Position numbers and translations under genes: made by a program. Shown piece after piece: positions 1 through 64,000 of a DNA stretch of 64,000 bases. The first letter of the stretch is position 1. The number at the start of each line of letters is the position of its first letter. The notes under the pieces were generated by a model. The model had not been told where the DNA came from and searched no databases. It worked only from the letters and a program-made list of their open reading frames with translations. This DNA is from Methanolobus sp. ZRKC5 (GTDB lineage: Archaea; Halobacteriota; Methanosarcinia; Methanosarcinales; Methanosarcinaceae): contig NZ_CP151792.1 of NCBI RefSeq assembly GCF_038446525.1, forward strand, positions 682,001 to 746,000, written 5' to 3'.

Positions 1-2
1 AT

Positions 3-1148
3 ATGAAAAATGTAAATCTAAGATTACGATCACTTATAAATGATAATTTGGGTAGTGTTCTTCTTGTTCCAGCCAATAAAGTACAAGATATAACTCTAGA
101 TTTTGAAATTGGCAAAATAGTAAATAGAATTAAAATGCCCGAACCAACAAATTCCAATGTCATAGAGGTATTCAAGTTTCATGATGATTGGAAAGATATA
201 ATGCAGAATTATAATGATAATGGATTTATTTCAGCTACTGAATTATATAATAACCAAATTAATAATATAAGGTATGATGCTATAATTGAAGAACACCTTG
301 AAGCACTTAACCTTAAAACTTCACTTGAACTTTCAATGAATAATCATAATTTATTAAAACAAGATAAATTTAAAAACAATTTAGAATATACTGAGTTGCT
401 TGTTAAATTATCTCAATCTTTTCTTCATACATTAGAAGTTGAAAAACAAACTCCTCTGGAGTTTGAATGTTCACTTACTCGTGTAAGTAAGAAAAAGTTT
501 AAAAAAATCATAAAAATTAATGGCTTCAATGTTCAAAGGACATATGATTTACTTGTATCACAAGTTGGAGATAAAATAAATTATCCACTCATTTATGCTG
601 ACGGAAGTAAATTGTTGGTTCCACCATTAACACTTGGCATTTTTGCAAAACTTTTAAAAGCATTATATTCCCAGGAATTTAAAGATAAATTATCTGAAGA
701 AAGTTATATATTCGAGGACAAAGTATGCAAAATCTTAGAAGATATTGGATTGAAAACTGACCAACCGAATGATGCTACTAAAAAATTAGTCAATATTGAA
801 GACTTAGATAATCCAGGTAATTTCGAAATCGATATTGTTGCTTATAGTTATCAAACTGAAAAATTGTTTGTGATTGATTGTAAACATGTTTTTATAACTA
901 GTGAATTTATTTCAGGTACTCGAGAGCAAACAATAATCAAAAAATTTAAAGAGCAACCGGCTAAGCAGAGACGACGAATAGAATATATTAAAAACAACTT
1001 GAAACGCTTTGGCTTTGACTCAAGTAAAATAAAAAAATATGTTAGTGTGTTAATAACAGCTAATAAAGAGCCTATAGATGTTTTAGAAAATTGCCATATT
1101 GTTTCAATACGTGAGATTGAAAAAATTAAAAATCTTGAACCACTTTGA
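3..1148 (+). CDS. PD-(D/E)XK-like nuclease domain protein, partner of the cyclase gene
   Basis: A 381-residue protein I do not recognise as a whole. The last third carries a restriction-endonuclease-like signature: an acidic helix around residues 240-250, then D277 in the FEIDIVAY strand and D292-x-K294 in VIDCK, the usual ID...(D/E)xK layout of the PD-(D/E)XK fold. A basic helix follows (residues 310-335). The first 230 residues are helical, AT-rich and without recognisable motifs. The gene begins two bases into the window, so the true start could lie upstream. It precedes the cyclase-like gene by 71 bp on the same strand, suggesting one transcript. Nuclease assignment is by motif only; substrate is unknown. 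Confidence 0.55.
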   Translation: MKNVNLRLRSLINDNLGSVLLVPANKVQDITLDFEIGKIVNRIKMPEPTNSNVIEVFKFHDDWKDIMQNYNDNGFISATELYNNQINNIRYDAIIEEHLEALNLKTSLELSMNNHNLLKQDKFKNNLEYTELLVKLSQSFLHTLEVEKQTPLEFECSLTRVSKKKFKKIIKINGFNVQRTYDLLVSQVGDKINYPLIYADGSKLLVPPLTLGIFAKLLKALYSQEFKDKLSEESYIFEDKVCKILEDIGLKTDQPNDATKKLVNIEDLDNPGNFEIDIVAYSYQTEKLFVIDCKHVFITSEFISGTREQTIIKKFKEQPAKQRRRIEYIKNNLKRFGFDSSKIKKYVSVLITANKEPIDVLENCHIVSIREIEKIKNLEPL

Positions 1149-1219
1149 TTTGTGAAGTTTATGATCTTCAAAAAATAATATAAATAAATTAATTAATGAA
1201 TAAAAACCTTTAATAAAAT

Positions 1220-1912
1220 ATGCCTATTGAAACTTATAATGGAAAAACATTTGTTGCTTTTGTAGATATTTCTGGTTTCAAACATTACATGAAGCATGAA
1301 CCTGAAAAAGCCGTGAAAGCGATTGATAGTTTTTTTCATAATGGTTATTCGATTTTAAAAACTCAGCACAATGAATTCAAAGTCGAGGGTATATTTGTTT
1401 CTGATTGTTGTATTTTATTTGTTAGAAATGAAACTAGGTCTGCAAACAGGATATATAAATCATTTAAATCGTTGTTGGATATAGTCAAACAGCTAAATAT
1501 CGCTATGTTACGAGATAACTTCATGGTAACAACATCAATCGCTTATGGAGAATTTAGCTATCAAGATAGAATTGAATTTACAGGCATTACTAAAAACCCA
1601 ATCATTAGCAATGCTTACATTTCTGCTTACTTAAATTCAGAAGTAAAGCCAAAAATCAAACCTGGACAATGCCGTATAGTTAAAGAAGATTTACCTAAAA
1701 AAGTTGATAAATCAATTTATGAAGCTGGTAATATTGACATCATCAAAATGATAAGAAACAGAAAATATGATACAAACAATTACTATTATTATTGGACTTT
1801 GGATGATTCAAATGAAATAGATAATTTTGAAATTAATTATACATCAGCTTGTAAACTGGATGAAAAACATAAGTACGATAAAATATTAGACCTCTTAAAA
1901 AATAGATTTTAA
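1220..1912 (+). CDS. class III nucleotidyl cyclase-like protein (possible Pycsar-type cyclase)
   Basis: A 230-residue protein with a single catalytic-domain layout. The N-terminal strand FVAFVDISGF (residues 11-20) matches the first metal-binding strand of class III nucleotidyl cyclases, with D16 at the catalytic position. The second strand, GIFVSDCCILFV, supplies D62 at the second metal position. A third segment (SIAYGEF, about 105-111, followed by a GITKNPIISNA stretch) resembles the GEV...N.A region of these cyclases. There is no transmembrane, HAMP or GGDEF segment. Small standalone cyclases of this type are the signal-producing half of Pycsar anti-phage systems. Nucleotide specificity cannot be read from the sequence. 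The upstream neighbour is a putative nuclease. Confidence 0.55.
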   Translation: MPIETYNGKTFVAFVDISGFKHYMKHEPEKAVKAIDSFFHNGYSILKTQHNEFKVEGIFVSDCCILFVRNETRSANRIYKSFKSLLDIVKQLNIAMLRDNFMVTTSIAYGEFSYQDRIEFTGITKNPIISNAYISAYLNSEVKPKIKPGQCRIVKEDLPKKVDKSIYEAGNIDIIKMIRNRKYDTNNYYYYWTLDDSNEIDNFEINYTSACKLDEKHKYDKILDLLKNRF

Positions 1913-1991
1913 TACCAATTGCAAAATATAGAAAATCAATTTTGAGAAGTTCAACTGCCTCTATGAAATCTACATTACATTATGATTTTAA

Positions 1992-2123
1992 GGCTCTGTA
2001 GAAATCCTATAAATTCAAACAATTATGCATATCAATAAAATTTCGAAATGTGGTTCAGAATATTGATTATTTTTGCAGAATTTAGGCTATAGATGTTGAT
2101 TTAATTAGGTTTTCTACAGAGCC
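1992..2123. mobile_element. IS6-like MITE, copy 1, with 8-bp target duplication
   Basis: A 132-bp noncoding element with near-perfect terminal inverted repeats, GGCTCTGTAGAAA at the left and TTTCTACAGAGCC at the right. It is flanked by an exact 8-bp direct repeat GATTTTAA (1984-1991 and 2124-2131). The 8-bp duplication and a GGCTCTGT-type terminus are typical of IS6-family elements (established knowledge), so this is best read as a nonautonomous derivative. No transposase of that family lies in the window. Two diverged copies occur at 21490 and 33851; the reverse complement of this copy aligns well with the 21490 copy. Confidence 0.85.
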
Positions 2124-2137
2124 GATTTTAACTCAAA

Positions 2138-5100
2138 TTAAAACGGTTTAATGATAAGTGAGTCAATAATATCTTTAGGATTGGTGTATGTGATTGTAAT
2201 AATTGTGCTAAAAACTTGGTCAGCTTTATCAAAGTCACCACGTTGATAGTAAAAGTCATCAGCTTTTTCAAGATATTCAAGTCCTTTTTGCAAGTCCCCC
2301 ATACTTGCATACAATATACCTAAATTATAGTATGTTCGTATAATTCCAACTTCGTTTCCATTTGATTCTTTAATCTCTATACTTTGGAGATAATTCGCTT
2401 CAGCTTCTTTAGGGTTTCCTATTATAAGATTTGTAGTGCCCATGTCATTAATGAACATTGCCATCAACTCAAAATCATTAATCTCCTTGGCAATACTAAT
2501 AGCTTCTTTATGTGCTGCGACGGATTCAGTATATTTTTTAGTGTATTTTAAAGCAAGAGCAAGAAACCCATATGTGGAAGCAAGATCCATTTTTTCACTT
2601 AGTTCTCGACCGAGATTTATTTTGTCATTGCACAACTTTTCTAAATCAAGCCAGTTATGTTGTTGATATTTTTTAGGAATCAATTCCATATAGGTAGAAG
2701 AAAGCTTCTTTTTATCGTTTAAATCTAAAAGGTAAACTACCATTCGTTCATATAATTTTATAGTATTATTATAATCTTCCAATTTATCATATATCATGAT
2801 ACAGTTTTGGCATACCATTAAACAATGAGTTGTTGAATTAAATTTTGAAAATAAATCCAAACTCAAATTGAAGTACTTAATTGCCTCATCGAAATCATTT
2901 TTATTATTATAAAAAATTCCTAATTTATTATAGGCAAATGCTTTTGTATAATTATTTTTTGTTTCTTCACAAAGTGAGATACTTTTATTATATAAAACAA
3001 GAACATTTTTATGATTGCATCGTTTCTCTTGAATTTCACCTAAGTTTAACAAGCAGTTTGCTAAATTATCCTTGAAAGCTGTCTTTTTAGCGTATTTTAT
3101 TGCTAATTTACAATTGTGTAAGGCTAAATCATAATCACCTTTGTTAATGAAATTGGATGATATATTAGAATAAATTGTAGCAGCGTTTTGAACTAAACCA
3201 TGTTGCCAACATAAATCTAAAACTTGATTGTAACATTTATTAGATTTATCATATTCTTTTTTATCGGCCAATAAAGTCGCAAAATTCTCATAAGCAGCCT
3301 CAATTGAAAGAACCTCCTCACTTTGTTTTGCAGCTTTTATTTCTTGGCGATATTCTTTTTCAGCTTTCTCTAATTGCCCTCGATCTGCATAGATATTACC
3401 CAAATTTGCACTGGCATTTGCAATTCCACTGTAATCTCCAATTTCAACTGCTATATTTTTGCATTTGGCAAACATAGACATTGCTTTATCCCAATCTTCG
3501 TAAGCCCTGTATATTAAACCCAATAAATTAAAGAGTACCAATTCTATGTCAGGAAAATTAACGCTTTCAATTTCACTCAAAGCTTCATTAGCATACATAA
3601 AAGATTTATCTACTTCACCAATTTCTAAATATACAGAACCAATATTTATTAAACAGCTTATTTTCCCTTTTATATCGTCTTGAGGTTCGTATAAACTTAA
3701 ACTTTTAAGTTGAAAATCCAAGGATTTAGTTACATCTCCTTTATTTAGATATATTAAAGAGAGATTGTTAAGTAAAGATGAAACACCATTGTCATAGTCT
3801 AACTTATAAGACAAATCTAACATTTCAGTAAATTTGCTTTCAGCACTATCAAGATCATGTTTTATGACATATATTTTTCCAAGTATGGTTCCAATAAAAA
3901 TCCAAACTTCGGGAGGTAATGTTTCTTGCTTGTACAGTTGCAAGAGTTCAAACAAAGGAGTTACATACCCTTGCCTAAGCAGCAATTCACTAGTGTGTAG
4001 TGTGATTAAAGCAGAATTTAAATCGTCTCCAGCGTTAAGCAAATGATATTGCAATTCGATTATCTCATTTGTTTGAACTACCTTTTTGGATAGATAATAT
4101 TCAGCTGCAAAGTCGTGATATGACGCTTTATTTTCAATTAAAGAGTATGAAAGATTCTTGATAATGGGATGAGATGAATAGAGTTTGCCATTTTTTTCAA
4201 TTAAGTGCTTTCCGGATAATTTAAAGGAAGTTTCAATTGCATTTGACAATCCATGTGCTTTTATAGCGTCAATGTTGACGGCTGTCCTATAGACTGAAAG
4301 TGCTTTTAAGACCTGTTTTTCTTCAGTAGACAAACCTAAAAATATTTCATTAAAGAGATAAGAAACTAGATTATCAGGTAGGATTGGAGATTGACTAAAT
4401 AGGGATTCCAAATCGTAAACATTTTTATCATATAAAGAGATCAGTTCAAGTGCAATAGGGTGTCCCTCAGTCAAATCATAAATCTTTAAAAGCGTATTTT
4501 CATTTACGTTACAACCTAAATTAGATAATTTTTTCCTGCTAGAATCATAATTTAGCCCTTTTAAACTGACATGAAATATATTATCAGAAGAAAGATCATG
4601 TTCTGTATAAAACTTACAAAATGGAGACGGTCGAGTAATAACTACAAATATGCTTTTTCTAAGATTTCTCTTTAATTTTTCAAAAATAGCTTTAGCTTGA
4701 CTATCTTTTAAAGTATGATAATCATCAAAAAACAAAACAAATGAATCTTTGTCTAATTCTTCAATTATAATATCGCTTAGAAAATTTAAATCACTATTTC
4801 CTTTACAGAGTAAGCCATGTGCTTTAGAAAAGTTGTTTTGATGTAAAAATGAAGACAATTGACATAAAATAGTTTTTGCTGAATCAATCTCGTTGATTGT
4901 ATACCAAAATACTTTTCCCTCTAAATTATGTTGTTTAGCAAGTTCAGTGCCAAGATATGTTTTTCCTACTCCTGGTATTCCTTCTATTACGATAACTCTT
5001 GAACCAGAATCATTAATATTTTTTATATCTTCATCTCGTCCTAAAAAATGATGATTAGTAGGAATGGATTCTTTATATTCACAACATTCAGTATTATCAT

Positions 5101-5272
5101 TGAGTTTAGCTAAAAAATCAGATAATCTTTTATCTTGTCTTTTTTTAATTGCTAAATTTGCAGAAGCAGATATAAAACCACCGATCAAAGGTACTGAACT
5201 TAGTGTTGTTGTAATAAATTGAACCCTATCCTCCAGATCAGTGGAAATGGTATTGTCAGTTGTTTTCTCCAT
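2138..5272 (-). CDS. STAND-type P-loop ATPase with C-terminal TPR array
   Basis: A 1044-residue protein. After a short N-terminal region with a hydrophobic, glycine-rich helix (about 24-42) comes a STAND-type NTPase: Walker A GIPGVGKT at 98-105, Walker B FVLFFDDY with D183/D184, an R/T sensor in VVITRPSP near 211-217, and a GHPIALEL motif near 270 typical of STAND proteins. A winged-helix-like linker follows, then roughly fifteen tetratricopeptide repeats from about 440 to 1020 (recurring A...LG..Y...G....A pattern). STAND proteins use the repeats to sense a ligand and then oligomerise; many are anti-phage. No effector domain is obvious at the N-terminus. The gene is monocistronic and lies between MITE copy 1 and the casposon. 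Confidence 0.8.
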   Translation of the reverse strand: MEKTTDNTISTDLEDRVQFITTTLSSVPLIGGFISASANLAIKKRQDKRLSDFLAKLNDNTECCEYKESIPTNHHFLGRDEDIKNINDSGSRVIVIEGIPGVGKTYLGTELAKQHNLEGKVFWYTINEIDSAKTILCQLSSFLHQNNFSKAHGLLCKGNSDLNFLSDIIIEELDKDSFVLFFDDYHTLKDSQAKAIFEKLKRNLRKSIFVVITRPSPFCKFYTEHDLSSDNIFHVSLKGLNYDSSRKKLSNLGCNVNENTLLKIYDLTEGHPIALELISLYDKNVYDLESLFSQSPILPDNLVSYLFNEIFLGLSTEEKQVLKALSVYRTAVNIDAIKAHGLSNAIETSFKLSGKHLIEKNGKLYSSHPIIKNLSYSLIENKASYHDFAAEYYLSKKVVQTNEIIELQYHLLNAGDDLNSALITLHTSELLLRQGYVTPLFELLQLYKQETLPPEVWIFIGTILGKIYVIKHDLDSAESKFTEMLDLSYKLDYDNGVSSLLNNLSLIYLNKGDVTKSLDFQLKSLSLYEPQDDIKGKISCLINIGSVYLEIGEVDKSFMYANEALSEIESVNFPDIELVLFNLLGLIYRAYEDWDKAMSMFAKCKNIAVEIGDYSGIANASANLGNIYADRGQLEKAEKEYRQEIKAAKQSEEVLSIEAAYENFATLLADKKEYDKSNKCYNQVLDLCWQHGLVQNAATIYSNISSNFINKGDYDLALHNCKLAIKYAKKTAFKDNLANCLLNLGEIQEKRCNHKNVLVLYNKSISLCEETKNNYTKAFAYNKLGIFYNNKNDFDEAIKYFNLSLDLFSKFNSTTHCLMVCQNCIMIYDKLEDYNNTIKLYERMVVYLLDLNDKKKLSSTYMELIPKKYQQHNWLDLEKLCNDKINLGRELSEKMDLASTYGFLALALKYTKKYTESVAAHKEAISIAKEINDFELMAMFINDMGTTNLIIGNPKEAEANYLQSIEIKESNGNEVGIIRTYYNLGILYASMGDLQKGLEYLEKADDFYYQRGDFDKADQVFSTIITITYTNPKDIIDSLIIKPF

Positions 5273-5422
5273 TCAATAGTATATAGTTTCTTCAATGCTA
5301 ATAAAATTTATGATTTTGTAAATATCATATTAATGAAAGTAATAATCATTTATTCTTATCATTTTTGAAGTTACAATTTCGGATAGTATGTATTTTACAT
5401 TGTAGTTTTTAATTGTCGCCTA

Positions 5423-5470
5423 TGTCTCCTGAGTCTGTCTCTTGTCTGTCGTTTGCATTTGTCTCCTGAG
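5423..5470. repeat. direct repeats and GTC-rich motifs downstream of the casposase gene
   Basis: The 11-mer TGTCTCCTGAG occurs exactly twice (5423-5433 and 5460-5470), with TCTGTC/TTGTCTGTC repeats between and GACAAAAGGACAACTAAAGG just after (to 5512). This cluster lies immediately 3' of the casposase stop codon, where one casposon terminus is expected. I could not find a matching inverted copy downstream, so the terminal inverted repeat is not established. A related short hairpin (TTGTCGTT...AACGACAA) occurs at about 16085-16111 next to a polB fragment. Confidence 0.4.
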
Positions 5471-5513
5471 TTGTCATTGAAAACGACAAAAGGACAACTA
5501 AAGGACACAAAAA

Positions 5514-6728
5514 TTAACCATTTGCAACAAGTTTCTCCCACTTATCCAAACGTTCTCTTACATGAGCATTAAGCGTAAAAGGCTTATCTGCCTTCGCATT
5601 TTGCTTCATATAATGTAATGTACCCTTAGAAAATCCTAGCTTTTTCCAATCAGTATAAGAAATACTGAGTATCTTCTGTCGTATGTCGCTTGTATCCTGC
5701 CGCCTTGTTGCATACTGGGGATTAACAAAATCAATGTCCTGTCGTTTACCAACTAAATACTGAGCCAATTCCCTAGCTTTCAGGAATATCACATAACTCC
5801 ACATTGACATCTTGTTTTGATAGCTAACTCGTGTGTTAACACACGAGTTGACTGCTTCGGTTAGTTTCTTAGCGCCAGTGGGCCTCAGTCTCAGAGAATA
5901 GCTTTCAGTTCTAATGAAATCCGTCTTATCTATACCATTAGTCTCTATAAGCTTGATAACAGCTAGATCAACAAGGAATCTAAAAGGTTCTTGCAGGTCA
6001 TAGGCTAAACTATTCTTGCTAGGATTCATTTCATGGAGAAAACCTACATGGGGATCTAGCCCCACAGCATTAATGGCCCGCAGGCACTCTCCCTCTAACA
6101 AAGCATAGCCGTAATTGAGCATGACATTTACCATATCCCCGGCTGCTATGGCCCCCCGGCTCTGGTCACTTCTGGATTCATAATCGTATTTCTCAGGAAC
6201 GATCTTTGAGAATTCATTCCAGTACTTGTATGCAACTCCACCTTCCACACCTAGAATATCACTAACCTTCTTGGCAGATTCTAGCTTCTTCAGATCTGGT
6301 GAGAAATCATACTCTATTAGAGGATAACGTTGTTTAAGATAATCAAGCACCACCTGAGATTTATCAAACTTAGCCTCAATAAACTTCTTAGCTATTTGGA
6401 TTCGAGTCTTATCATCTTCATAAGCTCGGTATTGAGCAAACTTTGTCTTGACATTGGTACTCTCAGAAGGTAGCATTGTTGTCAGTAATTTGCCATCCCA
6501 GTTGAGTATTGAGATCTGAACATTATGTTTGATCAACCATCGAATTGCATCAAGTGTAAGGTTTCCATTTTGGCCATAGATGATAATGCTATCAACATCT
6601 ATTCTCTTTGGAGAAAATACGTATTCCTCTGGATCTTCAGTGCTTGAGGTTCTCCCATCTTTGATATGGAGCTTAGCCCCACTTACACGCATATCAATGC
6701 CATGACCATTTAGCAGCAGGAATTTCAT
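5514..6728 (-). CDS. cas1: casposase (Cas1-family integrase of a casposon)
   Basis: A 404-residue Cas1 homologue. The catalytic triad is visible: E212 in YALLEGE, H232 in GFLHEMN and E247 in DLQEPFR, each in standard Cas1 context (GLDP.xGFLH and EPFR.LVD). The protein is longer than a typical CRISPR Cas1 because of a C-terminal extension (about 340-404) forming a helix-turn-helix, LGFSKGTLHYMK followed by FTLNAHVRERL, as in casposases, where it helps bind target and donor ends. It overlaps the upstream winged-helix gene by four bases (ATGA), so the two are translationally coupled. Its C-terminal module recurs at the end of the casposon polymerase and in several gene fragments in this window. 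Confidence 0.93.
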   Translation of the reverse strand: MKFLLLNGHGIDMRVSGAKLHIKDGRTSSTEDPEEYVFSPKRIDVDSIIIYGQNGNLTLDAIRWLIKHNVQISILNWDGKLLTTMLPSESTNVKTKFAQYRAYEDDKTRIQIAKKFIEAKFDKSQVVLDYLKQRYPLIEYDFSPDLKKLESAKKVSDILGVEGGVAYKYWNEFSKIVPEKYDYESRSDQSRGAIAAGDMVNVMLNYGYALLEGECLRAINAVGLDPHVGFLHEMNPSKNSLAYDLQEPFRFLVDLAVIKLIETNGIDKTDFIRTESYSLRLRPTGAKKLTEAVNSCVNTRVSYQNKMSMWSYVIFLKARELAQYLVGKRQDIDFVNPQYATRRQDTSDIRQKILSISYTDWKKLGFSKGTLHYMKQNAKADKPFTLNAHVRERLDKWEKLVANG

Positions 6729-7576
6729 TTTAAGTCAACTCCTGGAATCTCACCACTTTCTACTAAACCAAGATTCTTCTTTGCCTGATACCTTATTTGA
6801 GAGAGAACTTTGGCGTTTGTATTTTTCCCATCTTTCCTCAACTCAATTTCAAGATCGAAAAGCACAGTCCGATGGCTCTCAATAACTTTTGCTGTATATC
6901 TTTTATCATACTCATCTTTAACATTTGAGAGATCATCCATTGTTCGAGCATCCTCAGTAAGTTGGTCAATTACGGCCCCATCTTCGTATATGCCAAGCAA
7001 AGCAATGACATGACCTCTTAGAGCTGAATGTTTCTGAGGTAATGAGGAGATTTTTGCCAAAAGTATTCTCAATTTATCAAGTAGAGCAGGAACATCTCTT
7101 GGTTGATTCCATTTATCAATGATATTGTAAGAAAGAATAACTAAAATATAATATGTTAATTCAATATTATCTTCATCTAGATTCCTGACAAGAACATCCA
7201 GTTGTGAGGGATACAATGAATAGACATTTTTGTAACTATCTATTTCTGCTAAAGCTGTAAGTTTGTCTTCATCATCTCCACTATCAAACAGCTCCAAAAC
7301 AGAATCAATGTGTTTTATCAGTTCAAGGCTTTGTTTTAGAACAACATACTTGAATTTCTTATTCGGTGCTTCAATGCCGTATTTTTCAACTTGTCCAGCT
7401 TTTAATATATCTATGAACCCAGCATCTTTCAATTCATCTAATCGTCGAATAATTGTTCTTTTGCTGCGGTGACTTTCGTAGGCATTTATAATATCTTCCC
7501 TCTTTACAATTCCGTAGCTAGAGAGGTATTCTTTCAATTCTTCAGCTAAATCTTTGCTTTTTCCTTGCTTACTCAT
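6725..7576 (-). CDS. casposon winged-helix DNA-binding protein
   Basis: A 283-residue protein with an N-terminal winged helix (residues about 8-65; IVKREDIINAYESHRSKRTIIRRLDEL reads as helix, turn, recognition helix, wing). The remaining 200 residues form a helical domain with alternating leucine-rich helices and a basic C-terminal segment. It is co-transcribed with and translationally coupled to the casposase gene downstream (ATGA overlap). It is transcribed divergently from the RHH-HTH-HNH-polB cluster across a 163-bp promoter region that contains repeated TGTCA half-sites. A role as casposon regulator or end-binding accessory factor is inferred from position. Confidence 0.6.
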   Translation of the reverse strand: MSKQGKSKDLAEELKEYLSSYGIVKREDIINAYESHRSKRTIIRRLDELKDAGFIDILKAGQVEKYGIEAPNKKFKYVVLKQSLELIKHIDSVLELFDSGDDEDKLTALAEIDSYKNVYSLYPSQLDVLVRNLDEDNIELTYYILVILSYNIIDKWNQPRDVPALLDKLRILLAKISSLPQKHSALRGHVIALLGIYEDGAVIDQLTEDARTMDDLSNVKDEYDKRYTAKVIESHRTVLFDLEIELRKDGKNTNAKVLSQIRYQAKKNLGLVESGEIPGVDLK

Positions 7577-7739
7577 GAGAACACCTCTGTTTTTTTATAA
7601 ATGTCATGTTTTTTAAATATCGGACAAATCCCACTAAATAAATGTAAAATTGTCTTAATTATATGACAAAACACATCAAATTAGATGTCATATTACATGT
7701 CACAATTGAATATAATACATTCGGTTATTTTGGATGTTG
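7577..7739. promoter_or_regulatory. divergent casposon promoter with TGTCA operator half-sites
   Basis: This AT-rich spacer separates the two divergent casposon transcription units. It holds TGTCA-type half-sites at 7602 (ATGTCAT), 7661-7668 (ATATGACA, opposite strand), 7686-7693 (TGTCATAT) and 7698 (TGTCAC). The sites at 7661 and 7686 form an exact inverted pair, ATATGACA...TGTCATAT, with a 17-bp spacer. The likely binders are the winged-helix protein (6725) or the RHH protein (7740) encoded at its edges, giving autoregulation of both arms. The protein-site match is inference. Confidence 0.5.
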
Positions 7740-7889
7740 ATGATTAAAAGTCAACCTACAAACAGGCTAACAATAACGTTAGCTCCCTATTTTAGGGATA
7801 AATTAGAACAGCTATCTAAAAAACTAAGATGCTCTCAGGCTGAAGTGCTCCGAATAGCATTATTCAAGTTAGCCGAGGAAGAACTATGA
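7740..7889 (+). CDS. small ribbon-helix-helix protein of the casposon
   Basis: A 49-residue protein. It has a short strand NRLTITLAPYF, a helix DKLEQLSKKL, a turn and a second helix SQAEVLRIALFKL, the CopG/Arc ribbon-helix-helix layout of small dimeric repressors. Its stop codon overlaps the start of the next gene (ATGA, 7886-7889), so it is the first gene of the polB operon. It is probably an autoregulator acting on the divergent promoter directly upstream. Confidence 0.65.
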   Translation: MIKSQPTNRLTITLAPYFRDKLEQLSKKLRCSQAEVLRIALFKLAEEEL

Positions 7890-8527
7890 CTAAGAAACGT
7901 TTTTCCAAGGAATACAGAACCTATGGTCAATGGTTAAAGGCTCAACCGAGAGATACCAGATATGCAAAAAGAATAATCCGAATGCATGAACGTTTCCCAA
8001 ACTTTGCTCTCAAAGAATTGAGAAATGTAACTCTAAAGGACCATGATCTAAGTACAAGATCTTGGAAGCTTCTTTCTTCACAGGAAAAGAGAGACCGCCA
8101 CCTATCAATCAAAATGCTCAGGGAAATGAGAAATGGAAATTACCTGAGTCATGTAATTGAAAGGTTTGGTGTTGGCAAGGAGTTTGCTGTCAAACATCTT
8201 GGAAAGTACCTCCACAAATCAGGCGGGAAATGGAAAGTCACAGCTTCAGATAAAGTCGAAGCTGAGATGCTATTCTATGAAAATGGGAAAGGGCAGAGAA
8301 CCATCGTTACAGCCAGTTCCAAGGATCGGTCTTTGATTGGTGAGTACTTTGCCTATGTATCAATAGCTGTAAACAGAAATGATCCTTCGTTTCTTGACAA
8401 GTTCAGAGATAGACCAATTATTGATGCTGAAGGTAAAGTCCACTATTTTGAGACAGACCTTGACAGACTTCACGAAATAACACAAGCTCAGGAAGAGCCT
8501 GAATTTTTAGAGATATACAAAAACTAA
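7886..8527 (+). CDS. casposon-conserved HTH protein
   Basis: A 213-residue basic protein. The first 70 residues are rich in K/R and aromatic residues (RTYGQWLKAQPRDTRYAKRI). A helix-turn-helix is likely around 90-125, in the segment reading NYLSHVIERFGVGKEFAVKHLG with the basic GKWKV after it. The C-terminal half looks like a small alpha/beta domain without catalytic motifs. It sits between the RHH gene and the HNH gene with tight spacing (ATGA overlap upstream, 12 bp downstream), as in other Methanosarcinales casposons. A role in replication or target recognition is inference. Confidence 0.5.
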   Translation: MTKKRFSKEYRTYGQWLKAQPRDTRYAKRIIRMHERFPNFALKELRNVTLKDHDLSTRSWKLLSSQEKRDRHLSIKMLREMRNGNYLSHVIERFGVGKEFAVKHLGKYLHKSGGKWKVTASDKVEAEMLFYENGKGQRTIVTASSKDRSLIGEYFAYVSIAVNRNDPSFLDKFRDRPIIDAEGKVHYFETDLDRLHEITQAQEEPEFLEIYKN

Positions 8528-8539
8528 GGAGTGTAAACT

Positions 8540-8872
8540 ATGGAAAAAGATGAATATGCGAATTACATTAGAAGAAACAAGAAAGGCAAGAAACCACCTA
8601 TTGCATGTGCTGTTTGTGGAGAAGATAATAAAGAAGTCATTGAAATGCATCATGTTGATGGAAGGAATAATTCAGACTGGGTTAAGCCGCTATGTCAGAA
8701 CTGTCATATAAAGATAACAGCAGAACAGAACAAACTCAGTCCTAAAACAAGATCTAAAGATACTTCTCTGCAAAATCTGAAAGCCTTTAACATTATCTCA
8801 ATTGGTGCTTTACTAAGGGATCTTGGACAGCGATTAATCAATCTTGGTATGGGGATGACTGTAAATGTCTAA
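8540..8872 (+). CDS. casposon HNH endonuclease
   Basis: A 110-residue protein with a compact HNH fold. CAVC (near 23-26) and CQNCH (near 54-58) supply the zinc-knuckle cysteines. EMHHVDGRNN (near 36-45) carries the catalytic histidine pair and the asparagine position of HNH nucleases. The C-terminal 40 residues are helical. Such a nuclease is a hallmark of many casposons; whether it acts on host DNA, on replication intermediates or on competitors is not known from sequence. It overlaps polB by 8 bases, so the two are translated together. A good Shine-Dalgarno sequence (AAGGAGTG) precedes its start. Confidence 0.8.
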   Translation: MEKDEYANYIRRNKKGKKPPIACAVCGEDNKEVIEMHHVDGRNNSDWVKPLCQNCHIKITAEQNKLSPKTRSKDTSLQNLKAFNIISIGALLRDLGQRLINLGMGMTVNV

Positions 8873-11537
8873 GATAGCTGTAAGGGCTTTCACTCAAAAG
8901 TGCAACCCTATTAATAGAAACTATCCTCAAAGAAAAGAGCCTCCTTTGAGACATAACCGAGTATTGGTCTTTGATACTGAAACAACAACTGATCAATATC
9001 AAAACCTAAAGATTGGTTTCTTTCAGATATACCAGGATGGATACATTCAGCATGAAGGGTTATTCCATGACCCCTCTATGTTAGATGACCGTGAGAATAA
9101 AGTTACTCTGGCATATCCAATAAAGCAAGACCTTCCACTCTATTCATTAAAAGAGTTCGTAGATGAGGTATTTTATCCTGAAATATACGGTCTTGGTACT
9201 CTTTGCATTGGTTTCAATCTAGCATTCGATATTAGCAGAATAGCAAAGAAAACAGGAGATTCAAGGAAGGGAAACAAAGGCGGATTTACACTTACATTAT
9301 CAGACAATCCTTACAATCCACCCATAATCATCCGTAAGATGGGAGAATCTTACACATATAAGTTCTCTACAACCAAACAAAACAAGGGTAAAGATTATTT
9401 TCCCGGTCATTTCCTTGATGCTCAAACACTTGCTGAAGTTCTTTTGCAAAAGAAACGTATCTCACTTGATAAGGCATGTGAGTTGCTTGACACAAAAAAC
9501 AAGAAGATGAAAGGTATTGAACACGGTATTGTTACTGAAAGGTACATTGACTATTTGATTATGGATGTCAAATCAACCTATGACGTGTACTTGAAATTGC
9601 TTGATGAACTTGATCTATACCAGATAGATATTCCTCTAACAAAGATATTCAGTGCAGCTTCCCTTGGAAAATACGCTCTTGATCAGTTGGGAATTCAACC
9701 ATTCCACAAACAAAACCCTCTATTCTTACCTGATACCCTTGGTAATATCATGACGGCTTACTTTGGTGGCCGTTGTGAATGTATGTTCAGGAAGCAACCC
9801 ACAAAAGTTACAGTTCTTGATTTTACCAGCATGTACCCATCTGTTACAATGATTCTGGATATGTGGAAGTACATAATAGCCGAGAAATTACGGACTGTGG
9901 ATGCGACTGAAGAGATCAAAGACTTGCTTTCAAAGGTATCTCTTGAGTACTTGCAGAATAAGGAAAATTGGAAAGACTTTGTTGGAATGGTCAAGATCAT
10001 TCCTGACAACGATATACTACCTACAAGAATGGATTATAATGGTAAGAAACAAAGCTTGAATGTAGGAGTTAATTATCTTTCTTCCAAGTCTCCAATATGT
10101 TTTTCCCTGCTCGATGTAATCGGTTCTGTGCTTTCGACAGGGAAAGTACCTGAGATTGTTGAAGCAACTCGATTTGTCCCTTCAGGTATGCAAAATAGTC
10201 TTGTGAAATCTTCTATTCTTGGTATTGAAGTTGATCCTAAGAAAGATAATCTCATTCAGACCTTTGTTGAAGAGAGACAGAATATCAAAACTAGAATGAA
10301 GAGTATGGATAGAGACTCATCAGAGTATCGTCATCTATCGAGTCAAGCACAGGCTATCAAAATTCTTGTTAATGCTATGAGTTATGGGATCTTTATTGAA
10401 CTCAATCCAGAGGATAAGAAGAGTGATATTGAAGTCTATGGGCTTGATAGCTTTGATACTTCTGAGAATAGATATGAAAAGGCCGGAAAGTACTTTCATC
10501 CACTGCTTGCAGTGATGATCACTTCCGGTGCACGGCTGTTTTTATCCATGGCCGAGGCCAAGGTAAAAGAGCTTGGTGCAGCCCATGCTTACATGGACAC
10601 CGACTCTGTGTTTGTTCCGCCTGAGCACGCTCAGGAGATTGTGGATTATTTCCAGCCCCTAAACCCTTATGACCTTGACATCTCTTTGCTAAAACCTGAA
10701 AAAGAGGATATGTGGTTCTATGGAATATGTTCTAAGAGGTATGCTCTTTACAACAAAGAAGGTGAGAATTTTAGCTTCTATGAGCATGAGAGATCCTACA
10801 AGCTACATGGTCTAGGCCATTTGACTAATCCATTTCCTAATGGTAATAAAGACTGGCATGCTGATGTCTGGCTGGATATTCTTCGCTTACATTATGGGAT
10901 TATAAAGCCAATAGATATTGAAGAGAGGTATTCTAATCTCTATGCTATCTCAAGGCTCACAGTCAGTACTGCTAATGTGTTGAAGAGGTTTAAGACGATC
11001 AATGAAGGCAAACCATGGTCTGAACAGATCAAACCTTTTAATTTCTGCACTGTTGGTTTTCAAACCATTGAGGATGATGGACAAACTATCAAACCTCTTG
11101 CTCCTTTCTCTAAAGATTCACAGAAAATAGTCTATGAACCATTTTTAGACTACAATACAGGTGAGATCAAGCAAGGATCACATTATTTTAAATCTCTAAA
11201 TACAACAATAATGCAGTATGCAGATCATCCTGAGTACAAGTATGAAGGTGATATTGGTCAGATGAAACGCAGGCATATCCATGCAGACAGTGTTGTTCTG
11301 ATTGGAAAGGAGGCTAACAACATTGATGATCAAGCTTTGGATATAGGACAGGCTCAAGTTTTCCTCAATAAACAGGATATCATGGATAAGATTATGCAAC
11401 TGGATGTCAAGATGGGGAGAAAAGTAGGTATTGCTTACAGAGGCACTCTGAAGAGGATTCAGGATAAGATAAAGCAAACAGGAGACATCAATCTGAATGC
11501 TAGGTTTATGAGGGAACTTGCGGATAAGCTCATCTGA
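8865..11537 (+). CDS. polB: family B DNA polymerase of the casposon
   Basis: An 890-residue B-family polymerase. 3'-5' exonuclease motifs: Exo I VFDTET (D37, E39), Exo II GFNLAFDI, Exo III YLIMDVKS. Polymerase motifs: A, VLDFTSMYPS with D319; B, KILVNAMSYG; C, AYMDTDS with D578/D580. All catalytic acids are present, so it should be active. The long inter-motif insertions fit the protein-primed group used by casposons and viruses. The last 45 residues (from about 845) form a helix-turn-helix module, VGIAYRGTLKRI...NLNARFMREL, that aligns with the end of the casposase. It ends at a T-rich convergent terminator. Confidence 0.93.
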   Translation: MSKIAVRAFTQKCNPINRNYPQRKEPPLRHNRVLVFDTETTTDQYQNLKIGFFQIYQDGYIQHEGLFHDPSMLDDRENKVTLAYPIKQDLPLYSLKEFVDEVFYPEIYGLGTLCIGFNLAFDISRIAKKTGDSRKGNKGGFTLTLSDNPYNPPIIIRKMGESYTYKFSTTKQNKGKDYFPGHFLDAQTLAEVLLQKKRISLDKACELLDTKNKKMKGIEHGIVTERYIDYLIMDVKSTYDVYLKLLDELDLYQIDIPLTKIFSAASLGKYALDQLGIQPFHKQNPLFLPDTLGNIMTAYFGGRCECMFRKQPTKVTVLDFTSMYPSVTMILDMWKYIIAEKLRTVDATEEIKDLLSKVSLEYLQNKENWKDFVGMVKIIPDNDILPTRMDYNGKKQSLNVGVNYLSSKSPICFSLLDVIGSVLSTGKVPEIVEATRFVPSGMQNSLVKSSILGIEVDPKKDNLIQTFVEERQNIKTRMKSMDRDSSEYRHLSSQAQAIKILVNAMSYGIFIELNPEDKKSDIEVYGLDSFDTSENRYEKAGKYFHPLLAVMITSGARLFLSMAEAKVKELGAAHAYMDTDSVFVPPEHAQEIVDYFQPLNPYDLDISLLKPEKEDMWFYGICSKRYALYNKEGENFSFYEHERSYKLHGLGHLTNPFPNGNKDWHADVWLDILRLHYGIIKPIDIEERYSNLYAISRLTVSTANVLKRFKTINEGKPWSEQIKPFNFCTVGFQTIEDDGQTIKPLAPFSKDSQKIVYEPFLDYNTGEIKQGSHYFKSLNTTIMQYADHPEYKYEGDIGQMKRRHIHADSVVLIGKEANNIDDQALDIGQAQVFLNKQDIMDKIMQLDVKMGRKVGIAYRGTLKRIQDKIKQTGDINLNARFMRELADKLI

Positions 11538-11539
11538 GA

Positions 11540-11576
11540 GCTTATTCCTCTTTTTTTATTTTTTTTTGTTTTTTCT
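11540..11576. terminator. T-rich terminator between polB and the GIY-YIG gene
   Basis: Directly after the polB stop there are runs of seven, nine and six T on the plus strand, the usual intrinsic termination signal of archaea. It overlaps the end of the convergent GIY-YIG gene, whose lysine-rich C-terminus is encoded by the same tract. Confidence 0.6.
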
Positions 11577-12032
11577 GCTTAATTTATCTGATTTTGCTTT
11601 ATCGTTAAATTCAGGCAGACAGTTGTACTTTTTAGCATAGGTTGCAAAACACTCATATTCAAATTTTGCTACCTCTCCCATTGTTCTTAAATCTTCAGGA
11701 GTATTAGATTTAACATCACATATGAATGGACGAACAGAAACAAAAAGTCTGTTTAGAAGATCTTGATAGGTCTGATACTTATACATAAACCGATCAGCTC
11801 CTCCATGCTTTGTCTTTCCGTTAATAGTGCTATTAAACTGCTTTAAACGACCTTTTAGTCCGTTTCGTGAGTTAGTCATACCCACATATTTAATTTCACG
11901 AATCCAAGTAAAATCTTGCTCAGACAAATCTGATTCCGAGAGAGCTATGCAATAAATTCCCGGATACTTAATATCAGGTAGGTTATTCCGGTCTTCCCAT
12001 TTTATCCATTTAGTAAAATTACTCTTGATCAT
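11556..12032 (-). CDS. GIY-YIG endonuclease-like protein
   Basis: A 158-residue protein with a GIY-YIG core. PGIYCIAL (near 25-32) and IKYVGMT (near 47-53) are the two signature strands, followed by the conserved arginine helix GLKGRLKQF. A glutamate in VAKFEYECF fits the catalytic acid of the family. The C-terminus is a basic tail (KLSRKNKKK). GIY-YIG domains occur in homing, repair and restriction nucleases; the substrate here is unknown. It is the last gene of a minus-strand group with a small zinc ribbon and a second GIY-YIG protein, probably casposon cargo. Confidence 0.65.
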   Translation of the reverse strand: MIKSNFTKWIKWEDRNNLPDIKYPGIYCIALSESDLSEQDFTWIREIKYVGMTNSRNGLKGRLKQFNSTINGKTKHGGADRFMYKYQTYQDLLNRLFVSVRPFICDVKSNTPEDLRTMGEVAKFEYECFATYAKKYNCLPEFNDKAKSDKLSRKNKKK

Positions 12033-12037
12033 ATGAT

Positions 12038-12172
12038 TTATTTCTCACCCCATATGTTTTTACATTCACGGCATTGGTATAGTACTTGTGTTTTATACCC
12101 GGGATCTTGGATATCAACAATTGCTTTTACATTTTGAACTTGACATTCAGGACATATCATATTTTCAGCCAT
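12038..12172 (-). CDS. small zinc-ribbon protein
   Basis: A 44-residue open frame with two CxxC pairs (ICPECQ near 6-11 and QCREC near 33-37), the pattern of a treble-clef or zinc-ribbon fold. The ATG directly follows the stop of the upstream GIY-YIG gene (TAAATG) and its own stop lies 6 bp before the next GIY-YIG gene, so it is sandwiched in an operon. A purine-rich GGAGGGAAA sequence within the end of the upstream gene serves as ribosome binding site. Function unknown. Confidence 0.6.
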   Translation of the reverse strand: MAENMICPECQVQNVKAIVDIQDPGYKTQVLYQCRECKNIWGEK

Positions 12173-13024
12173 TTATTTTCCCTCCTTATCTTTTTGTCTT
12201 ACAATTTCATCTAGTGTTTTACCTTCTTTGTCCTTCCAAAGCGTCCATCCATTAGCAGCTCTGCCTAGTACAACTGATGCCGACATGGATGGTGAAGAAA
12301 ACGTAAAATCTTCTTGGTAAACATAGACACCATCTTCTTCCTTTACAATTCCCTTTTCTACTAAATTAGCTCTAAATGCTCGTACACTTGGTTGAAGAGA
12401 CGTTGTTTCTTCTACGTTTGACTTTGATCCCTTGTTGACGACAAAACCTTCTTCAGTATATTCACCAACAGCATCAGCATCCTTGCTCTTACAATAGTAT
12501 GTATTTTTCTTGCTACGTTTTGCTTGTTCGAAAATAGGATAACCAAGGGTAGCCATTATAATCTTTAATTCATCAAAGAAACGCAAAACAAAATCCCGGT
12601 CTTGATCTGTTAGAGATGATTTAGTGGGAGTATTACTATTTTCAAGAGTACATTTATTGACTAATTTAGCCTGCTCACAAGCATGATTTTCAAGATACTT
12701 GATATGAGCTTTGTTAAGATTATTTTTCTCTGAAACAAAACATATAGCTTGATTCCAAAAATCTTTCTTTTTGTGGTGATCATTTAAACGAGTTGTTAGT
12801 ATTTCTGATTCACCAACATATACTTTTGGTTTTCCAACTTCGTCTTTTTCACCTATTAAGAAGTAAAGCCCCGGCTGTTCAAGCTCTGGTCTTTTCAAGC
12901 CAGCGTCTAACTTTGCTCGAGGAATAGAAACAGCTTTGACAATAGAATCAAAGAACTCGCATATTTTCACTCCCTGTGGATTGGCATCTGGCAGATAAAT
13001 TGAAATTGTTCTTCCTATTGTCAT
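12173..13024 (-). CDS. GIY-YIG nuclease with DUF4357-like C-terminus
   Basis: A 283-residue protein. The N-terminal third carries GLYFLIGE and KVYVGES, the GIY and YIG strands, followed by LTTRLNDHHKKKDFW, the conserved arginine and histidine helix. The C-terminal region (about 190-275; VRAFRANLVEKG... ASVVLGRAANGWTLWKD) resembles the DUF4357 domain that accompanies this GIY-YIG subgroup in restriction-like proteins. It heads a three-gene minus-strand operon. Role in the casposon or in defence is inferred from company, not from a known member. Confidence 0.7.
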   Translation of the reverse strand: MTIGRTISIYLPDANPQGVKICEFFDSIVKAVSIPRAKLDAGLKRPELEQPGLYFLIGEKDEVGKPKVYVGESEILTTRLNDHHKKKDFWNQAICFVSEKNNLNKAHIKYLENHACEQAKLVNKCTLENSNTPTKSSLTDQDRDFVLRFFDELKIIMATLGYPIFEQAKRSKKNTYYCKSKDADAVGEYTEEGFVVNKGSKSNVEETTSLQPSVRAFRANLVEKGIVKEEDGVYVYQEDFTFSSPSMSASVVLGRAANGWTLWKDKEGKTLDEIVRQKDKEGK

Positions 13025-13093
13025 GAATTGAACCTCTAAGAATATACTATAATTGAGAGATTTAAAAACAGATACTTAGCTATGTGTGAATCA

Positions 13094-14053
13094 CTACTCT
13101 AAACTATTTATTATTTCAACTAATCGTTCAACATCTTCAATCGCTTTGATCACTTTATTTCTCTCAAAGTTTTTCTGATTATTATGGATTTTATTATTCC
13201 TAACATGGTATGCGTCGTTAATAGATGATATTAATTCATCATCTAATTCCTGTTTTCCTATAAATGAAATCGTAAATTTGATTTTATCCATTAGCTTAAC
13301 GTTTTTAAATGTGCCTTCAAGATTGATTTCATCTTGTTCAGATTTTCTTCTAAAATAACCACTCAAAGCAGATTCTACGGAGATAAATAGTTCGATATAT
13401 ACTAAATCAAAATGATATTCTGTATAGTGGATCTTAGCCATTTCCAAATATTTCTTATCAATTCTTGTAGCTGAGGTTAAATCTTCTGTTACGAGGTTTA
13501 TATGATCAAAAGACTTCAGTTCTTCTTCATTTCCAGTAATTTGCTGTATCTCTAAAGAAACAAGGTCCGTGTTTTCTGATTGATCCAATATCTCTCTCAA
13601 ATTTCGGAGTTCTATGTAGTTTCCAAGATCAGAACTTCTAATTTTGTAGTCTAACTCTATTTTTTTGTCAAATAAGTCTTCCAATTCAGCCCGATTTTCA
13701 CATTTTTCATTTTCAAGATCACTTAGGTAAGCTTCATAATATATATCAGAATCCATAAGTGCAGTTTCAATGTCGCTGATAGGTATACCCGTAACTTCTG
13801 AAATAACATGGTCAATTTCTTTTACTGTGAAATGAGATTTGTCAAATCGACTTTTTACTTCAGACACATTTGTTTCATATTTACAGTAGTATTCTGTAAT
13901 TCCCTCATCTCTTTGGAGATCGGCATCAATTTCGACTATTTTATCCTGCATTAAAAAAATAAAATTGAGAATTGGATCATTTTCTGGTGGCAACTCCCAT
14001 TTCCACTCTTTAACTGCAAACTTTCCAATTTGTATATAGCTATAATCACCCAT
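13094..14053 (-). CDS. HEPN-domain protein with Rx4H motif
   Basis: A 319-residue, very acidic helical protein. Most of it is unrecognised. The last 110 residues read as a HEPN four-helix bundle: LVYIELFISVESALSGYF is a typical HEPN helix, and R285-NNKI-H290 is the Rx4H motif that in active HEPN proteins forms the RNase centre. The long N-terminal part may be a sensor or partner-binding domain with a coiled-coil section (residues 110-160). HEPN RNases are common toxins and abortive-infection effectors. No antitoxin-like partner is adjacent: the GIY-YIG operon lies 69 bp downstream on the same strand. Confidence 0.55.
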   Translation of the reverse strand: MGDYSYIQIGKFAVKEWKWELPPENDPILNFIFLMQDKIVEIDADLQRDEGITEYYCKYETNVSEVKSRFDKSHFTVKEIDHVISEVTGIPISDIETALMDSDIYYEAYLSDLENEKCENRAELEDLFDKKIELDYKIRSSDLGNYIELRNLREILDQSENTDLVSLEIQQITGNEEELKSFDHINLVTEDLTSATRIDKKYLEMAKIHYTEYHFDLVYIELFISVESALSGYFRRKSEQDEINLEGTFKNVKLMDKIKFTISFIGKQELDDELISSINDAYHVRNNKIHNNQKNFERNKVIKAIEDVERLVEIINSLE

Positions 14054-14167
14054 TCGAACAACAAAATATAATTATTAGTTAAAATAAATTTTGTATTAGA
14101 TATTCAACTTTTGTGTTAACAACAGACTTCTTAAAATTCTGAGTATCTATATTTCAAGATACCTATT

Positions 14168-14190
14168 ACCCCGCACAATTGTGTGGGGAT
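14168..14190. promoter_or_regulatory. palindrome upstream of the beta-propeller surface protein
   Basis: In the 348-bp AT-rich gap before the gene at 14402 there is a near-perfect GC-edged palindrome, CCCCGCACAATTGTGTGGGG (14169-14188), about 215 bp upstream of the start codon. Its position and its ACCTAT..CCCCGCA lead-in resemble the structured element upstream of the PEF-CTERM gene at 40952, although the right half differs. It could be an operator or a transcript hairpin. The rest of the gap shows only AT-rich sequence with possible TATA boxes. Confidence 0.35.
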
Positions 14191-14401
14191 ATATACAACG
14201 CGAAAAAAGTGTACGGTTTTGTAGTTACATGGCACAACCATATTTATACTTATTGAAAAAAACATGCTTAATAAATGATTAAACTGTTAACTTTTTAAGT
14301 AGCATTGTTTCGCAAATTATATCGTTGTTTAGAAAAAAAACATAATAGCATAGCATTTGAGTTACAATTAATTAATTAATAATTTGTAGGGGTGGGTGTA
14401 A

Positions 14402-15664
14402 ATGCGAATTAAATACAAAATTTTGATTTGTATTTTGATGACTTTATTCATTATGAGTGTAGAAACTGTAGTTGCTAATGATTTTTTAGTCGCACAAGGT
14501 ATCGAAGAACAGATAACTGTAAATGAATCACATCAATATGATCCTGTAATCTATAAAGATATAATTGCTTGGTATGATAATCGCAATGGAAATTGGGATA
14601 TCTTCATGTACAATATCACTTCAGACACTGAATACCAGATAACAACCAATGAATCAGATCAACTTCTTCCGGCAATTCACGAAGACCTTGTAGTTTGGCA
14701 TGATAACCGCACCGGAAATTGGGATATCTTCATGTACAATATCACTTCAGACACTGAATACCAGATAACTACAAATGAATCAGTTCAACGCCATCCTGCA
14801 ATCTACGGAGATAGGATAGTATGGACTGATTATCGTAATAGTAGTCTAGGGGACATCTATATGTACAATATCACTTCAGACAATGAATCTCCTGTGATTG
14901 AATACTATCAATCCCAATGGGTTCCTGCAATCTATGGAGACAGGATAGTATGGGAGGATGTACGCAACCTGAACAAGGACATCTACATGTATGATATGAT
15001 TTCAGGTAACGAAATTCAGATAACCACGAATGAATCTGATCAGCGTATTCCTGCAATTTATGAAGACCTTATAGTTTGGTATGATTACCGTAATGGTAAC
15101 ACTGATATCTACATGCATAATATCACTTCAGGTACTGAACAGCCGATAACTACAAACGAATTTTATCAATCTGAGCCAGCAATCTACGAGGATAGGATCG
15201 TCTGGACTGATAACCGAACTGGAAATTGGGATATCTTCATGTATAATATCACTTCAGACACCGAATACCAGATAACTACAAACAAATCTATCCAAGCCGC
15301 ACCTTCAATCTACGGAGATAGGATTGTATGGACGGATGGACGAAATGGAAATGTGGATGTATACATGTTCACTTTGGATGTTATTGAAAAGAATCCGGCA
15401 GAAGCGATTGGAAATCTCAAAGAACATGTTTTTGGTCTGCATGATACAGATGCTTCCACCAAAAAAGTCCTCAATGTCAAACTTGATAATGTAATCAAGA
15501 AGCTTGATAAAGACGATTATGACAAGGCTATCAAGAAGCTTGAGGATTTCATAAAATTCGTTAATGAGATGGTAGAGGAAGAAAGATTGGATGCTTCTCA
15601 GGCTGAGTTTTTAATTGACCAAGCTGAGAGAACCATTAATCTGATACAGAATTATGATGGGTAA
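14402..15664 (+). CDS. secreted beta-propeller repeat surface protein
   Basis: A 420-residue protein with a signal peptide (residues 1-26, hydrophobic LICILMTLFIMSVETVVA). Seven repeats of about 45 residues follow, each containing a (I/V)VWxDxRNGNxDI(Y/F)MYNI core and a QITTNES end, the TolB-like/S-layer-associated beta-propeller type frequent in methanogen surface proteins. Repeats 2, 3 and 7 are almost identical at DNA level, indicating recent repeat exchange. After residue 330 comes a helical tail (about 90 residues; KKLDKDDYDKAIKKL) resembling the FIMAH domain. There is no sorting tail. A strong GGGGTGGGTG Shine-Dalgarno sequence sets the start. A polB fragment lies just downstream on the opposite strand. 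Confidence 0.75.
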   Translation: MRIKYKILICILMTLFIMSVETVVANDFLVAQGIEEQITVNESHQYDPVIYKDIIAWYDNRNGNWDIFMYNITSDTEYQITTNESDQLLPAIHEDLVVWHDNRTGNWDIFMYNITSDTEYQITTNESVQRHPAIYGDRIVWTDYRNSSLGDIYMYNITSDNESPVIEYYQSQWVPAIYGDRIVWEDVRNLNKDIYMYDMISGNEIQITTNESDQRIPAIYEDLIVWYDYRNGNTDIYMHNITSGTEQPITTNEFYQSEPAIYEDRIVWTDNRTGNWDIFMYNITSDTEYQITTNKSIQAAPSIYGDRIVWTDGRNGNVDVYMFTLDVIEKNPAEAIGNLKEHVFGLHDTDASTKKVLNVKLDNVIKKLDKDDYDKAIKKLEDFIKFVNEMVEEERLDASQAEFLIDQAERTINLIQNYDG

Positions 15665-15685
15665 TTTACCCTTCTTTAATTTTTT
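15659..15685 (+). terminator. palindromic terminator of the beta-propeller gene
   Basis: The 13-base palindrome GGGTAATTTACCC overlaps the TAA stop codon and is followed by a T-rich stretch (TTCTTTAATTTTTTTG), consistent with transcription termination between this gene and the convergent polB fragment. Confidence 0.5.
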
Positions 15686-15695
15686 TGCCTAGCCT

Positions 15696-16091
15696 TCAGA
15701 TCAAATACTCAATTATTTTCCTCATTTCCTTAGTATTCAGGTTAAACTCTCCTTCTCTTACCCTGTCCTTTAATTTATTCAATGTACTCCTGTACTTAAT
15801 CCCAACTTTCCTAGCTTCAGCAGGAGTTAAACCAAGAACAAACTCCCTTATCTTTTCAATATCATGATAAGTCTCAACAGTATTACTCTCAAGCTCCTGC
15901 ATCTCAACCTTGTTAGCTTCCTTACCGATATACACGCATCCTTTAGGTTGCAGATGTCTCCTTTGCAGAATTCCTGTATCCCCTTCAAATTTGGATTCTG
16001 GATGGTCGATGTAATCAAGAAATACATCACTTAATGGTTTCCAGTATTCTCTCCCCTGGTGTTTAAGAAATACTAATTTTGTCTTGTCGTT
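15696..16091 (-). pseudogene. casposon polB C-terminal fragment 1
   Basis: An open frame of 131 codons whose product matches only the end of casposon PolB. IDHPESKFEGDTG and VYIGKEAN correspond to ADHPEYKYEGDIG and VLIGKEAN of the intact polymerase, and the C-terminal module reads VGIKYRSTLNKL...NLNTKEMRKI. The preserved part starts after a TAA at 16092-16094 and has no start codon at the expected place, though an internal ATG at 15933 could give a 79-residue product. It has diverged clearly from the intact copy, so it comes from another casposon lineage. It retains an uninterrupted frame, unusual for old debris. Confidence 0.8.
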
Positions 16092-16189
16092 TTATCCTAT
16101 AACGACAAGTTTTTGCTGCAGAATCCAGAGATATCTCCTCAGGTAGAACCATAAAAATTAATAGAATTTTGTTGTTTTAATAAAACAGC

Positions 16190-16771
16190 ATGATTTCAAT
16201 CACCTCAAAACAGACCGAGCCTATCCTAGTCAATGGTGTAAGAGTCCTAGGACCTTATGAGATAGATCAACTAAGAGATAGTATTCCACAAATGTATCTT
16301 AAAACTATCTTTGATGTCTGCTTCTGGTCTGGGATGAGATATGTTGAGGTACAGAGGTTGCACGATCATCCTGAGTGGTGGTGGAAGATTCGCAAGACAA
16401 TCCATCTTCCAGAGGAAGCCCAGAAGAAGGCCAAACGAAAACAGCTTGAAAGGTATGTGCATCCCATCCCTGGCCAGCTGGAGAATGTCCTGGACTATTT
16501 CTTCAAGAATAAAAAACCTCCTTCAAGATCTGCCTGGAATGAGAACCTTTTGAGATGGGGTGAAAAATCCGGCCTGAACTCATTAGGGTTGAGTAGCAAA
16601 ACCACCAGAAAAAGTATAGAGTCCTGGATGATCACTGCAGATATCCCAATTAACGTGATTTGTCTACGCCAAGGACATGATAGTTTGACATCTATGCTTC
16701 ATTACCAGGGCTTGCCTTTCACAGATGGTGAGAAGGTGGAGATCCGGAGGAGATTGGCAGGTTGGTATTAG
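16190..16771 (+). CDS. short tyrosine recombinase/integrase (catalytic domain only)
   Basis: A 193-residue protein with a tyrosine-recombinase catalytic domain but no N-terminal core-binding domain. Box I arginine lies in FWSGMRYVEVQRL (near 46). The beta-hairpin lysines are in KAKRKQLERY, box II is SSKTTRKSIESW (threonine instead of the usual histidine of HxxR), followed by LRQGHDSL and the nucleophile candidate in MLHYQGLPF. The domain is compact, as in short archaeal virus or plasmid integrases; an N-terminal truncation is also possible since a casposon fragment lies just upstream. Integration site unknown. Confidence 0.65.
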   Translation: MISITSKQTEPILVNGVRVLGPYEIDQLRDSIPQMYLKTIFDVCFWSGMRYVEVQRLHDHPEWWWKIRKTIHLPEEAQKKAKRKQLERYVHPIPGQLENVLDYFFKNKKPPSRSAWNENLLRWGEKSGLNSLGLSSKTTRKSIESWMITADIPINVICLRQGHDSLTSMLHYQGLPFTDGEKVEIRRRLAGWY

Positions 16772-17011
16772 TCCAATTTTGAAACTGCCAAGACATGGAT
16801 ATTCATCCAATAATGAAAAAAGAGTAAAGTCATTAAATATTTGTGCAGTTCTGCAAGCAACCTGGACGAGATACTCGATTAAAATGTTCAAATTGCTCCA
16901 GTTGCACACTTATAAATGGATATAGTAAGCTGAAAAAACAGAACTTATAATCTTTATTTTGTAAGTCTGTTTATTATATCTTTAAGTAAAAAGAAATTCA
17001 AAAGTACTTAC

Positions 17012-17221
17012 ATGGAGAAAAATAGATTATTTCCATTAGGTCGAATTATATTACGTGATCGTGCTTCACATTTATCAATAGCAGCAATTATCATGTTTTG
17101 GGGGCTTGATGAAATAAAAAGTTACTTCGGTTATACATTGACTAGAAGAGGGATTGTTCCAGTAACTGAAGATCTTCTATTATCACAACAAAAATTGGTC
17201 ATAATTACTATAGTGGAATAA
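17012..17221 (+). CDS. small hypothetical membrane-associated protein
   Basis: A 69-residue open frame with one moderately hydrophobic stretch (SHLSIAAIIMFWGL, about 19-33). I do not recognise it. It ends 2 bp before the DUF3592-like gene and is probably co-transcribed with it; the two could also be halves of one disrupted gene. The codon usage is AT-rich, as in neighbouring accessory genes. Evidence for expression is only the operon-like spacing. Confidence 0.3.
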   Translation: MEKNRLFPLGRIILRDRASHLSIAAIIMFWGLDEIKSYFGYTLTRRGIVPVTEDLLLSQQKLVIITIVE

Positions 17222-17223
17222 TT

Positions 17224-17481
17224 ATGCTTGTTTGGAGAGTCCTTTTATTTTGGGCATTATATATGCGAGGAGTAGAAGTCACCGGCCATATTTCATTGGA
17301 ATATATTCTTTCCAAAAAAAGAGTTGAATATAAATATACGTATCAAGGAATAGAATATTGGAGAGGAAACGCTTTAAGTCATTCTATTTATACAAATTGT
17401 TTTAATGAGGGTGACGAAGTTACACTGCTTGTTGATCCGCAAAACCCTAATCGAGCTGTAATCAAAGACATTTATTTTTGA
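17224..17481 (+). CDS. DUF3592-like small membrane protein
   Basis: An 85-residue protein: one N-terminal hydrophobic helix (MLVWRVLLFWALYM) and a beta-rich soluble part in which YKYTYQGIEYWRGN... GDEVTLLVDPQNPNRAVI matches the general layout of DUF3592/DUF3592-like proteins (polymer-binding-like beta domain with a VDPxNP motif). Function is unknown in the family. It lies immediately before a casposase C-terminal fragment on the other strand. Confidence 0.5.
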   Translation: MLVWRVLLFWALYMRGVEVTGHISLEYILSKKRVEYKYTYQGIEYWRGNALSHSIYTNCFNEGDEVTLLVDPQNPNRAVIKDIYF

Positions 17482-17492
17482 AGGTATCCATT

Positions 17493-17576
17493 TCAAAATG
17501 CTTCCCACATTTCCAATCTTTCCCTTACATGAGCATTCAGAGCAAATGGCTTATCAGCTTCAGCATTCTTCTTCAT
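17493..17576 (-). pseudogene. casposase C-terminal fragment 1
   Basis: Only the last 27 residues of a casposase survive: a segment reading MKKNAEADKPFALNAHVRER followed by LEMWEAF and a stop. It matches the intact casposase end (MKQNAKADKPFTLNAHVRER) almost residue for residue. Homology stops at the ATG at 17576. The fragment ends one gene short of the broken integrase at 17626. A very similar fragment with nearly the same breakpoint lies at 44128, next to another integrase. Confidence 0.8.
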
Positions 17577-17625
17577 GGAATTTCTGGTTTATACCCGATG
17601 TTTTCAGTCTTGGGATAATCGGTAA

Positions 17626-18951
17626 AATGAAGTTTAATGAACTAAAAAATGATCCTGCCCTTCAGGAACTATTCCGTATGATGGGGATTGAAAGCACAAA
17701 GAACATTGGAAGGTTATATTTCTGCATTTGTATTGTTCACAGAGTTTACAAGTTTGTCTCCTTCCAAGCTTCTGCATATTGCACAGCATGAGTATGATGA
17801 TGGAGTAAGGCCACATATGATGACACATTTCAAGATGATTGAAAGCTTCAGGGAACATCTAGATGGATTGACAACTACTATGAATACTTCCCTATGCATC
17901 AACCAGTATAAGATGCTATGTCAATAAGATATGGTCATTCTTTTCGACGTACTATTTACCTGTTCCAGCATCTTTGCGCAGTGTGGAAGTACGTGCAAGA
18001 CCAAAAAAAGAAAATCAGAAGTTGCCCGATCGTGAACTAATCTTGAAGGCTATTAAGATAGCATCGATAAGAAACAAAGCTATCATTTTGGTAGGAATTG
18101 CATCAGGTCTCGCTGCATCAGACATATGTAACCTTACTGTCCAGGATTTTAGAGATGGATATGACCCTGTGACAGAGATTACAACACTCTCTTTGAGGAG
18201 ACAGAAAACACAGATCGATTTCACTACTTTCTTATCTCCAGAGGCATCACGAGCTGTGAATACTTACCTTATGAAAAGAGAACAAATGTTCAAAGATAGT
18301 TCAGATGGAGAGAAGTTGCATGAGGCAATAAAGGTGACTCTAGATAGTCCATTGTTCATCTTGGAGAAGAAATTCGGAAGATACCTACGTAACAAGGAAG
18401 AGTTTAATCGTGCTCTGATATCAGGCTTGATTATTGAGTTGTATAAAGCTATCGCAAACAAGGTTGAGGATACAAGGCGACCAAGTACATTTAGATTGAT
18501 GTGTAGTCACAACATGAGGAAATACTTCAGCACAACACTAAGGAATGCTGGAGTCGATGGTGATGTCATTGAACATATGATGGGGCATACATTGGGTGCA
18601 GTAAAACAGGCATATGTAAAATTTGATACAGAATTCCTGAAGAAGGTTTATATGGAGAACTACCTTGCTTTACTTATTGATGAGAGAGCAGACGCTTCAA
18701 CTTCTCCTGAGTTCAAAGTTCTAAAGGAAGAGAACAAGGAACTCAGTGACCAGAATGATGCAAACCGTTCATTAGCATATCAAGATAAGGGACGTGCTAC
18801 AGATTTAGAAGAGGAAAAAGAAAAGCTTATTAAGTCTAATGAAACACAGAAGAAACTGGTGGATGCGTTCATGAGCGATCCTTCTATACGTGAGCTTATG
18901 GGTAAGATTATGGAGCAAACAGAAGCACAGAAAGAGGAAAAGGAAGGCTGA
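17626..18951 (+). pseudogene. frameshifted tyrosine recombinase
   Basis: The catalytic half (17974-18951, 325 codons) is intact. Box II SHNMRKYF gives the HxxR motif, MMGHTLG the second histidine and KQAYVKFD the tyrosine nucleophile; a coiled-coil tail follows. The N-terminal SAM-like core-binding domain is spread over other frames: FNELKNDPALQELFR at 17630-17690, then RTLEGYISAFVLFTEF to about 17925, then YVNKIWSFFSTYYLPVPASL leading into the catalytic frame. At least two frameshifts (about 17685 and 17925) therefore break the gene. The usual box I arginine is absent (SGLAASDI). The protein is homologous to the intact integrase at 44683. Confidence 0.75.
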
Positions 18952-19176
18952 TTTTTTCAGTTTCTCTTTTTATTTTACCACAACTTAATAATAGATACAT
19001 AAAAGCACCTTTTTATGAGTTGCCCACCTTGGCCAAAGGCGATGTGCTTAAGATCCATTCTCATAAGAGTTCGTGAGTTTGGATTTCATTTGCAATCTTA
19101 ATTTTCAGATGTTAATAATGATATCGCAAAGTCCACATATTTTTGAAATTGCATAAATATACGATTGTTTTTATAG

Positions 19177-21399
19177 TTATGCAAAATAATTGATCTGAGG
19201 ATAAAGTACGCCACAAACATTCATATTATGTTCTATCCTGAAACTTTCAATTTCTGATTTAGCAACAATTGGATTGACAGAGAGATGTTGCCGAATTTTG
19301 GCTAGTTGTTCAAAAGCATTGGGTATGTGATTATTGAAATGTGACTCCTCTGTGTCACCAAAGACTTCCATAAGTGTTATAGCATAACATAAATAGGCTA
19401 TTAATTCTTTCCTCAACGATACTAATTCCAAATAATTCTCGTTAATGTATCTTGATTCTCTGTTTTCAGTTGATATATAGTTAGAATAAAAAACATTAAT
19501 GGCGTCATAACTTAACGCATTACCTGATTCATCTAGTTGCTTTTCAAAGTTATACATTTGATTAATAAAGTGTGCTACTTCTTCTTTCAATTCTATATTT
19601 TTAGCTTTCATAGATGTTGCATATATCTTTGATTTCATATCATCTAGAATTAACATACGAGATATATTTGCAAGATTGTTTTTTTCAGAAGAGAACTCTG
19701 CAGAATCAACAATATCTCTGCATATACGAATCAGCTCACGGGCTAATCCTCCAGACATACAAAAACAGAAACACATAAATGGAACTGGCATCCCTATTAC
19801 TCTTTTTTTGATGAGTTCTTTTGCTTCTTTAAGATTAAGATAGTCTACATAAATGGTACCATCAAAAGAACTATCAAACGCATCACGGAAAGGTAAACCT
19901 CTTCTTTCAAAAGCACTCATTGCGTTTTCTGAAAGTGAAATCAAATAGTAGCAGTTTTCTATATTGAATATTCCCTTTATCTCATTTAAGAATTGGTGAG
20001 CCTTTTCATTTGATGATATTTTGTCTAGTTCATCAATTCCTATAATGAATTTATATTTTCTGGCTAAACTTCCTACAAAATCACGATAACCATTGACTAT
20101 TTCAGGTAAACTTGACTGGTTTTTAGATAGGATTTTTGCAGATTTTATATTGCTTTCTAATCCCATAGGAAGCTTTAGGGAACCTGACCAACCAGATGAA
20201 TAACTACTTTGGAACCTTATGTTATCAATCCATTCACTTGCTTGTTCAAAATGAGTGGTTATACCTCTCATAAAATAAAAAAGTCTAAAAGTTTGCAATG
20301 TTGTTATAAATGCTGCACATAAAAGAAGAAAACCTATACCCGAATTAATTTCATTTAACATTATTTGATGTTCCAAATAATTCATCTGCCACAACATAGC
20401 AATATAATTTCTAATGAAGATATAAGACCCTGCTGTAATTAAAAAGATGGTCAGTACGAAATATACAATCATCATTCGTTTGTATTTTTTCAATATAGAA
20501 CTGCTATCAGTCCTTTTTAGATATAATCTACTACCACTTTCATGTTTAATTACTTCCTCACATACTTGTAGGAATAAGTATAATATGAAATCACGTGATT
20601 CATATTTCACGGGTACAGAGACTTGAATAGGTATTGTTTTGATCTTACCATCTGTGGACGTAGAAGATTTACAAAATGAATCAATCAAAGCTGTTTTCCC
20701 AGCTCCACGTGATCCAGTAATACCTAAGCTTCCATGTGGCATGAGATTTAGCCATCGTGCAAGTTTTTCTTTAGATTTTCTTGATACTTCAAATTTAGGT
20801 TCAAACACTTCTGCTAAACCTTGATAATCGATTTTTGGTAACGAAAAGTTAAAAGCTTCTTTCAATTCTTCATTAATTAAAAGTCTTAATTGAGGCAAGA
20901 TTCCATTTAGTAAAATAGTTCTATGTATTTTGCTTTCAATTTCTTCCATTTCTATTATCATTTTCTCTGGTTTTTCAACTTCATGGATATTTTTGGATCT
21001 ATGTACCATAAATGCTATGGCCATACTAGCAAATATTGATAGTTCTATATTTGTATCAAAACCCATAACTGGAATGAATATAGTAATAACAAAAACTATG
21101 AAAAGGGCAGAATAAAAAGACACATAACGCGGATATCTTTTTTTAAAAATTGGGAGATAAACTGTACTTTCACGAAGTTGTTTATTTAATCTATTAAACT
21201 CATCAACTTCATCGCTAAATGTCAACAAAATATCATCTTTTTTTTTTTCGATTTTTGATTTAAAATAATCTTTTTCAAATCCTGTCTTTGAAATATTTTC
21301 TTTAATTTCTTTGATTTCAAGTGCCTCTTCAATGAGTTTATCAAAATGAAGTGAATATTTTTTTGATTGCATAATTATTTCTCTCAAAGTAATATTCAA
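19177..21399 (-). CDS. KAP-family P-loop ATPase, membrane-anchored
   Basis: A 740-residue protein. N-terminal coiled coil, then two transmembrane helices (about 95-135). The P-loop domain has Walker A GSRGAGKT near 227-234 and Walker B FIIGIDELDKI near 450-460, and two further transmembrane helices (about 318-338 and 352-374) are inserted between them, the hallmark of KAP NTPases. A conserved SLSENAMSAFERRGLPFRDAF segment with sensor arginines follows. KAP ATPases organise membrane protein complexes and several act in phage defence. The start could instead be the second ATG (21372), which has a better GAGAG ribosome site. Monocistronic; MITE copy 2 lies upstream. Confidence 0.75.
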   Translation of the reverse strand: MNITLREIIMQSKKYSLHFDKLIEEALEIKEIKENISKTGFEKDYFKSKIEKKKDDILLTFSDEVDEFNRLNKQLRESTVYLPIFKKRYPRYVSFYSALFIVFVITIFIPVMGFDTNIELSIFASMAIAFMVHRSKNIHEVEKPEKMIIEMEEIESKIHRTILLNGILPQLRLLINEELKEAFNFSLPKIDYQGLAEVFEPKFEVSRKSKEKLARWLNLMPHGSLGITGSRGAGKTALIDSFCKSSTSTDGKIKTIPIQVSVPVKYESRDFILYLFLQVCEEVIKHESGSRLYLKRTDSSSILKKYKRMMIVYFVLTIFLITAGSYIFIRNYIAMLWQMNYLEHQIMLNEINSGIGFLLLCAAFITTLQTFRLFYFMRGITTHFEQASEWIDNIRFQSSYSSGWSGSLKLPMGLESNIKSAKILSKNQSSLPEIVNGYRDFVGSLARKYKFIIGIDELDKISSNEKAHQFLNEIKGIFNIENCYYLISLSENAMSAFERRGLPFRDAFDSSFDGTIYVDYLNLKEAKELIKKRVIGMPVPFMCFCFCMSGGLARELIRICRDIVDSAEFSSEKNNLANISRMLILDDMKSKIYATSMKAKNIELKEEVAHFINQMYNFEKQLDESGNALSYDAINVFYSNYISTENRESRYINENYLELVSLRKELIAYLCYAITLMEVFGDTEESHFNNHIPNAFEQLAKIRQHLSVNPIVAKSEIESFRIEHNMNVCGVLYPQINYFA

Positions 21400-21489
21400 A
21401 AAACAAAAATCTAATACTATATTTTTTGATATTGATTTCTAGTTTTGTATAACTTTTCTCTGATTATAAATAAATATTATGAAATTAAA

Positions 21490-21619
21490 GGCTTTGTAGA
21501 AACCTATTAAACTCAACATCATAGGATGAAATAGTTACTTATTATCAATTTCATTTAATACATTTCTAATTATTGCATACTTAAATCAGCAATCAAATAT
21601 CGAGGTTTTCTACAGAGCC
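21490..21619. mobile_element. IS6-like MITE, copy 2
   Basis: A 130-bp element starting GGCTTTGTAGAAA and ending TTTCTACAGAGCC. Its interior aligns with the reverse complement of copy 1 (shared CTCAACATC/ATCAACATC and TTATCAATTT tracts), so it is a diverged member in the opposite orientation. No target duplication is visible (flanks AAATTAAA and AATTTCTT). It lies between the KAP ATPase gene and the end of the restriction operon. Confidence 0.75.
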
Positions 21620-21647
21620 AATTTCTTCTAATATATTACTTTCCTAA

Positions 21648-22364
21648 TTAATAATTCCAATTCTCATGGCTAACTGGCAATTGATTTAGCTTATCTCTAT
21701 AGAATTGCCATTTTGGCATGAACTTGTCCATTAACGAAATAAAACGAGAATTATGTGTCGGCTCCAGCAGATGTGCCATTTCATGCACGACTACGTATTC
21801 AAGGCATTCATGTGGCTTTTTGGCAAGTTCGGTGTTCAACAGGATATTCCGTGCTTTGTGATTACAGCTTCCCCATTTTGTTTTCATTCGCCTTACAAAC
21901 AAACGCTCCACTTTCACACCCATCAATTGCTCCCACTTGGATATCAAAGGGCTTACCGTTTTCCTGAGCTGGTCACGGTACCATGCATCAAGAACAGCTT
22001 GCTTTTTTTTATCATCTGCTCCGGGTCGCACTCGCAGAATCATTTTTTTATGTTTCAGTTCAACTGAAGGAGCTTCATTGGCTTCGATGATCTTAAGCAT
22101 ATAACGCCTCCCCCAGACGTAATGACTTTCACGATCAAGATATTCACGTGGAGTTTCACGCTCCTGCTCTTGAAGCTTTGTCTGTTGCTGTTTTATCCAG
22201 CTAAGTTTGGATATGGCAAAGATGCGTATCTTATCAATATCCATTCTTAGAGGAGCAGATATCTTTACTTTGCCATGGGGAGGGTAAACGCTCAGGTGTA
22301 TGTTCTTTATGTCCTTGAAGACCACTTCTGCTGTTATTTCGCCCAATTCGATCTGTTTGAACAT
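21648..22364 (-). CDS. YgjP/M48-like zinc metallopeptidase of the restriction operon
   Basis: A 238-residue protein. The C-terminal domain has the zinc-metallopeptidase motif VVVHEMAHLLEP (HExxH) with a following HNSRF, and the upstream KWGSCNHKARNILLN segment typical of the YgjP/SprT-like family (formerly DUF45). These are often found as the last gene of type I restriction operons, where their role is unknown. The start codon overlaps the hsdR stop (TAATG), showing translational coupling. Beta-rich N-terminal half (residues 1-100) without catalytic motifs. Confidence 0.85.
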   Translation of the reverse strand: MFKQIELGEITAEVVFKDIKNIHLSVYPPHGKVKISAPLRMDIDKIRIFAISKLSWIKQQQTKLQEQERETPREYLDRESHYVWGRRYMLKIIEANEAPSVELKHKKMILRVRPGADDKKKQAVLDAWYRDQLRKTVSPLISKWEQLMGVKVERLFVRRMKTKWGSCNHKARNILLNTELAKKPHECLEYVVVHEMAHLLEPTHNSRFISLMDKFMPKWQFYRDKLNQLPVSHENWNY

Positions 22365-25300
22365 TAATATTCGTCCTGTGCTTTGATGATGAGGAAAAGA
22401 CGCTCAACCTCATCGACATCTTGCAGGATATCAAATAGCGCTTGTTTTATGACATTTTCGCGTGGCTCGACATCACGCCAGTCATCAGAACGTACATGTT
22501 TGACAGTTTCATCGATTCTTATTGCAAGGTCAAGGACCGGGTCATTAGATGAAGTGTATCTGGCGTTTCCTTCTGATATATCCCCGGTTTTATGTCCTGG
22601 TATTTGTATGTTGTTATAGAGCGCTCGCAATGCAGGACTTGCTTTGAGTTCTTCCGAAGTGTCATCCTCTTGCCCTGATTCCACTTTCTTTACCAGTTCG
22701 GCAATTTGCCTCAAATATTCTTCATATTCGATGGCCTTTGCTTTTCTTGCTGCTATGATCTCATCCAGCAGAGCTGACATTTTTTCATAGTAGGCCGGAT
22801 CATTCAGGTGTTCCTTGAGAATCCTGCGGCGGACGTTGTTCTCAATTATCTCAGCCACAGCATTCTTTTTACCTTTCAAACTTCCAAGCTGTGTATCAAT
22901 GGCTTTATCGATGCCGGTCTTAACAATCAGTTCCAGCAATGGAAGGTCATCAAACGATGAAACCTTCTTGGGTTCTGTTGCCTCGATGTAGGTATCGATG
23001 AGATGACGCATGTCTGCTTCGTAGGCTTTAAGGTCGAGAGTTTCGCCGCTGGCTCGGCGAATTATCTCACGAATCATCAGATAATGATCGATCTGCTGCT
23101 TGATATGGTTGATCTTTGCTTCACTGTAGCCTGCGGATTCCATTTCATCTGAGATGTTAGAGTAAGAACGAACTAGTGAAGCTGTTGCCTTGTAGAGAGC
23201 CACACGCTGGGTTTCATGTTCCTGAAGGTCCGTTGGTATCTCAGTATTACCACAGAAGTAGTGGATATGTTCCAGTTCACCTTTTGGTGATTCGACTGGT
23301 TCACATAGAAGTGCCAAGGTCTCCAATGCATTATCAAGACGTTCCTTACCTTTTTTCAGGCGGTCCTGCATTAGAACTTCCGGAACTGCACCCTCGGCAC
23401 TGTGGTCCAGTTCGGAGGAATAGACCTGTAGTGCTCCGGTGCCTTTGTCGTTGACAAGGTTCTTGAAAAGGTCCTTGTAGTCCACGATATAACCGAAATC
23501 CTTGTCTTCTCCATCCAACCGGTTCGTACGACAGATAGCCTGGAATAGGCCGTGATCCCGCATTGACTTGTCTATGTAAAGATAGGTGCATGGAGGTGCA
23601 TCAAAACCGGTGAGGAGTTTGTCTACCACGATAAGCAATTTCATGTTTGCCGGCTCTTTGGTGAACAGGTTCTTTGCTTGCTCTTCATAGGTTTCTGTCT
23701 TTGTCATTCCGGGTCTGGTTTCGATGTCCTTGAGAAGTTCAGTGTAGGTATTGTATATGGATTCTTTAGCGGTATCGGTGTTTGCACCTGTATCCTCTTT
23801 TGTTATATCCCTGGCTAGTGGATTGTAGGATGTCACCACAGCACATTTGCTTTTGAAAGGTGTTTTCTGGAATAGGGCGAAGTACTTGCAGGCTTCGTAA
23901 ATGCTTGATGCAACAAGAAGGGCGTTACCACGATTACTGGACAGGCGAGGTTTCACACTGAAATCAAAGATGATGTCATTTACCACTTTATCCATGCGTG
24001 AGCGTGAACTCAGCACTACCTGCATTGTACCCCAGTGCTTTTTTAGTTCGTCTTTCTGCCAGTCGTTGAGTCCTCTGGTCTTTGCCTCGAACCATGCATC
24101 GATCCTCTCTTCTGAACCCAGATTCTGGTCTATGTCACGTGCTTCATAGAGCAGGTCGAGTACGACGTTGTCCGCTACTGCCTCGCAGAATTTGTAGGTG
24201 TGTATGTAGCCACCGAAGATTTCCAGACTGGTCTTATCTTTCTTGAGCAGGGGTGTGCCGGTAAAACCAATGAACACGGCGTTTGGCATTATTGCTTTCA
24301 TGGTTTTGTTTAGTTTTCCATTCTGGGTACGATGACATTCATCCACGAAGACAAAGACTTCACCTACGGTCTTGCTTGGCTGGGCTTTCAGATCCTTGAT
24401 AAATGCATCGAAGTCATCCACATCCTTTCTACCGAATTTGTGGACCAGGGAACATATCAGGCGTGGTGCTGCCAGAGAGAGCAAACTCAATAATTCCTGA
24501 CCGCTTGTTGTACGTTTGATATCTTCGTCGGCTTCGGTGAATACACCCTCTATCTGCTTGTCCAGTTCATCACGGTCGGTGACAATGACCACACGAGCAT
24601 TGGGATTGTTCTCCAGTATCCATTTGGCCAGCAGTACCATGACGATACTCTTACCACTGCCCTGTGTATGCCAGATTATACCGCCTTTATGCTGGCAAAC
24701 ATGTTTCTGTGCAGCCTTGACACCGAAATACTGGTGCACTCGTGGTAGTTTTTTGATGCCGCCGTCAAAAAGAACGAAATCATACATCAGCTCAATGAGC
24801 CGGTCCTTACGACACATCTTGATAAGATACTTGTCAAGCTTGAAACGGCTGTCATCCTCTTCATCTTCCTTCCACTTGAGGAAATATTTTTCTGGTGTAC
24901 CAATGGTCCCATACATCAAACCTTCGGAATCGTTGCCAGCAAAAATGAACTGTACTGTGCTGAAAAACCATTCATTGAACTCAGGCCGTTGGTTAGAAAT
25001 ATTCTGACGGATGCCATCTCCTATGCTCACCCGACTGTTCTTCAGCTCCAATACTCCAATGGCTATTCCGTTCACATAGAGCACTATATCCGGTCGACGC
25101 TCTCTATTCCCCTTGAGAGTGACCTCTTCAGCAATGGCAAAGTGATTATCTTCAGGTTCTTTCCAGTTGATGAGTTGTACGGTTTCTGTGACCTCGTCTA
25201 CCTCGGTCTTTACAGGGACCCCATAACGCAGCAGGTTATAGACAGCCTTGTTGTTACCATAGAGTCCCTGGTTGTTGTTACCTGCATCTTTTTTCAGCCT

Positions 25301-25495
25301 GTAGAGTACCTTTCCAATCTGCTTTTTAGTATAACCCTTCCTTTCCAGCCAGTCGCCGAGCAGTTTTTCCTCGATATTGCTATTCCCTTCTCGGTCAATC
25401 CAATTACCGAGATAGTCGTAGCCAAGTTCATTATGGAACAGGGTAATTATGCGATCCTGTGTTTTACGCTCAGACTGGCCGATTGACATTATCAT
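22364..25495 (-). CDS. hsdR: type I restriction enzyme, R subunit
   Basis: A 1043-residue restriction-translocation subunit. N-terminal PD-(D/E)XK nuclease: RRPDIVLYVNGIAIGVLELKN with the D...ExK residues. SF2 translocase motor: HTQGSGKS (motif I), FVDECHRTQ (motif II, DECH), FIGFTGTPL (motif III), and later helicase motifs LLTGFDAP and QAICRTNR. The C-terminal 300 residues are helical for HsdM contact. The length is normal for HsdR. It overlaps the DUF262 gene upstream by four bases and the metallopeptidase gene downstream. The start may be the second ATG, six bases in, which suits the GAGG ribosome site better. Confidence 0.93.
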   Translation of the reverse strand: MIMSIGQSERKTQDRIITLFHNELGYDYLGNWIDREGNSNIEEKLLGDWLERKGYTKKQIGKVLYRLKKDAGNNNQGLYGNNKAVYNLLRYGVPVKTEVDEVTETVQLINWKEPEDNHFAIAEEVTLKGNRERRPDIVLYVNGIAIGVLELKNSRVSIGDGIRQNISNQRPEFNEWFFSTVQFIFAGNDSEGLMYGTIGTPEKYFLKWKEDEEDDSRFKLDKYLIKMCRKDRLIELMYDFVLFDGGIKKLPRVHQYFGVKAAQKHVCQHKGGIIWHTQGSGKSIVMVLLAKWILENNPNARVVIVTDRDELDKQIEGVFTEADEDIKRTTSGQELLSLLSLAAPRLICSLVHKFGRKDVDDFDAFIKDLKAQPSKTVGEVFVFVDECHRTQNGKLNKTMKAIMPNAVFIGFTGTPLLKKDKTSLEIFGGYIHTYKFCEAVADNVVLDLLYEARDIDQNLGSEERIDAWFEAKTRGLNDWQKDELKKHWGTMQVVLSSRSRMDKVVNDIIFDFSVKPRLSSNRGNALLVASSIYEACKYFALFQKTPFKSKCAVVTSYNPLARDITKEDTGANTDTAKESIYNTYTELLKDIETRPGMTKTETYEEQAKNLFTKEPANMKLLIVVDKLLTGFDAPPCTYLYIDKSMRDHGLFQAICRTNRLDGEDKDFGYIVDYKDLFKNLVNDKGTGALQVYSSELDHSAEGAVPEVLMQDRLKKGKERLDNALETLALLCEPVESPKGELEHIHYFCGNTEIPTDLQEHETQRVALYKATASLVRSYSNISDEMESAGYSEAKINHIKQQIDHYLMIREIIRRASGETLDLKAYEADMRHLIDTYIEATEPKKVSSFDDLPLLELIVKTGIDKAIDTQLGSLKGKKNAVAEIIENNVRRRILKEHLNDPAYYEKMSALLDEIIAARKAKAIEYEEYLRQIAELVKKVESGQEDDTSEELKASPALRALYNNIQIPGHKTGDISEGNARYTSSNDPVLDLAIRIDETVKHVRSDDWRDVEPRENVIKQALFDILQDVDEVERLFLIIKAQDEY

Positions 25496-27435
25496 TCCTC
25501 TTGTGCTAGTATTTCTGTTTTCACGTATTGTTTGAAGTCTTCGATTGCTGTGAAATAAAGATAGCCAGCCTGATTGGCAATGGAAGTTACCTCAGCACCT
25601 TCATTTAGTAAGACAGCAACAGGTCGGCTGAGTTCTTCCTGGATACCATTGGGCCAGGCAAGATCGAACACTGCCTTTTGTTCTCCGGTGGTGCTGTCAG
25701 CAAAATCGTAACCAAGTTCACCTGGCGGAAGACTCTGTTCTCTAACCCAATTGTTTAGAGATACTAACTGTTCCCTTTCCTCTTCGCTGGAAAAGCCGCC
25801 AACGGATATTGTAGATGAAACTGTTGCTTTTGCACCTGTCAACCAGCGTGTATCCCCATGTAGTAATTCTTCCATTCTCATGTTCACTTCATCTGCTAAC
25901 AGTGATTTCCTTGCTTCGAGGAAATCTAAGTAGTTCTCGATCCTCCATAGAGTGGTGTCAGCAGGAATCCACTGGGATGCCAGTGCATCAGGATGTGCTT
26001 GTTCAACTTCCTGGAAATACTGCTCTGGGAAACGATCACTTATGACAAGATTTGTGTCCTTTGTGAGGAAACAGAAGTTAGCCAGAGCATTCACCTCTGA
26101 GCGTTTATGATCGCGTTTGTATAGCTGGGCTTTTGGGAAAATATGATGGACTTCAAGTTTACTCATTTTTCCCAGTAAACTTGATCTGAGAGGAAGTCCA
26201 GTACCCCAATCACGGGCCTGTCCCATTCTTGTTAGCATGTAAAGCACAGGATAGAAACGTGCACCAAGACTCCAGCTTGCGAAATGCCCGGGCTCTACCA
26301 GCAATCCACCGTTCCAGAGACGTAATTGATCTAGTAGCTTGTCAAGTCCACCATCCGGCCCTTCCAGTGCTGCCAGATCTTTATCGATGAATGATTCAGT
26401 TGAACCTGAAAAGCGTCCCCACATACCGGCTTGAGCGAACCAGAATAAGAGCTTATCCCGTTCAATCTCATCCATTGGACCACTTCGCTGGTCAAGGTAT
26501 CTTACCATCACAGGAACCCCATACTTACCGAAGAAGACCTGGTTGTGATCCAGTCCCAGACGTCCACTTATCAAATTCAAGCAGGTGTTAATGTGTTTGA
26601 TAGCCTTCTTGAGAGCATCCTGAATTTCTTCAGCATTCTTATCATGCAAATACTGAAACTTAGCTTCACCAGTTAGTACCGTGTTTACCGAACGTAGTAA
26701 CCAGTCGATATTGAAGTCATAACCTGCATCCTCCCACTCTTTCAACTGTGCTTTCATAGTATCTCGTGCAGCAGGCCATTCAGCACAAATCTTTGCCAGA
26801 GCCAGATCACCTTTTGAGAGCTTGGTTCCACCACTGTTCACCCGGTTGAAGATGTCTACCACTACGTCCAGAGTCTTGTCTGTTCCTGTTACTTCTTCTA
26901 TATGAAGCTCTACGTCTTTTATGGCTAGCAGATGGCCCAGGCGACCAATGTATTCACCTATTTTAGGTGCGAGTTCCGGTTGTTTACTAAGTTGTGCAAT
27001 TAACGCACCGACACCATCATTTCCCTTCTGCATGAGCTCCGTAACATCAATCCAAAGTGGATCATCTTTCATTTTCATTGGCAGGTAAAACATGAAGATT
27101 TCCTTTTCAAGATGGAAGCGCAACCCAGTGAAAGTCTTAATGCTGCCATCGAAGAACTCAGGAGCATGTCCTCGTATCACACCATATAAAGATGTCATAC
27201 GCTGCTGTCCATCAAGCAAGAGTTTAACCACACCGGCTGCTAACTCTCCATCTCCACGATGAGCTGCTGTCCTGGACTCAGTGGCCCATACCAGCAATCC
27301 ACCAATAGGATGTCGTCGGTAAAGTGAATCAAAAAGCCCACGTACCTGATCTCTGTTCCAAACATAACCCCGCTGAAACTCAGGCAATGCCATATGTCCG
27401 TTATCAATATAGTCGAGAATAGTAGAGATCTTCAT
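25492..27435 (-). CDS. DUF262/HNH (GmrSD-like) nuclease in the restriction operon
   Basis: A 647-residue protein with an N-terminal DUF262 domain: YIDNGHMALPEFQRGYVW and LLLDGQQRMTSLYG, the DGQQR ParB-like motif that hydrolyses nucleotides in this family. The middle is helical, and a DUF1524-like HNH nuclease site EVHHIFPKAQLY with later NxxxL and asparagine residues lies near 425-460. A C-terminal domain of about 80 residues is of the DUF4357-like/RMI type. This is the architecture of GmrSD and SspE/BrxU-like modification-dependent nucleases. It is placed inside an hsd operon, coupled by ATGA overlaps on both sides, suggesting joint expression with the type I system. Confidence 0.8.
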   Translation of the reverse strand: MKISTILDYIDNGHMALPEFQRGYVWNRDQVRGLFDSLYRRHPIGGLLVWATESRTAAHRGDGELAAGVVKLLLDGQQRMTSLYGVIRGHAPEFFDGSIKTFTGLRFHLEKEIFMFYLPMKMKDDPLWIDVTELMQKGNDGVGALIAQLSKQPELAPKIGEYIGRLGHLLAIKDVELHIEEVTGTDKTLDVVVDIFNRVNSGGTKLSKGDLALAKICAEWPAARDTMKAQLKEWEDAGYDFNIDWLLRSVNTVLTGEAKFQYLHDKNAEEIQDALKKAIKHINTCLNLISGRLGLDHNQVFFGKYGVPVMVRYLDQRSGPMDEIERDKLLFWFAQAGMWGRFSGSTESFIDKDLAALEGPDGGLDKLLDQLRLWNGGLLVEPGHFASWSLGARFYPVLYMLTRMGQARDWGTGLPLRSSLLGKMSKLEVHHIFPKAQLYKRDHKRSEVNALANFCFLTKDTNLVISDRFPEQYFQEVEQAHPDALASQWIPADTTLWRIENYLDFLEARKSLLADEVNMRMEELLHGDTRWLTGAKATVSSTISVGGFSSEEEREQLVSLNNWVREQSLPPGELGYDFADSTTGEQKAVFDLAWPNGIQEELSRPVAVLLNEGAEVTSIANQAGYLYFTAIEDFKQYVKTEILAQEE

Positions 27436-28205
27436 GTTTCCACACCTTGTAAAATGTCTTTAGGAACCCAGATCCATCCTTCACTCAAGGGTACGGAATC
27501 CTCCGGGCTTATAAGATTCTCAGGATTATTTGTAAAAATGTAAGCTATAAGAGCACAGGTAAGTGCATCCATTTTGTCCTGGTTATCAGTTGGTTGATTT
27601 GCAATCTGTTGGCGTAAAGCATGTATTGACTCAGAATCCTTGCAAGCTGCCGGATAAGCTTCAATCGCAGTCAGCAACCCCCCATCATTCCACACACCAC
27701 ACCGCTCAACTTCTGGAGCGAACTTAGCCAAAACATGCATACCTTTGGTAGCCTGACTACCGATCATATCTTTAACAGATGACAACGGACTAAGTCTATT
27801 TTCAATCGGGTAGCATTTAGTCTGACAGTACAGACAGCGTTCAGTCTGACGATACAGGTAAGGATTTGTGGCAGAACGCTCCAGCGATTCTACGAATTTT
27901 AAACCATTCACCAATTCCACAAACTCAACAGAAAATCCCAGTGGTGCATCTATGGATAGAGTTATATGCTCACCATTAGCAGGTAGATTTGCGGCGCACA
28001 GGGAAAACAGTTTTCGAATAAATTCCGTTGCATTTTTAGCTTCGTTAATAAAAGGCCGAAGATTACCACGCCACGGTTTGCCCACGATACCTAATGAGGG
28101 GTTAAGAATTACAATAGCATCACGGCTATTTTTATTCTTGTCGCAGTTCCACCCACCGACATCCCAGCCAATGAAGAAGGAGTAGGGTATTTGTGTACTA
28201 CTCAT
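27432..28205 (-). CDS. DUF429 RNase H-fold protein in the restriction operon
   Basis: A 257-residue protein with the DUF429 layout: first strand FFIGWDVGGWN with an acidic residue, SIDAPLGF near 95-102, and DKMDALTCALIAYIF near 207-221. These acidic residues correspond to the active site of RNase H-like nucleases, and the family is annotated as a predicted nuclease. A cysteine cluster RCLYCQTKCYP (near 125-135) is unusual and may bind metal. It is coupled by 4-base overlaps to hsdS upstream and the DUF262 gene downstream. Function within the operon is not known. Confidence 0.7.
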   Translation of the reverse strand: MSSTQIPYSFFIGWDVGGWNCDKNKNSRDAIVILNPSLGIVGKPWRGNLRPFINEAKNATEFIRKLFSLCAANLPANGEHITLSIDAPLGFSVEFVELVNGLKFVESLERSATNPYLYRQTERCLYCQTKCYPIENRLSPLSSVKDMIGSQATKGMHVLAKFAPEVERCGVWNDGGLLTAIEAYPAACKDSESIHALRQQIANQPTDNQDKMDALTCALIAYIFTNNPENLISPEDSVPLSEGWIWVPKDILQGVET

Positions 28206-29425
28206 ACCAATCGAATCCTCCCTGTAAGCAGTTCCTGCATCATCCCTTGCTTGAGCTTGCGAGTCTTGGCAAGCTTTTCCTCTAGTAAGGAAAGCTCTGC
28301 ATCCATGTCGCAGAGGATAGCAGCAATAGCGTTTTGTTCTTCAATAGTAGGGGGTAAATACAAGTCAAGCCCAGAGAATTCATTACCATTGATCCCTGGT
28401 TGACCACTCCGCATAGACATCATGCGAACCCAATTCCAGTATCTTGCTGTTTTTGTAAAAGCCGCAAAGAATTCAGGACACAGCTTTTCACAATTGATTT
28501 TGGCTCTGATGAGGAAACCAGCAAATACAAGTTCACCATCTTTTATGTTGTAGAGATAGGTTTTTCCAACACTCGCACCTGTGCGTGCAAAGACAATTTC
28601 GTGTTTGTCAAGAAGGTAATTCATTGCAAGTGGGTGATCAACAGCAATTTGATTATCTGGCGTAAACCTACCATCATCATCGATATCAGTTATTCTAAGA
28701 TAGGTTGGAAGGTTCCCTGAATAAGGAACACCGGGAGCGTTTATTCCATAATCTGGATTTCCTAAAAGACATTCTCGCAGAGAAAAATCAATCCACTCTC
28801 CACTAAACCCCGGCAACCGCTTCTTCCCTGTCAGCAACTCCTGCATGGCACCCTGCTTGATCTGGCGTTTCTTGGTGATGAGCTGCTCAAGTGATTCAAT
28901 GAGGGCATCCGCATCGGTCAGTGCTTGGGCGATGGCTTCTTGTTCGTCTTTGGTGGATGGAACTGGAATCCTATATTTTGCAATGGAAATACCAGTTAAT
29001 TGTGGAATACCACCACTTTCTGTAAAGATTTTCACTCTATGATTTATATATTCAGTTAAGAAATTAGCATCAACATTTTTCACGGGAAATAAGACTAACA
29101 ATCTACCAATCGCACCAAAGCTACCTCTTCGTGTGAATGCTATCCCTAATCCCACACCTCTGCCTACAATAGTTAAACTCTCTCCATTGTATTCTGAAAT
29201 ATTGTAAAAACCATACAGTCCTTCATTTGTAACTGTATTTGAGAAAACAGGATATTTGAAAATATCATCTTGGTATGTAGAATAATTCTCTTCTTTCAAA
29301 TCTCTACCAACCGATATCGAAACTAAATCTCCAATGGGCTGAACCTTCCAATCCTCAGGAATCACTCCCACCTCAGTCTGCTTATATCCAGCCGGAATGC
29401 TCTCAGCTATACACTCCGCACTCAT
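28202..29425 (-). CDS. hsdS: type I restriction enzyme, specificity subunit
   Basis: A 407-residue specificity subunit with two target-recognition domains separated by conserved helical spacers. The first TRD begins after GYKQTEVGVIPEDW, and the first spacer reads EQEAIAQALTDADALIESLEQLI..QIKQGAMQELLTGKKRL. The second TRD is followed by EEQNAIAAILCDMDAELSLLEEKL..KLKQGMMQELLTGRIRLV. I chose the ATG at 29425 rather than the upstream 29440 because it follows a GGGAGGAA ribosome site and overlaps the small upstream gene by ATGA. The target sequence cannot be predicted. Confidence 0.93.
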   Translation of the reverse strand: MSAECIAESIPAGYKQTEVGVIPEDWKVQPIGDLVSISVGRDLKEENYSTYQDDIFKYPVFSNTVTNEGLYGFYNISEYNGESLTIVGRGVGLGIAFTRRGSFGAIGRLLVLFPVKNVDANFLTEYINHRVKIFTESGGIPQLTGISIAKYRIPVPSTKDEQEAIAQALTDADALIESLEQLITKKRQIKQGAMQELLTGKKRLPGFSGEWIDFSLRECLLGNPDYGINAPGVPYSGNLPTYLRITDIDDDGRFTPDNQIAVDHPLAMNYLLDKHEIVFARTGASVGKTYLYNIKDGELVFAGFLIRAKINCEKLCPEFFAAFTKTARYWNWVRMMSMRSGQPGINGNEFSGLDLYLPPTIEEQNAIAAILCDMDAELSLLEEKLAKTRKLKQGMMQELLTGRIRLV

Positions 29426-29634
29426 GTATGTTCCTCCCACCTAAGTTGCATCCTAATTATGCCAGATTTAACTGAATTAAAACGGAATCCGGATAATTGG
29501 TCAACTGTTTGCGGACTAATTTTACACACCCTAGATTTCGCAGACATCGTCTGCGGAATTTGCTGTATCTCCTGATGCATCTGTGTGCAGAGATCCACGA
29601 GTTGTTGAAAGCCGTAATCATTCTCAGAGTTCAT
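29422..29634 (-). CDS. small protein between hsdM and hsdS
   Basis: A 70-residue protein, not recognised. It is mostly helical at the N-terminus (YGFQQLVDLCTQMHQEIQQI) with a short basic C-terminal half. Its start overlaps the hsdM stop and its stop overlaps the hsdS start, both as ATGA, so it is certainly part of the reading chain of the operon. It could be a small regulator or an antirestriction-type control peptide; there is no motif to decide. Confidence 0.6.
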   Translation of the reverse strand: MNSENDYGFQQLVDLCTQMHQEIQQIPQTMSAKSRVCKISPQTVDQLSGFRFNSVKSGIIRMQLRWEEHT

Positions 29635-32054
29635 AGCTTGAACCCCATCCTTTCCAGGTGTTGGTTCACTTTCGACTCCAGCTCAGCCACACGCTCTGTC
29701 ATCTGTGGCATTGGAGTTTCGTAGCGTTCTGCCAACTCTTTCACACGCTGAGTAAGGGATTGGCTGATACGGTCCATCTCCCCATGTATGTCTGAATCAA
29801 GTGTTGAAAGCCATTTGTCATCCACCACCAGCGTTTTTATCTCGTCCTCGCTGAGTTTAGGATATTGAGCATAGGTCTTTGTATCAAGGGCAGTTTCGGC
29901 ATCCTTGAGACTCTTCTTAAGGCCAGCTTCTTCGTTGGCCAGTTTCAGCCAGGCATTGAGTACAGCAACTTCATCCTTTGCCTCCTTCTCACCTTTAATC
30001 TCTTTCAGGCGAGCAGTGACATTGGCTTTGTTCACTTTGTCCAGTTCGGAAAAAGCGCCATCTTCGCCTCCGTGTTCTTCTTCAAGCTCGGTCTTGCTGG
30101 CGGTAACGCTTTCCATTTCAGCAGTGATCTGGTCGATAGCTTCCTGCTCTTTAGCGAAGTAGCGAGTCACGATAAGCGGCTTAGGCACAAGGTCGCAGGT
30201 CCAGCCTTTATCCTTCTCTTTACCTTTCTTGTCCTTCTCAATTATGCGGTAGGTCTCAGCTGTCCAGCCATCGGCGGAGATGAAATAGCAGTCGTCCTGC
30301 ATCGTTTCAACCCAATAGTCCATCAGGTGTTGATACACATCGTATTGGTTAATGAGCGGCTTACCATCATAGTGAGTAAGCAGGTTCTCAGAAAGCCCAG
30401 CTATGATCTCCTTCGGGTGGGATCCAGCCTCCAATTGTCGAAGCTTTGTAGATGATATCGCACGCCACTGGGCAAAATGCTCGTTCATGCTGGCAATGAA
30501 GTCTGCAAACTCAGGATGTTGGTAGATCGTGGATTTGATTGCTGATTTGTCAACAATAAGCTCCATATAACCGGGACGTTTTTCTTTGAACAGAGCCTGC
30601 TGAAGCTGCGGACAGACATCCCAGTAACGCTTAAGTGAATCTATATCAGCGCAAGGAATACCTCCGTGCAGGTGCCCTTCGATATCCTGAAGGTCCTCAG
30701 CCTGTTGACTGTCAATATAACGGGGAAGATTCAGGTTGAACTCGTTCTTCTCGATCTCCTCTAAGCTGACCATCCGTGAATATTTAGGAACCTCAGCCTG
30801 CCTTGTGAAAATATCAACTATCTTGTGTATATCCTGGGCACGAAGACGATTCTTAGGTCCGTCCTTCATGAAACCCGCACTGGCATCTATCATGAATATG
30901 CCTTTACGAGCCTGGGCATTTTCCTTGTCAATAACAATAATGCAGGCCGGAATACCCGTCCCATAAAACAAGTTGGCGGGAAGACCAATGATACCTTTGA
31001 TGTAACCTTTGCGTACCAGTGCACGACGAATGTCAGCCTCGGCATTGCCACGGAACAGCACTCCGTGTGGCAAGATGCATGCACCTTTGCCTGTACTCTT
31101 AAGGGAACGGACAATATGCAGAAGATATGCATAATCTCCTTGTTTTGCAGGTGGAACTCCAAAGGGCTTGAAACGCTCATAAGGGTCATCGAGAGGTGCC
31201 AGCCCGGTACTCCATCGTTTGTCACTGAAGGGGGGATTAGCCACAACATAATCAAAGGTCTTGAGAATTTCTTTAGTTTCGCTATTCTCCTTTATTCTCT
31301 CCTTAAACTTTGGATCAGCTAAGGTATTACCCTGCGCAATAAGAGCCTCAGCATTGTTATGCAGAATCATGTTCATGCGAGCAAGACCTGAAGTCGCAGC
31401 ATCTTTTTCCTGACCGTTCAAAGTCACCTTTGTTTTTGCCTCGTCTGCAACCTTCAAGAGCAATGAACCAGAACCACAGGTGGGATCATATACGGAGGTG
31501 GCACTTGTAGTCTCTGCATTGCGGATACCGATAATCTGCGATATAATGCGACTGACCTCAGATGGAGTATAGAACTGTCCTTTGCTCTTGCCACTCTCTG
31601 TAGCAAAGTGTCTCATGAGGTATTCGTAAGCATCACCAAGAATGTCATCATGTTCAGCACGATTCTTTGAGAAGTCAAGCGCAGGGTTCTCAAAGATGGC
31701 GATAAGATTGGTGAGTCTTTGTACCTTTTCTTTTCCACTACCCAACTTTGACTCGTTGTCGAAATCCGGCATATCTGACAATTGCTTATTGGCATTGACC
31801 AATGGACCAATAATTTTCTTATTGATCTGATCGCCAATATCCGGTTTGCCCTTAAGTGCAACCATGTCCTTGAAACTCGCACCCTGTGGAATCTTAATGG
31901 GAGCGAAAGGCATGTCAGCGTATTTGTCACTGACGTACTTAATGAAAAGCAGAACGAGAACATAGTCTTTGTACTGGCTAGCATCCATTCCGCCACGAAG
32001 CTCGTCGCAACCGGACCAGAGAGAGGAGTAAAGTTCGGATTTTTTTAGGGCCAT
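29631..32054 (-). CDS. hsdM: type I restriction enzyme, modification subunit
   Basis: An 807-residue N6-adenine methyltransferase subunit. An HsdM N-terminal helical domain (ELRGGMDASQYKDYVLVLLFIKYVSDKY) is followed by the methylase domain with VYDPTCGSGSLL (motif I, SAM binding) and FDYVVANPPFS (motif IV, NPPF). It is longer than the usual 500-550 residues because of an extra C-terminal region of about 250 residues with coiled coils (AEMESVTASKTELEEEHG and after), seen in a subgroup of HsdM. A GGTGATC ribosome site precedes the ATG. It is the first certain gene of the restriction operon. Confidence 0.93.
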   Translation of the reverse strand: MALKKSELYSSLWSGCDELRGGMDASQYKDYVLVLLFIKYVSDKYADMPFAPIKIPQGASFKDMVALKGKPDIGDQINKKIIGPLVNANKQLSDMPDFDNESKLGSGKEKVQRLTNLIAIFENPALDFSKNRAEHDDILGDAYEYLMRHFATESGKSKGQFYTPSEVSRIISQIIGIRNAETTSATSVYDPTCGSGSLLLKVADEAKTKVTLNGQEKDAATSGLARMNMILHNNAEALIAQGNTLADPKFKERIKENSETKEILKTFDYVVANPPFSDKRWSTGLAPLDDPYERFKPFGVPPAKQGDYAYLLHIVRSLKSTGKGACILPHGVLFRGNAEADIRRALVRKGYIKGIIGLPANLFYGTGIPACIIVIDKENAQARKGIFMIDASAGFMKDGPKNRLRAQDIHKIVDIFTRQAEVPKYSRMVSLEEIEKNEFNLNLPRYIDSQQAEDLQDIEGHLHGGIPCADIDSLKRYWDVCPQLQQALFKEKRPGYMELIVDKSAIKSTIYQHPEFADFIASMNEHFAQWRAISSTKLRQLEAGSHPKEIIAGLSENLLTHYDGKPLINQYDVYQHLMDYWVETMQDDCYFISADGWTAETYRIIEKDKKGKEKDKGWTCDLVPKPLIVTRYFAKEQEAIDQITAEMESVTASKTELEEEHGGEDGAFSELDKVNKANVTARLKEIKGEKEAKDEVAVLNAWLKLANEEAGLKKSLKDAETALDTKTYAQYPKLSEDEIKTLVVDDKWLSTLDSDIHGEMDRISQSLTQRVKELAERYETPMPQMTERVAELESKVNQHLERMGFKL

Positions 32055-32227
32055 GTAAGATCACCAATGATTGTTGACTTTGAGATGGTTGCTTGAAAAT
32101 GAGAAAAACTGTTGCAGATTGAAAGTATTGTTAACGAACTCTGAATGTTTGGGACGATATTAATGGTATATTCCTCTTCGCCCACATTCCACATATAATC
32201 TGAAATGTGGTTTTCGTTTTGGTTCAT
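32045..32227 (-). CDS. possible small leader protein upstream of hsdM
   Basis: A 60-residue open frame whose stop overlaps the start of hsdM by ten bases. No homologue or motif is recognised, the ribosome site is weak (AAGGTTG), and composition is compatible with chance. If real it would be the first gene of the restriction operon. Listed because every other gene of this operon is overlapped in the same way. Confidence 0.25.
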   Translation of the reverse strand: MNQNENHISDYMWNVGEEEYTINIVPNIQSSLTILSICNSFSHFQATISKSTIIGDLTWP

Positions 32228-32615
32228 GCTTTTTCAACCTTTTATATAGTACTATCCGATGATGATAGTCAAAAGTAATAAATGTGTTCATTTTACTAAG
32301 AATATTACATAGTTTCAAGTTGAAAAATGCTTGTAAAAAACTTGCCGAACCGAGATTTTGGGGGCGAAGGGCAAAGAGTGTCTGAATGTTTTGTAATAAT
32401 GACAGCTTAATTGTTTACATCATTTTTTTTTGAAGTTGTTATGTAGAAAATAACACCCAGCTTTTAAAGTCAATTTTTACTTCTTAAGAGTGAAATGTTT
32501 ATAAACGCAAAATATTACCGATGCACTTAATATAAATTTAAATAGTATAAATACATACAATATAAATATATTCTACTGTACATTTATAAAACAACATAAG
32601 TTAGAGTGATTTACA
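32228..32615. other. 388-bp intergenic region, no gene seen
   Basis: AT-rich spacer between the divergent restriction operon and TIR gene. It must hold both promoters (AT-rich TATA-like stretches at 32510-32580 for the TIR gene). One GC-rich island (GCCGAACCGAGATTTTGG, about 32343-32361) stands out but shows no clear structure. No coding sequence, tRNA or terminal repeats were seen. Confidence 0.5.
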
Positions 32616-33167
32616 ATGCCAACGAAAGTGCACAAAGTATTTGTTAGCTATCATCATGCAAATGATCAAGACTATCGAGACAAATTTGAAAAACTAATAA
32701 GCGATTCAAACATTTCTGTGATAAAATCTGTCCAGATTGGAGATATTGATTCAAATTTGCCAACGGACACAATTAGGCGAAAAATAAGAGATGATTACCT
32801 AAGTGACTCGACAGTTACTGTTGTATTGATAGGTGCTGAAACATGGAAGAGAAAGCATGTTGATTGGGAAATAAGTTCTAGTATCAGAGATACTAAAAAC
32901 AGCTCCCGCTCTGGATTAATAGGTATTTTACTTCCAACATATCCACGTTCCTCTAAAGATAGATATAACCAATATACGATACCTCCCAGACTTTATGAGA
33001 ATTTAAAAGAGGAATGCGAGTTTGCTAAGATTTACAATTGGAACGAAGATCCTAAAATAATTCAAAAATGGATACATGAAGCTTTTGATCGCAGGAATAT
33101 AATAGATCCAATTAACACATATCCTAATTTCGCAAACAATCGCACTGGAACTTGTTGGCAATATTAA
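32616..33167 (+). CDS. TIR-like domain protein (DUF1863/ThsB-like)
   Basis: A 183-residue protein consisting of a single TIR-like domain. HKVFVSYHHANDQDYR (residues 6-21) is the first strand and loop. SDSTVTVVLIGAETWKRKHVDWEI (about 67-90) is the fourth strand followed by the helix bearing the catalytic glutamate (E in DWEI), as in the DUF1863/MTH538 branch that includes Thoeris ThsB. GLIGILLPTYP continues the fold. In Thoeris such proteins sense phage and make an NAD-derived signal. The next gene starts one base after its stop and encodes a membrane protein, so the pair is a likely two-gene unit. Confidence 0.8.
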   Translation: MPTKVHKVFVSYHHANDQDYRDKFEKLISDSNISVIKSVQIGDIDSNLPTDTIRRKIRDDYLSDSTVTVVLIGAETWKRKHVDWEISSSIRDTKNSSRSGLIGILLPTYPRSSKDRYNQYTIPPRLYENLKEECEFAKIYNWNEDPKIIQKWIHEAFDRRNIIDPINTYPNFANNRTGTCWQY

Positions 33168-33168
33168 T

Positions 33169-33828
33169 ATGAATGAAACAATACAATTTGTTGATTTTCA
33201 TTATAATTCTTCGTTTATCATAATGAAAATGAACATATGGATTTTACTTTTTATTGCCGGTGTCTATCTGATATTGCATTTTGGAATTCTTAAAAAGATT
33301 AAATCCAATCCAGAACTTGCTGAAATATCATTTAGCTTGAAAGGTCCACGTGTAAAATACAAAATTCAGCGAAATTATGAAAATCTGGAAATAGCTCATA
33401 GAATATACACAGAACTCATTACAAGAAAAGCAGCCAATCCTATTGATTATGAGCATGATGTTATAAAAGAAATCTATGATTCCTGGTATCAATTATTTAA
33501 AGTTACAAGAGAAGAATTAAAACAATTATCTGGTAAAAGTCTTCAAGACAGAAGAAATTCAGATCAATTGATTCAGATGTCAACTGATATATTAAATATG
33601 GGATTAAGACCTCATCTAACAAAATATCAGGCAACATTTCGAAAATGGTATGAAGAAGAGTTAGAGACAGAAGGAATGAAAGGCCAAAGTCCTCAAATGA
33701 TTCAGAAAAACTTTCCAGAATATACTGAGTTGATAGAATCAATGAGAGAAGTGAATCAACTGCTAATAGATTATTCTGAACAATTGCATACGTTCATAAT
33801 TGGAGAATGCGGGACTTTGAAGAAATAA
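33169..33828 (+). CDS. single-TM protein paired with the TIR gene
   Basis: A 219-residue protein, not recognised. One strong transmembrane helix (about residues 21-42, MNIWILLFIAGVYLILHFGIL) is followed by a helical, charged cytoplasmic part (about 175 residues) with no catalytic motif seen. The start at 33169 lies one base after the TIR stop; an internal ATG at 33223 just before the membrane helix is an alternative. By analogy with Thoeris and CBASS, a membrane protein next to a TIR protein may be the effector that responds to its product; this is inference. No SLATT or two-TM pattern is present. Confidence 0.6.
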   Translation: MNETIQFVDFHYNSSFIIMKMNIWILLFIAGVYLILHFGILKKIKSNPELAEISFSLKGPRVKYKIQRNYENLEIAHRIYTELITRKAANPIDYEHDVIKEIYDSWYQLFKVTREELKQLSGKSLQDRRNSDQLIQMSTDILNMGLRPHLTKYQATFRKWYEEELETEGMKGQSPQMIQKNFPEYTELIESMREVNQLLIDYSEQLHTFIIGECGTLKK

Positions 33829-33850
33829 CTTAAAACTTATAGTTTTGTTT

Positions 33851-33980
33851 GACTCTGTAGAAAAACTATATAAATATCATCTTCTGGTATAATTAAATAA
33901 GATAGGCTAATATCAACGGTACATCCGGTGTAATTGTGCACAATTATTTATCCCATTATTTAGAGGATTTCTACAGAGCC
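33851..33980. mobile_element. IS6-like MITE, copy 3
   Basis: A 130-bp element with ends GACTCTGTAGAAA and TTTCTACAGAGCC, the same length and terminal sequence as the copies at 1992 and 21490 but with a diverged interior. No target duplication is visible. It lies 22 bp after the TIR-partner gene, so copies 2 and 3 bracket the restriction operon and the TIR pair. Confidence 0.75.
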
Positions 33981-34052
33981 GAAAAATCTTCAATTGCTAC
34001 GCTTGCCATACTGCTAGTATAACATCTCTTACTTTCCTATGGAAAGGAGCTA

Positions 34053-34511
34053 TCATATGACAATACCTTCTTCATTCATCTTTCCAAAAAACCATTTTTT
34101 AAAATCATTTACGTTTGAGAATTGATACCGTGGAGCCATGTTTTTCCAATTTGGCTCAGAACCTTTTCTAAGCATTTTCACAGCAGAGTCTACATGGTCT
34201 GCAAATCTCTTATTTCTGAAATCTTCGAGATAGATATCTAATCCCCTATCTATTTCAGAATCCGCTTTTTTACTTGCCTTCTTTTGCCGTTCCAAGACCT
34301 CAAGCTCAGCAAGCTTTGATCTGAGCTCAGATAATTCCTGCTCCCTCTGGGAAATAGTAAGCTGTACATATTCTAGCGGAGATACATCTTTCAGTACCTG
34401 CTGGATTCCTGCTTCCAAAACTTCCGAGAAGCTTTTGTTATGGAGTGATTGAGTTGATTCAAATGATGATTTTAAATAAGGATCAATAGAAGTTGTAGTT
34501 TTAATTTTCAT
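34053..34511 (-). CDS. RHH-type DNA-binding protein with coiled coil
   Basis: A 152-residue protein. Residues 1-45 look like a ribbon-helix-helix (KIKTTTSIDPYLKSSF, helix, turn, SFSEVLEAGIQQVL). A heptad-patterned coiled coil follows (LTISQREQELSELRSKLAELEVLE) and then a basic C-terminal domain with FADHVDSAVKML and WFFGKMNEEG. The start at 34511 is chosen because GGAGGTGG precedes it; the longer open frame runs through palindromic noncoding DNA. It borders the palindromic block at 34520-34815 and is a good candidate to bind it. Confidence 0.55.
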   Translation of the reverse strand: MKIKTTTSIDPYLKSSFESTQSLHNKSFSEVLEAGIQQVLKDVSPLEYVQLTISQREQELSELRSKLAELEVLERQKKASKKADSEIDRGLDIYLEDFRNKRFADHVDSAVKMLRKGSEPNWKNMAPRYQFSNVNDFKKWFFGKMNEEGIVI

Positions 34512-34581
34512 ATAATGCCACCTCCTACATTTCGTGTCGATTTTCAAATTGAATAATACCCGGAAAAAAACGAGAGCCGCA

Positions 34582-34712
34582 TACGTACGTATGGGTACGT
34601 ACGCATGCCAAGGCAACAAAGCCTCGGCTCAGTTACCTCTTAGGCTACGCCGCAGCATAGCGATACGTGTTAGAGGTCCGGAGATTTATGGGATACGTAT
34701 GGGTACGTATTC
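34582..34712. repeat. palindromic repeat block (possible origin or operator)
   Basis: The 16-mer TACGTATGGGTACGTA occurs exactly twice (34586-34601 and 34694-34709), and each copy is itself an inverted repeat of TACGTA. The first is extended to CATACGTACGTATGGG...TACGTACGCATG. Between the copies lies a GC-rich, hairpin-forming stretch (for example CCAAGGCAACAAAGCCTCGG at 34608-34627). The whole 34512-34814 gap holds no convincing gene. Iterated palindromes next to a DNA-binding gene and a small-gene operon suggest a plasmid-type origin, a partition site or a regulator binding region. Confidence 0.5.
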
Positions 34713-34814
34713 GTATTCAAGTTCTCGAAAATCACACTCCTATCTTAGTCAAAGCATTCCAGAGGAAACATAGGAGATCCTTCTGGAAATAATCATAAAA
34801 AATATCCAGGACTA

Positions 34815-35453
34815 TCATGCTGTCACTTCCTGGACTACAGGCAGATATGCCTCAATCACATTGGCTCTTATCTTCGACCAGTTTATACAGCCCTTTGGCA
34901 TCTTGAAACCCACAACTGGCTTCACATGTCTTACGTTCTGGAAGATCCAGCCATATACATGCATATCCTTCTCAAAAAAGAATGGACTTAGATAGTGACA
35001 CTCTGAATATGCAGCAAACTTCTCCGGGTTGTTAAAAGGAATCGTTCCGGATATATCCACCACACACAGAATCTTTCCATGGGGAAGTGTGGAGATCTTC
35101 CTTCCCAAGACCTCCTCGAAGTATTTGCGATCCTTCCTTCGAACATTTCCCCGGGTTGCATAGATTGCCACTGGTCCTCTATAGTGGCAGTTTGTGGACC
35201 GGATATCCAATACCTTAATTCCCATGGCAATAAGGGAAGCCCATGGTTGACGTACTGCAAGGACCTTCATGACTTCCTCTGGAGCATCCAGAGGACATTC
35301 TCCCATGTTTCCAGGGATTTTATTGGTAAGGCCACAATACCAGCTGATACGAGGACCTCTTACGGTGTCAATCTCTTCAGGTAGAAGATGTTTGCATTTT
35401 ACTTTCCTGCAGAGGCCTGTTGCAGGATGTGCTCCTTTTAGTGGTCCTGTCAT
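34815..35453 (-). CDS. ASCH-domain protein with N-terminal cysteine cluster
   Basis: A 212-residue protein. The N-terminal part has spaced cysteines (CRKVKCKHLL, WYCGL, ECPLD) that may bind zinc. From residue about 62, MKVLAVRQPWASLIAMGIKVLDIRS is the typical start of an ASCH domain (RQPWA..I..G.K..E.R). The charged GPVAIYAT and HGKILCVVDI strands follow. ASCH domains belong to the PUA-like fold and bind RNA or modified nucleotides; some are RNases. A stand-alone protein might also start at the internal Met62. It is the last gene of a gap-free minus-strand operon. Confidence 0.7.
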   Translation of the reverse strand: MTGPLKGAHPATGLCRKVKCKHLLPEEIDTVRGPRISWYCGLTNKIPGNMGECPLDAPEEVMKVLAVRQPWASLIAMGIKVLDIRSTNCHYRGPVAIYATRGNVRRKDRKYFEEVLGRKISTLPHGKILCVVDISGTIPFNNPEKFAAYSECHYLSPFFFEKDMHVYGWIFQNVRHVKPVVGFKMPKGCINWSKIRANVIEAYLPVVQEVTA

Positions 35454-35662
35454 TGCATCACCCCCTTGATTTCTTCTCTTCGTTTGAGATCCTGGTATCT
35501 GCAGATGTAGTGACCACAGGTAGAACAGGCTCGAATGTGACTCTTAAATCCTCGGTGCTTGACCCTTCGGATCTTCCTGTGGCAAGCTTTGGCAGCTTGC
35601 TGTAAAGATTGGTCTTCTTTAACATCCAGCTCAATGTCTGCATGGTTTAGTACGTCAGACAT
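35450..35662 (-). CDS. small zinc-finger-like protein of the plasmid-like operon
   Basis: A 70-residue protein, not recognised. The C-terminal half is basic and contains HIRACSTCGHYICRY, a CxxC pair flanked by histidines that could bind a metal. The start at 35662 overlaps the stop of the upstream gene (ATGA) and its stop overlaps the next start (ATGA). Members of such operons in archaeal plasmids and viruses are mostly uncharacterised. Confidence 0.5.
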   Translation of the reverse strand: MSDVLNHADIELDVKEDQSLQQAAKACHRKIRRVKHRGFKSHIRACSTCGHYICRYQDLKRREEIKGVMQ

Positions 35663-35814
35663 CAGTAACACCACACATCATCTGTTGGGTATTCTGCCCG
35701 CTCTTCGCAATAAGAAGAATAACAAGGAGAGCAAAGCAGACCCTCGTCGGTCATACGTGCGTTCTTTGTAGTGAAGCCACAACGAGCACAGATAGGAATA
35801 TTAGGAGCTGCCAT
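35662..35814 (-). CDS. 50-residue zinc-ribbon protein
   Basis: A 50-residue frame with CARC near 9-12 and CSPC near 28-31, a classical zinc ribbon, plus a C-terminal acidic tail. It starts and stops within 4-base ATGA overlaps with both neighbours, which is strong evidence that it is translated. Possible transcription-factor-like or nucleic-acid-binding role; nothing more specific can be said. Confidence 0.6.
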   Translation of the reverse strand: MAAPNIPICARCGFTTKNARMTDEGLLCSPCYSSYCEERAEYPTDDVWCY

Positions 35815-36041
35815 CAGTACACTACCTCATAAAGGTCTAGTATTTTGGTCAGTGTTCCCCTGGCCATCTTCAACTGGCTGCACACATGTCCTAGAGACTT
35901 GCTTTCAAGGTACAGATCCACAGCCTCCTCTCTGCGCTTAACAGGTATATTTTTGAGTGGTTCTGCAGGTTTTCTTTTTGTGATCTTCTGGAACCTTTTC
36001 CAGTTGATCATCTCTTGTTGAGTAAGCTCGAAACCAGACAT
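35814..36041 (-). CDS. small HTH-like protein
   Basis: A 75-residue basic protein. The C-terminal half, VKRREEAVDLYLESKSLGHVCSQLKMARGTLTKIL, reads as a helix-turn-helix of the resolvase/transposase HTH kind (short helix, turn, recognition helix). It is linked by ATGA overlaps on both sides. Probably a DNA-binding regulator of the mobile region. Confidence 0.55.
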   Translation of the reverse strand: MSGFELTQQEMINWKRFQKITKRKPAEPLKNIPVKRREEAVDLYLESKSLGHVCSQLKMARGTLTKILDLYEVVY

Positions 36042-36139
36042 CAGTACACCACCTCGTTTACTTCTTGATCCTGGCTATTATCTGGATCCTTGAAATTCTC
36101 ACGTGAATAGATCTCTATGAATCTCTTCCAGCAGCACAT
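36041..36139 (-). CDS. 32-residue open frame in the gap-free operon
   Basis: A 32-codon frame that exactly fills the space between two genes: its ATG overlaps the upstream stop (TAATG) and its TGA overlaps the next start (ATGA). It has a GGAGGTGATG ribosome-binding sequence directly upstream. The peptide begins MCCWKRFIEIYS and ends acidic. There is no known family; support comes only from the exact fit. Confidence 0.4.
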   Translation of the reverse strand: MCCWKRFIEIYSRENFKDPDNSQDQEVNEVVY

Positions 36140-36543
36140 TACTCATCACCTCCCTCAGAGGGTTCTGGAGCAAGATATTTGCTGTAGTGTTCTATGTACC
36201 TGGCACGTGTGGCCTTCCATCCTGCCAGCAATGCAAATAATATAAGCAGCAGCATGAATCCTGCGTAGATCTGCATGGCCATACCAAAGGGAAAATAGAA
36301 CACATACCCTATTGTGAGAACTGATCCGGAAACAGCACCAAGCAAAAAATGATAAGCTTCACGATAGTTAACAATCTCAGAAGTGAATGGTCCATCTTCT
36401 GGTTTTGGTGCATCCTTGATTTCCTGCAGCTTCTCTGCAGGTATGCCTGTAAGCTTGCTAACAATACGTACTTCCATTGTAATTACAGGAATATGATCAG
36501 GGAAGATCTCAGCACAATCAGAACAGGGTTGATCAGAGATCAT
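36139..36543 (-). CDS. membrane protein with two TM helices
   Basis: A 134-residue protein. The N-terminal 65 residues are soluble and contain a CSDC pair and a proline-rich segment. Two adjacent transmembrane helices follow (about 67-88, LLGAVSGSVLTIGYVFYF, and 90-112, AMQIYAGFMLLLILFALLAG), then a short charged tail. Not recognised. The start directly follows the previous stop (TGAATG). A membrane protein in a plasmid-like operon could serve in transfer, exclusion or virion assembly. Confidence 0.5.
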   Translation of the reverse strand: MISDQPCSDCAEIFPDHIPVITMEVRIVSKLTGIPAEKLQEIKDAPKPEDGPFTSEIVNYREAYHFLLGAVSGSVLTIGYVFYFPFGMAMQIYAGFMLLLILFALLAGWKATRARYIEHYSKYLAPEPSEGGDE

Positions 36544-36828
36544 TCAGATCACTCCCAATGATTGAAATACAACGGCACTAAATGTCCAAAAGTACAAAAT
36601 TGACAGGATTATTATCCCTAAACGGACAGCAGCTTTTGAATAGCCATATAATTCTGCTTTCCACCCAGGAACAATCTCCAGCCAGGACACGTGTACACAG
36701 TCATCATCTATGCGAATGTTGGCGCTGGATATCTGGTCAGGATGTAATCCTAGGATGATATTAGAACCAGTCTCATTGTCTGGGTCTGCAATTACCCAGC
36801 GAACACGTACGTCAGGAGTAAGTTTCAT
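36544..36828 (-). CDS. small protein with C-terminal TM helix
   Basis: A 94-residue protein: a beta-rich soluble part (residues 1-60, with VRVRWVIADPDNETG) and one transmembrane helix near the end (about 70-92, LGIIILSILYFWTFSAVVF). Not recognised. It is directly abutted by its neighbours (TAAATG upstream, TGAATG downstream), so it belongs to the same transcript as the other small membrane gene. Confidence 0.5.
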   Translation of the reverse strand: MKLTPDVRVRWVIADPDNETGSNIILGLHPDQISSANIRIDDDCVHVSWLEIVPGWKAELYGYSKAAVRLGIIILSILYFWTFSAVVFQSLGVI

Positions 36829-37212
36829 TTACTCTCCCTCCTGAAACTCTGCTAGTACCCGAGGGACGTAATCAAGGCCGAGCTTTGCAAGTTCTGTTCT
36901 TTTGAAATCCTCGATATCTTCACGGGTAATTAGAGGAGATGTAAGAGCGGACCCCATGGGGATTGTGGTACGAGTGGGGTTTATTAAACAAGGGTCCGCC
37001 GTTTCATTGTGAAGTACTGCATCTATGCGAGATCGCAGGATAGAAAAGTATGCATTCAGGCTTGCAGTTTTTAAATTTACTTCTGCAAGCATGATGTCAA
37101 GATCTCCTTGATCTAGAAGTGCTAAGTTTTCGACATGTGCACCGTTACTTTTATTGCTCTTCTCACTGTTTTTTAAATTGGAGACTTGGTTTGATGGCTC
37201 GTCAAAACTCAT
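36829..37212 (-). CDS. hypothetical soluble helical protein
   Basis: A 127-residue protein with a polar N-terminus (about 1-28, rich in S/N/K), a helix DLDIMLAEVNLKTASLNAYFSILRSRIDAVL and an acidic C-terminus. Not recognised. Stop-start junctions with both neighbours are immediate (TGAATG and TAAATG). Expression as part of the operon is likely; function is unknown. Confidence 0.45.
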   Translation of the reverse strand: MSFDEPSNQVSNLKNSEKSNKSNGAHVENLALLDQGDLDIMLAEVNLKTASLNAYFSILRSRIDAVLHNETADPCLINPTRTTIPMGSALTSPLITREDIEDFKRTELAKLGLDYVPRVLAEFQEGE

Positions 37213-37398
37213 TCAAATCATGCCTCCCATTATTGCTATTTCTAATTGTCCTACAGCGTTCTGAATTATCTTGCATTCTCGTGTTATACCATTCTGCAAA
37301 ATAGGACTACGCTTATAATCGTTTATCAGCTCATGAGCCTCTTCTGCAGTGAAGGCCGCACTATTGCCACCTACGGAAACAACGATCTTATCAGGCAT
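37213..37398 (-). CDS. small hypothetical protein
   Basis: About 61 residues. The start at 37398 (MPDKIVVSVGGN) is preferred over 37419 because it has an AGAGGTG ribosome site and overlaps the end of the upstream RHH frame (ATGCCTGA). The product has a short strand, a helix with AAFTAEEAHELINDY and a hydrophobic end. Not recognised. Confidence 0.45.
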   Translation of the reverse strand: MPDKIVVSVGGNSAAFTAEEAHELINDYKRSPILQNGITRECKIIQNAVGQLEIAIMGGMI

Positions 37399-37564
37399 GA
37401 CAGGACACCTCTTTGTCATTTTCTGATTTCAAACCATTTGCCACAAAAACCCGCACAGCATGGCTTCTGCTTCCATAGACCGGTTTCAGAGCATTGAGCC
37501 CCTCCACCATATCAACCGGCATTTCGATAGTTACAAACTGTTTATCATCTTTATTTTTGGTAAT
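37391..37564 (-). CDS. RHH protein, possibly initiated at ATT
   Basis: A frame of 57 residues after a TAA stop. QFVTIEMPVDMVEGLNALKPV, a turn and SRSHAVRVFVANGL follow the ribbon-helix-helix pattern. The complete strand (QFVTIEM) is only included if translation starts at the ATT at 37562-37564, which has a GAGGGTGATT ribosome site just upstream. The first ATG in frame (37522) would remove the ribbon that forms the DNA-binding sheet. It would head the gap-free operon, facing the divergent RHH gene at 37703. Confidence 0.45.
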   Translation of the reverse strand: MTKNKDDKQFVTIEMPVDMVEGLNALKPVYGSRSHAVRVFVANGLKSENDKEVSCHA

Positions 37565-37702
37565 TTAAATCACCCTCAGTGTTTGACAATATTTGTTATT
37601 ATTTGGCAAATATAAGAACCTTTTGCTATATTTTTTATCAGTTTTTGGCAATTACTGTCAATCAGCTTTTAGTATTCTGGGTTACAAAATAACAATAAGA
37701 AC
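37565..37702. promoter_or_regulatory. divergent promoter between two RHH genes
   Basis: An AT-rich spacer with three related motifs: TTTGACAATA (about 37579), ATTTGGCAAATA (about 37599) and TTTTTGGCAATT (about 37642). The TTTGGCAA words are likely operator sites for one of the two RHH proteins encoded on either side. Promoter elements cannot be placed more exactly. Confidence 0.4.
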
Positions 37703-38182
37703 ATGGCAAGCACAACAAGCGGGACAATCAACGCAAGTATTGGCACAGAATTAAAAAAAAAGGTTGAACATTTTGTAGCAGATCATCCTGATAAATACCG
37801 TACAAAATCGGCTTTTATATTCAAGGCATGCAGTGATTTACTCGAGAAACATGAATCTAGCACAGATATTGACAAAAATAAACATTATAATGTTAATGAA
37901 TTCAAATCACCTTCTTACGACACCAAATACAGTCGTGCGCAGGTTCTAGAGCGAATCATCAGTAATTTAGAACAGCAAACTAAATATGCAGAAGCAGAGG
38001 GAGATACCACCTCAGCCCTAAAGTTATCCAAGGAAGCCGGAAAATATCTAAAAGAGCTATTAGATGAGACTAAAAAACCAACGTCAGATAACATTAAGAT
38101 AAAGCGTGTACATAAAAACCCTTCAGCATCATCCTCAAAGACCGTTAACATACAGGAAGACGACATCGAGATTATAGAATAA
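37703..38182 (+). CDS. RHH-like protein with long helical tail
   Basis: A 159-residue protein. The first 50 residues read as ribbon-helix-helix (GTINASIGTELKKKVEHFV, turn, RTKSAFIFKACSDLLEKH). A polar linker and a helical segment follow (SRAQVLERIISNLEQQTKYAEAEGD), then a basic, serine-rich region and an acidic end. Not assignable to a known family. It is divergent from the small-gene operon, a common arrangement for a plasmid copy-control or regulatory protein. Confidence 0.5.
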   Translation: MASTTSGTINASIGTELKKKVEHFVADHPDKYRTKSAFIFKACSDLLEKHESSTDIDKNKHYNVNEFKSPSYDTKYSRAQVLERIISNLEQQTKYAEAEGDTTSALKLSKEAGKYLKELLDETKKPTSDNIKIKRVHKNPSASSSKTVNIQEDDIEIIE

Positions 38183-38254
38183 TCTCCAGTTTTTCTATTT
38201 ATTGTATAAACTATGAGTACACCACCGAATAGTTATGGTTCGGATTGCACCCTT

Positions 38255-38298
38255 CGCATATTATGGAGGGATAATAGTAATAACCAAAAAATGCAACG
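38255..38298 (+). promoter_or_regulatory. conserved element upstream of PEF-CTERM gene 1
   Basis: A 44-bp stretch about 205 bp before the start codon of the gene at 38504. It shares CGCATATTA, GGAGGG and the uninterrupted 19-mer AATAGTAATAACCAAAAAA followed by (T/C)GCAACG with the region upstream of the second PEF-CTERM gene (40651-40695). The rest of the two intergenic regions is not similar, so this part appears conserved. The remaining gap 38183-38503 is AT-rich and empty. Confidence 0.55.
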
Positions 38299-38503
38299 CT
38301 ATTTTAAGTCGATGATACAATAATCTTCAAAAAATCTATACAAATAATTAATGGTTTTTTTTAAAATTGCCTTTTTTTTACGTGATTTCTATTTTTTATT
38401 GACAACATTATTTTTAAAATAAAATTAAAAATGTTATAATACCTTGAAAACCGAATTTAAAATATAGTCATATTCTATGAACATATGATTTGGGGGTACG
38501 AAA

Positions 38504-39037
38504 ATGAAAATAATAGAAATGAATACACACAAATTGAGCATTTTTACCATTACATTATTACTAATGATAATGTCTGTTGGAAATGCAGTAGCATTTGACC
38601 CGGCAAACCCATCGATTGATATCGAGAAATCTACCAACGGGGTTGATGCCGATGATTCGGACGATGCTCCAGAGATTCTTGTTGGTAGCGATGTTACTTG
38701 GACGTATACAGTAACAAATACCGGCAATGTAGATTTAACCAATGTTGTTGTTGCTGACGATAAGATTGGTGATCCTCTATATAATGTCGGCAACCTCTCG
38801 GTAGGCGAGTCCTTTACATTTGATGCTACTGAGATAGGTTCTGCTGCACTGGGCTTATACACAAATGTGGGTACTGCGAGGGGTGAGTATGGTGAGACGC
38901 TAGTATCTGATACTGATCCTAGCCACTATTTCGGTGTGGAAGATACCGAAATTCCAGAATTCCCAACCATTGCTCTCCCAGTAGTTGCAGTTCTTGGTCT
39001 GGCATTGTTCTTCCAGCATAGAAAAGATTATAAATAA
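38504..39037 (+). CDS. PEF-CTERM surface protein with DUF11-like domain
   Basis: A 177-residue secreted protein. Signal peptide 1-31 (LSIFTITLLLMIMSVGNAVA). The ectodomain has one beta-sandwich repeat of the DUF11/DUF7507 type (VTWTYTVTNTGNVDLTNVVVADD). It ends with PEFPTIALPVVAVLGLALFF and a basic QHRKDYK end, the PEF-CTERM sorting signal of methanogens, recognised by an archaeosortase and expected to be cleaved for surface anchoring. The start at 38504 follows GGGGGTACG. The C-terminus and both flanks match the gene at 40952. Confidence 0.85.
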   Translation: MKIIEMNTHKLSIFTITLLLMIMSVGNAVAFDPANPSIDIEKSTNGVDADDSDDAPEILVGSDVTWTYTVTNTGNVDLTNVVVADDKIGDPLYNVGNLSVGESFTFDATEIGSAALGLYTNVGTARGEYGETLVSDTDPSHYFGVEDTEIPEFPTIALPVVAVLGLALFFQHRKDYK

Positions 39038-39043
39038 TTGATT

Positions 39044-39072
39044 GGAGGTTTTAATCCTCCATCTATTTTAAT
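39044..39072 (+). terminator. hairpin terminator after PEF-CTERM gene 1
   Basis: GGAGG-TTTTAAT-CCTCC hairpin (39044-39060) followed by a T-rich sequence, six bases after the stop codon. The downstream region of the other PEF-CTERM gene has the same layout. Confidence 0.55.
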
Positions 39073-39084
39073 ATTAATAAAGAA

Positions 39085-39549
39085 TTAAAATGCACTTACC
39101 AACTTCTTCACCTTCTTTGTCCTGAAATTGAATTTACCACCACTCAAAATCCTGTCCTTCATCCTCTTGAGTGTGCTCCTGTGTTTAATTCCATATTCTC
39201 TTGCGTCTTTTGGAGTCAGAGCCAGTATTTGCAGTTTGATTGATTCCTCATCAACGAAGGTTTGTGCTCTCTGAAGCTCTAATTCCTCTTCATCAATATT
39301 GTTGGCTTCCTTTCCAATATAGCGGATACCTTCTGCATGAACATGTTTCCTTTCCAATATTCCAATATCCCCATCAAACTTAGATTCAAGATGATTAGCA
39401 TACTCTATTATTGTCCTGCTAAGTTGCTTGAAATAATGAGATCCTTGTTTGATCACTCCTGTTTCATAATCAATAAAAGACTCATAAACACTACTCTGAG
39501 GATCATTAGAGAAAGGAGCTAAAGGTTTTACAGGTGAAGGAAAACTCAA
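39085..39549 (-). pseudogene. casposon polB C-terminal fragment 2
   Basis: An open frame of 154 codons corresponding to the last sixth of casposon PolB. KPLAPFSNDPQSSVYESF matches the intact polymerase (KPLAPFSKDSQKIVYEPF), and the frame continues through RYIGKEANNID to the C-terminal module YGIKHRSTLKRM. There is no start codon or upstream polymerase domain, so it is a fragment, but it has no internal stop. It is more similar to the intact copy than fragment 1. It lies convergent to the PEF-CTERM gene at 38504. Confidence 0.85.
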
Positions 39550-39724
39550 TTTGAATACTCCGGCAGTGAGGAGACTACTAACTTTTCAAAAAAAACTTTA
39601 AATAAATAATAAAATACTTGTATAAATTATTATAAATACAACTTTATGTTTATTAACGCTGGAATGATGTCAGAGTCTTATTCCTACCATACATTAAAAT
39701 TATTTTTGAGGAGACCTGCAATAA

Positions 39725-40510
39725 ATGAAAAAACATTTACTTGACGTAGTATTTGCATCTGAAAAAAGGAAAAATGTACTCCTGTTATTACAGAATGGAG
39801 AACTGAAGATGGAAGCTCTCCTCAAGGCTCTGGACACAACAAGAAATGCACTGCTTCCTCAGATGAAGATCTTAGAAGAGCATTACCTTGTGTTTCACTA
39901 TGGTGATAACTATGAACTAACAACTATTGGGAAACTGGTTGTTGATGAGATGGTCCCTTTATTGAATACTATTGAACTTTTTGAGAATGATATTGATTAC
40001 TGGGGAACTCGCAATCTTAGTTTTATTCCTCCTCACCTTTTGCAACGCATAGATGAACTTAGAAAATGCAAGATTATAACTCCTCCTTATGTAGATATAT
40101 ATAAACTCAATGAAGAAATTCAGGAAACATCCCCTATTTCAAAAACACATTATGGAATTGTGACATTTTACCATCCTTTGTTTCCTCAATTTATATCAAA
40201 TATGATATCAAACAATGTAAATGTGTATTTGATAGTACCTCAATCTGTGCTTGACCAATTTAGAACTGAGCACTCCACACTATTTAAAAAATTAATTAAA
40301 AGTGAGTTCTTTCATTTTTCTGTATATCTTGAAAATATGAGTTTTTTGGGCATTGCATGTAACGACTATTACTTTATGATGAGGCTGTTAAAAAACAATG
40401 GTGAACATGATACAAGATATATCCTCTGTGATGGTAAAGAGGCATTAGAATGGGGAAAAGAACTTTTTGATTATTGCCTAAAATATTCTACAGCAATAAC
40501 CGAAATTTGA
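39725..40510 (+). CDS. winged-HTH regulator with FilR1/DUF1724 domain
   Basis: A 261-residue regulator of the methanogen type. The N-terminal winged helix (residues 1-75) reads KRKNVLLLLQNGELKMEALLKALDTTRNALLPQMKILEEHYLV. The C-terminal domain (about 125-255) matches the FilR1_middle/DUF1724 layout (ISKTHYGIVTFYHPLFPQFI and later YFMMRLLKNNGEHD). Paralogues in Methanosarcina (the Msr family) control methyltransferase genes and filament formation; the target here is not evident. Its position between two surface-protein genes suggests local control of these. Good GAGGAG ribosome site. Confidence 0.8.
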   Translation: MKKHLLDVVFASEKRKNVLLLLQNGELKMEALLKALDTTRNALLPQMKILEEHYLVFHYGDNYELTTIGKLVVDEMVPLLNTIELFENDIDYWGTRNLSFIPPHLLQRIDELRKCKIITPPYVDIYKLNEEIQETSPISKTHYGIVTFYHPLFPQFISNMISNNVNVYLIVPQSVLDQFRTEHSTLFKKLIKSEFFHFSVYLENMSFLGIACNDYYFMMRLLKNNGEHDTRYILCDGKEALEWGKELFDYCLKYSTAITEI

Positions 40511-40621
40511 TTAACCTTTTTTGCATTAATCCTTAATTTTGTTATTACAGTTATAATTTTTAATAACTGGTTATTTTTTGTTTTGTCCATTTCAACAAAA
40601 CATATTTAATTTAGATTAAGA

Positions 40622-40694
40622 GTTGCGTTTTTTATAGTTACCTATATCCCCGCATATTAGGGAGGGGGTAATAGTAATAACCAAAAAACGCAAC
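40622..40694 (+). promoter_or_regulatory. 73-bp imperfect palindrome upstream of PEF-CTERM gene 2
   Basis: The element begins GTTGCGTTTTTT and ends AAAAAACGCAAC. The inner arms also pair (GTTACCTATATCCCC with GGGGGTAATAGTAATAAC), so the whole 73 bp can fold as one long hairpin with a GCATATTAGG tip. Its right arm is the stretch conserved upstream of PEF-CTERM gene 1. It lies about 260 bp before the start codon, probably within the 5' leader or as an upstream operator. The remainder of the 40511-40951 gap is AT-rich and empty. Confidence 0.6.
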
Positions 40695-40951
40695 GATAAA
40701 TTTAAACCAGTAGTATCATTCATTTGGTAGATATTGAATTAATTTTAACTGTTGCTTTGAAATAATCTGTGTTTTGTATCCCTTGACATTATATCATTCA
40801 GATTAGCTCTGTTAACTTTTTAATGAACAATGATTCGAATCATAGTTTCATAAAGAATATAGTATACTGTAAAACAAACGTATTTATGCACAGAAATCGA
40901 AATGTCATGTTAGCATATTGTATTCAATATGAATTGGTGGGTGGTAAGAAA

Positions 40952-41407
40952 ATGAAAATTAAACAAAATATGATGAATTGTATAGACGTAGCCTTGATAA
41001 TTCTGATAATGTTTGCGGGAAATGCAGCAGCAACTCCACTAAACTATCCACCGGTGGCAGATGCCAATGGTCCTTATGAAAGCTGCGTAGGTTCAATCAT
41101 AACCCTTGATGCTTCGGGTTCCTATGATCCTGATTATCCTATTGGATCAATTGTTTCATGGGAATGGGACATAGATGACGATGGAGAATTTGATGATGCT
41201 TCGGGTGAGACTGTCGACTGGACATGGGGTAGTGTCGGTGACAAAGTGGTCAGTCTCAGGGTTACCGATGATGTTGGAGCCATTGACGTTGGTTATGCCA
41301 CAGTAAGAGTCAATGAATGTGGAGAAATCCCAGAGTTCCCAACAATTGCACTTCCAGTAATTGCAATACTCGGACTTGCATTCTTCTTCCAGCGTAGGAA
41401 AGACTAA
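40952..41407 (+). CDS. PEF-CTERM surface protein with PKD domain
   Basis: A 151-residue protein when started at 40952, which follows GGTGGGTGG and gives a proper signal peptide (about 1-31, VALIILIMFAGNAAA); the open frame extends upstream to 40823 without a ribosome site. The ectodomain is a single PKD repeat (PPVADANGPYES, WEWDIDDDGEFDD, WTWGSVGDKVVSLRVTDD). The end is a PEF-CTERM signal: PEFPTIALPVIAILGLAFFF then QRRKD. The tail is nearly identical to that of the gene at 38504, while the ectodomains are unrelated. Confidence 0.85.
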   Translation: MKIKQNMMNCIDVALIILIMFAGNAAATPLNYPPVADANGPYESCVGSIITLDASGSYDPDYPIGSIVSWEWDIDDDGEFDDASGETVDWTWGSVGDKVVSLRVTDDVGAIDVGYATVRVNECGEIPEFPTIALPVIAILGLAFFFQRRKD

Positions 41408-41418
41408 AAATAATTTAT

Positions 41419-41447
41419 TGGAGGTTTTTACCCTCAATCTATTTTTA
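41419..41447 (+). terminator. hairpin terminator after PEF-CTERM gene 2
   Basis: GGAGG-TTTTTA-CCCTC stem followed by AATCTATTTTTATT. It is closely similar to the region after PEF-CTERM gene 1, supporting duplication of the whole locus. Confidence 0.5.
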
Positions 41448-41467
41448 TTGTAAGTAAAATCACTTTA

Positions 41468-41920
41468 TCAACATCCACCCCACGTTTCCAACCTCCCCCT
41501 CACATGGACATTAAGCGTAAAAGGCTTATCGTACTCAGCATTTTACTTCATATAATGCAATGTACCCTTAGAAAAACCCATTTTCTTCCATTCAGTGTAA
41601 CTGATAGCAATAATCGTCTTCCTGATCTCATCCGTATCCTGTCTTTCAATCTTGTAGGAAGGATGGGTAAAATCAATCGTCCTCTTTTTACCATTCAGGA
41701 ATTGAGCCAACTCCCTTGTTTTCAGTAAAAGAACATAGCTCCACATCATTGACTTATCTTGATATGTTACCTTCTTATTCATCCAAGATTGGAACTCCTC
41801 TGTAAGCTTCTTAGCTCCACTGAGTCTAAGCCTGAAAGAATAATTATCAGTCCTGATGAAGCCCTTCTTATCCATCCTTTCTGATTCTATCAGACTGATA
41901 ACCGCAAAATCTACAAAAAA
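41468..41920 (-). pseudogene. casposase C-terminal fragment 2 (about 150 residues, one stop)
   Basis: Homology to the casposase starts near DFAVISLIESERMDKKGFIRTDNYSFRLR and runs to the end of the gene. The frame is open for 110 residues (41543-41875), contains SYTEWKKMGFSKGTLHYMK, and is then interrupted by a TAA in place of a glutamine or lysine codon before NAEYDKPFTLNVHVRGRL. A homopolymer-A frameshift at about 41912-41928 breaks the upstream end. None of the catalytic residues is preserved. The 42,000-42,200 stretch upstream is unrecognised, with fragments of open frame only. Confidence 0.85.
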
Positions 41921-42200
41921 AACAAAAAAGTGGTTTGTGGTTTATTGAACAAGCTGTCCACCACAAAATACCGTGCTTTTTCCTAGTAGCAACTTCGTTG
42001 TACCCATCCCTTGAAAGCCTCAGGGATGCTTTATCCATATTAGATCTTCCCGGCCTCAAGCAGACTAAATACCTCCTCAGCACTGGCACGATACCACCAA
42101 ATCTCCCCACTCATAGAGTAAGGTTGTACCTTCCAAATTAAATTATTTTGCGGAAGAAAAAGAAAGTGGCCTGGAAAAATACCACTTTCTACATTTAGAC

Positions 42201-44039
42201 TTATGACCTTCTTACTAGCGTAATCAAGAAAATCACAAAGGCTGCCATCCAGAGTTCAAAACCTGGAAGTCCTTTATCTTTGACCACTGAAGAATTACCA
42301 GATATCTCAGGAATTACAGGCTTTTCCAGAATCGGAATCACTTCTGAGCTGTCAGGCAATGTCATTGAAGTTGTTGGGTCTTCTGAACTCAGTTCAACTT
42401 CGGCAATCTCACCTTTCTTTATGGGATGCTCACCATAATGCTGCAGCTGTTCTGTATTTGTATTCATAACAAAGAACTCAAAATCGCCGTCATCAAATGC
42501 TGTTATGTCCACATCATATTCATTAGTTGTTGGGAGAGTAAAATACCACAAATATCCACCCTCTTCATCAGCCATTCTTGTAATGAAAGCACCCGGGATA
42601 TCAAAGACCATTTCATCATCATCAACAACACCCATCTGACGGCGACTACTGTCAGTAATCATAATATTCACCGGACATTGTCCAAAGCCCACTAATGAAG
42701 CTGTGTCCTGAACCATATCACTAGCCACGGTCCATGCAGCATATTGGTAATCATTTGGATCTTTGGTAGTATTATATTTATGTCTGGATCCTGGAGAAGT
42801 GTCGCCTGCGATCGGTGAGAATATCTTCTCCCAGTCGCCGATGGGCATTACTTCCGGTTTCTGTTGTGGCCATGGATCAAAGACCATCCCGGTCTTCTTC
42901 CAGTCAGTTCCTTTGGGATATACAACGGTTGCATGGTGTGCGCTGTATGAGCCTTCTATGGGGCCGAAATCATATCCGCTCAAAAGATGGCATTCTCCGG
43001 GATTTGACTGCATTTTACTCAGAAATACCAATACTTTATGTTGATATGCTCCACAGGTAAATTCTCCGTATTCATCATTGAAGTTAGAATAAAGGTTTGT
43101 GGCGGTGCCCGGTTTTATACCAATGAAACTTGACCATACTTTTCCTGCCTTAAGGTCCCTGTGATATGGGCCTTCGGGAATACGAAGCTGATAGAGACGG
43201 ATCACCTCCTCAAGGTCTCCTTCCTTATCACAAGGACATTTTACAACTACTTCAGCCTCGGCTTTGATCTCCCCATCCATTCTGGCGAAAACAGTACAGG
43301 TACCGATCTCCTTGGAAGTGAAAACACCAGCATTGGATTTTAAAATACCTGCATTATCAATTGTTCCTATAATTACGTTCATTCTAAAATCACTAAGTGA
43401 TCTGGATTGTCCAACAATCCATTTGACTTCATTGTCATCTACATCTGAATAGATGCCATTCCTTTCTTTTTTCAGAGTGAAATCGATTGTTTCACCACAT
43501 TCGATCTCTTCATATGCCGGAACAATAAAGAAGTCATCTGTTTCATCTTCTGAAGCCACTAAAGTAAAACGAAGAATTGCAGAACCTTTGGGTGCTTTAC
43601 TCGATACTTTCACGGCGTAAAGCGCGTGTACGCCACAATATTGAAGCTGATCACAACCTGAACTATAGGACAACACGAATTCGTCACTTGAATTATAATA
43701 TCTTTTTATGGGATAGCTTCGTTTGATGAGCTCCCATTCTTTAACGTCTACTCCTTCAACTTCAATTTTAGTATCAACTCCGATCTGCTGATTTTCCCCA
43801 GTCTGATCAACGGATAATTTGATATAATCACCCCATCTTTCAACATGACACACAGGGTCGAATCCTACTATATCTTCATCAGGAAAAGTGAGCTTGAAAG
43901 TATATTTTCCCTCAGGATCCTGAAACTCATAAGTTGTAGCTGCCGAGGCAACAAATATCATTGAAGTAAAAAGCGTTATAGAAAGAATCAGAATTATAAA
44001 TGCCCTACATTTTTTCAAATTTGTATATTTTAAATCCAT
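42201..44039 (-). CDS. PGF-CTERM secreted protein with papain-like Cys-His-Asp site
   Basis: A 612-residue surface protein. Signal peptide about 1-34 (FIILILSITLFTSMIFVASA). An N-terminal beta-rich region includes an Ig-like stretch to about 270. Then a domain with GEFTCGAYQHKVLVFL (candidate catalytic Cys near 332), AHHATVVYPKG (His) and MVFDPWPQQ (Asp), the order of Cys, His and Asp in transglutaminase/papain-like enzymes. It ends KGLPGFELWMAAFVIFLITLVRRS as a PGF-CTERM signal (PGF, membrane helix, arginines), cleaved by archaeosortase A in Haloferax. Enzymatic activity is suggested, not established. A casposase fragment lies upstream of the start. Confidence 0.7.
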   Translation of the reverse strand: MDLKYTNLKKCRAFIILILSITLFTSMIFVASAATTYEFQDPEGKYTFKLTFPDEDIVGFDPVCHVERWGDYIKLSVDQTGENQQIGVDTKIEVEGVDVKEWELIKRSYPIKRYYNSSDEFVLSYSSGCDQLQYCGVHALYAVKVSSKAPKGSAILRFTLVASEDETDDFFIVPAYEEIECGETIDFTLKKERNGIYSDVDDNEVKWIVGQSRSLSDFRMNVIIGTIDNAGILKSNAGVFTSKEIGTCTVFARMDGEIKAEAEVVVKCPCDKEGDLEEVIRLYQLRIPEGPYHRDLKAGKVWSSFIGIKPGTATNLYSNFNDEYGEFTCGAYQHKVLVFLSKMQSNPGECHLLSGYDFGPIEGSYSAHHATVVYPKGTDWKKTGMVFDPWPQQKPEVMPIGDWEKIFSPIAGDTSPGSRHKYNTTKDPNDYQYAAWTVASDMVQDTASLVGFGQCPVNIMITDSSRRQMGVVDDDEMVFDIPGAFITRMADEEGGYLWYFTLPTTNEYDVDITAFDDGDFEFFVMNTNTEQLQHYGEHPIKKGEIAEVELSSEDPTTSMTLPDSSEVIPILEKPVIPEISGNSSVVKDKGLPGFELWMAAFVIFLITLVRRS

Positions 44040-44127
44040 TCATTACCACATTATAGTGAATACGTATACAAATATTTTAATATTCCGAACTAAAATTAAA
44101 TCTTTCTATTTGTTGGTTTAAAGTCAA

Positions 44128-44214
44128 CTATCCCCACATTTCCAACCGTTCCCTCACATGAACATTGAGGGTAAACGGTTTATCTCCGTTCGCATTTTTC
44201 TTCATACAGTGTAA
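44128..44214 (-). pseudogene. casposase C-terminal fragment 3
   Basis: Twenty-eight codons, from LHCMKKNANGDKPFTLNVHV to RERLEMWG and a stop, equal to the very end of the casposase. Homology begins abruptly at TTACACTG, three bases after the stop of another gene fragment (44217-44291), so it is a recombination junction. It breaks at nearly the same residue as the fragment at 17493 and lies 0.5 kb from an integrase. Confidence 0.8.
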
Positions 44215-44216
44215 TC

Positions 44217-44291
44217 TCAGGTCACATCACCACCTAACTTAAACTCAACAAACACAGGATAATGATCTGATTTGGAATACTCATCGAAATT
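44217..44291 (-). pseudogene. fragment of an endonuclease/exonuclease/phosphatase gene
   Basis: Twenty-four codons ending at TGA that read NFDEYSKSDHYPVFVEFKLG and GDVT. SDHYPVFVEF is the terminal SDH motif of the EEP (exonuclease III/DNase I) superfamily. Nothing else of that gene is present. The fragment is fused to casposase fragment 3, showing that two unrelated gene ends were brought together. Confidence 0.55.
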
Positions 44292-44355
44292 AATTGTCAA
44301 TCGAAAGAATTAAATTTTTATATTTCTTTTACCTATACAAATTGTGTAGAAATGG

Positions 44356-44679
44356 GTGAAGAATAGCATGTACATAAAAACAAAATGTCCCACATGTGGA
44401 GAAGATCACTTCCACAACCTTCGGCTTTCCAGAAGAATATCAACAGCAGAGATTATCTCAGCTGAGATCACAGACACATGCACAAAAGAAGAGCTTGCAA
44501 TATCTGTATTACATGAACTGGCAGGTCATGTATACAATGGGATATCCACGCATGAACTCTGCAAGATGCTCAAGGATAAGTTTGGTGTCCTGGAACAATA
44601 CTGTTGTGATATCGTCCAGCAGCTAAAGATCGAGATGGATATGTACTGCCCGGACAGGCAGCATTTGTATTTTGTGTAG
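44356..44679 (+). CDS. small hypothetical protein with zinc-knuckle start
   Basis: A 107-residue frame when started at GTG 44356, or 103 from the ATG at 44368. The N-terminus contains TKCPTCGEDHFHNLRL, a CxxC with following histidines that could bind zinc. The rest is helical (TKEELAISVLHELAGHVYNG; HELAGH is not a standard HExxH). Not recognised. Convergent with the integrase gene, which ends 3 bp after it. Confidence 0.5.
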   Translation: MKNSMYIKTKCPTCGEDHFHNLRLSRRISTAEIISAEITDTCTKEELAISVLHELAGHVYNGISTHELCKMLKDKFGVLEQYCCDIVQQLKIEMDMYCPDRQHLYFV

Positions 44680-44682
44680 ATA

Positions 44683-45936
44683 TCATGTTATCTCGTTTTC
44701 TTCCTCTTCCACGTATAACGATGTCAATGTGGGATGCTTAGCATTCACTCTCATAACCTCACTAAACTCCTGCTGTAACTTGTTTAGCTGTTGCTGCATT
44801 GTCCCCATTTCATCCAGCTTAACCACATTTTGAGCGTTAACCTTGCTCAGTATCTCATTTTCCTGTATAGCCTTTTGATACTCAGGAGAATCCGAAAGAT
44901 CAAGCTCTTTAGAGATTGTCAGATGAGCAACAAACTTCTCATATATCTTTTTCAGCTTTTCAGGATCACCCTCGTAATAAGCAGCCTTAGTATCTCCCAA
45001 AGTATGCCCCATGAAATACTCCACAATATCACTATCACATCCCTCATTTTTCAGAGTAGTATTAAAATACTTCCTCATGTTGTGACTTCTCAGGGTATTA
45101 TAACAGCCCGTCCCAGTAGACAAACCAGAATCATCTGAAACACGTGCATAAATGCTAAGAATGGCTTTACTGGTCAGTCGTCTACATTCTTCATTGAAAT
45201 CATCAAAATACTTGCGTGAAACATTCGCAGACACAAACAGATAACTATCAGGAGTAGTACGCCTCCGTAAATACTCATGTCTATTGTCATTAATAATCGG
45301 CCTATCTCTCCACTCCAAATATTTTAAAATAGCCTCAGAAGCCTCAGGAGAAATAAAAGTAATAAAATCAGTAGCTACCTTTTTACGCCTCATATCAAAA
45401 GTAGTGATTCCGGTATTTTCATCATAACCCTCATAAAATGACTTCAATGTCAAAGAGGAAATTTCAGCAGCACCCATCCCAGAAGACAAACCACATAAAA
45501 TAATTGCTCTATTCCTGATACTTGCATGATCAAGAGCTTTTCTGATATCTTCTTTACTGGCTCTTTTCATATGCTCTTTTAAGGGCTTTGTTTTCGCTTT
45601 TCTCTGCGAGTGAGGGGTATCTATGTAAAAATACTTATAAAAAGTAGCTATAGAAGCGATATATTTCTCTATCGAACCCGGCGCTAACGGCAAACTACAC
45701 CGAGTACTTTTCACGTTTTCAAGATACTGCCTGAACCTGGGCAATTTTACAAATATCTGCCGCTCAGTCATTAATTTGCCAGCTCTTATATCATCTTGAG
45801 CTTCTTGTATGAGTTCAGTAGGAGTTTGTTGAGTATAATCAGTATAGTGACTCATAGCAGTAATGTAATTTTTCCATGTCTGTTCAGCAGGAGAAACCAC
45901 AGCATAAAACCGCTGCATTGTAGACTCAGATTCCAA
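44683..45936 (-). CDS. tyrosine recombinase/integrase
   Basis: A 417-residue integrase. N-terminal SAM-like core-binding domain (about 15-130, with IEKYIASIATFYKYFYID). The catalytic domain has RRKKVATDF (beta hairpin), SHNMRKYF (HxxR), FMGHTLG and KAAYYEGD (nucleophile Tyr), and a coiled-coil tail. The position of the box I arginine reads SGMGAAEI, without arginine, as in the related broken integrase at 17626. It lies at the border between the accessory island and the core genes and is the likely integrase of the adjoining mobile DNA; no attachment sites were found. Confidence 0.8.
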   Translation of the reverse strand: MESESTMQRFYAVVSPAEQTWKNYITAMSHYTDYTQQTPTELIQEAQDDIRAGKLMTERQIFVKLPRFRQYLENVKSTRCSLPLAPGSIEKYIASIATFYKYFYIDTPHSQRKAKTKPLKEHMKRASKEDIRKALDHASIRNRAIILCGLSSGMGAAEISSLTLKSFYEGYDENTGITTFDMRRKKVATDFITFISPEASEAILKYLEWRDRPIINDNRHEYLRRRTTPDSYLFVSANVSRKYFDDFNEECRRLTSKAILSIYARVSDDSGLSTGTGCYNTLRSHNMRKYFNTTLKNEGCDSDIVEYFMGHTLGDTKAAYYEGDPEKLKKIYEKFVAHLTISKELDLSDSPEYQKAIQENEILSKVNAQNVVKLDEMGTMQQQLNKLQQEFSEVMRVNAKHPTLTSLYVEEEENEIT

Positions 45937-46181
45937 AGACCGCCTATCTATGATATCACTTCCTCAACTTTAGAGAAAGTGGAACATCCTTAATATATGT
46001 ATTGTTCAACGAGGAGTATCTTTCTGAAAATGAAGAAAGTGCTGATCAATAATAACCTATTTTATTTTTTGTTTTTTATAAACAATTGATAGTTTTATAT
46101 AGGATTAAAACGGAAAACAACTGCTTGTTGCCTATGTAGAATTCGGTGCTGTAAAAATATTGAATATCAAATAAGAAGTGG

Positions 46182-46874
46182 TTGCAAGTGCTAGCTAGAG
46201 AAATTATTGTGGAAAAAGCGATGGAATCGATCCTAAAACTCAATGACACCATGGCCCAGAATGTTGCATATGAAGCGCTTGATGCAGGAATTGAACCTGA
46301 GTATGTTATCGAAAACGGTTATTACGCTGCGATCATTAAACTGAAGGAAATGTTTGACGAAGGGAAAGTATTCCTGCCTCATATAATTGCAGCTTCTGAT
46401 GCTATGGATGCCGGAATCAAAATTTTGCTAGCATCGAAACCTGAAAGAACTCATCGGAAAAAATCGAAGGGAACCATACTTATTGGCACCATCGAAGGAG
46501 ATATCCACTCCATTGGTAAGGAAATTATTGCAACATCACTTCATATAAACAGCTATAATGTTATCGACCTTGGTGTGGATGTACCTGTGGAAACTTTCGT
46601 TGAACAAGCAATACAGATATGCCCCGATGTCATAGCTACGTCTGCCCTGATGACTATTACAATGATGAACCAGATGATCCTCGAAAAGGAACTAAATGAA
46701 GCTGGCATTCGCGATGCTGTAAAGACCATGGTTGGTGGAGCTCCAGTGACTGCTGAATGGGCTATGAAAATTGGCGCTGACATGTATGGCTCTGATACTA
46801 AGGACGTCTTGACAAAGCTAAATGCTGTTTTAAAACCCAAGCTAAAAATAGGGAGTATCCTAAAAGAAAGGTAA
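46182..46874 (+). CDS. methyltransferase corrinoid protein (MtbC/MtmC-like)
   Basis: A cobalamin-binding protein of about 228-230 residues. N-terminal four-helix domain (AMESILKLNDTMAQNV, then FLPHIIAASDAMDAG). B12-binding Rossmann domain with IEGDIHSIGKEI (DxHxxG, His binds cobalt), the SALMTITM (SxL) motif and MVGGAPVTAEWA (GG). It carries the methyl group between a substrate methyltransferase and a CoM methyltransferase in methylotrophic methanogenesis; methanol, amine or sulfide cannot be distinguished. No partner methyltransferase is nearby. The start is TTG (46182) or GTG (46188). The stop codon is supplied by the MITE at 46871, which removed the original C-terminus. Confidence 0.85.
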   Translation: MQVLAREIIVEKAMESILKLNDTMAQNVAYEALDAGIEPEYVIENGYYAAIIKLKEMFDEGKVFLPHIIAASDAMDAGIKILLASKPERTHRKKSKGTILIGTIEGDIHSIGKEIIATSLHINSYNVIDLGVDVPVETFVEQAIQICPDVIATSALMTITMMNQMILEKELNEAGIRDAVKTMVGGAPVTAEWAMKIGADMYGSDTKDVLTKLNAVLKPKLKIGSILKER

Positions 46875-47064
46875 CTATTCAGCCTGATAAAAACGCTATC
46901 AATAACAATCTTGACAAAAAGTTGAAACGTAAATTTCATTAGGATCATTTATTTTGATTGTTGCTATTGATTGCTTTTTTGATTGTTAGATTGTTAGTGA
47001 GCAGACATCTCTATTTCGATGAAATCAGTACCAATAGGCAAATCGTGCCAGGCTGAATAGTTAC
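46871..47064. mobile_element. 194-bp MITE, copy A
   Basis: Element with ends GTAACTATTCAGCCTG and CAGGCTGAATAGTTAC. It is the exact reverse complement, as far as read by eye, of the element at 57011-57204. It contains no gene. Flanks are AAAGAAAG on the left and CTTGATTT on the right: not a target duplication, but each matches the reverse complement of one flank of copy B. The sequence from 47065 to the tRNA (47386) holds no gene. Confidence 0.9.
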
Positions 47065-47386
47065 CTTGATTTTAAGATGTTCCTTTTTTGAAAAAGCAAT
47101 ATGACCTTTTGTAAGTAACACCGGTACTATTGGATGAGTTGCTGAAAACAGTATAGTAATAAACAATCATCCAAGCGGCATGATTTTCAAAACCGGGACA
47201 ATTTTGAATTGCATATGTGCAATCGCTCCAAAACAGGAAAATTCAGAATTTCCATCAGTAGCAATCCTGATAATGGCATTACATGTTCCAGCGCAGGGGT
47301 GTAATTTAAACTATTCACTGGATAATTATGGTTTTTACAAAAATTTCATCTTTTTAATGAAAGTAATCGTATTAAAAAAGTTGATA

Positions 47387-47461
47387 TGGGGCCGGGATCG
47401 AGAATCGAACTCGAATCGTAGCCTCCACAGGGCTACAGGATAACCGCTACCCTACCCCGGC
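47387..47461 (-). tRNA. tRNA-His (GUG anticodon)
   Basis: On the minus strand the sequence folds into a full cloverleaf. Acceptor GCCGGGG pairs with TCCCGGC, the D arm is GGGT/ATCC, the anticodon arm TAGCC-CTGTGGA-GGCTA has anticodon GTG, and the T arm is TCGAG-TTCGATT-CTCGA. Discriminator C73 and an encoded CCA follow, and C73 is specific for tRNA-His. The base before position 1 is A, so the extra G-1 required by histidyl-tRNA synthetase is not encoded and would have to be added by a Thg1-like enzyme. No intron. It lies inside the inverted segment. Confidence 0.93.
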
Positions 47462-47564
47462 TCGAAGTAGGTGCTTTCCTTGAAAGCACCCTATAGACGT
47501 CCGTTTCTTAGATAAATCTTTTCCTTTAGAAAGGGTTCGAACAGCACCCTTACATTGTTTTATT

Positions 47565-48356
47565 TTATATGCTGCCCTGTTCTTTCAGTTTTTTAATTGC
47601 AATTTCAGCAGCTTTTTTCCCAGACAGCATCATTCCGCCAAATACCGGTCCCATTCTGGGTGCACCAGCAACAGCATTAGCTGCCATTCCGGTGACTATG
47701 AGGCCAGGATACACTTCTTTAGTAGTTTCCATTAGCATACGCTCTCCTACATCTGCCCACATGGGTTTTTCCCCTACAACACCCAGTTCGCCAAATTCTG
47801 CGCCTGGTACTTTACGCTGCACGGTGCTGCAAATACCGGCATCATGTCCAGTTCCGTCAATAACAACCTTTGCGCGCACGGCAAGTGGATCGACATGAAG
47901 GCGTGCCGTGGAAACCGGTCCCCAGTTGATCACAAGGCCACAAACAGTGTCATTCTCACGTATCATCACATCTTCTACATCAATAAGATTGAATATCTCT
48001 ACGCCTGCTCCGGTTGCGCCACAGATCAACTTTGCAACGGATTCTATAGAACTTGCCACATAGTATCCTTTTTCATACTCATGGTAATCAATGTCAAAAT
48101 CATCAAGGATATGTTTTGCATCTTCCTGGACTACTATGCGAGGGAACATCATTCCTCCTCCCCACATTCCTCCTCCGATTGAGAGTTTTTTCTCAAAAAG
48201 GGCAGTTTTAAGTCCAGCCTCACCAAGGTATTTAGCAGCAACCAGGTTTGCAGGGCCTCCACCTACAAGTGCTACATCCACATCAGTGTAATCAAGAAAA
48301 ACCTTTGAAAATTCATCAACTATAGCTCTTGTAATAACAATTTCGTCTAGTTCCAT
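47565..48356 (-). CDS. thi4: Thi4 thiazole synthase (sulfide-dependent type)
   Basis: A 263-residue flavoprotein-fold enzyme that makes the ADP-thiazole moiety of thiamine from NAD and glycine. It has the dinucleotide-binding motif VDVALVGGGPANLVAA and the glycine-rich GGGMWGGGMMF loop typical of Thi4. At the position of the suicidal cysteine of yeast Thi4 there is H154 (ARLHVDPL), as in archaeal enzymes that take sulfur from free sulfide and turn over repeatedly. PRMGPVFGGMMLSG is the conserved C-terminal strand. Monocistronic; the ThiDN gene for the partner pathway lies at 59647. Confidence 0.93.
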   Translation of the reverse strand: MELDEIVITRAIVDEFSKVFLDYTDVDVALVGGGPANLVAAKYLGEAGLKTALFEKKLSIGGGMWGGGMMFPRIVVQEDAKHILDDFDIDYHEYEKGYYVASSIESVAKLICGATGAGVEIFNLIDVEDVMIRENDTVCGLVINWGPVSTARLHVDPLAVRAKVVIDGTGHDAGICSTVQRKVPGAEFGELGVVGEKPMWADVGERMLMETTKEVYPGLIVTGMAANAVAGAPRMGPVFGGMMLSGKKAAEIAIKKLKEQGSI

Positions 48357-48475
48357 TTAATTTCCTCATCAGAATCAATATCAAATATTTCTGATAAGTG
48401 CTATCTTTCTTAAAGTTAATGGGTAGGAAGGCACAGCGAAGTGTTTCTATCTCATTGAATTAAAGGATCATTTTA

Positions 48476-50680
48476 TTATTTGTTTAATTTCACCCAGAAC
48501 ACACTACCTTTTCCTTCCGGATTATCTTCAACACCAACTGTCCCGTCCAGAAGTCCGGCTATTTTTTTGACAATAGCAAGGCCCAGCCCACTGCCTTTGA
48601 CTCCTGTCTTATTCACTCTTTTGAAACGGTCAAATACAAGTGGTTTTGCTTTATCTGCTATACCTTCTCCAAAATCAGTTACAGTTACTTTCCATGTATA
48701 ATTGGAGTCGATCACATCAACGATTATTCTTGTATTCTCAGGGCTGTACTTTATGGCATTTGATATGAAATTTGTAAAAATTTCTTCAACAATTGGATTA
48801 AGCATTGCAGGGCAACTGTCTTTTACATTTAGCTCAAGGCTCGTCTTCTTTTCCAACAACTGTTGGTCGAATTGTTCTATCACGTTCTCCAGAATCGTTT
48901 TAATGTCCATCCTCACAAGATCAAGTTCATCCAATGCTTCTAATTTGGCAAATTGAGCAGCTGTTTCGATCATTTCTATAAGTTTATCATTGCTCTTCTG
49001 CATAGTCATGATGAATTTTGTTTTTGTGGGTTCATCTTCCATTTCTGAAAGTAATTCCAGGTATCCTTTGATGTTTCCTGCTGGATTGAGGAGATCATGG
49101 CGCATTATATCAGTGAACAGATCTTTTAGCTCATTTGAGCTGATAAGTTCTTCTTCAACTCTTTTTCTCTCATCAAGATCCATTGTTGTTCCTGTAAATC
49201 TGAATGGTTCATTATTTTTGTCCCATTCTGTCAACTTGCCTCTTGCAAGTATCCACTGCCATTTACCTCTGCTATTCTTCACTCTGAATTCAGATTCGAA
49301 GAAAGATGTTTTTCCTTCCAGATGTAGATTGATATTGTAATTTATAGGTTTGAGGTCATCCTTGTGAGTTATCTCTTTCCAGGTTTCGATATTTCCCTCG
49401 ATGTCTTTTAACTCGTACCCGATCATTTCAGCCCATCTTTCATCGTACATTACTTCATTAGTCTTGAGGTTCCAGTCCCATGTACCAAGGTTTGCACCTT
49501 CAAGTGCAAGCTCCATTACTTCTTTTGTCTTTGCAAGTACACTTTCCATATCTCTGCGAATTGTGGTGTCACGTACTACTACAAGGGCATAATCATACTG
49601 GTTCAAAGTGGAAAACGTAACATTTATTTCGACACATAAGGTGCTTCCATCTTTTCTTGTTAGTATTTTACTTGGTGCAAGGTAGCTGTTACCAAACATG
49701 TTTCGAAAATCATTTTCCCAGAAATTATCATTGAATAATTCATAGATGCCGTGTTCTTCCATGCCGATGACTTCTTCTCTGGTATATCCAAGATTCTGGC
49801 ATGCTGTTTCATTTACATCTACAATGCTGATCTTTTCCATGTCAATAATGAAGATAAAGTCATTAGATTTGTTTATAAGATTCTTGAAAAGAGCTATATC
49901 TTTAAGGAAAGACCTATGGCTTAACGCCATGCTTACAAGTTCTGATACCACTTTGAGTGTCTGGGAATATTCCTGGAAACAGTTATCAATTACGGTGCTA
50001 TTTTCTAAACTGATAAAACCGATAGCTTCACCATTTGATTCTACAGGTATCGCAATTAGGGAGTGTACTCCACTTGATATTATAATATTTCTTTCACGAT
50101 TCGCAATATCCAAAAGTTTAACGTCTTTGGATATAAAGATCATTTGTTTTTTCTTCAGTTTTTCCTCGAGCCATGGGAAATTTGAAAAAGTCACGCTTTC
50201 AAAAATGCTTTTCTGATCCTGATACTTTTTCCATTGATGGGGTATGTATGGATTGCTATTATTTTTGAATAGTATCAGGGAACTATTTTCCGAGTTGCAA
50301 AGTGTGGCTGCCTTTTCCAATGTTTCATTTATGGTCCCTTCGACATCCTTTGGTGCAATAAACATTGATATGAGCGAAGATATCATTGTCTCTATCTTTG
50401 TGTTGCGTTTAACAAGGTATTCAAGCTCTTCCCTTTTATCATCCAGTTCAGTAATCTTTGTTTCAAGTTCCTTGTTCTTTTTTTCGATATGGTTACTTGC
50501 ATAGATTATGGTGATGAATGTGAATACTATCAAAGCTGAACTGATTGTTATGAAGCTTGTATTTTTAGTAATTATGAAAGGTGCCAGCAATACAAATCCC
50601 AATATACAGACAATTAAAATAAATACAGTATTGGCGACGCCTGGTATCTTCATATTTTTTATTTTATGCTCATTTTTCAT
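48476..50680 (-). CDS. membrane sensor histidine kinase with GAF and two PAS domains
   Basis: A 734-residue sensor kinase. Two transmembrane helices (about 14-34 and 42-62), a coiled coil, a GAF domain (about 105-255; HSLIAIPVESNGEAIGFISLEN), PAS 1 (about 262-380; FIFIIDMEKISIVDVNETAC), and PAS 2 with PAC (about 390-510). The phosphoacceptor helix is DIMRHDLLNPAGNIKGYL. The HATPase domain has FISNAIKYSP (N box), DFGEGI (G1) and GSGLGLAIVKKI (G2). This architecture is common in Methanosarcina. No response regulator is adjacent, so its partner is elsewhere. The signal is unknown. Confidence 0.9.
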   Translation of the reverse strand: MKNEHKIKNMKIPGVANTVFILIVCILGFVLLAPFIITKNTSFITISSALIVFTFITIIYASNHIEKKNKELETKITELDDKREELEYLVKRNTKIETMISSLISMFIAPKDVEGTINETLEKAATLCNSENSSLILFKNNSNPYIPHQWKKYQDQKSIFESVTFSNFPWLEEKLKKKQMIFISKDVKLLDIANRERNIIISSGVHSLIAIPVESNGEAIGFISLENSTVIDNCFQEYSQTLKVVSELVSMALSHRSFLKDIALFKNLINKSNDFIFIIDMEKISIVDVNETACQNLGYTREEVIGMEEHGIYELFNDNFWENDFRNMFGNSYLAPSKILTRKDGSTLCVEINVTFSTLNQYDYALVVVRDTTIRRDMESVLAKTKEVMELALEGANLGTWDWNLKTNEVMYDERWAEMIGYELKDIEGNIETWKEITHKDDLKPINYNINLHLEGKTSFFESEFRVKNSRGKWQWILARGKLTEWDKNNEPFRFTGTTMDLDERKRVEEELISSNELKDLFTDIMRHDLLNPAGNIKGYLELLSEMEDEPTKTKFIMTMQKSNDKLIEMIETAAQFAKLEALDELDLVRMDIKTILENVIEQFDQQLLEKKTSLELNVKDSCPAMLNPIVEEIFTNFISNAIKYSPENTRIIVDVIDSNYTWKVTVTDFGEGIADKAKPLVFDRFKRVNKTGVKGSGLGLAIVKKIAGLLDGTVGVEDNPEGKGSVFWVKLNK

Positions 50681-50821
50681 CGTATCATATATATTGTTTT
50701 AATTAGTATATTTATTATTCGTTTGTATGTTTTCTGGGTAAAAAGGTTCTCAACTCCGAAACCTTTAAGGGTTACCTTTAATAGTTTTCATAATTCATTC
50801 ATGTATTAGAAGAAAAAAGAG

Positions 50822-51949
50822 ATGATATTCATAGTACGTACAGCCCAAAAAACCAGCTCGAAATCTAGCAGAGAAGTAACAACAGAACCCGCAGAATGTA
50901 CTGCAGAATTCCTTGTAATGGAGCCGGCAGGTTATCCAATGGCCAGTGTCCTTGATGAGTACCCTGAGATATCTGACCCTGGAGTTTTTGAACATTATGC
51001 AAGGGAGCAGTGGAAGGGTTACAAGGCCCATAAAGGCGATTATCTTTTTGACCGGCGCATGTATCCTGACTTTGCCTACAAGGTTGCCGATGTTGAACCG
51101 CCGGGTTCTGTGATTGGACAGAATACCCATATAATAGTCAGGGATGCCGTTGTTGGTAGTATCCCTACAATTGATTTTAGAAGTGATGTGACTTTTGATG
51201 ATGTCATTGGGCAGCAAAATGCACGTAAAAAATGTAAACTGATAGAGCGTTTTCTTGAAGCGCCTGATAAATTTGGTAAGTGGGCTCCCAGAAACGTCCT
51301 ATTTTATGGTCCATCTGGCACTGGCAAGACAATGCTTGCAAAAGCACTGGCAAATAAAGCTCATGTACCTATTATTCCTGTGAAGGCTACAGAACTCATT
51401 GGTGAGTTTGTAGGTGAGGGTGCCAGACAGATACACCAGTTATATGAGCGGGCACAGGAGATGGCGCCATGTATTCTTTTCATCGATGAGCTGGATGCCA
51501 TTGCTCTTGACCGCAGGCATCAGGAATTGCGAGGGGATGTTGCAGAAATAGTAAATGCACTGCTCACTGAAATGGATGGTATTGTGGAACGTCCTGGAGT
51601 ATGTACGATTGGAGCCACAAATCGTACTGATACGATAGATCCTGCTGTAAGAAGCAGGTTTGAAGAAGAGATTGAGTTCACACTGCCGGATGAAAAAGAA
51701 CGCCTTACAATTCTTGAGTCCAATATACAGACTTTCCCGATTCCCGCAAAAGATGTTGATCTTAAGGTAGTTGCAAAGATGACAGAGGGACTCTCCGGAA
51801 GGGATCTTGTTGGCAAGGTGCTTAAAACTGCACTTCATAATGTTATCATAGAGGATAGGGACAGTGTAACCCAGGATGATCTGCTTGCTTCCGTCAAGAA
51901 ACTCAAGAATATTCCAATGCCCTCAAATTCCGATAGGATGTACATATAA
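50822..51949 (+). CDS. archaeal AAA ATPase (CDC48/proteasome-ATPase-like, single domain)
   Basis: A 375-residue protein. A 120-residue N-terminal region of unknown type is followed by one AAA module: FDDVIGQQNARKK, Walker A GPSGTGKT (about 163-170), the pore-like segment TELIGEFVGEG, Walker B CILFIDELDAIA, sensor 1 GATNRTD, arginine finger DPAVRSRFEEEI and a C-terminal helical lid. It resembles the single-ring archaeal AAA ATPases found in methanogens whose substrate is not known; it lacks a coiled coil and HbYX tail, so it is not a standard PAN. A small gene follows 38 bp later. Confidence 0.85.
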   Translation: MIFIVRTAQKTSSKSSREVTTEPAECTAEFLVMEPAGYPMASVLDEYPEISDPGVFEHYAREQWKGYKAHKGDYLFDRRMYPDFAYKVADVEPPGSVIGQNTHIIVRDAVVGSIPTIDFRSDVTFDDVIGQQNARKKCKLIERFLEAPDKFGKWAPRNVLFYGPSGTGKTMLAKALANKAHVPIIPVKATELIGEFVGEGARQIHQLYERAQEMAPCILFIDELDAIALDRRHQELRGDVAEIVNALLTEMDGIVERPGVCTIGATNRTDTIDPAVRSRFEEEIEFTLPDEKERLTILESNIQTFPIPAKDVDLKVVAKMTEGLSGRDLVGKVLKTALHNVIIEDRDSVTQDDLLASVKKLKNIPMPSNSDRMYI

Positions 51950-51987
51950 GGATATCTTTTTAAACCTGGCAAATATATCGGTGGAAT

Positions 51988-52254
51988 ATGTCTGAGGTAA
52001 ATGAGTCTGACAGATTTGAGTGCGTTGTCGTTAATGTGATTGACACACTTATGTGGAAAGGTGTGGTTGTCCAGGAGATCGAATCTGGGGGGCGTGTCTA
52101 TTTCGGCAAGGTCAAAGCAGAAGGTTTCGCCTATGGTCCAGGGGACATTCTCTACATCGGTGTAAAACCACTTCCATATGAGCTTGAAGAAATGAAAATG
52201 GAAGTTTCCCTCTACGATGCCGATAATCAAAGGCTTGACTGGACTTTCCTTTAA
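51988..52254 (+). CDS. conserved-looking small archaeal protein
   Basis: An 88-residue protein, not assigned. It is beta-rich (FECVVVNVIDTLMWKGVVVQEI, YGPGDILYIGVKPLPYELEEM) and could be an OB-like or SH3-like barrel. It is 38 bp downstream of the AAA ATPase gene on the same strand, likely co-transcribed, and convergent with RNase Z, whose stop codon is only 3 bp away. Confidence 0.5.
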   Translation: MSEVNESDRFECVVVNVIDTLMWKGVVVQEIESGGRVYFGKVKAEGFAYGPGDILYIGVKPLPYELEEMKMEVSLYDADNQRLDWTFL

Positions 52255-52257
52255 GCT

Positions 52258-53202
52258 TTATTTTTTATTTCGTATTTTTTCCTTTTTTCTGTTCATATAT
52301 GGTACGTCAATTTCCATGAGGTCCTCAGCAACTATCACATTCTCGAATATTGCTTTTGCTTCTTCATGTAACTGCGTGGTATCATCTGAGTATCTGGAAC
52401 TTATGTGCGTAAGTACGAGTTTCAGGACATTTGCTTCTTTTGCGAGGGTAGCAGCTTCTTCTGCAGTAGAGTGCATGGATTCTATTGCCCAATCTTGCTG
52501 GTCTTTTGTAAGTGTGGATTCATGTATCAAAAGATCTGCATCCCGGCTTGCTTCCAGTATGGCTTTGCAGGGTCGTGTATCACCGGTGTAGATTATCTTC
52601 CTTCCCGGGCGGCTTTCTCCGACTACATCTTTAGAGTGTATCATTTTTCCATCTATTTCTACGGATTCTCCTTTGTGGAGTTTTGAAAAGAGCGGGCCCG
52701 CTGGAACACCGAGGTCAATTGCTTTCTGGCGATTGAACTTCCCTGTCCGTTCGTTCTCTATGAGTGCATAACCAATGCTTGGTATGCTATGTTCCGTTTT
52801 TATGGCCAGAATGGAGTAATCATCTCTTTTGATCACATCTCCAGAATTCAGGTCTATGGCATCGATCTTAAAACGTAGTTTGTAGTATCCAAGGGCGCTG
52901 AGTATTCTGGCAAATTCGTGTATTCCGTGAGGGCCGTATATTTTCAAAGGCTCGGTTCTTCCGTGGAATGACATTGTCTGTATAAGTCCGGGAATTCCAA
53001 GTATGTGATCTGCATGGAAGTGTGTTATGAATATGGAGGACAATGCTTTCATTCCTGTTTTTGCACGCATCATCTGTTGTTGAGTTCCCTCTCCACAATC
53101 AAAGAGCATCAGCTCACCTTCACGGTTTATCATAATCGCTGATGGATTGCGTTCAGGTGTTGGTAGGGATCCTCCAGTGCCAAGAAATGTTATGCGAAGC
53201 AT
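52258..53202 (-). CDS. rnz: ribonuclease Z (tRNA 3' processing endonuclease)
   Basis: A 314-residue metallo-beta-lactamase-fold enzyme that cuts the 3' trailer of pre-tRNAs. It begins LRITFLGTGGSLPTPERNPS, and the zinc motif THFHADHILGIPG (HxHxDH) is followed by DAADL-type residues: later histidines in TGDTRPC, HESTL and LTHISSRY. The GxxG-containing region for tRNA binding (exosite, about 155-185) is present. Full length for the archaeal/bacterial short form. Monocistronic. Confidence 0.93.
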   Translation of the reverse strand: MLRITFLGTGGSLPTPERNPSAIMINREGELMLFDCGEGTQQQMMRAKTGMKALSSIFITHFHADHILGIPGLIQTMSFHGRTEPLKIYGPHGIHEFARILSALGYYKLRFKIDAIDLNSGDVIKRDDYSILAIKTEHSIPSIGYALIENERTGKFNRQKAIDLGVPAGPLFSKLHKGESVEIDGKMIHSKDVVGESRPGRKIIYTGDTRPCKAILEASRDADLLIHESTLTKDQQDWAIESMHSTAEEAATLAKEANVLKLVLTHISSRYSDDTTQLHEEAKAIFENVIVAEDLMEIDVPYMNRKKEKIRNKK

Positions 53203-53437
53203 AGCTCTCTATAAGAGTTTGGATTATTTATGAATTGTCTATCCTGGCTATTCATTGATGTGGCAAATTATATTTGCGTTGCTTTCTATTTTATACTGGA
53301 ATTCCATTATGATATCACTCGTTAAGTTCATATAGCATCTTATTATTAATGGAACGTCCATAAATCATACCAGATTTAAACAGAATTACTAATATTAATT
53401 CACTCACAATTACATAATAATCATAAGAGGATATATC

Positions 53438-53812
53438 ATGAAATGGCAAGGTAGATCTAGAAGGAAGTACACAGGTGCTAAGATCAAGACCGCTCGCGGT
53501 AAGAGGAAATTCGAGCTTGGTCGTGAATCAGCTGACACTCACGTTCACGATACAAAGAGGAAGAACGTTGCAACCAGAGGCGGAAACAGGAAAGTAAGAC
53601 TTCTCCAGTGCAATGTTGCAAACGTAACAGATTCACAGGGTAAGACTCAGACAGCAAGCATAGAGAATGTAACCGGAAATGCTGCAAATGGGCACTACAT
53701 CAGGCGTAACATCCTTACTAAGGGTTCTGTTATCACAACATCTCTTGGTAGTGCAAAGATTACAAGCCGTCCGGGTCAGGATGGTGTAGTTAACGCAGTA
53801 TTGCTCGAATGA
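53438..53812 (+). CDS. rps8e: ribosomal protein S8e
   Basis: A 124-residue protein matching archaeal S8e throughout. [21 protein letters not shown] is the conserved start (here also KRKFELGRE), and it ends with [26 protein letters not shown]. It is part of the archaeal/eukaryotic small subunit, absent from bacteria. GAGGATATATC precedes the ATG. An A/T-rich promoter region is upstream (53300-53400), and the poly-T terminator follows directly. Confidence 0.96.
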
Positions 53813-53819
53813 TCGAGCA

Positions 53820-53842
53820 TCTTTTTTTTATTTTTTAATTTA
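53820..53842 (+). terminator. poly-T terminator of rps8e
   Basis: Eight T, then an A and six T directly after the stop, preceded by a short GATCGAGCATC; the standard T-run termination signal of archaea. Confidence 0.6.
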
Positions 53843-53855
53843 ATCGTCTGGTATT

Positions 53856-54362
53856 ATGGGGTTGCTATATATGGATGATAAAACTCGTCATATTCTGGAA
53901 TGCCTTGAAGAGGATGCACGAATAAGTCACGAAAAGATTGCAATCATGACAGGACTTGCTGCTGATGAGGTAAGCAAAAGGATAACTGAGCTTGAAGACA
54001 CTGGCGTTATCCGCAAGTACAAAACTGTCATTGATTGGGATATGGCAGGTGATGAATATGTCTATGCGATCATCGAGCTGGAAGTGACCCTTGAGAGAAA
54101 AATTGGATACCAGGACCTTGTTGAACGCCTGTATAAGTTCCCTGAAGTCCGCTCTGTAAGACTGCTCTCAGGACAGTATGACATCTCACTTACTGTATCC
54201 GGAAGGTCAATGAAGGAAGTGGCTTTCTTTGTGGCTGAGAAGATCTCCACTCTTGAGCAGGTTCAGCATACGACAACTCATTTTGTCTTGAAGACATACA
54301 AAGAGGATGGTGTTATTCTTTATGAGCAGGACCGTGTTACACGTTTACTGGTGACTCCCTGA
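53856..54362 (+). CDS. Lrp/AsnC-family transcription regulator
   Basis: A 168-residue regulator; the start is at 53856 or, more likely, the ATG five codons later. N-terminal winged HTH (DDKTRHILECLEEDARISHEKIAIMTGLAADEVSKRITELEDTGVI in sense, residues 6-52). C-terminal RAM domain (about 65-150; VYAIIELEVTLER... VRSVRLLSGQYDISLTVSG). Lrp-type proteins sense amino acids. The aminotransferase gene starts 33 bp downstream, so the pair is an operon in which the regulator probably answers to the aminotransferase's substrate or product. Confidence 0.9.
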   Translation: MGLLYMDDKTRHILECLEEDARISHEKIAIMTGLAADEVSKRITELEDTGVIRKYKTVIDWDMAGDEYVYAIIELEVTLERKIGYQDLVERLYKFPEVRSVRLLSGQYDISLTVSGRSMKEVAFFVAEKISTLEQVQHTTTHFVLKTYKEDGVILYEQDRVTRLLVTP

Positions 54363-54395
54363 TTTTTGGATCCTATTATGCAGGATGTATAATAT

Positions 54396-55571
54396 ATGAG
54401 AAAAACATGCAATCCTTCAGAATTTGTGGCTGACGTCATGGGTAAAGTCCCTCCGTCGGGCATACGCCGCTATTTTGATCTTGCATCCGAGATAGATGAT
54501 GTGGTCTCTCTTGGTGTAGGTGAACCCGATTATGTTACTCCATGGCATATAAGGGAAGCGTGCATCCATTCTTTAGAATGCGGTGAAACCTCATATACTT
54601 CAAATTATGGTCTCATTGAACTGAGAGAAGAGCTTTCAAAACATTTTTCAACAAAGTACGGCGTTGATTATGATCCTACTTCTGAAATCCTGGTAACTTC
54701 AGGTGTTAGTGAAGCTCTTGATGTTGCGATCCGTGCCATCACCAACCCAGGTGATGAAATTATTGTTGTCCAGCCTTCATATGTGGCCTATGTGCCTTCT
54801 GTGATGTTCGCAGGCGGTGTGCCTGTAATTGTTTCAACGAAGCTGGAGAATAATTTTAAACTGACTGCCGAGGAGCTTGAATCTGCTATCACAAACAAGA
54901 CCAAGGCTGTTATTATTAATTATCCTAATAATCCAACCGGCGCTACTATGGGCAGGAAAGACTTTGAGGCCATCGCAGATGTTGTCTGTAAACATGACAT
55001 CATGGTTATATCCGATGAGGTCTACGACTGTCTGACATACAACGGTGGACACACTTGTTTTTCTTCCCTTGAAGGGATGCGTGACAGGACCATTTTGTTG
55101 AATGGTTTTTCCAAAGCATATGCAATGACTGGTTTTAGGATGGCATATGCAATGAGCTCTCCTGAAATCATCAGTGCCATGATGCTGATACACCAGTATT
55201 CAATGCTCTGTGCTCCCATCACTGCGCAGATAGGAGCTATCGAAGCTCTCAAGAACGGTACGAATGAAATGGAGAAGATGGTCCGTGATTACGACCGTCG
55301 CCGCCACCTCATCGTCAGTGGTCTGAACAAGATTGGGCTTGACTGCTTCGAGCCAAAGGGTGCATTCTACGCTTTTCCTTCCATCAAAAACACAGGCTTA
55401 ACTTCTGACCAGTTTGCAGAACGTCTCCTGAATGAACAGAAGGTCGTCACAATCCCTGGCGATGTATTCGGTGAAGCTGGCACAGGTTTCCTCAGATGTT
55501 CCTATGCAACTTCCCGGGAAGAGATTGAGAAAGCTCTGGAAAGGATTGGGGCTTTTGTTGATGGGTTGTGA
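54396..55571 (+). CDS. PLP-dependent class I/II aminotransferase
   Basis: A 391-residue fold-type I aminotransferase of the aspartate/aromatic type. VSLGVGEPDYVTPWHI is the substrate-binding start, NYPNNPTGATM the conserved NPxG segment (Asn binds PLP), VISDEVYDCLTY carries the PLP aspartate and tyrosine, and LNGFSKAYAMTGFRMAY holds the Schiff-base lysine (SK). FLRCSYATS has the C-terminal arginine for the substrate carboxylate. Exact substrate (aspartate, aromatic or branched) cannot be read. Co-transcribed with the upstream Lrp-type gene. Confidence 0.9.
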   Translation: MRKTCNPSEFVADVMGKVPPSGIRRYFDLASEIDDVVSLGVGEPDYVTPWHIREACIHSLECGETSYTSNYGLIELREELSKHFSTKYGVDYDPTSEILVTSGVSEALDVAIRAITNPGDEIIVVQPSYVAYVPSVMFAGGVPVIVSTKLENNFKLTAEELESAITNKTKAVIINYPNNPTGATMGRKDFEAIADVVCKHDIMVISDEVYDCLTYNGGHTCFSSLEGMRDRTILLNGFSKAYAMTGFRMAYAMSSPEIISAMMLIHQYSMLCAPITAQIGAIEALKNGTNEMEKMVRDYDRRRHLIVSGLNKIGLDCFEPKGAFYAFPSIKNTGLTSDQFAERLLNEQKVVTIPGDVFGEAGTGFLRCSYATSREEIEKALERIGAFVDGL

Positions 55572-55717
55572 AACGGGCTTATTTTGATTCGTAATGGAAT
55601 AATTAATTCCATTTTTCATAAAGGATTTCTATTTATTTGTAAATTTATGTGAATTTTACAGGGCACTTGAAACATTTTAATCAGTAATTTTATTTTTATA
55701 AGTTAAATCTCTCTAAA

Positions 55718-56599
55718 TGAACCTATCTCAAAACTATAAATACTACTTCTTTGTATTTTATTATGGGGATATGAATGGAATTCAGAGAACTTTCTGATGT
55801 GCAATGGAAATTTATTCGACCGCATTTACCACCACAACCAATAACTGGAAGAAAGAGAGCTGATGACCGTAAGGTCATCAATGGTATTCTCTTTGTTCTG
55901 ATAACCGGTTGTAGATGGAGAGATATGCCAGCTAGCTATGGTTCCAGAGCAACTGCTTGGAGAAGGCTAAAAAGGTGGTCAGAGGAAGGAGTGTGGAATG
56001 AGATTATGGAATCCCTTCGGGATTCCGCTTACCAAAAAGGTAAGTTCTCCATGGATCTTGTATGTGTTGATAGTAGTTTCATCGAAACAAAAAAAGGGGA
56101 GAAAATTCCGAATACAACGGCCACAAAAAAAGAAATGGAATAAAGATACATGTTTGTGTAAGTTCTGAAAGCTTTCCTTTGACCGTTCTGATAGCTTCTG
56201 GAAAAGCACATGATAGGCAGCAGTTTGTTAAGATCATGGAAAGTATCAAGGTCAAAACTGCTGGAAGGCCAAAAACAAGACCATTGGAAGTACTTGCAGA
56301 TTCTGCTTATGATGATGTGGCCATCAGGAAATACTTGAGACATCGGGCAATCAAAAGTAACATTCTTGTTAATATCAGGAATCAGAAATATCCAAAAAGA
56401 GGAAGACCTACAAGATTCGAGTATGAGTCATATCGTAAAAGAGGGACAATAGAACGTTTCTTTGCATGGTTGAAAATGGGATTCAGAAAAATAGCAAGTA
56501 GATATGAAAGGCTTAATGTTGTTTTCAAGGGACTACTGGATATTGCATGTTTTCTATTATGTTGGAATAAAGTTCAAGAGGCGTTTTGAGATAGGTTCA
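55718..56599 (+). mobile_element. IS5-type insertion sequence
   Basis: An 880-bp element with perfect 17-bp inverted repeats TGAACCTATCTCAAAAC and GTTTTGAGATAGGTTCA. If the repeat is taken from GAACC, a 3-bp AAT is duplicated on both sides. It carries one transposase gene in two frames (55775-56589). Size, DDE transposase type and organisation fit IS5-family subgroups such as IS427/IS1031. It sits inside the inverted segment, downstream of the aminotransferase gene, and disrupts nothing visible. Confidence 0.88.
55775..56589 (+). CDS. IS5-type transposase in two frames (-1 frameshift)
   Basis: ORF A (55775-56143, 122 aa) has the DUF4096-type start QWKFIRPHLPPQ and GCRWRDMPASYG, ending with the first catalytic Asp (VCVDSSF). 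ORF B continues in the -1 frame: NGHKKRNGIKIHVCV, then LADSAYDD with the second Asp (in sequence ...EVLADSAY) and RKRGTIERFFAWLKMGFRK with the catalytic Glu. The frames meet around AAAAAAGGGGAG at 56089-56100, an A6G slippery site suited to programmed -1 frameshifting. A full DDE enzyme of about 270 residues would result. It could be a decayed gene if no frameshifting takes place. Confidence 0.85.
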
Positions 56600-57010
56600 A
56601 TGTTAAATGTCATAATGATGATGTTGATAATATATTGGAGTGTAGATATATTTATATAGTATGTTTTGATATTTAGAATTGTAGGCACAGAATCTGAAGG
56701 TTCAGTGTCTGCAGAATAATTGGTGGTACGGTATACCTTATCGGAACGCTGAATCAAAAACGGATTTAAATGAACAGAACGTGGGCAGATTCCCTCTCTG
56801 CATCCCTACAATATCTCTCCCCAAAAACGCTTTACTTTTCCACGTTCTGTATTCAGCTTCCAGAAATATTTTTTAATAATTATGATGTTATTGCAGTCTG
56901 TTTTGTAAATTGATCAGAAACAAATTTATCTAAACTTGTACGGAGGATATGATATATTTTGTTCAGTCATCATGTCAATAATAAAGTTCCTCTGAATTTT
57001 TTCTTTCTTT

Positions 57011-57204
57011 GTAACTATTCAGCCTGGCACGATTTGCCTATTGGTACTGATTTCATCGAAATAGAGATGTCTGCTCACTAACAATCTAACAATCAAAAAA
57101 GCAATCAATAGCAACAATCAAAATAAATGATCCTAATGAAATTTACGTTTCAACTTTTTGTCAAGATTGTTATTGATAGCGTTTTTATCAGGCTGAATAG
57201 TTAC
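57011..57204. mobile_element. 194-bp MITE, copy B (inverted)
   Basis: Reverse-complement copy of the element at 46871. Left flank CTTTCTTT and right flank AAATCAAG are the reverse complements of the left and right flanks of copy A. This is the pattern left when two inserted elements in inverted orientation recombine. The adjoining stretches 56600-57010 and 57205-57442 show no gene. Confidence 0.9.
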
Positions 57205-57442
57205 AAATCAAGAAACAATACAAACATATATCTGCGATTACCTGTCATCACATAGCAAAGCTGTTTTCCCGCATTGCAGAATAACAGCTATAAAAGTTAA
57301 CCCATTCCCACAATCAGCAAGGGGTGGTACATCCTTGCATGAACATAATATATCAGAGAGTAATCATTTGTACACACTACTGACATATAACTCTTTGGAA
57401 TTTATACACAAGTTATATTTGTTGACACTTGATATAAAAAAA

Positions 57443-58858
57443 TTAGAACTCGTGTAGTTTTAACTGTCTGCGCTGGCATATATTTTCACCAGGAATCTCC
57501 ACAGGATAAGCAGACGTAAGACATCCAAGGCATAGATCATCCCGATCAATTCCAATTGCTTCTACCAGACCATCTACACTCAAGTAACCCAATGAATCTG
57601 CATTGATCACAGCCTCAACTCCAGGTATGGTTTTATGGGCTGCTATAAGCTCATCCCTTGAAGCCATATCAATACCCAAATAGCATGGTGCCACTATAGG
57701 AGGACTTCCTATACGAGCATGTACTTCCTTAGCACCCGCTTTGCGGACCATATCAATGATACGACGGGAAGTAGTTCCCCTCACAATACTGTCATCAACA
57801 AGAATCACTTTTTTACCCTTGATATTCTCATCGATAGTATTCATCTTAAGGCGCACAGCCGTTTCACGCATAGCCTGGCCAGGAAGAATGAAAGTACGAC
57901 CTATATAGCGATTCTTCATGAGACTCTCCTCATAATTGATCCCCGACTTCCGGGAAAAACCAATCGCAGAAGTAATCCCAGAATCAGGCACCGGAGACAC
58001 CATATCAGCATCAATCGGATGTTCATGAGCCAATCGTTCCCCAATCCTTTCGCGGACCCTGTAAACAAGCTGTCCATCGATTATAGAATCAGGGCGTGCA
58101 AAATAAACATATTCAAAGACACAATGAGCACAGTATCTCCCATCAGAGAGTTGATGGGATTCGACCTCACCATCCCGGAAGATGACAAGTTCACCAGGTT
58201 TAACATCCCTTACAAGTTCCCCATTAAGTGTGTCAATTGCCACACTCTCTGAAGCAACAACATAACCAGAATCAATAGTACCGAAACACAGTGGCTTGAT
58301 TCCAAGAGGATCCCTTACAGCCATGAGAAGGTCATCGATCATGATAGAAAGAGAATAAGAACCATTGAGCTGCTTTATCACATTACCCATAGCCTCAACT
58401 GGGTCGTGTTTAAGAAGTTCTTTCACCAAAAGATGAGCAATTACTTCAGTATCAGAATTTGCAACAAAAACATGACCTTCGCCCTCAAGTTGCGAACGCA
58501 GATCCAGGCCATTGACCAGATTACCGTTATGTGCAAGCGCAACACTTCCACTTTTATAATTAACGATAAATGGCTGACAATTTTCTATGCGGGAGTCACC
58601 AGAAGTAGAATAGCGTACATGACCTATACCCACATCACCTTTGAGAATAACAAGATCCTCTTTGTTAAAGATCTCAGGTACAAGACCCATGCCTTTTAAC
58701 GTCTCAGGACGCTTACCATCATGAACAGCGATACCTGCAGATTCCTGACCACGGTGCTGAAGAGCATACAACGCATAATATATACGAAGTGCGGAAGGGA
58801 CTGGATTTGATTCCGGTTTGAACTGTACAATCCCTACGACACCGCATTCTTCGCGCAT
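57443..58858 (-). CDS. purF: amidophosphoribosyltransferase
   Basis: A 471-residue enzyme for the first step of purine synthesis (PRPP + glutamine to phosphoribosylamine). A four-residue propeptide MREE precedes the catalytic Cys5 of the Ntn glutaminase domain (CGVVGIVQ; also RHRGQESAG, HVRYSTSG, ANSDTEV). The phosphoribosyltransferase domain has KKVILVDDSIVRGTTSRRI as the PRPP loop. Cysteines near the C-terminus (CLGCLTSAYP and IC) may hold an Fe-S cluster, as in the Bacillus-type enzyme. It follows lsm and rpl37e on the same strand. Confidence 0.96.
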   Translation of the reverse strand: MREECGVVGIVQFKPESNPVPSALRIYYALYALQHRGQESAGIAVHDGKRPETLKGMGLVPEIFNKEDLVILKGDVGIGHVRYSTSGDSRIENCQPFIVNYKSGSVALAHNGNLVNGLDLRSQLEGEGHVFVANSDTEVIAHLLVKELLKHDPVEAMGNVIKQLNGSYSLSIMIDDLLMAVRDPLGIKPLCFGTIDSGYVVASESVAIDTLNGELVRDVKPGELVIFRDGEVESHQLSDGRYCAHCVFEYVYFARPDSIIDGQLVYRVRERIGERLAHEHPIDADMVSPVPDSGITSAIGFSRKSGINYEESLMKNRYIGRTFILPGQAMRETAVRLKMNTIDENIKGKKVILVDDSIVRGTTSRRIIDMVRKAGAKEVHARIGSPPIVAPCYLGIDMASRDELIAAHKTIPGVEAVINADSLGYLSVDGLVEAIGIDRDDLCLGCLTSAYPVEIPGENICQRRQLKLHEF

Positions 58859-58881
58859 TTATATCCCTAGTCTAAAAAGAC

Positions 58882-59052
<171 letters not shown>

Positions 59053-59171
59053 TTATAATCACCTTTTGGTTTGAAATTAGTTAATTAATTGATTAGTTGT
59101 AGCCAATATAATAATAATAGCTCAGAGTTTACCCATGATATGGCTAGTAGTTCTTAAAGATTACGTTTGCC

Positions 59172-59405
<234 letters not shown>

Positions 59406-59646
59406 CTAAATAAATTCGAATAATTATACGCGAGTATTAAATTGTAAATTTGTTTATTTACTTATACATATTGCGATGCACCAATGTTGCATATTCAGTA
59501 TATATAACTATCGCAGAAGCCAGCTTTGAAGCAGATAAAATCAGCATTATCGCAAAGATATATAGGCCCCAGTAACCAACTAATATATAAGCAACAAGAC
59601 ATTTAAGAGCTCCGTAACACGGCAGGGGCGCATAAGGAGAATTATA

Positions 59647-60993
59647 ATGAGTAAAATTCCAGTTATACTGACCATAGCAGGTTCTGACTCTGGAGGAGGA
59701 GCAGGAATTGAAGCAGATATCAAAACAATAGCCTCACTTGGACTCCATACAACATGTGCCATCACATCAGTCACGTCACAAAATACTACCGGAGTCCTGA
59801 GTGCTTATGATATCCCTTGTGAAGTCATACGTAACCAAATAGATGCCGTCTGTGAGGATATGAATATCATATGGGCTAAGTCAGGCATGCTCTCATCTTC
59901 GGACATAATAGCGACCGTTGCAGAAATGGTGAAAAAATATGACCTGAAATTGGTGGTTGATCCTGTCATGGCAGCAGAGGCTGGTGGGGATCTGCTTCGA
60001 AAAGATGCCATCACAACCTTAAAACAAAAGCTTTTGCCTTTAAGTGAAGTGGTAACACCAAACATCAATGAAGCAAACATTCTTGCAGGAATGCAGATAA
60101 CAAATATTGAGGAAGCAAAGGAAGCTGCCAAGCTTATCAGTCAGACAGGCGTTAAAATTGTCATTGTAACTGGTGGGCACCTTGATGCATCAGACATAAT
60201 ATACGATTCTGAAACTGACATGTACACCATAATCCCCGGAAATTTTGTCAAAGGCGGCACCCATGGATCAGGATGTACCTATTCTTCAGCGCTTGCGGCA
60301 GCACTTGCGCAGGGATACAAAATAGATGATGCTGCAAAAAAAGCAAAGGACTTCGTCGTAGAGGCCATTAAAGGAAGCATGCCCGTGGGGAACGGTGTAG
60401 GACCTGTCAATCAGTTATCCCATGTCCTGAAAAACTCAGAAAGATATACAGTCTTGCAGGATTTAAAAAATGGAGTGGACATACTTGTCCAGTCCAATCA
60501 CTTTACAAGACTTATTCCTGAAGTCGGGTGTAACATAGCAATGGCACTGCCATCTGCAGCGTCAACCTCGGAAGTGGCTGCAGTCACAGGCAGGATCGTC
60601 AAACTGAAAGGAACCGCACAGGTCGTTGGTGAAATCGATTTTGGCGCAAGCAGCCATGTTGCCCGCATAATACTTACTGCAATGAAGCATACCCCAACAT
60701 CACGAGCTTCCATGAACATCAGGCACTCCCAACACCTTGTGAACATATGCAAAGAAGTTGGCCTTAGCACATCATCATTTACCAGGGAAGATGAACCTAA
60801 AGATACACACACAATGGACTGGGGAACATCAGACGCCATTGATAAGCATGGAGCTGTACCCGACATCATTTACGATAAAGGTGGCATCGGAAAGGAAGCC
60901 ATGATCAGAATAATGGGGAACAGTGCCACAGAAGTTGCAAGCACTGCGGTAAAAATATCTGAAATCTATGCATCTCTGAAAGATCAAAACTAA
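59647..60993 (+). CDS. thiDN: bifunctional HMP-P kinase / thiamine-phosphate synthase (ThiD-ThiN)
   Basis: A 448-residue fusion. Residues 1-260 are Thi[36 protein letters not shown] and the anion-hole [17 protein letters not shown], phosphorylating hydroxymethylpyrimidine twice. Residues about 270-448 are ThiN, the archaeal thiamine-phosphate synthase that replaces ThiE ([39 protein letters not shown]). It joins the pyrimidine to the thiazole produced via Thi4 (47565). An AAGGAG ribosome site lies 8 bp before the ATG. Confidence 0.95.
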
Positions 60994-61071
60994 ACGACAT
61001 CACCTACTTAATTCACATTTTCATTTTTTACAATAATCACAAAAAGCGGGCCCTAGGAGAGTGGAAATAAA

Positions 61072-62367
61072 ATGGAATCAGAAACATTCAAGGAACTTTA
61101 CCTTTCAAAAGAGATAAGAAAAAGCATAAAAGAGATGGGGTTCAGGGAGCCCACTGAGATCCAGGTAAAATCTATCCCCCCCATACTTGAAGGAAAGGAC
61201 ATTATAGGCCAGGCGCAGACCGGAACCGGTAAGACCGCAGCATTTGGGATCCCATTGATGGAACTTCTTGACCAGAGTAACAAAAATACCCAGGCAATGG
61301 TAGTATGCCCAACAAGAGAACTTGCAAATCAAGTCTCTGAAGAACTCAGAAAACTTGCAAAATACATCCCTCTACTCAAAGTTTTACCCATATATGGCGG
61401 ACTTCCAGTTGATTCCCAGATAAATGCTCTGAAAACAGGAGCTCAGATCATAGTAGGAACACCAGGGAGAATATTAGACCACCTTGAAAGACAAACGATG
61501 CCTACTGATGACATTGGTATTATCATACTTGATGAAGCCGATGAGATGTTGAATATGGGATTCAGGGAAGATATAGAAGAAATACTGGAAAGCATCCCAT
61601 CCGGCAGGCAAACATTACTCTTTTCGGCAACGATGCCAAAACCCATACTAGATCTGACAGAGCAATACCAGAAGGACCCTGTGCACATAAAAGTAGTTCA
61701 TAGAGAACTTACTGTACCCCAGGTAAAGCAATATTACTTTGAAATAAAGGATAATGCAAAACCAGAAGCTTTGAAAAGGCTTATAGAAGCTGAAAATATC
61801 AAGTCTGCACTCGTCTTTTGTAATGCAAAAAAGGAAGTTGACAAATTGGTCATTAAACTGCGTTCCAGAGGATATCCTGCCGAGGCACTTCACGGCGATA
61901 TAAAGCAAAACAAAAGGGAACAGAGGATGGACAGGTTCAAGAATGAAGATATTGGTATCCTGATAGCGACCGATGTAGCGGCCAGGGGCATAGATGTCGA
62001 TAACATAGAAGTTGTTTTCAATTACGACCTTCCTCAGGGACTTGAAACATATGTCCACAGGATAGGAAGAACTGCAAGGGCAGGCAGACCGGGACTTGCC
62101 TATACTTTTGCATCAAACAAAGATCATGGGAAACTGAAGGACATAATGCGTATCACAAATACCGAAATCATTAAAAGGGAGCTCCCAAGCCACAGAGACA
62201 TAGAAAGAATTAAAGAGAATCGAATCGCGGATGACATCAGGATGCACATCAAGCGAGGACATCTAGACAAATATGATGATTTTGTCTCAAATATCGCAGG
62301 CGATGATATGAACTATCGCCAAATTGCAGCTGCGCTTGCAAAGATAATACTTAAGGATGAGAAATAA
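61072..62367 (+). CDS. DEAD-box RNA helicase
   Basis: A 431-residue DEAD-box helicase. Q motif region FREPTEIQ, motif I AQTGTGKTAA, Ia PTRELANQ, II LDEADEML, III FSAT, IV LVFCNAKKEV, V ATDVAARGIDVD, VI HRIGRTARAG. The short C-terminal extension (about 365-431) is charged. It is similar to the bacterial CsdA/RhlE core and archaeal homologues that unwind structured RNA, often cold-induced. It is 15 bp before trmY, likely one transcript. Confidence 0.95.
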   Translation: MESETFKELYLSKEIRKSIKEMGFREPTEIQVKSIPPILEGKDIIGQAQTGTGKTAAFGIPLMELLDQSNKNTQAMVVCPTRELANQVSEELRKLAKYIPLLKVLPIYGGLPVDSQINALKTGAQIIVGTPGRILDHLERQTMPTDDIGIIILDEADEMLNMGFREDIEEILESIPSGRQTLLFSATMPKPILDLTEQYQKDPVHIKVVHRELTVPQVKQYYFEIKDNAKPEALKRLIEAENIKSALVFCNAKKEVDKLVIKLRSRGYPAEALHGDIKQNKREQRMDRFKNEDIGILIATDVAARGIDVDNIEVVFNYDLPQGLETYVHRIGRTARAGRPGLAYTFASNKDHGKLKDIMRITNTEIIKRELPSHRDIERIKENRIADDIRMHIKRGHLDKYDDFVSNIAGDDMNYRQIAAALAKIILKDEK

Positions 62368-62382
62368 AACAGAGGAAAATAA

Positions 62383-62979
62383 ATGAAAGATTTTGTGATA
62401 ATTGGACATAAAGTATTAACAACCGCTGACTTTTCACTGAACGACCTGCCCGGTTCTGCCGGAAGAATGGATATTCTATGCAGATGCGTCAATTCCGCAC
62501 TTTTCCTTTCGCATGGAATGAGACGTGATATCAATGTCCACCTGGTACTTCTTGGAGAACCAGACCCAGGAAAAGTAATAAGATTCAACGGAGAGAAGTT
62601 GAAGTACCTTAACCCCGACGAAAGAAGTAGCGGCTCTCTCATAAAGAAGGCACTTGAAAGAGATGCAATTAAATATGAGACACAATCTACCCCCGGCGTA
62701 TGGATACGTCGCGCAGGACTTGAAGAACTGCTTATGGAATTCAAGGATGCAGGCAGGGACATCTATTATCTGAGAGAGGATGGGGAAGATATCAGAGAAT
62801 ACACCGACCTTAACACAGATGCTGTATTCGTGCTTGGAGACCATATGGGAGTTACTGAAGAAGAAGAGGAGATAATTGCAAGACTTGCAAAGCAGACGCT
62901 TAATATAGGGCCCATTTCACTCCATTCAGACCACTGTATGATAATAATTCATAATGAACTGGACAGAAAAGAAGCATAA
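62383..62979 (+). CDS. trmY: tRNA (pseudouridine54-N1)-methyltransferase TrmY
   Basis: A 198-residue SPOUT methyltransferase. Start MKDFVIIGHKVLTTADFSLNDLPGSAGRMD, conserved VFVLGDHMGVTEEEE (the SAM-binding knot) and ISLHSDHCMIIIHNELDR (C-terminal knot). It makes m1-pseudouridine at position 54 of archaeal tRNA. The modification requires pseudouridine made by Pus10, which is encoded 90 bp downstream. The gene thus belongs with the downstream one in function. Confidence 0.93.
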   Translation: MKDFVIIGHKVLTTADFSLNDLPGSAGRMDILCRCVNSALFLSHGMRRDINVHLVLLGEPDPGKVIRFNGEKLKYLNPDERSSGSLIKKALERDAIKYETQSTPGVWIRRAGLEELLMEFKDAGRDIYYLREDGEDIREYTDLNTDAVFVLGDHMGVTEEEEEIIARLAKQTLNIGPISLHSDHCMIIIHNELDRKEA

Positions 62980-63068
62980 CTAAAAAGTGTTATATTAGAT
63001 AGTACCCATCTGTTGCCAATTATCCTGATAAAAACCGATATAGAAACTACATAGATAAAAGTGATCCA

Positions 63069-64000
63069 ATGACCATACTTGAAACCGCTACGAAGATAAT
63101 CAACGAAGGACCCATTTGTGACCATTGCATGGGACGACAATTCGCCAAATTATCCACAGGCCTTACCAACGTAGAAAGAGGACAGGCCATCAAATTGAGC
63201 CTGGCAATGGAAGGAGATGCTTCATTTAAAGATACAGGTGATGATTCTTTACTTGAAGAACTGTCTAAGAGCAGCGTCTATGCAAGAAAGAGCCTGAAAA
63301 TCGAAGGTGAAGATGATAAATGCTGGGTGTGCATGGGTATTTTTGACAAACTAGACCTATGGGCCGACAGAGCAATTGAAAGCATTGGAGATATAGAATA
63401 TTCCACATTCCTGATGGGAACAAAGGTCAGCGGTCTGGTCGGCGAGAATGAGGAGATCCTCTGGAGTGAATGCGGAATCACGCAGGCCGAGCAGTTTAAG
63501 ACTGAAATGAACCGTGAGGTCGGCAAACTCATAGCTGCACGCACAGAAAAAGAAGTTGAGTTTGAAAGACCGGATGTTGTTGTAACCATGGATATTGCTG
63601 AGGAATCAACCAGTATCCGGGTAAAGTCGGTTTATATACAGGGAAGGTACAGGAAACTCTTAAGGGGAATCCCTCAGACAAGATGGCCATGCAGAGGCTG
63701 TGGCGGCAGAGGCTGTGAGCAATGCAACAATACAGGAAAACAATACCCGGAATCCGTAGATGAGCTTATAGCTGAAGAAGTGATCAAGGCAACGGAGGGG
63801 ACAGATACTAAATTCCACGGTGCAGGACGCGAGGACATCGATGCCCTTATGCTTGGAACAGGAAGACCTTTCGTTGTAGAAGCACTAAACCCGGTTATTC
63901 GCAGCATAGATGTATGGGAACTTGAAAAGAAGATTAATGAGTTCGCGAATGGTAAAGTGGAAGTCGAGGGACTAAATATAGTGGAAAAAGGTGTAATTGA
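63069..64000 (+). CDS. pus10: tRNA pseudouridine synthase Pus10 (partial, cut by the window end)
   Basis: The first 310 residues of Pus10. N-terminal THUMP-containing region with a zinc site, CDHCMGRQFAKLSTG and CWVCMGIFD. The central part includes KSVYIQGRYRKLLRGIPQTRWPC followed by CGGRGCEQC. The catalytic domain begins with FHGAGREDIDALMLGTGRPFVVEALNP, where the aspartate of REDID is the catalytic residue. It forms pseudouridine 54 and 55 in archaeal tRNA. The rest lies beyond the window. Confidence 0.95.
   Translation, partial: MTILETATKIINEGPICDHCMGRQFAKLSTGLTNVERGQAIKLSLAMEGDASFKDTGDDSLLEELSKSSVYARKSLKIEGEDDKCWVCMGIFDKLDLWADRAIESIGDIEYSTFLMGTKVSGLVGENEEILWSECGITQAEQFKTEMNREVGKLIAARTEKEVEFERPDVVVTMDIAEESTSIRVKSVYIQGRYRKLLRGIPQTRWPCRGCGGRGCEQCNNTGKQYPESVDELIAEEVIKATEGTDTKFHGAGREDIDALMLGTGRPFVVEALNPVIRSIDVWELEKKINEFANGKVEVEGLNIVEKGVI

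Follow-up and report, generated by a model that had tools for sequence, protein, structure and literature searches.

A repeat that precedes two PEF-CTERM surface-protein genes of Methanolobus sp. ZRKC5 is almost certainly the terminal inverted repeat (TIR) of family-2-type casposons, with two casposon-derived elements standing in tandem at one tRNA-like site. Casposons are transposons that use a Cas1 enzyme and have been studied mainly as a source of CRISPR adaptation; to our knowledge, little has been described of what their cargo means for the host. The evidence consists of TIRs, target-site duplications (TSDs), the tandem architecture, remnants of casposon genes, the position of the cargo, and the presence of the same cargo in an intact casposon of another species. 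If the repeat is a casposon end, and the hairpin at the second gene the seam of adjacent insertions, then transposons carry these anchored surface proteins as cargo. Coordinates refer to the window, i.e., the whole stretch of 64,000 nucleotides analyzed (contig NZ_CP151792.1, positions 682,001 to 746,000), unless given for the genome.

Table 1. Casposon-related features of the window
Feature	Positions	Strand	Basis
Related intact casposon	1–14171		Casposase match, TIRs at both ends, exact TSD core
Casposase of intact casposon	5514–6728	-	PDB 6opm match, E = 1e-193; cas1 match
HTH gene of intact casposon	6725–7576	-	Sequence and layout, homolog in E1; no family-level HMM match
HNH-like gene of intact casposon	8540–8872	+	Sequence and layout, homolog in E1; no family-level HMM match
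PolB of intact casposon	8865–11537	+	Sequence and layout, homolog in E1; no family-level HMM match
Second tandem junction: right TIR, TSD CGCACAATTGTGTG (14172–14185), left TIR of next element	14141–14218		TIR/TSD pattern
Leader of the target site, GGTTCGGATTGCACCCTT, with TTCGRAY-N9 (resembling a tRNA T-arm) immediately 5′ of TSD	38237–38254	+	Equal spacing at five other genome sites
Left TSD copy CGCATATTATGGAG	38255–38268	+	Near-identical copy at 40651–40665
Left TIR of element 1 (first annotated upstream element)	38269–38301	+	TIR PWM and model matches
Element 1, non-autonomous casposon derivative of 2.38 kb, bounded by TIRs	38269–40650		TIR at both ends, TSD on both sides, no casposase
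PEF-CTERM cargo gene (177 aa, DUF7507/DUF11)	38504–39037	+	Pfam PF24346, NCBIfam TIGR03024
C-terminal remnant of casposon PolB, 145 aa	39097–39531	-	Amino acid identity to other PolBs
FilR1 / HVO_A0261-type regulator, cargo beside right TIR	39725–40510	+	Pfam PF08350, PF25213
Right TIR of element 1, forming the left hairpin arm	40616–40650	-	Match to MetMaz-C1 TIR
TSD between tandem elements, CGCATATTAGGGAGG (hairpin loop)	40651–40665	+	Near-identical to CGCATATTATGGAG
Left TIR of element 2, forming the right hairpin arm (second annotated upstream element)	40666–40698	+	Match to E1 TIR
PEF-CTERM cargo gene (151 aa, PKD domain)	40952–41407	+	Pfam PF18911, NCBIfam TIGR03024
Casposase (Cas1) C-terminal remnant, one in-frame stop	41480–41899	-	NCBIfam cas1; identity to E1 Cas1
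Second short casposase C-terminal fragment	44116–44214	-	tblastn, 89% over 27 aa to E1 Cas1

Two elements in tandem at one target site

The order at the site is CGCATATTATGGAG, element 1, CGCATATTAGGGAGG, and element 2 (from 40666). Element 1 has casposon-type TIRs at both ends (38269–38301 and 40650–40616), the left one showing 26 identities with the TIR of MetMaz-C1 in a gapped alignment of 33 columns. Its TSD is of the casposon type (~14 nt, CGCA..., at a tRNA or tRNA-like 3′ end), with a TTCGRAY-N9-CGMA leader; the two copies differ by one substitution and a 1-nt indel. The TTCGRAY-N9 spacing recurs in the genome at the 3′ end of a tRNA-Leu (115.86 kb) and at 52.8, 681.5, 1041, and 1945 kb. 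A search with the left flank through 27 genomes of the genus, including this one, gave no empty site among the 26 congeners, because no other genome has this flank.

Between its ends, element 1 contains a PEF-CTERM gene, a PolB remnant, and a FilR1-type regulator (similar-looking FilR1-type genes adjoin TIRs at loci L043, L053, L079, L093, and L097). It has no Cas1-family casposase gene, Cas1 being left only as a C-terminal remnant in element 2, and a family B DNA polymerase is represented only by the C-terminal remnant. Because the casposase gene is lacking, we classify element 1 as a non-autonomous derivative and not as an autonomous casposon. The parent type of the remnants is E1, an 8.1-kb casposon at 52.8–60.9 kb of the genome: the PolB remnant has 76% amino acid identity to the PolB of E1 and 50% to that of the intact casposon of the window, and the Cas1 remnant 83% and 63%, respectively. 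The initial annotation had missed these remnants on the flanks of both genes. E1 and E2 of this genome are themselves flanked by three exact TSD copies.

Element 2 has a left TIR only, within GGGGGTAATAGTAATAACCAAAAAACGCAACGATA (from 40664), which is identical to the TIR of E1 at 35/35 positions. A model search with filters off gave no credible right TIR in 41.4–48 kb (best 4.8 bits, E 0.41); a candidate right end at 42172–42186 shows weak partial resemblance (3.2 bits), overlaps an apparent hairpin, and was not counted.

The ends of element 1 belong to two TIR subtypes (MetMaz-C1-like on the right, E1-like on the left); in the other casposons bounded here, the two ends match. Because of these two subtypes, element 1 may be a deletion fusion of two neighboring casposons of an array that never was a single transposition unit, a variant of the main explanation that we regard as evenly balanced. 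Against it, both ends are recognizable, the same target sequence stands on either side, and in a published assay a mini-casposon (TSD-TIR-cargo-TIR-TSD), whose TIRs come with TSDs, moved using casposase supplied by the chromosome and inserted in tandem in vivo (PMC10359463). Element 1 resembles that synthetic construct, which depends on chromosomal Cas1, in having the same order without casposase; it differs in being natural, with diverged ends and core remnants, and its mobility is putative.

As casposon derivatives in tandem, both elements have lost most of their core by deletion, leaving C-terminal stubs of PolB and Cas1, and each has kept a gene for a PEF-CTERM protein at the cargo position adjoining the TIR; a casposase of the E1 type may have mobilized them in trans. 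MITE-type non-autonomous transposon derivatives have likewise lost the transposase and kept the ends, which enclose non-coding filler; the elements here are longer and have intact cargo genes in its place. MetMaz-C1 and related casposons of M. mazei (PMC10359463, PMC6977970) are similar in their TIR (27/29 aligned positions against the right-hand TIR of element 1), 14-nt TSD (CGCA + AT-rich), tRNA-Leu or tRNA-like targets, and tandem insertion, and the window's casposase is homologous to the crystallized casposase (6opm). In contrast, elements 1 and 2 have neither casposase nor polymerase, and their cargo is genes for PEF-CTERM surface proteins, of which the papers searched gave no example.

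The shared repeat and the hairpin

The initial annotation reported a 44–45-bp upstream element with an exact 19-mer at both genes and, at the second, a 73-bp hairpin. The shared ~45 bp are confirmed and correspond to TSD and TIR combined; the exact match is a 20-mer, TAATAGTAATAACCAAAAAA (38272–38291 and 40669–40688), for which dinucleotide shuffles give 0.05 expected chance matches, even allowing 3 mismatches. The hairpin is also confirmed (40622–40694, 73 nt, −28.3 kcal/mol, z = −5.5). It is almost certainly the seam of the two insertions: its left arm is the right-hand TIR of element 1, its loop the duplicated target, and its right arm the left-hand TIR of element 2. Such a seam is a by-product of a casposase re-using the same target.

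The strong fold at 40.65 kb is in line with a 5′ UTR in which the RNA is functionally structured (an RNA structure was one of the initial proposals). This reading is extremely unlikely, since the 38.2-kb copy forms no hairpin (z = 0.14 and −0.59), no structure is conserved across copies of the element, and an Rfam search at the element gave no match. In five further sites compared, the TIR-TSD-TIR junction folds more weakly or not at all (z from −2.5 to −3.8, and −0.3 at locus L177), its arms often being different TIR types.

The element lies 235–286 bp 5′ of the two PEF-CTERM genes, and FilR1-type regulators recur beside TIRs, which would suit the other initial proposal, a cis-regulatory DNA site by which a regulator (e.g., the adjacent FilR1-type protein) co-ordinates PEF-CTERM genes. 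We consider it very unlikely. When all 14 PEF-CTERM loci of the genome were scanned for the TIR, only these two had it, the other 12 showing 12–14 mismatches out of 31, the level of shuffled sequence. Moreover, inverted pairs of the element mark casposon ends that have unrelated cargo next to them, and the copies examined that were convincing proved to be such ends. A mobile repeat, an outcome that the initial annotation had named as refuting its reading, is what the element proves to be.

The PEF-CTERM genes and their leader

The two genes share the sorting tail and the downstream hairpin and have unrelated ectodomains, as first noticed. Both match TIGR03024 above its curated cut-off of 23 bits (E = 2e-8 and 34.2 bits for the gene at 38504, E = 2e-11 and 43.9 bits for the one at 40952), with a C-terminal PEF motif, a TM segment, and a basic end. 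Their 3′ flanks, including the GGAGG/CCTCC hairpin, match at 32/36 positions counted on the alignment, and Pfam assigns the ectodomains to DUF7507/DUF11 and PKD, respectively. They resemble other PEF-CTERM proteins (TIGR03024, putative archaeosortase substrates) in signal peptide, ectodomain, and above-cut-off PEF tail, and an archaeosortase would anchor both products at the surface. They differ from the 12 others of the genome in being cargo of a Cas1 transposon.

The exchange of a 345-bp leader as one block was considered and rejected, because the leader splits into two parts of separate affinity. The 240 bp at its 5′ side are casposon-end sequence of Methanococcoides, whereas the 3′ remainder, with promoter region and signal peptide, also occurs at ordinary PEF-CTERM genes of this genome (199 and 2161 kb).

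Casposon ends and their cargo in this and other genomes

Among loci from this and related genomes, 24 of 28 TIR-TSD-TIR junctions have a spacer of exactly 14 nt, in most cases starting with CGCA or ending with TGCG, and 132 TIR matches reach a PWM score of at least 18, versus 2 in shuffled sequence. Such junctions account for the puzzling hairpin and provide a cheap signature of decayed casposon arrays without cas1.

PEF-CTERM genes are recurrent casposon cargo. Of the genes that come first inward of a TIR at casposase loci, 28% are secreted-like (baseline 9%), with unrelated ectodomains, and PEF-CTERM and other secreted genes recur in this slot in the casposons of other genomes. In another species of the genus (L177), an intact 9.0-kb casposon at a tRNA-Leu, with Cas1, PolB, and a perfect 14-nt TSD (CGCACCTGCGCTTC), has its PEF-CTERM gene 258 bp inward from the TIR, in the slot that such genes occupy in the elements here. 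Locus L178 repeats the layout of element 1 (TIR, PEF-CTERM gene, convergent PolB remnant). Our literature search, which covered the 2016 work of Krupovic on M. mazei through papers citing it, found nothing relevant on surface-protein cargo of casposons.

This recurrence suggests that casposons move cell-surface genes between methanogens. The initial idea of a cassette that anchors exchangeable displayed domains thus survives as to the exchange, because secreted genes repeatedly occupy the slot next to the TIR and their ectodomains are unrelated; its promoter module does not, the carrier being a transposon end. More tentatively, the variable slot next to the TIR in Methanosarcinaceae might preferentially hold surface-anchored or secreted proteins, ectodomain exchange being a route of surface diversification; we think this possible and somewhat doubtful. 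Ectodomains behind a common casposon end would be exchanged via repeated tandem insertion and recombination in the shared leader and tail.

The window itself contains a related intact casposon, which begins 486 bp to its left (genome position 681516) and has casposase, PolB, HNH, HTH, TIRs, and TSD, as well as cargo. Its TSD core, GCACAATTGTGT, is exact at L024:17504 and at 14173. Beyond the second tandem junction, the next element carries a secreted PD40/FIMAH protein (14402–15664).

Casposon ends upstream of the two PEF-CTERM genes

The genome carrying the window (at 682001–746000) is archaeal and consists of a single contig of 3.05 Mb. The two genes at 38504 and 40952 are as initially annotated, with PEF-CTERM tails (both matching TIGR03024), the downstream hairpin, a common upstream element and unrelated ectodomains, DUF7507/DUF11 in one and PKD in the other. 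The exact run common to both upstream copies is TAATAGTAATAACCAAAAAA, at 38272 and 40669. The hairpin at the second gene is also confirmed: 40622–40694 folds at −28.3 kcal/mol (z −5.5), whereas the 38.2-kb copy shows no fold.

The upstream element and its surface genes belong to a known kind of mobile element, the casposon (a transposon using a Cas1 enzyme, the casposase), in a non-autonomous, surface-gene-carrying form of which no description was found in the literature searched. A whole-genome search gives more copies, some of them paired in inverted orientation, at 52.8, 60.9, 68.4, 115.9, 1945 and 2596 kb. The convincing copies among those examined are casposon ends, against the earlier reading as a regulatory site. 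Three exact copies of CGAACTTTAATGG separate those at 52.8, 60.9 and 68.4 kb, where E1 and E2 are casposons in tandem (see table). A third left terminal inverted repeat (TIR) lies beyond them at 68454 (L017, L018), and no right end for it was found up to 100 kb.

For M. mazei MetMaz-C1, the TIR has been published as GGGATATAGGTAACTCAAAAAAACGCAACGC and the target-site duplication (TSD) as 14 nt long (PMC10359463). The right end of element 1 (38269–40650) is identical to it at 27 of 29 aligned positions, a score reached by no shuffle, and the copy at 40664 is identical to the E1 left TIR (35/35). The casposase of the window's intact casposon matches PDB 6opm (E = 1e-193), presumably the crystallised M. 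mazei casposase of PMC6977970; the PDB record itself says only Cas1.

Features of casposons in the window and of E1 and E2
Feature	Position	Strand	Remarks
E1	genome, between copies at 52.8 and 60.9 kb		8.1 kb; casposase, HTH, 213-aa protein, HNH-like and PolB (frameshifted) genes
E2	genome, within 52.8–68.4 kb		7.5 kb, decayed, after E1
Intact casposon	1–14171		~14.7 kb; left end genome 681516 (L024:17517)
Its casposase	5514–6728		
Its cargo	2138–5272		STAND NTPase (NB-ARC/TPR)
Its cargo	3–1148		nuclease-like gene
Its cargo			GIY-YIG-like proteins
Junction 1	14171/14186		spacer CGCACAATTGTGTG
Next tandem element	14186–17588		TIR
Its secreted protein	14402–15664		PD40/FIMAH
Its PolB C-terminal remnant	15699–16058		convergent
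Its Cas1 C-terminal remnant	17502–17588		
PolB C-terminus	39097–39531	−	between the two genes
FilR1/HVO_A0261-type gene	39725–40510		by TIR; others at L043:4006, L053:4085, L079:11690, L093:6175, L097:14224
Junction 2 (hairpin)	40650/40666		spacer CGCATATTAGGGAGG, one base longer than at junction 1
Casposase C-terminus	41480–41899	−	internal stop; after second gene

The PolB remnant by the first gene has 76% amino acid identity to E1 and 50% to the intact casposon; for the casposase remnant, these values are 83% and 63%. Both remnants are thus closest to E1, and together with the ends they point to one casposon lineage. Element 1 (2.38 kb) has a TIR at both ends, and their mixed subtypes give an even chance that it is a deletion fusion of two casposons. 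Element 2 (from 40666) has a left end only, as no right end was found up to 48 kb. Further on, a 612-aa secreted-looking protein (42201–44039, minus strand) has a Cas1 C-terminal fragment behind it (44116–44214); this may be a third decayed edge of a casposon, one that has no recognisable TIR.

Tandem junctions and target sites

A position weight matrix built from 13 TIRs and run over 1.59 Mb of casposase-linked loci gives 132 matches at a score of 18 or more, against 2 after shuffling. Among these are 28 pairs of a right TIR, a short spacer and a left TIR, including both window junctions. The spacer is exactly 14 nt in 24 of the 28, and most start with CGCA or finish with TGCG. The casposon TSD is described as 14 bp, CGCA plus an AT-rich part (PMC6977970), and the 14-nt spacer is this TSD. 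In Methanosarcina, casposons in tandem with nothing but a TSD between them are on record, according to passages in PMC6563490 and PMC9939771, and tandem insertion has been observed in vivo (PMC10359463).

The site at 38237 reads GGTTCGGATTGCACCCTT then CGCATATT. Its geometry recurs at 52.8, 681.5, 1041 and 1945 kb and also at 115.86 kb, where it is that of a tRNA-Leu 3′ end (TTCGAAT-N9-CGCA). A strict motif, TTCG[AG]A[TC]-N8-10-CG[CA]A, lies just upstream of 36/93 distinct single TIRs, and many of these 36 sites resemble real tRNA 3′ ends. This is in line with published work, in which the target needs the TSD together with some 30 bp of tRNA sequence (PMC6977970). At 115863 (L019:7864) a casposon left TIR directly abuts the tRNA-Leu 3′ end; about 15–20 kb downstream there are a FilR1-type gene and also a remnant of Cas1 (L023:12465–13127).

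From the positions of TIRs, TSDs and cargo, we infer a model of array growth and decay. The casposase would place a new element after the tRNA-like leader and ahead of the TSD, and repeated insertion at one leader would build an array with the newest element adjoining the leader. Internal deletions would erode the older elements until what remains is the TIRs, the cargo at the edges and, of polB and cas1, the outer parts that encode the C-termini. In many genomes (L040–L115), only the C-terminal 50–150 casposase residues are present, in a search whose motif favours the C-terminus; this is consistent with internal deletions sparing element edges.

Surface proteins and other cargo

The genome has 14 PEF-CTERM genes, of which only the two in the window have a TIR in the fetched 3-kb loci. 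In the loci of the other twelve the best match has 12–14 mismatches of 31, the level of shuffled sequence; hence co-ordination of PEF-CTERM genes by the element, suggested earlier as a possibility, does not hold. The edge cargo has probably retained a promoter of its own, since both the gene-proximal part of the leader and the signal-peptide region look like their counterparts in ordinary PEF-CTERM genes (199 and 2161 kb).

PEF-CTERM genes are nevertheless recurrent casposon cargo. In another species of the genus (L177), a 9.0-kb casposon with casposase and PolB is bounded by TIRs at 1116 and 10119, has tRNA-Leu as its target and is flanked on either side by the TSD CGCACCTGCGCTTC. It carries a PEF-CTERM gene with collagen repeats, which lies 258 bp in from the TIR and is convergent with cas1; this is the layout of element 2, but with an intact core. 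L178 has the layout of element 1, with a DUF11 PEF-CTERM gene 243 bp from the TIR converging on a PolB remnant. In Methanococcoides, PEF-CTERM genes lie 342 bp (L083, PKD) and 347 bp (L107, weak Big_1 match) from a TIR, adjoined by Cas1 remnants, and the same 240-bp casposon end precedes further secreted proteins with unrelated ectodomains (NosD β-helix, subtilase, PKD-type).

Among first inward-facing ORFs within 600 bp of a TIR, 17/61 (28%) are secreted-like by a crude hydropathy rule, whereas the share among all ORFs of these loci is 9.2% (binomial p = 2e-5), the loci being related to one another and picked via casposase motifs favouring the C-terminus, with ORF duplicates dropped solely where the first 60 residues were identical. 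Outward-facing first ORFs are at baseline (5/55).

The element at 14186–17588 has the plan of elements 1 and 2, and the cargo of the intact casposon looks like defence cargo. FilR1/HVO_A0261-type regulators repeatedly adjoin casposon TIRs, transcribed towards them, and are possible regulators of casposon or cargo. The region 21648–32054 is seemingly a type I restriction-modification locus with extra genes embedded.
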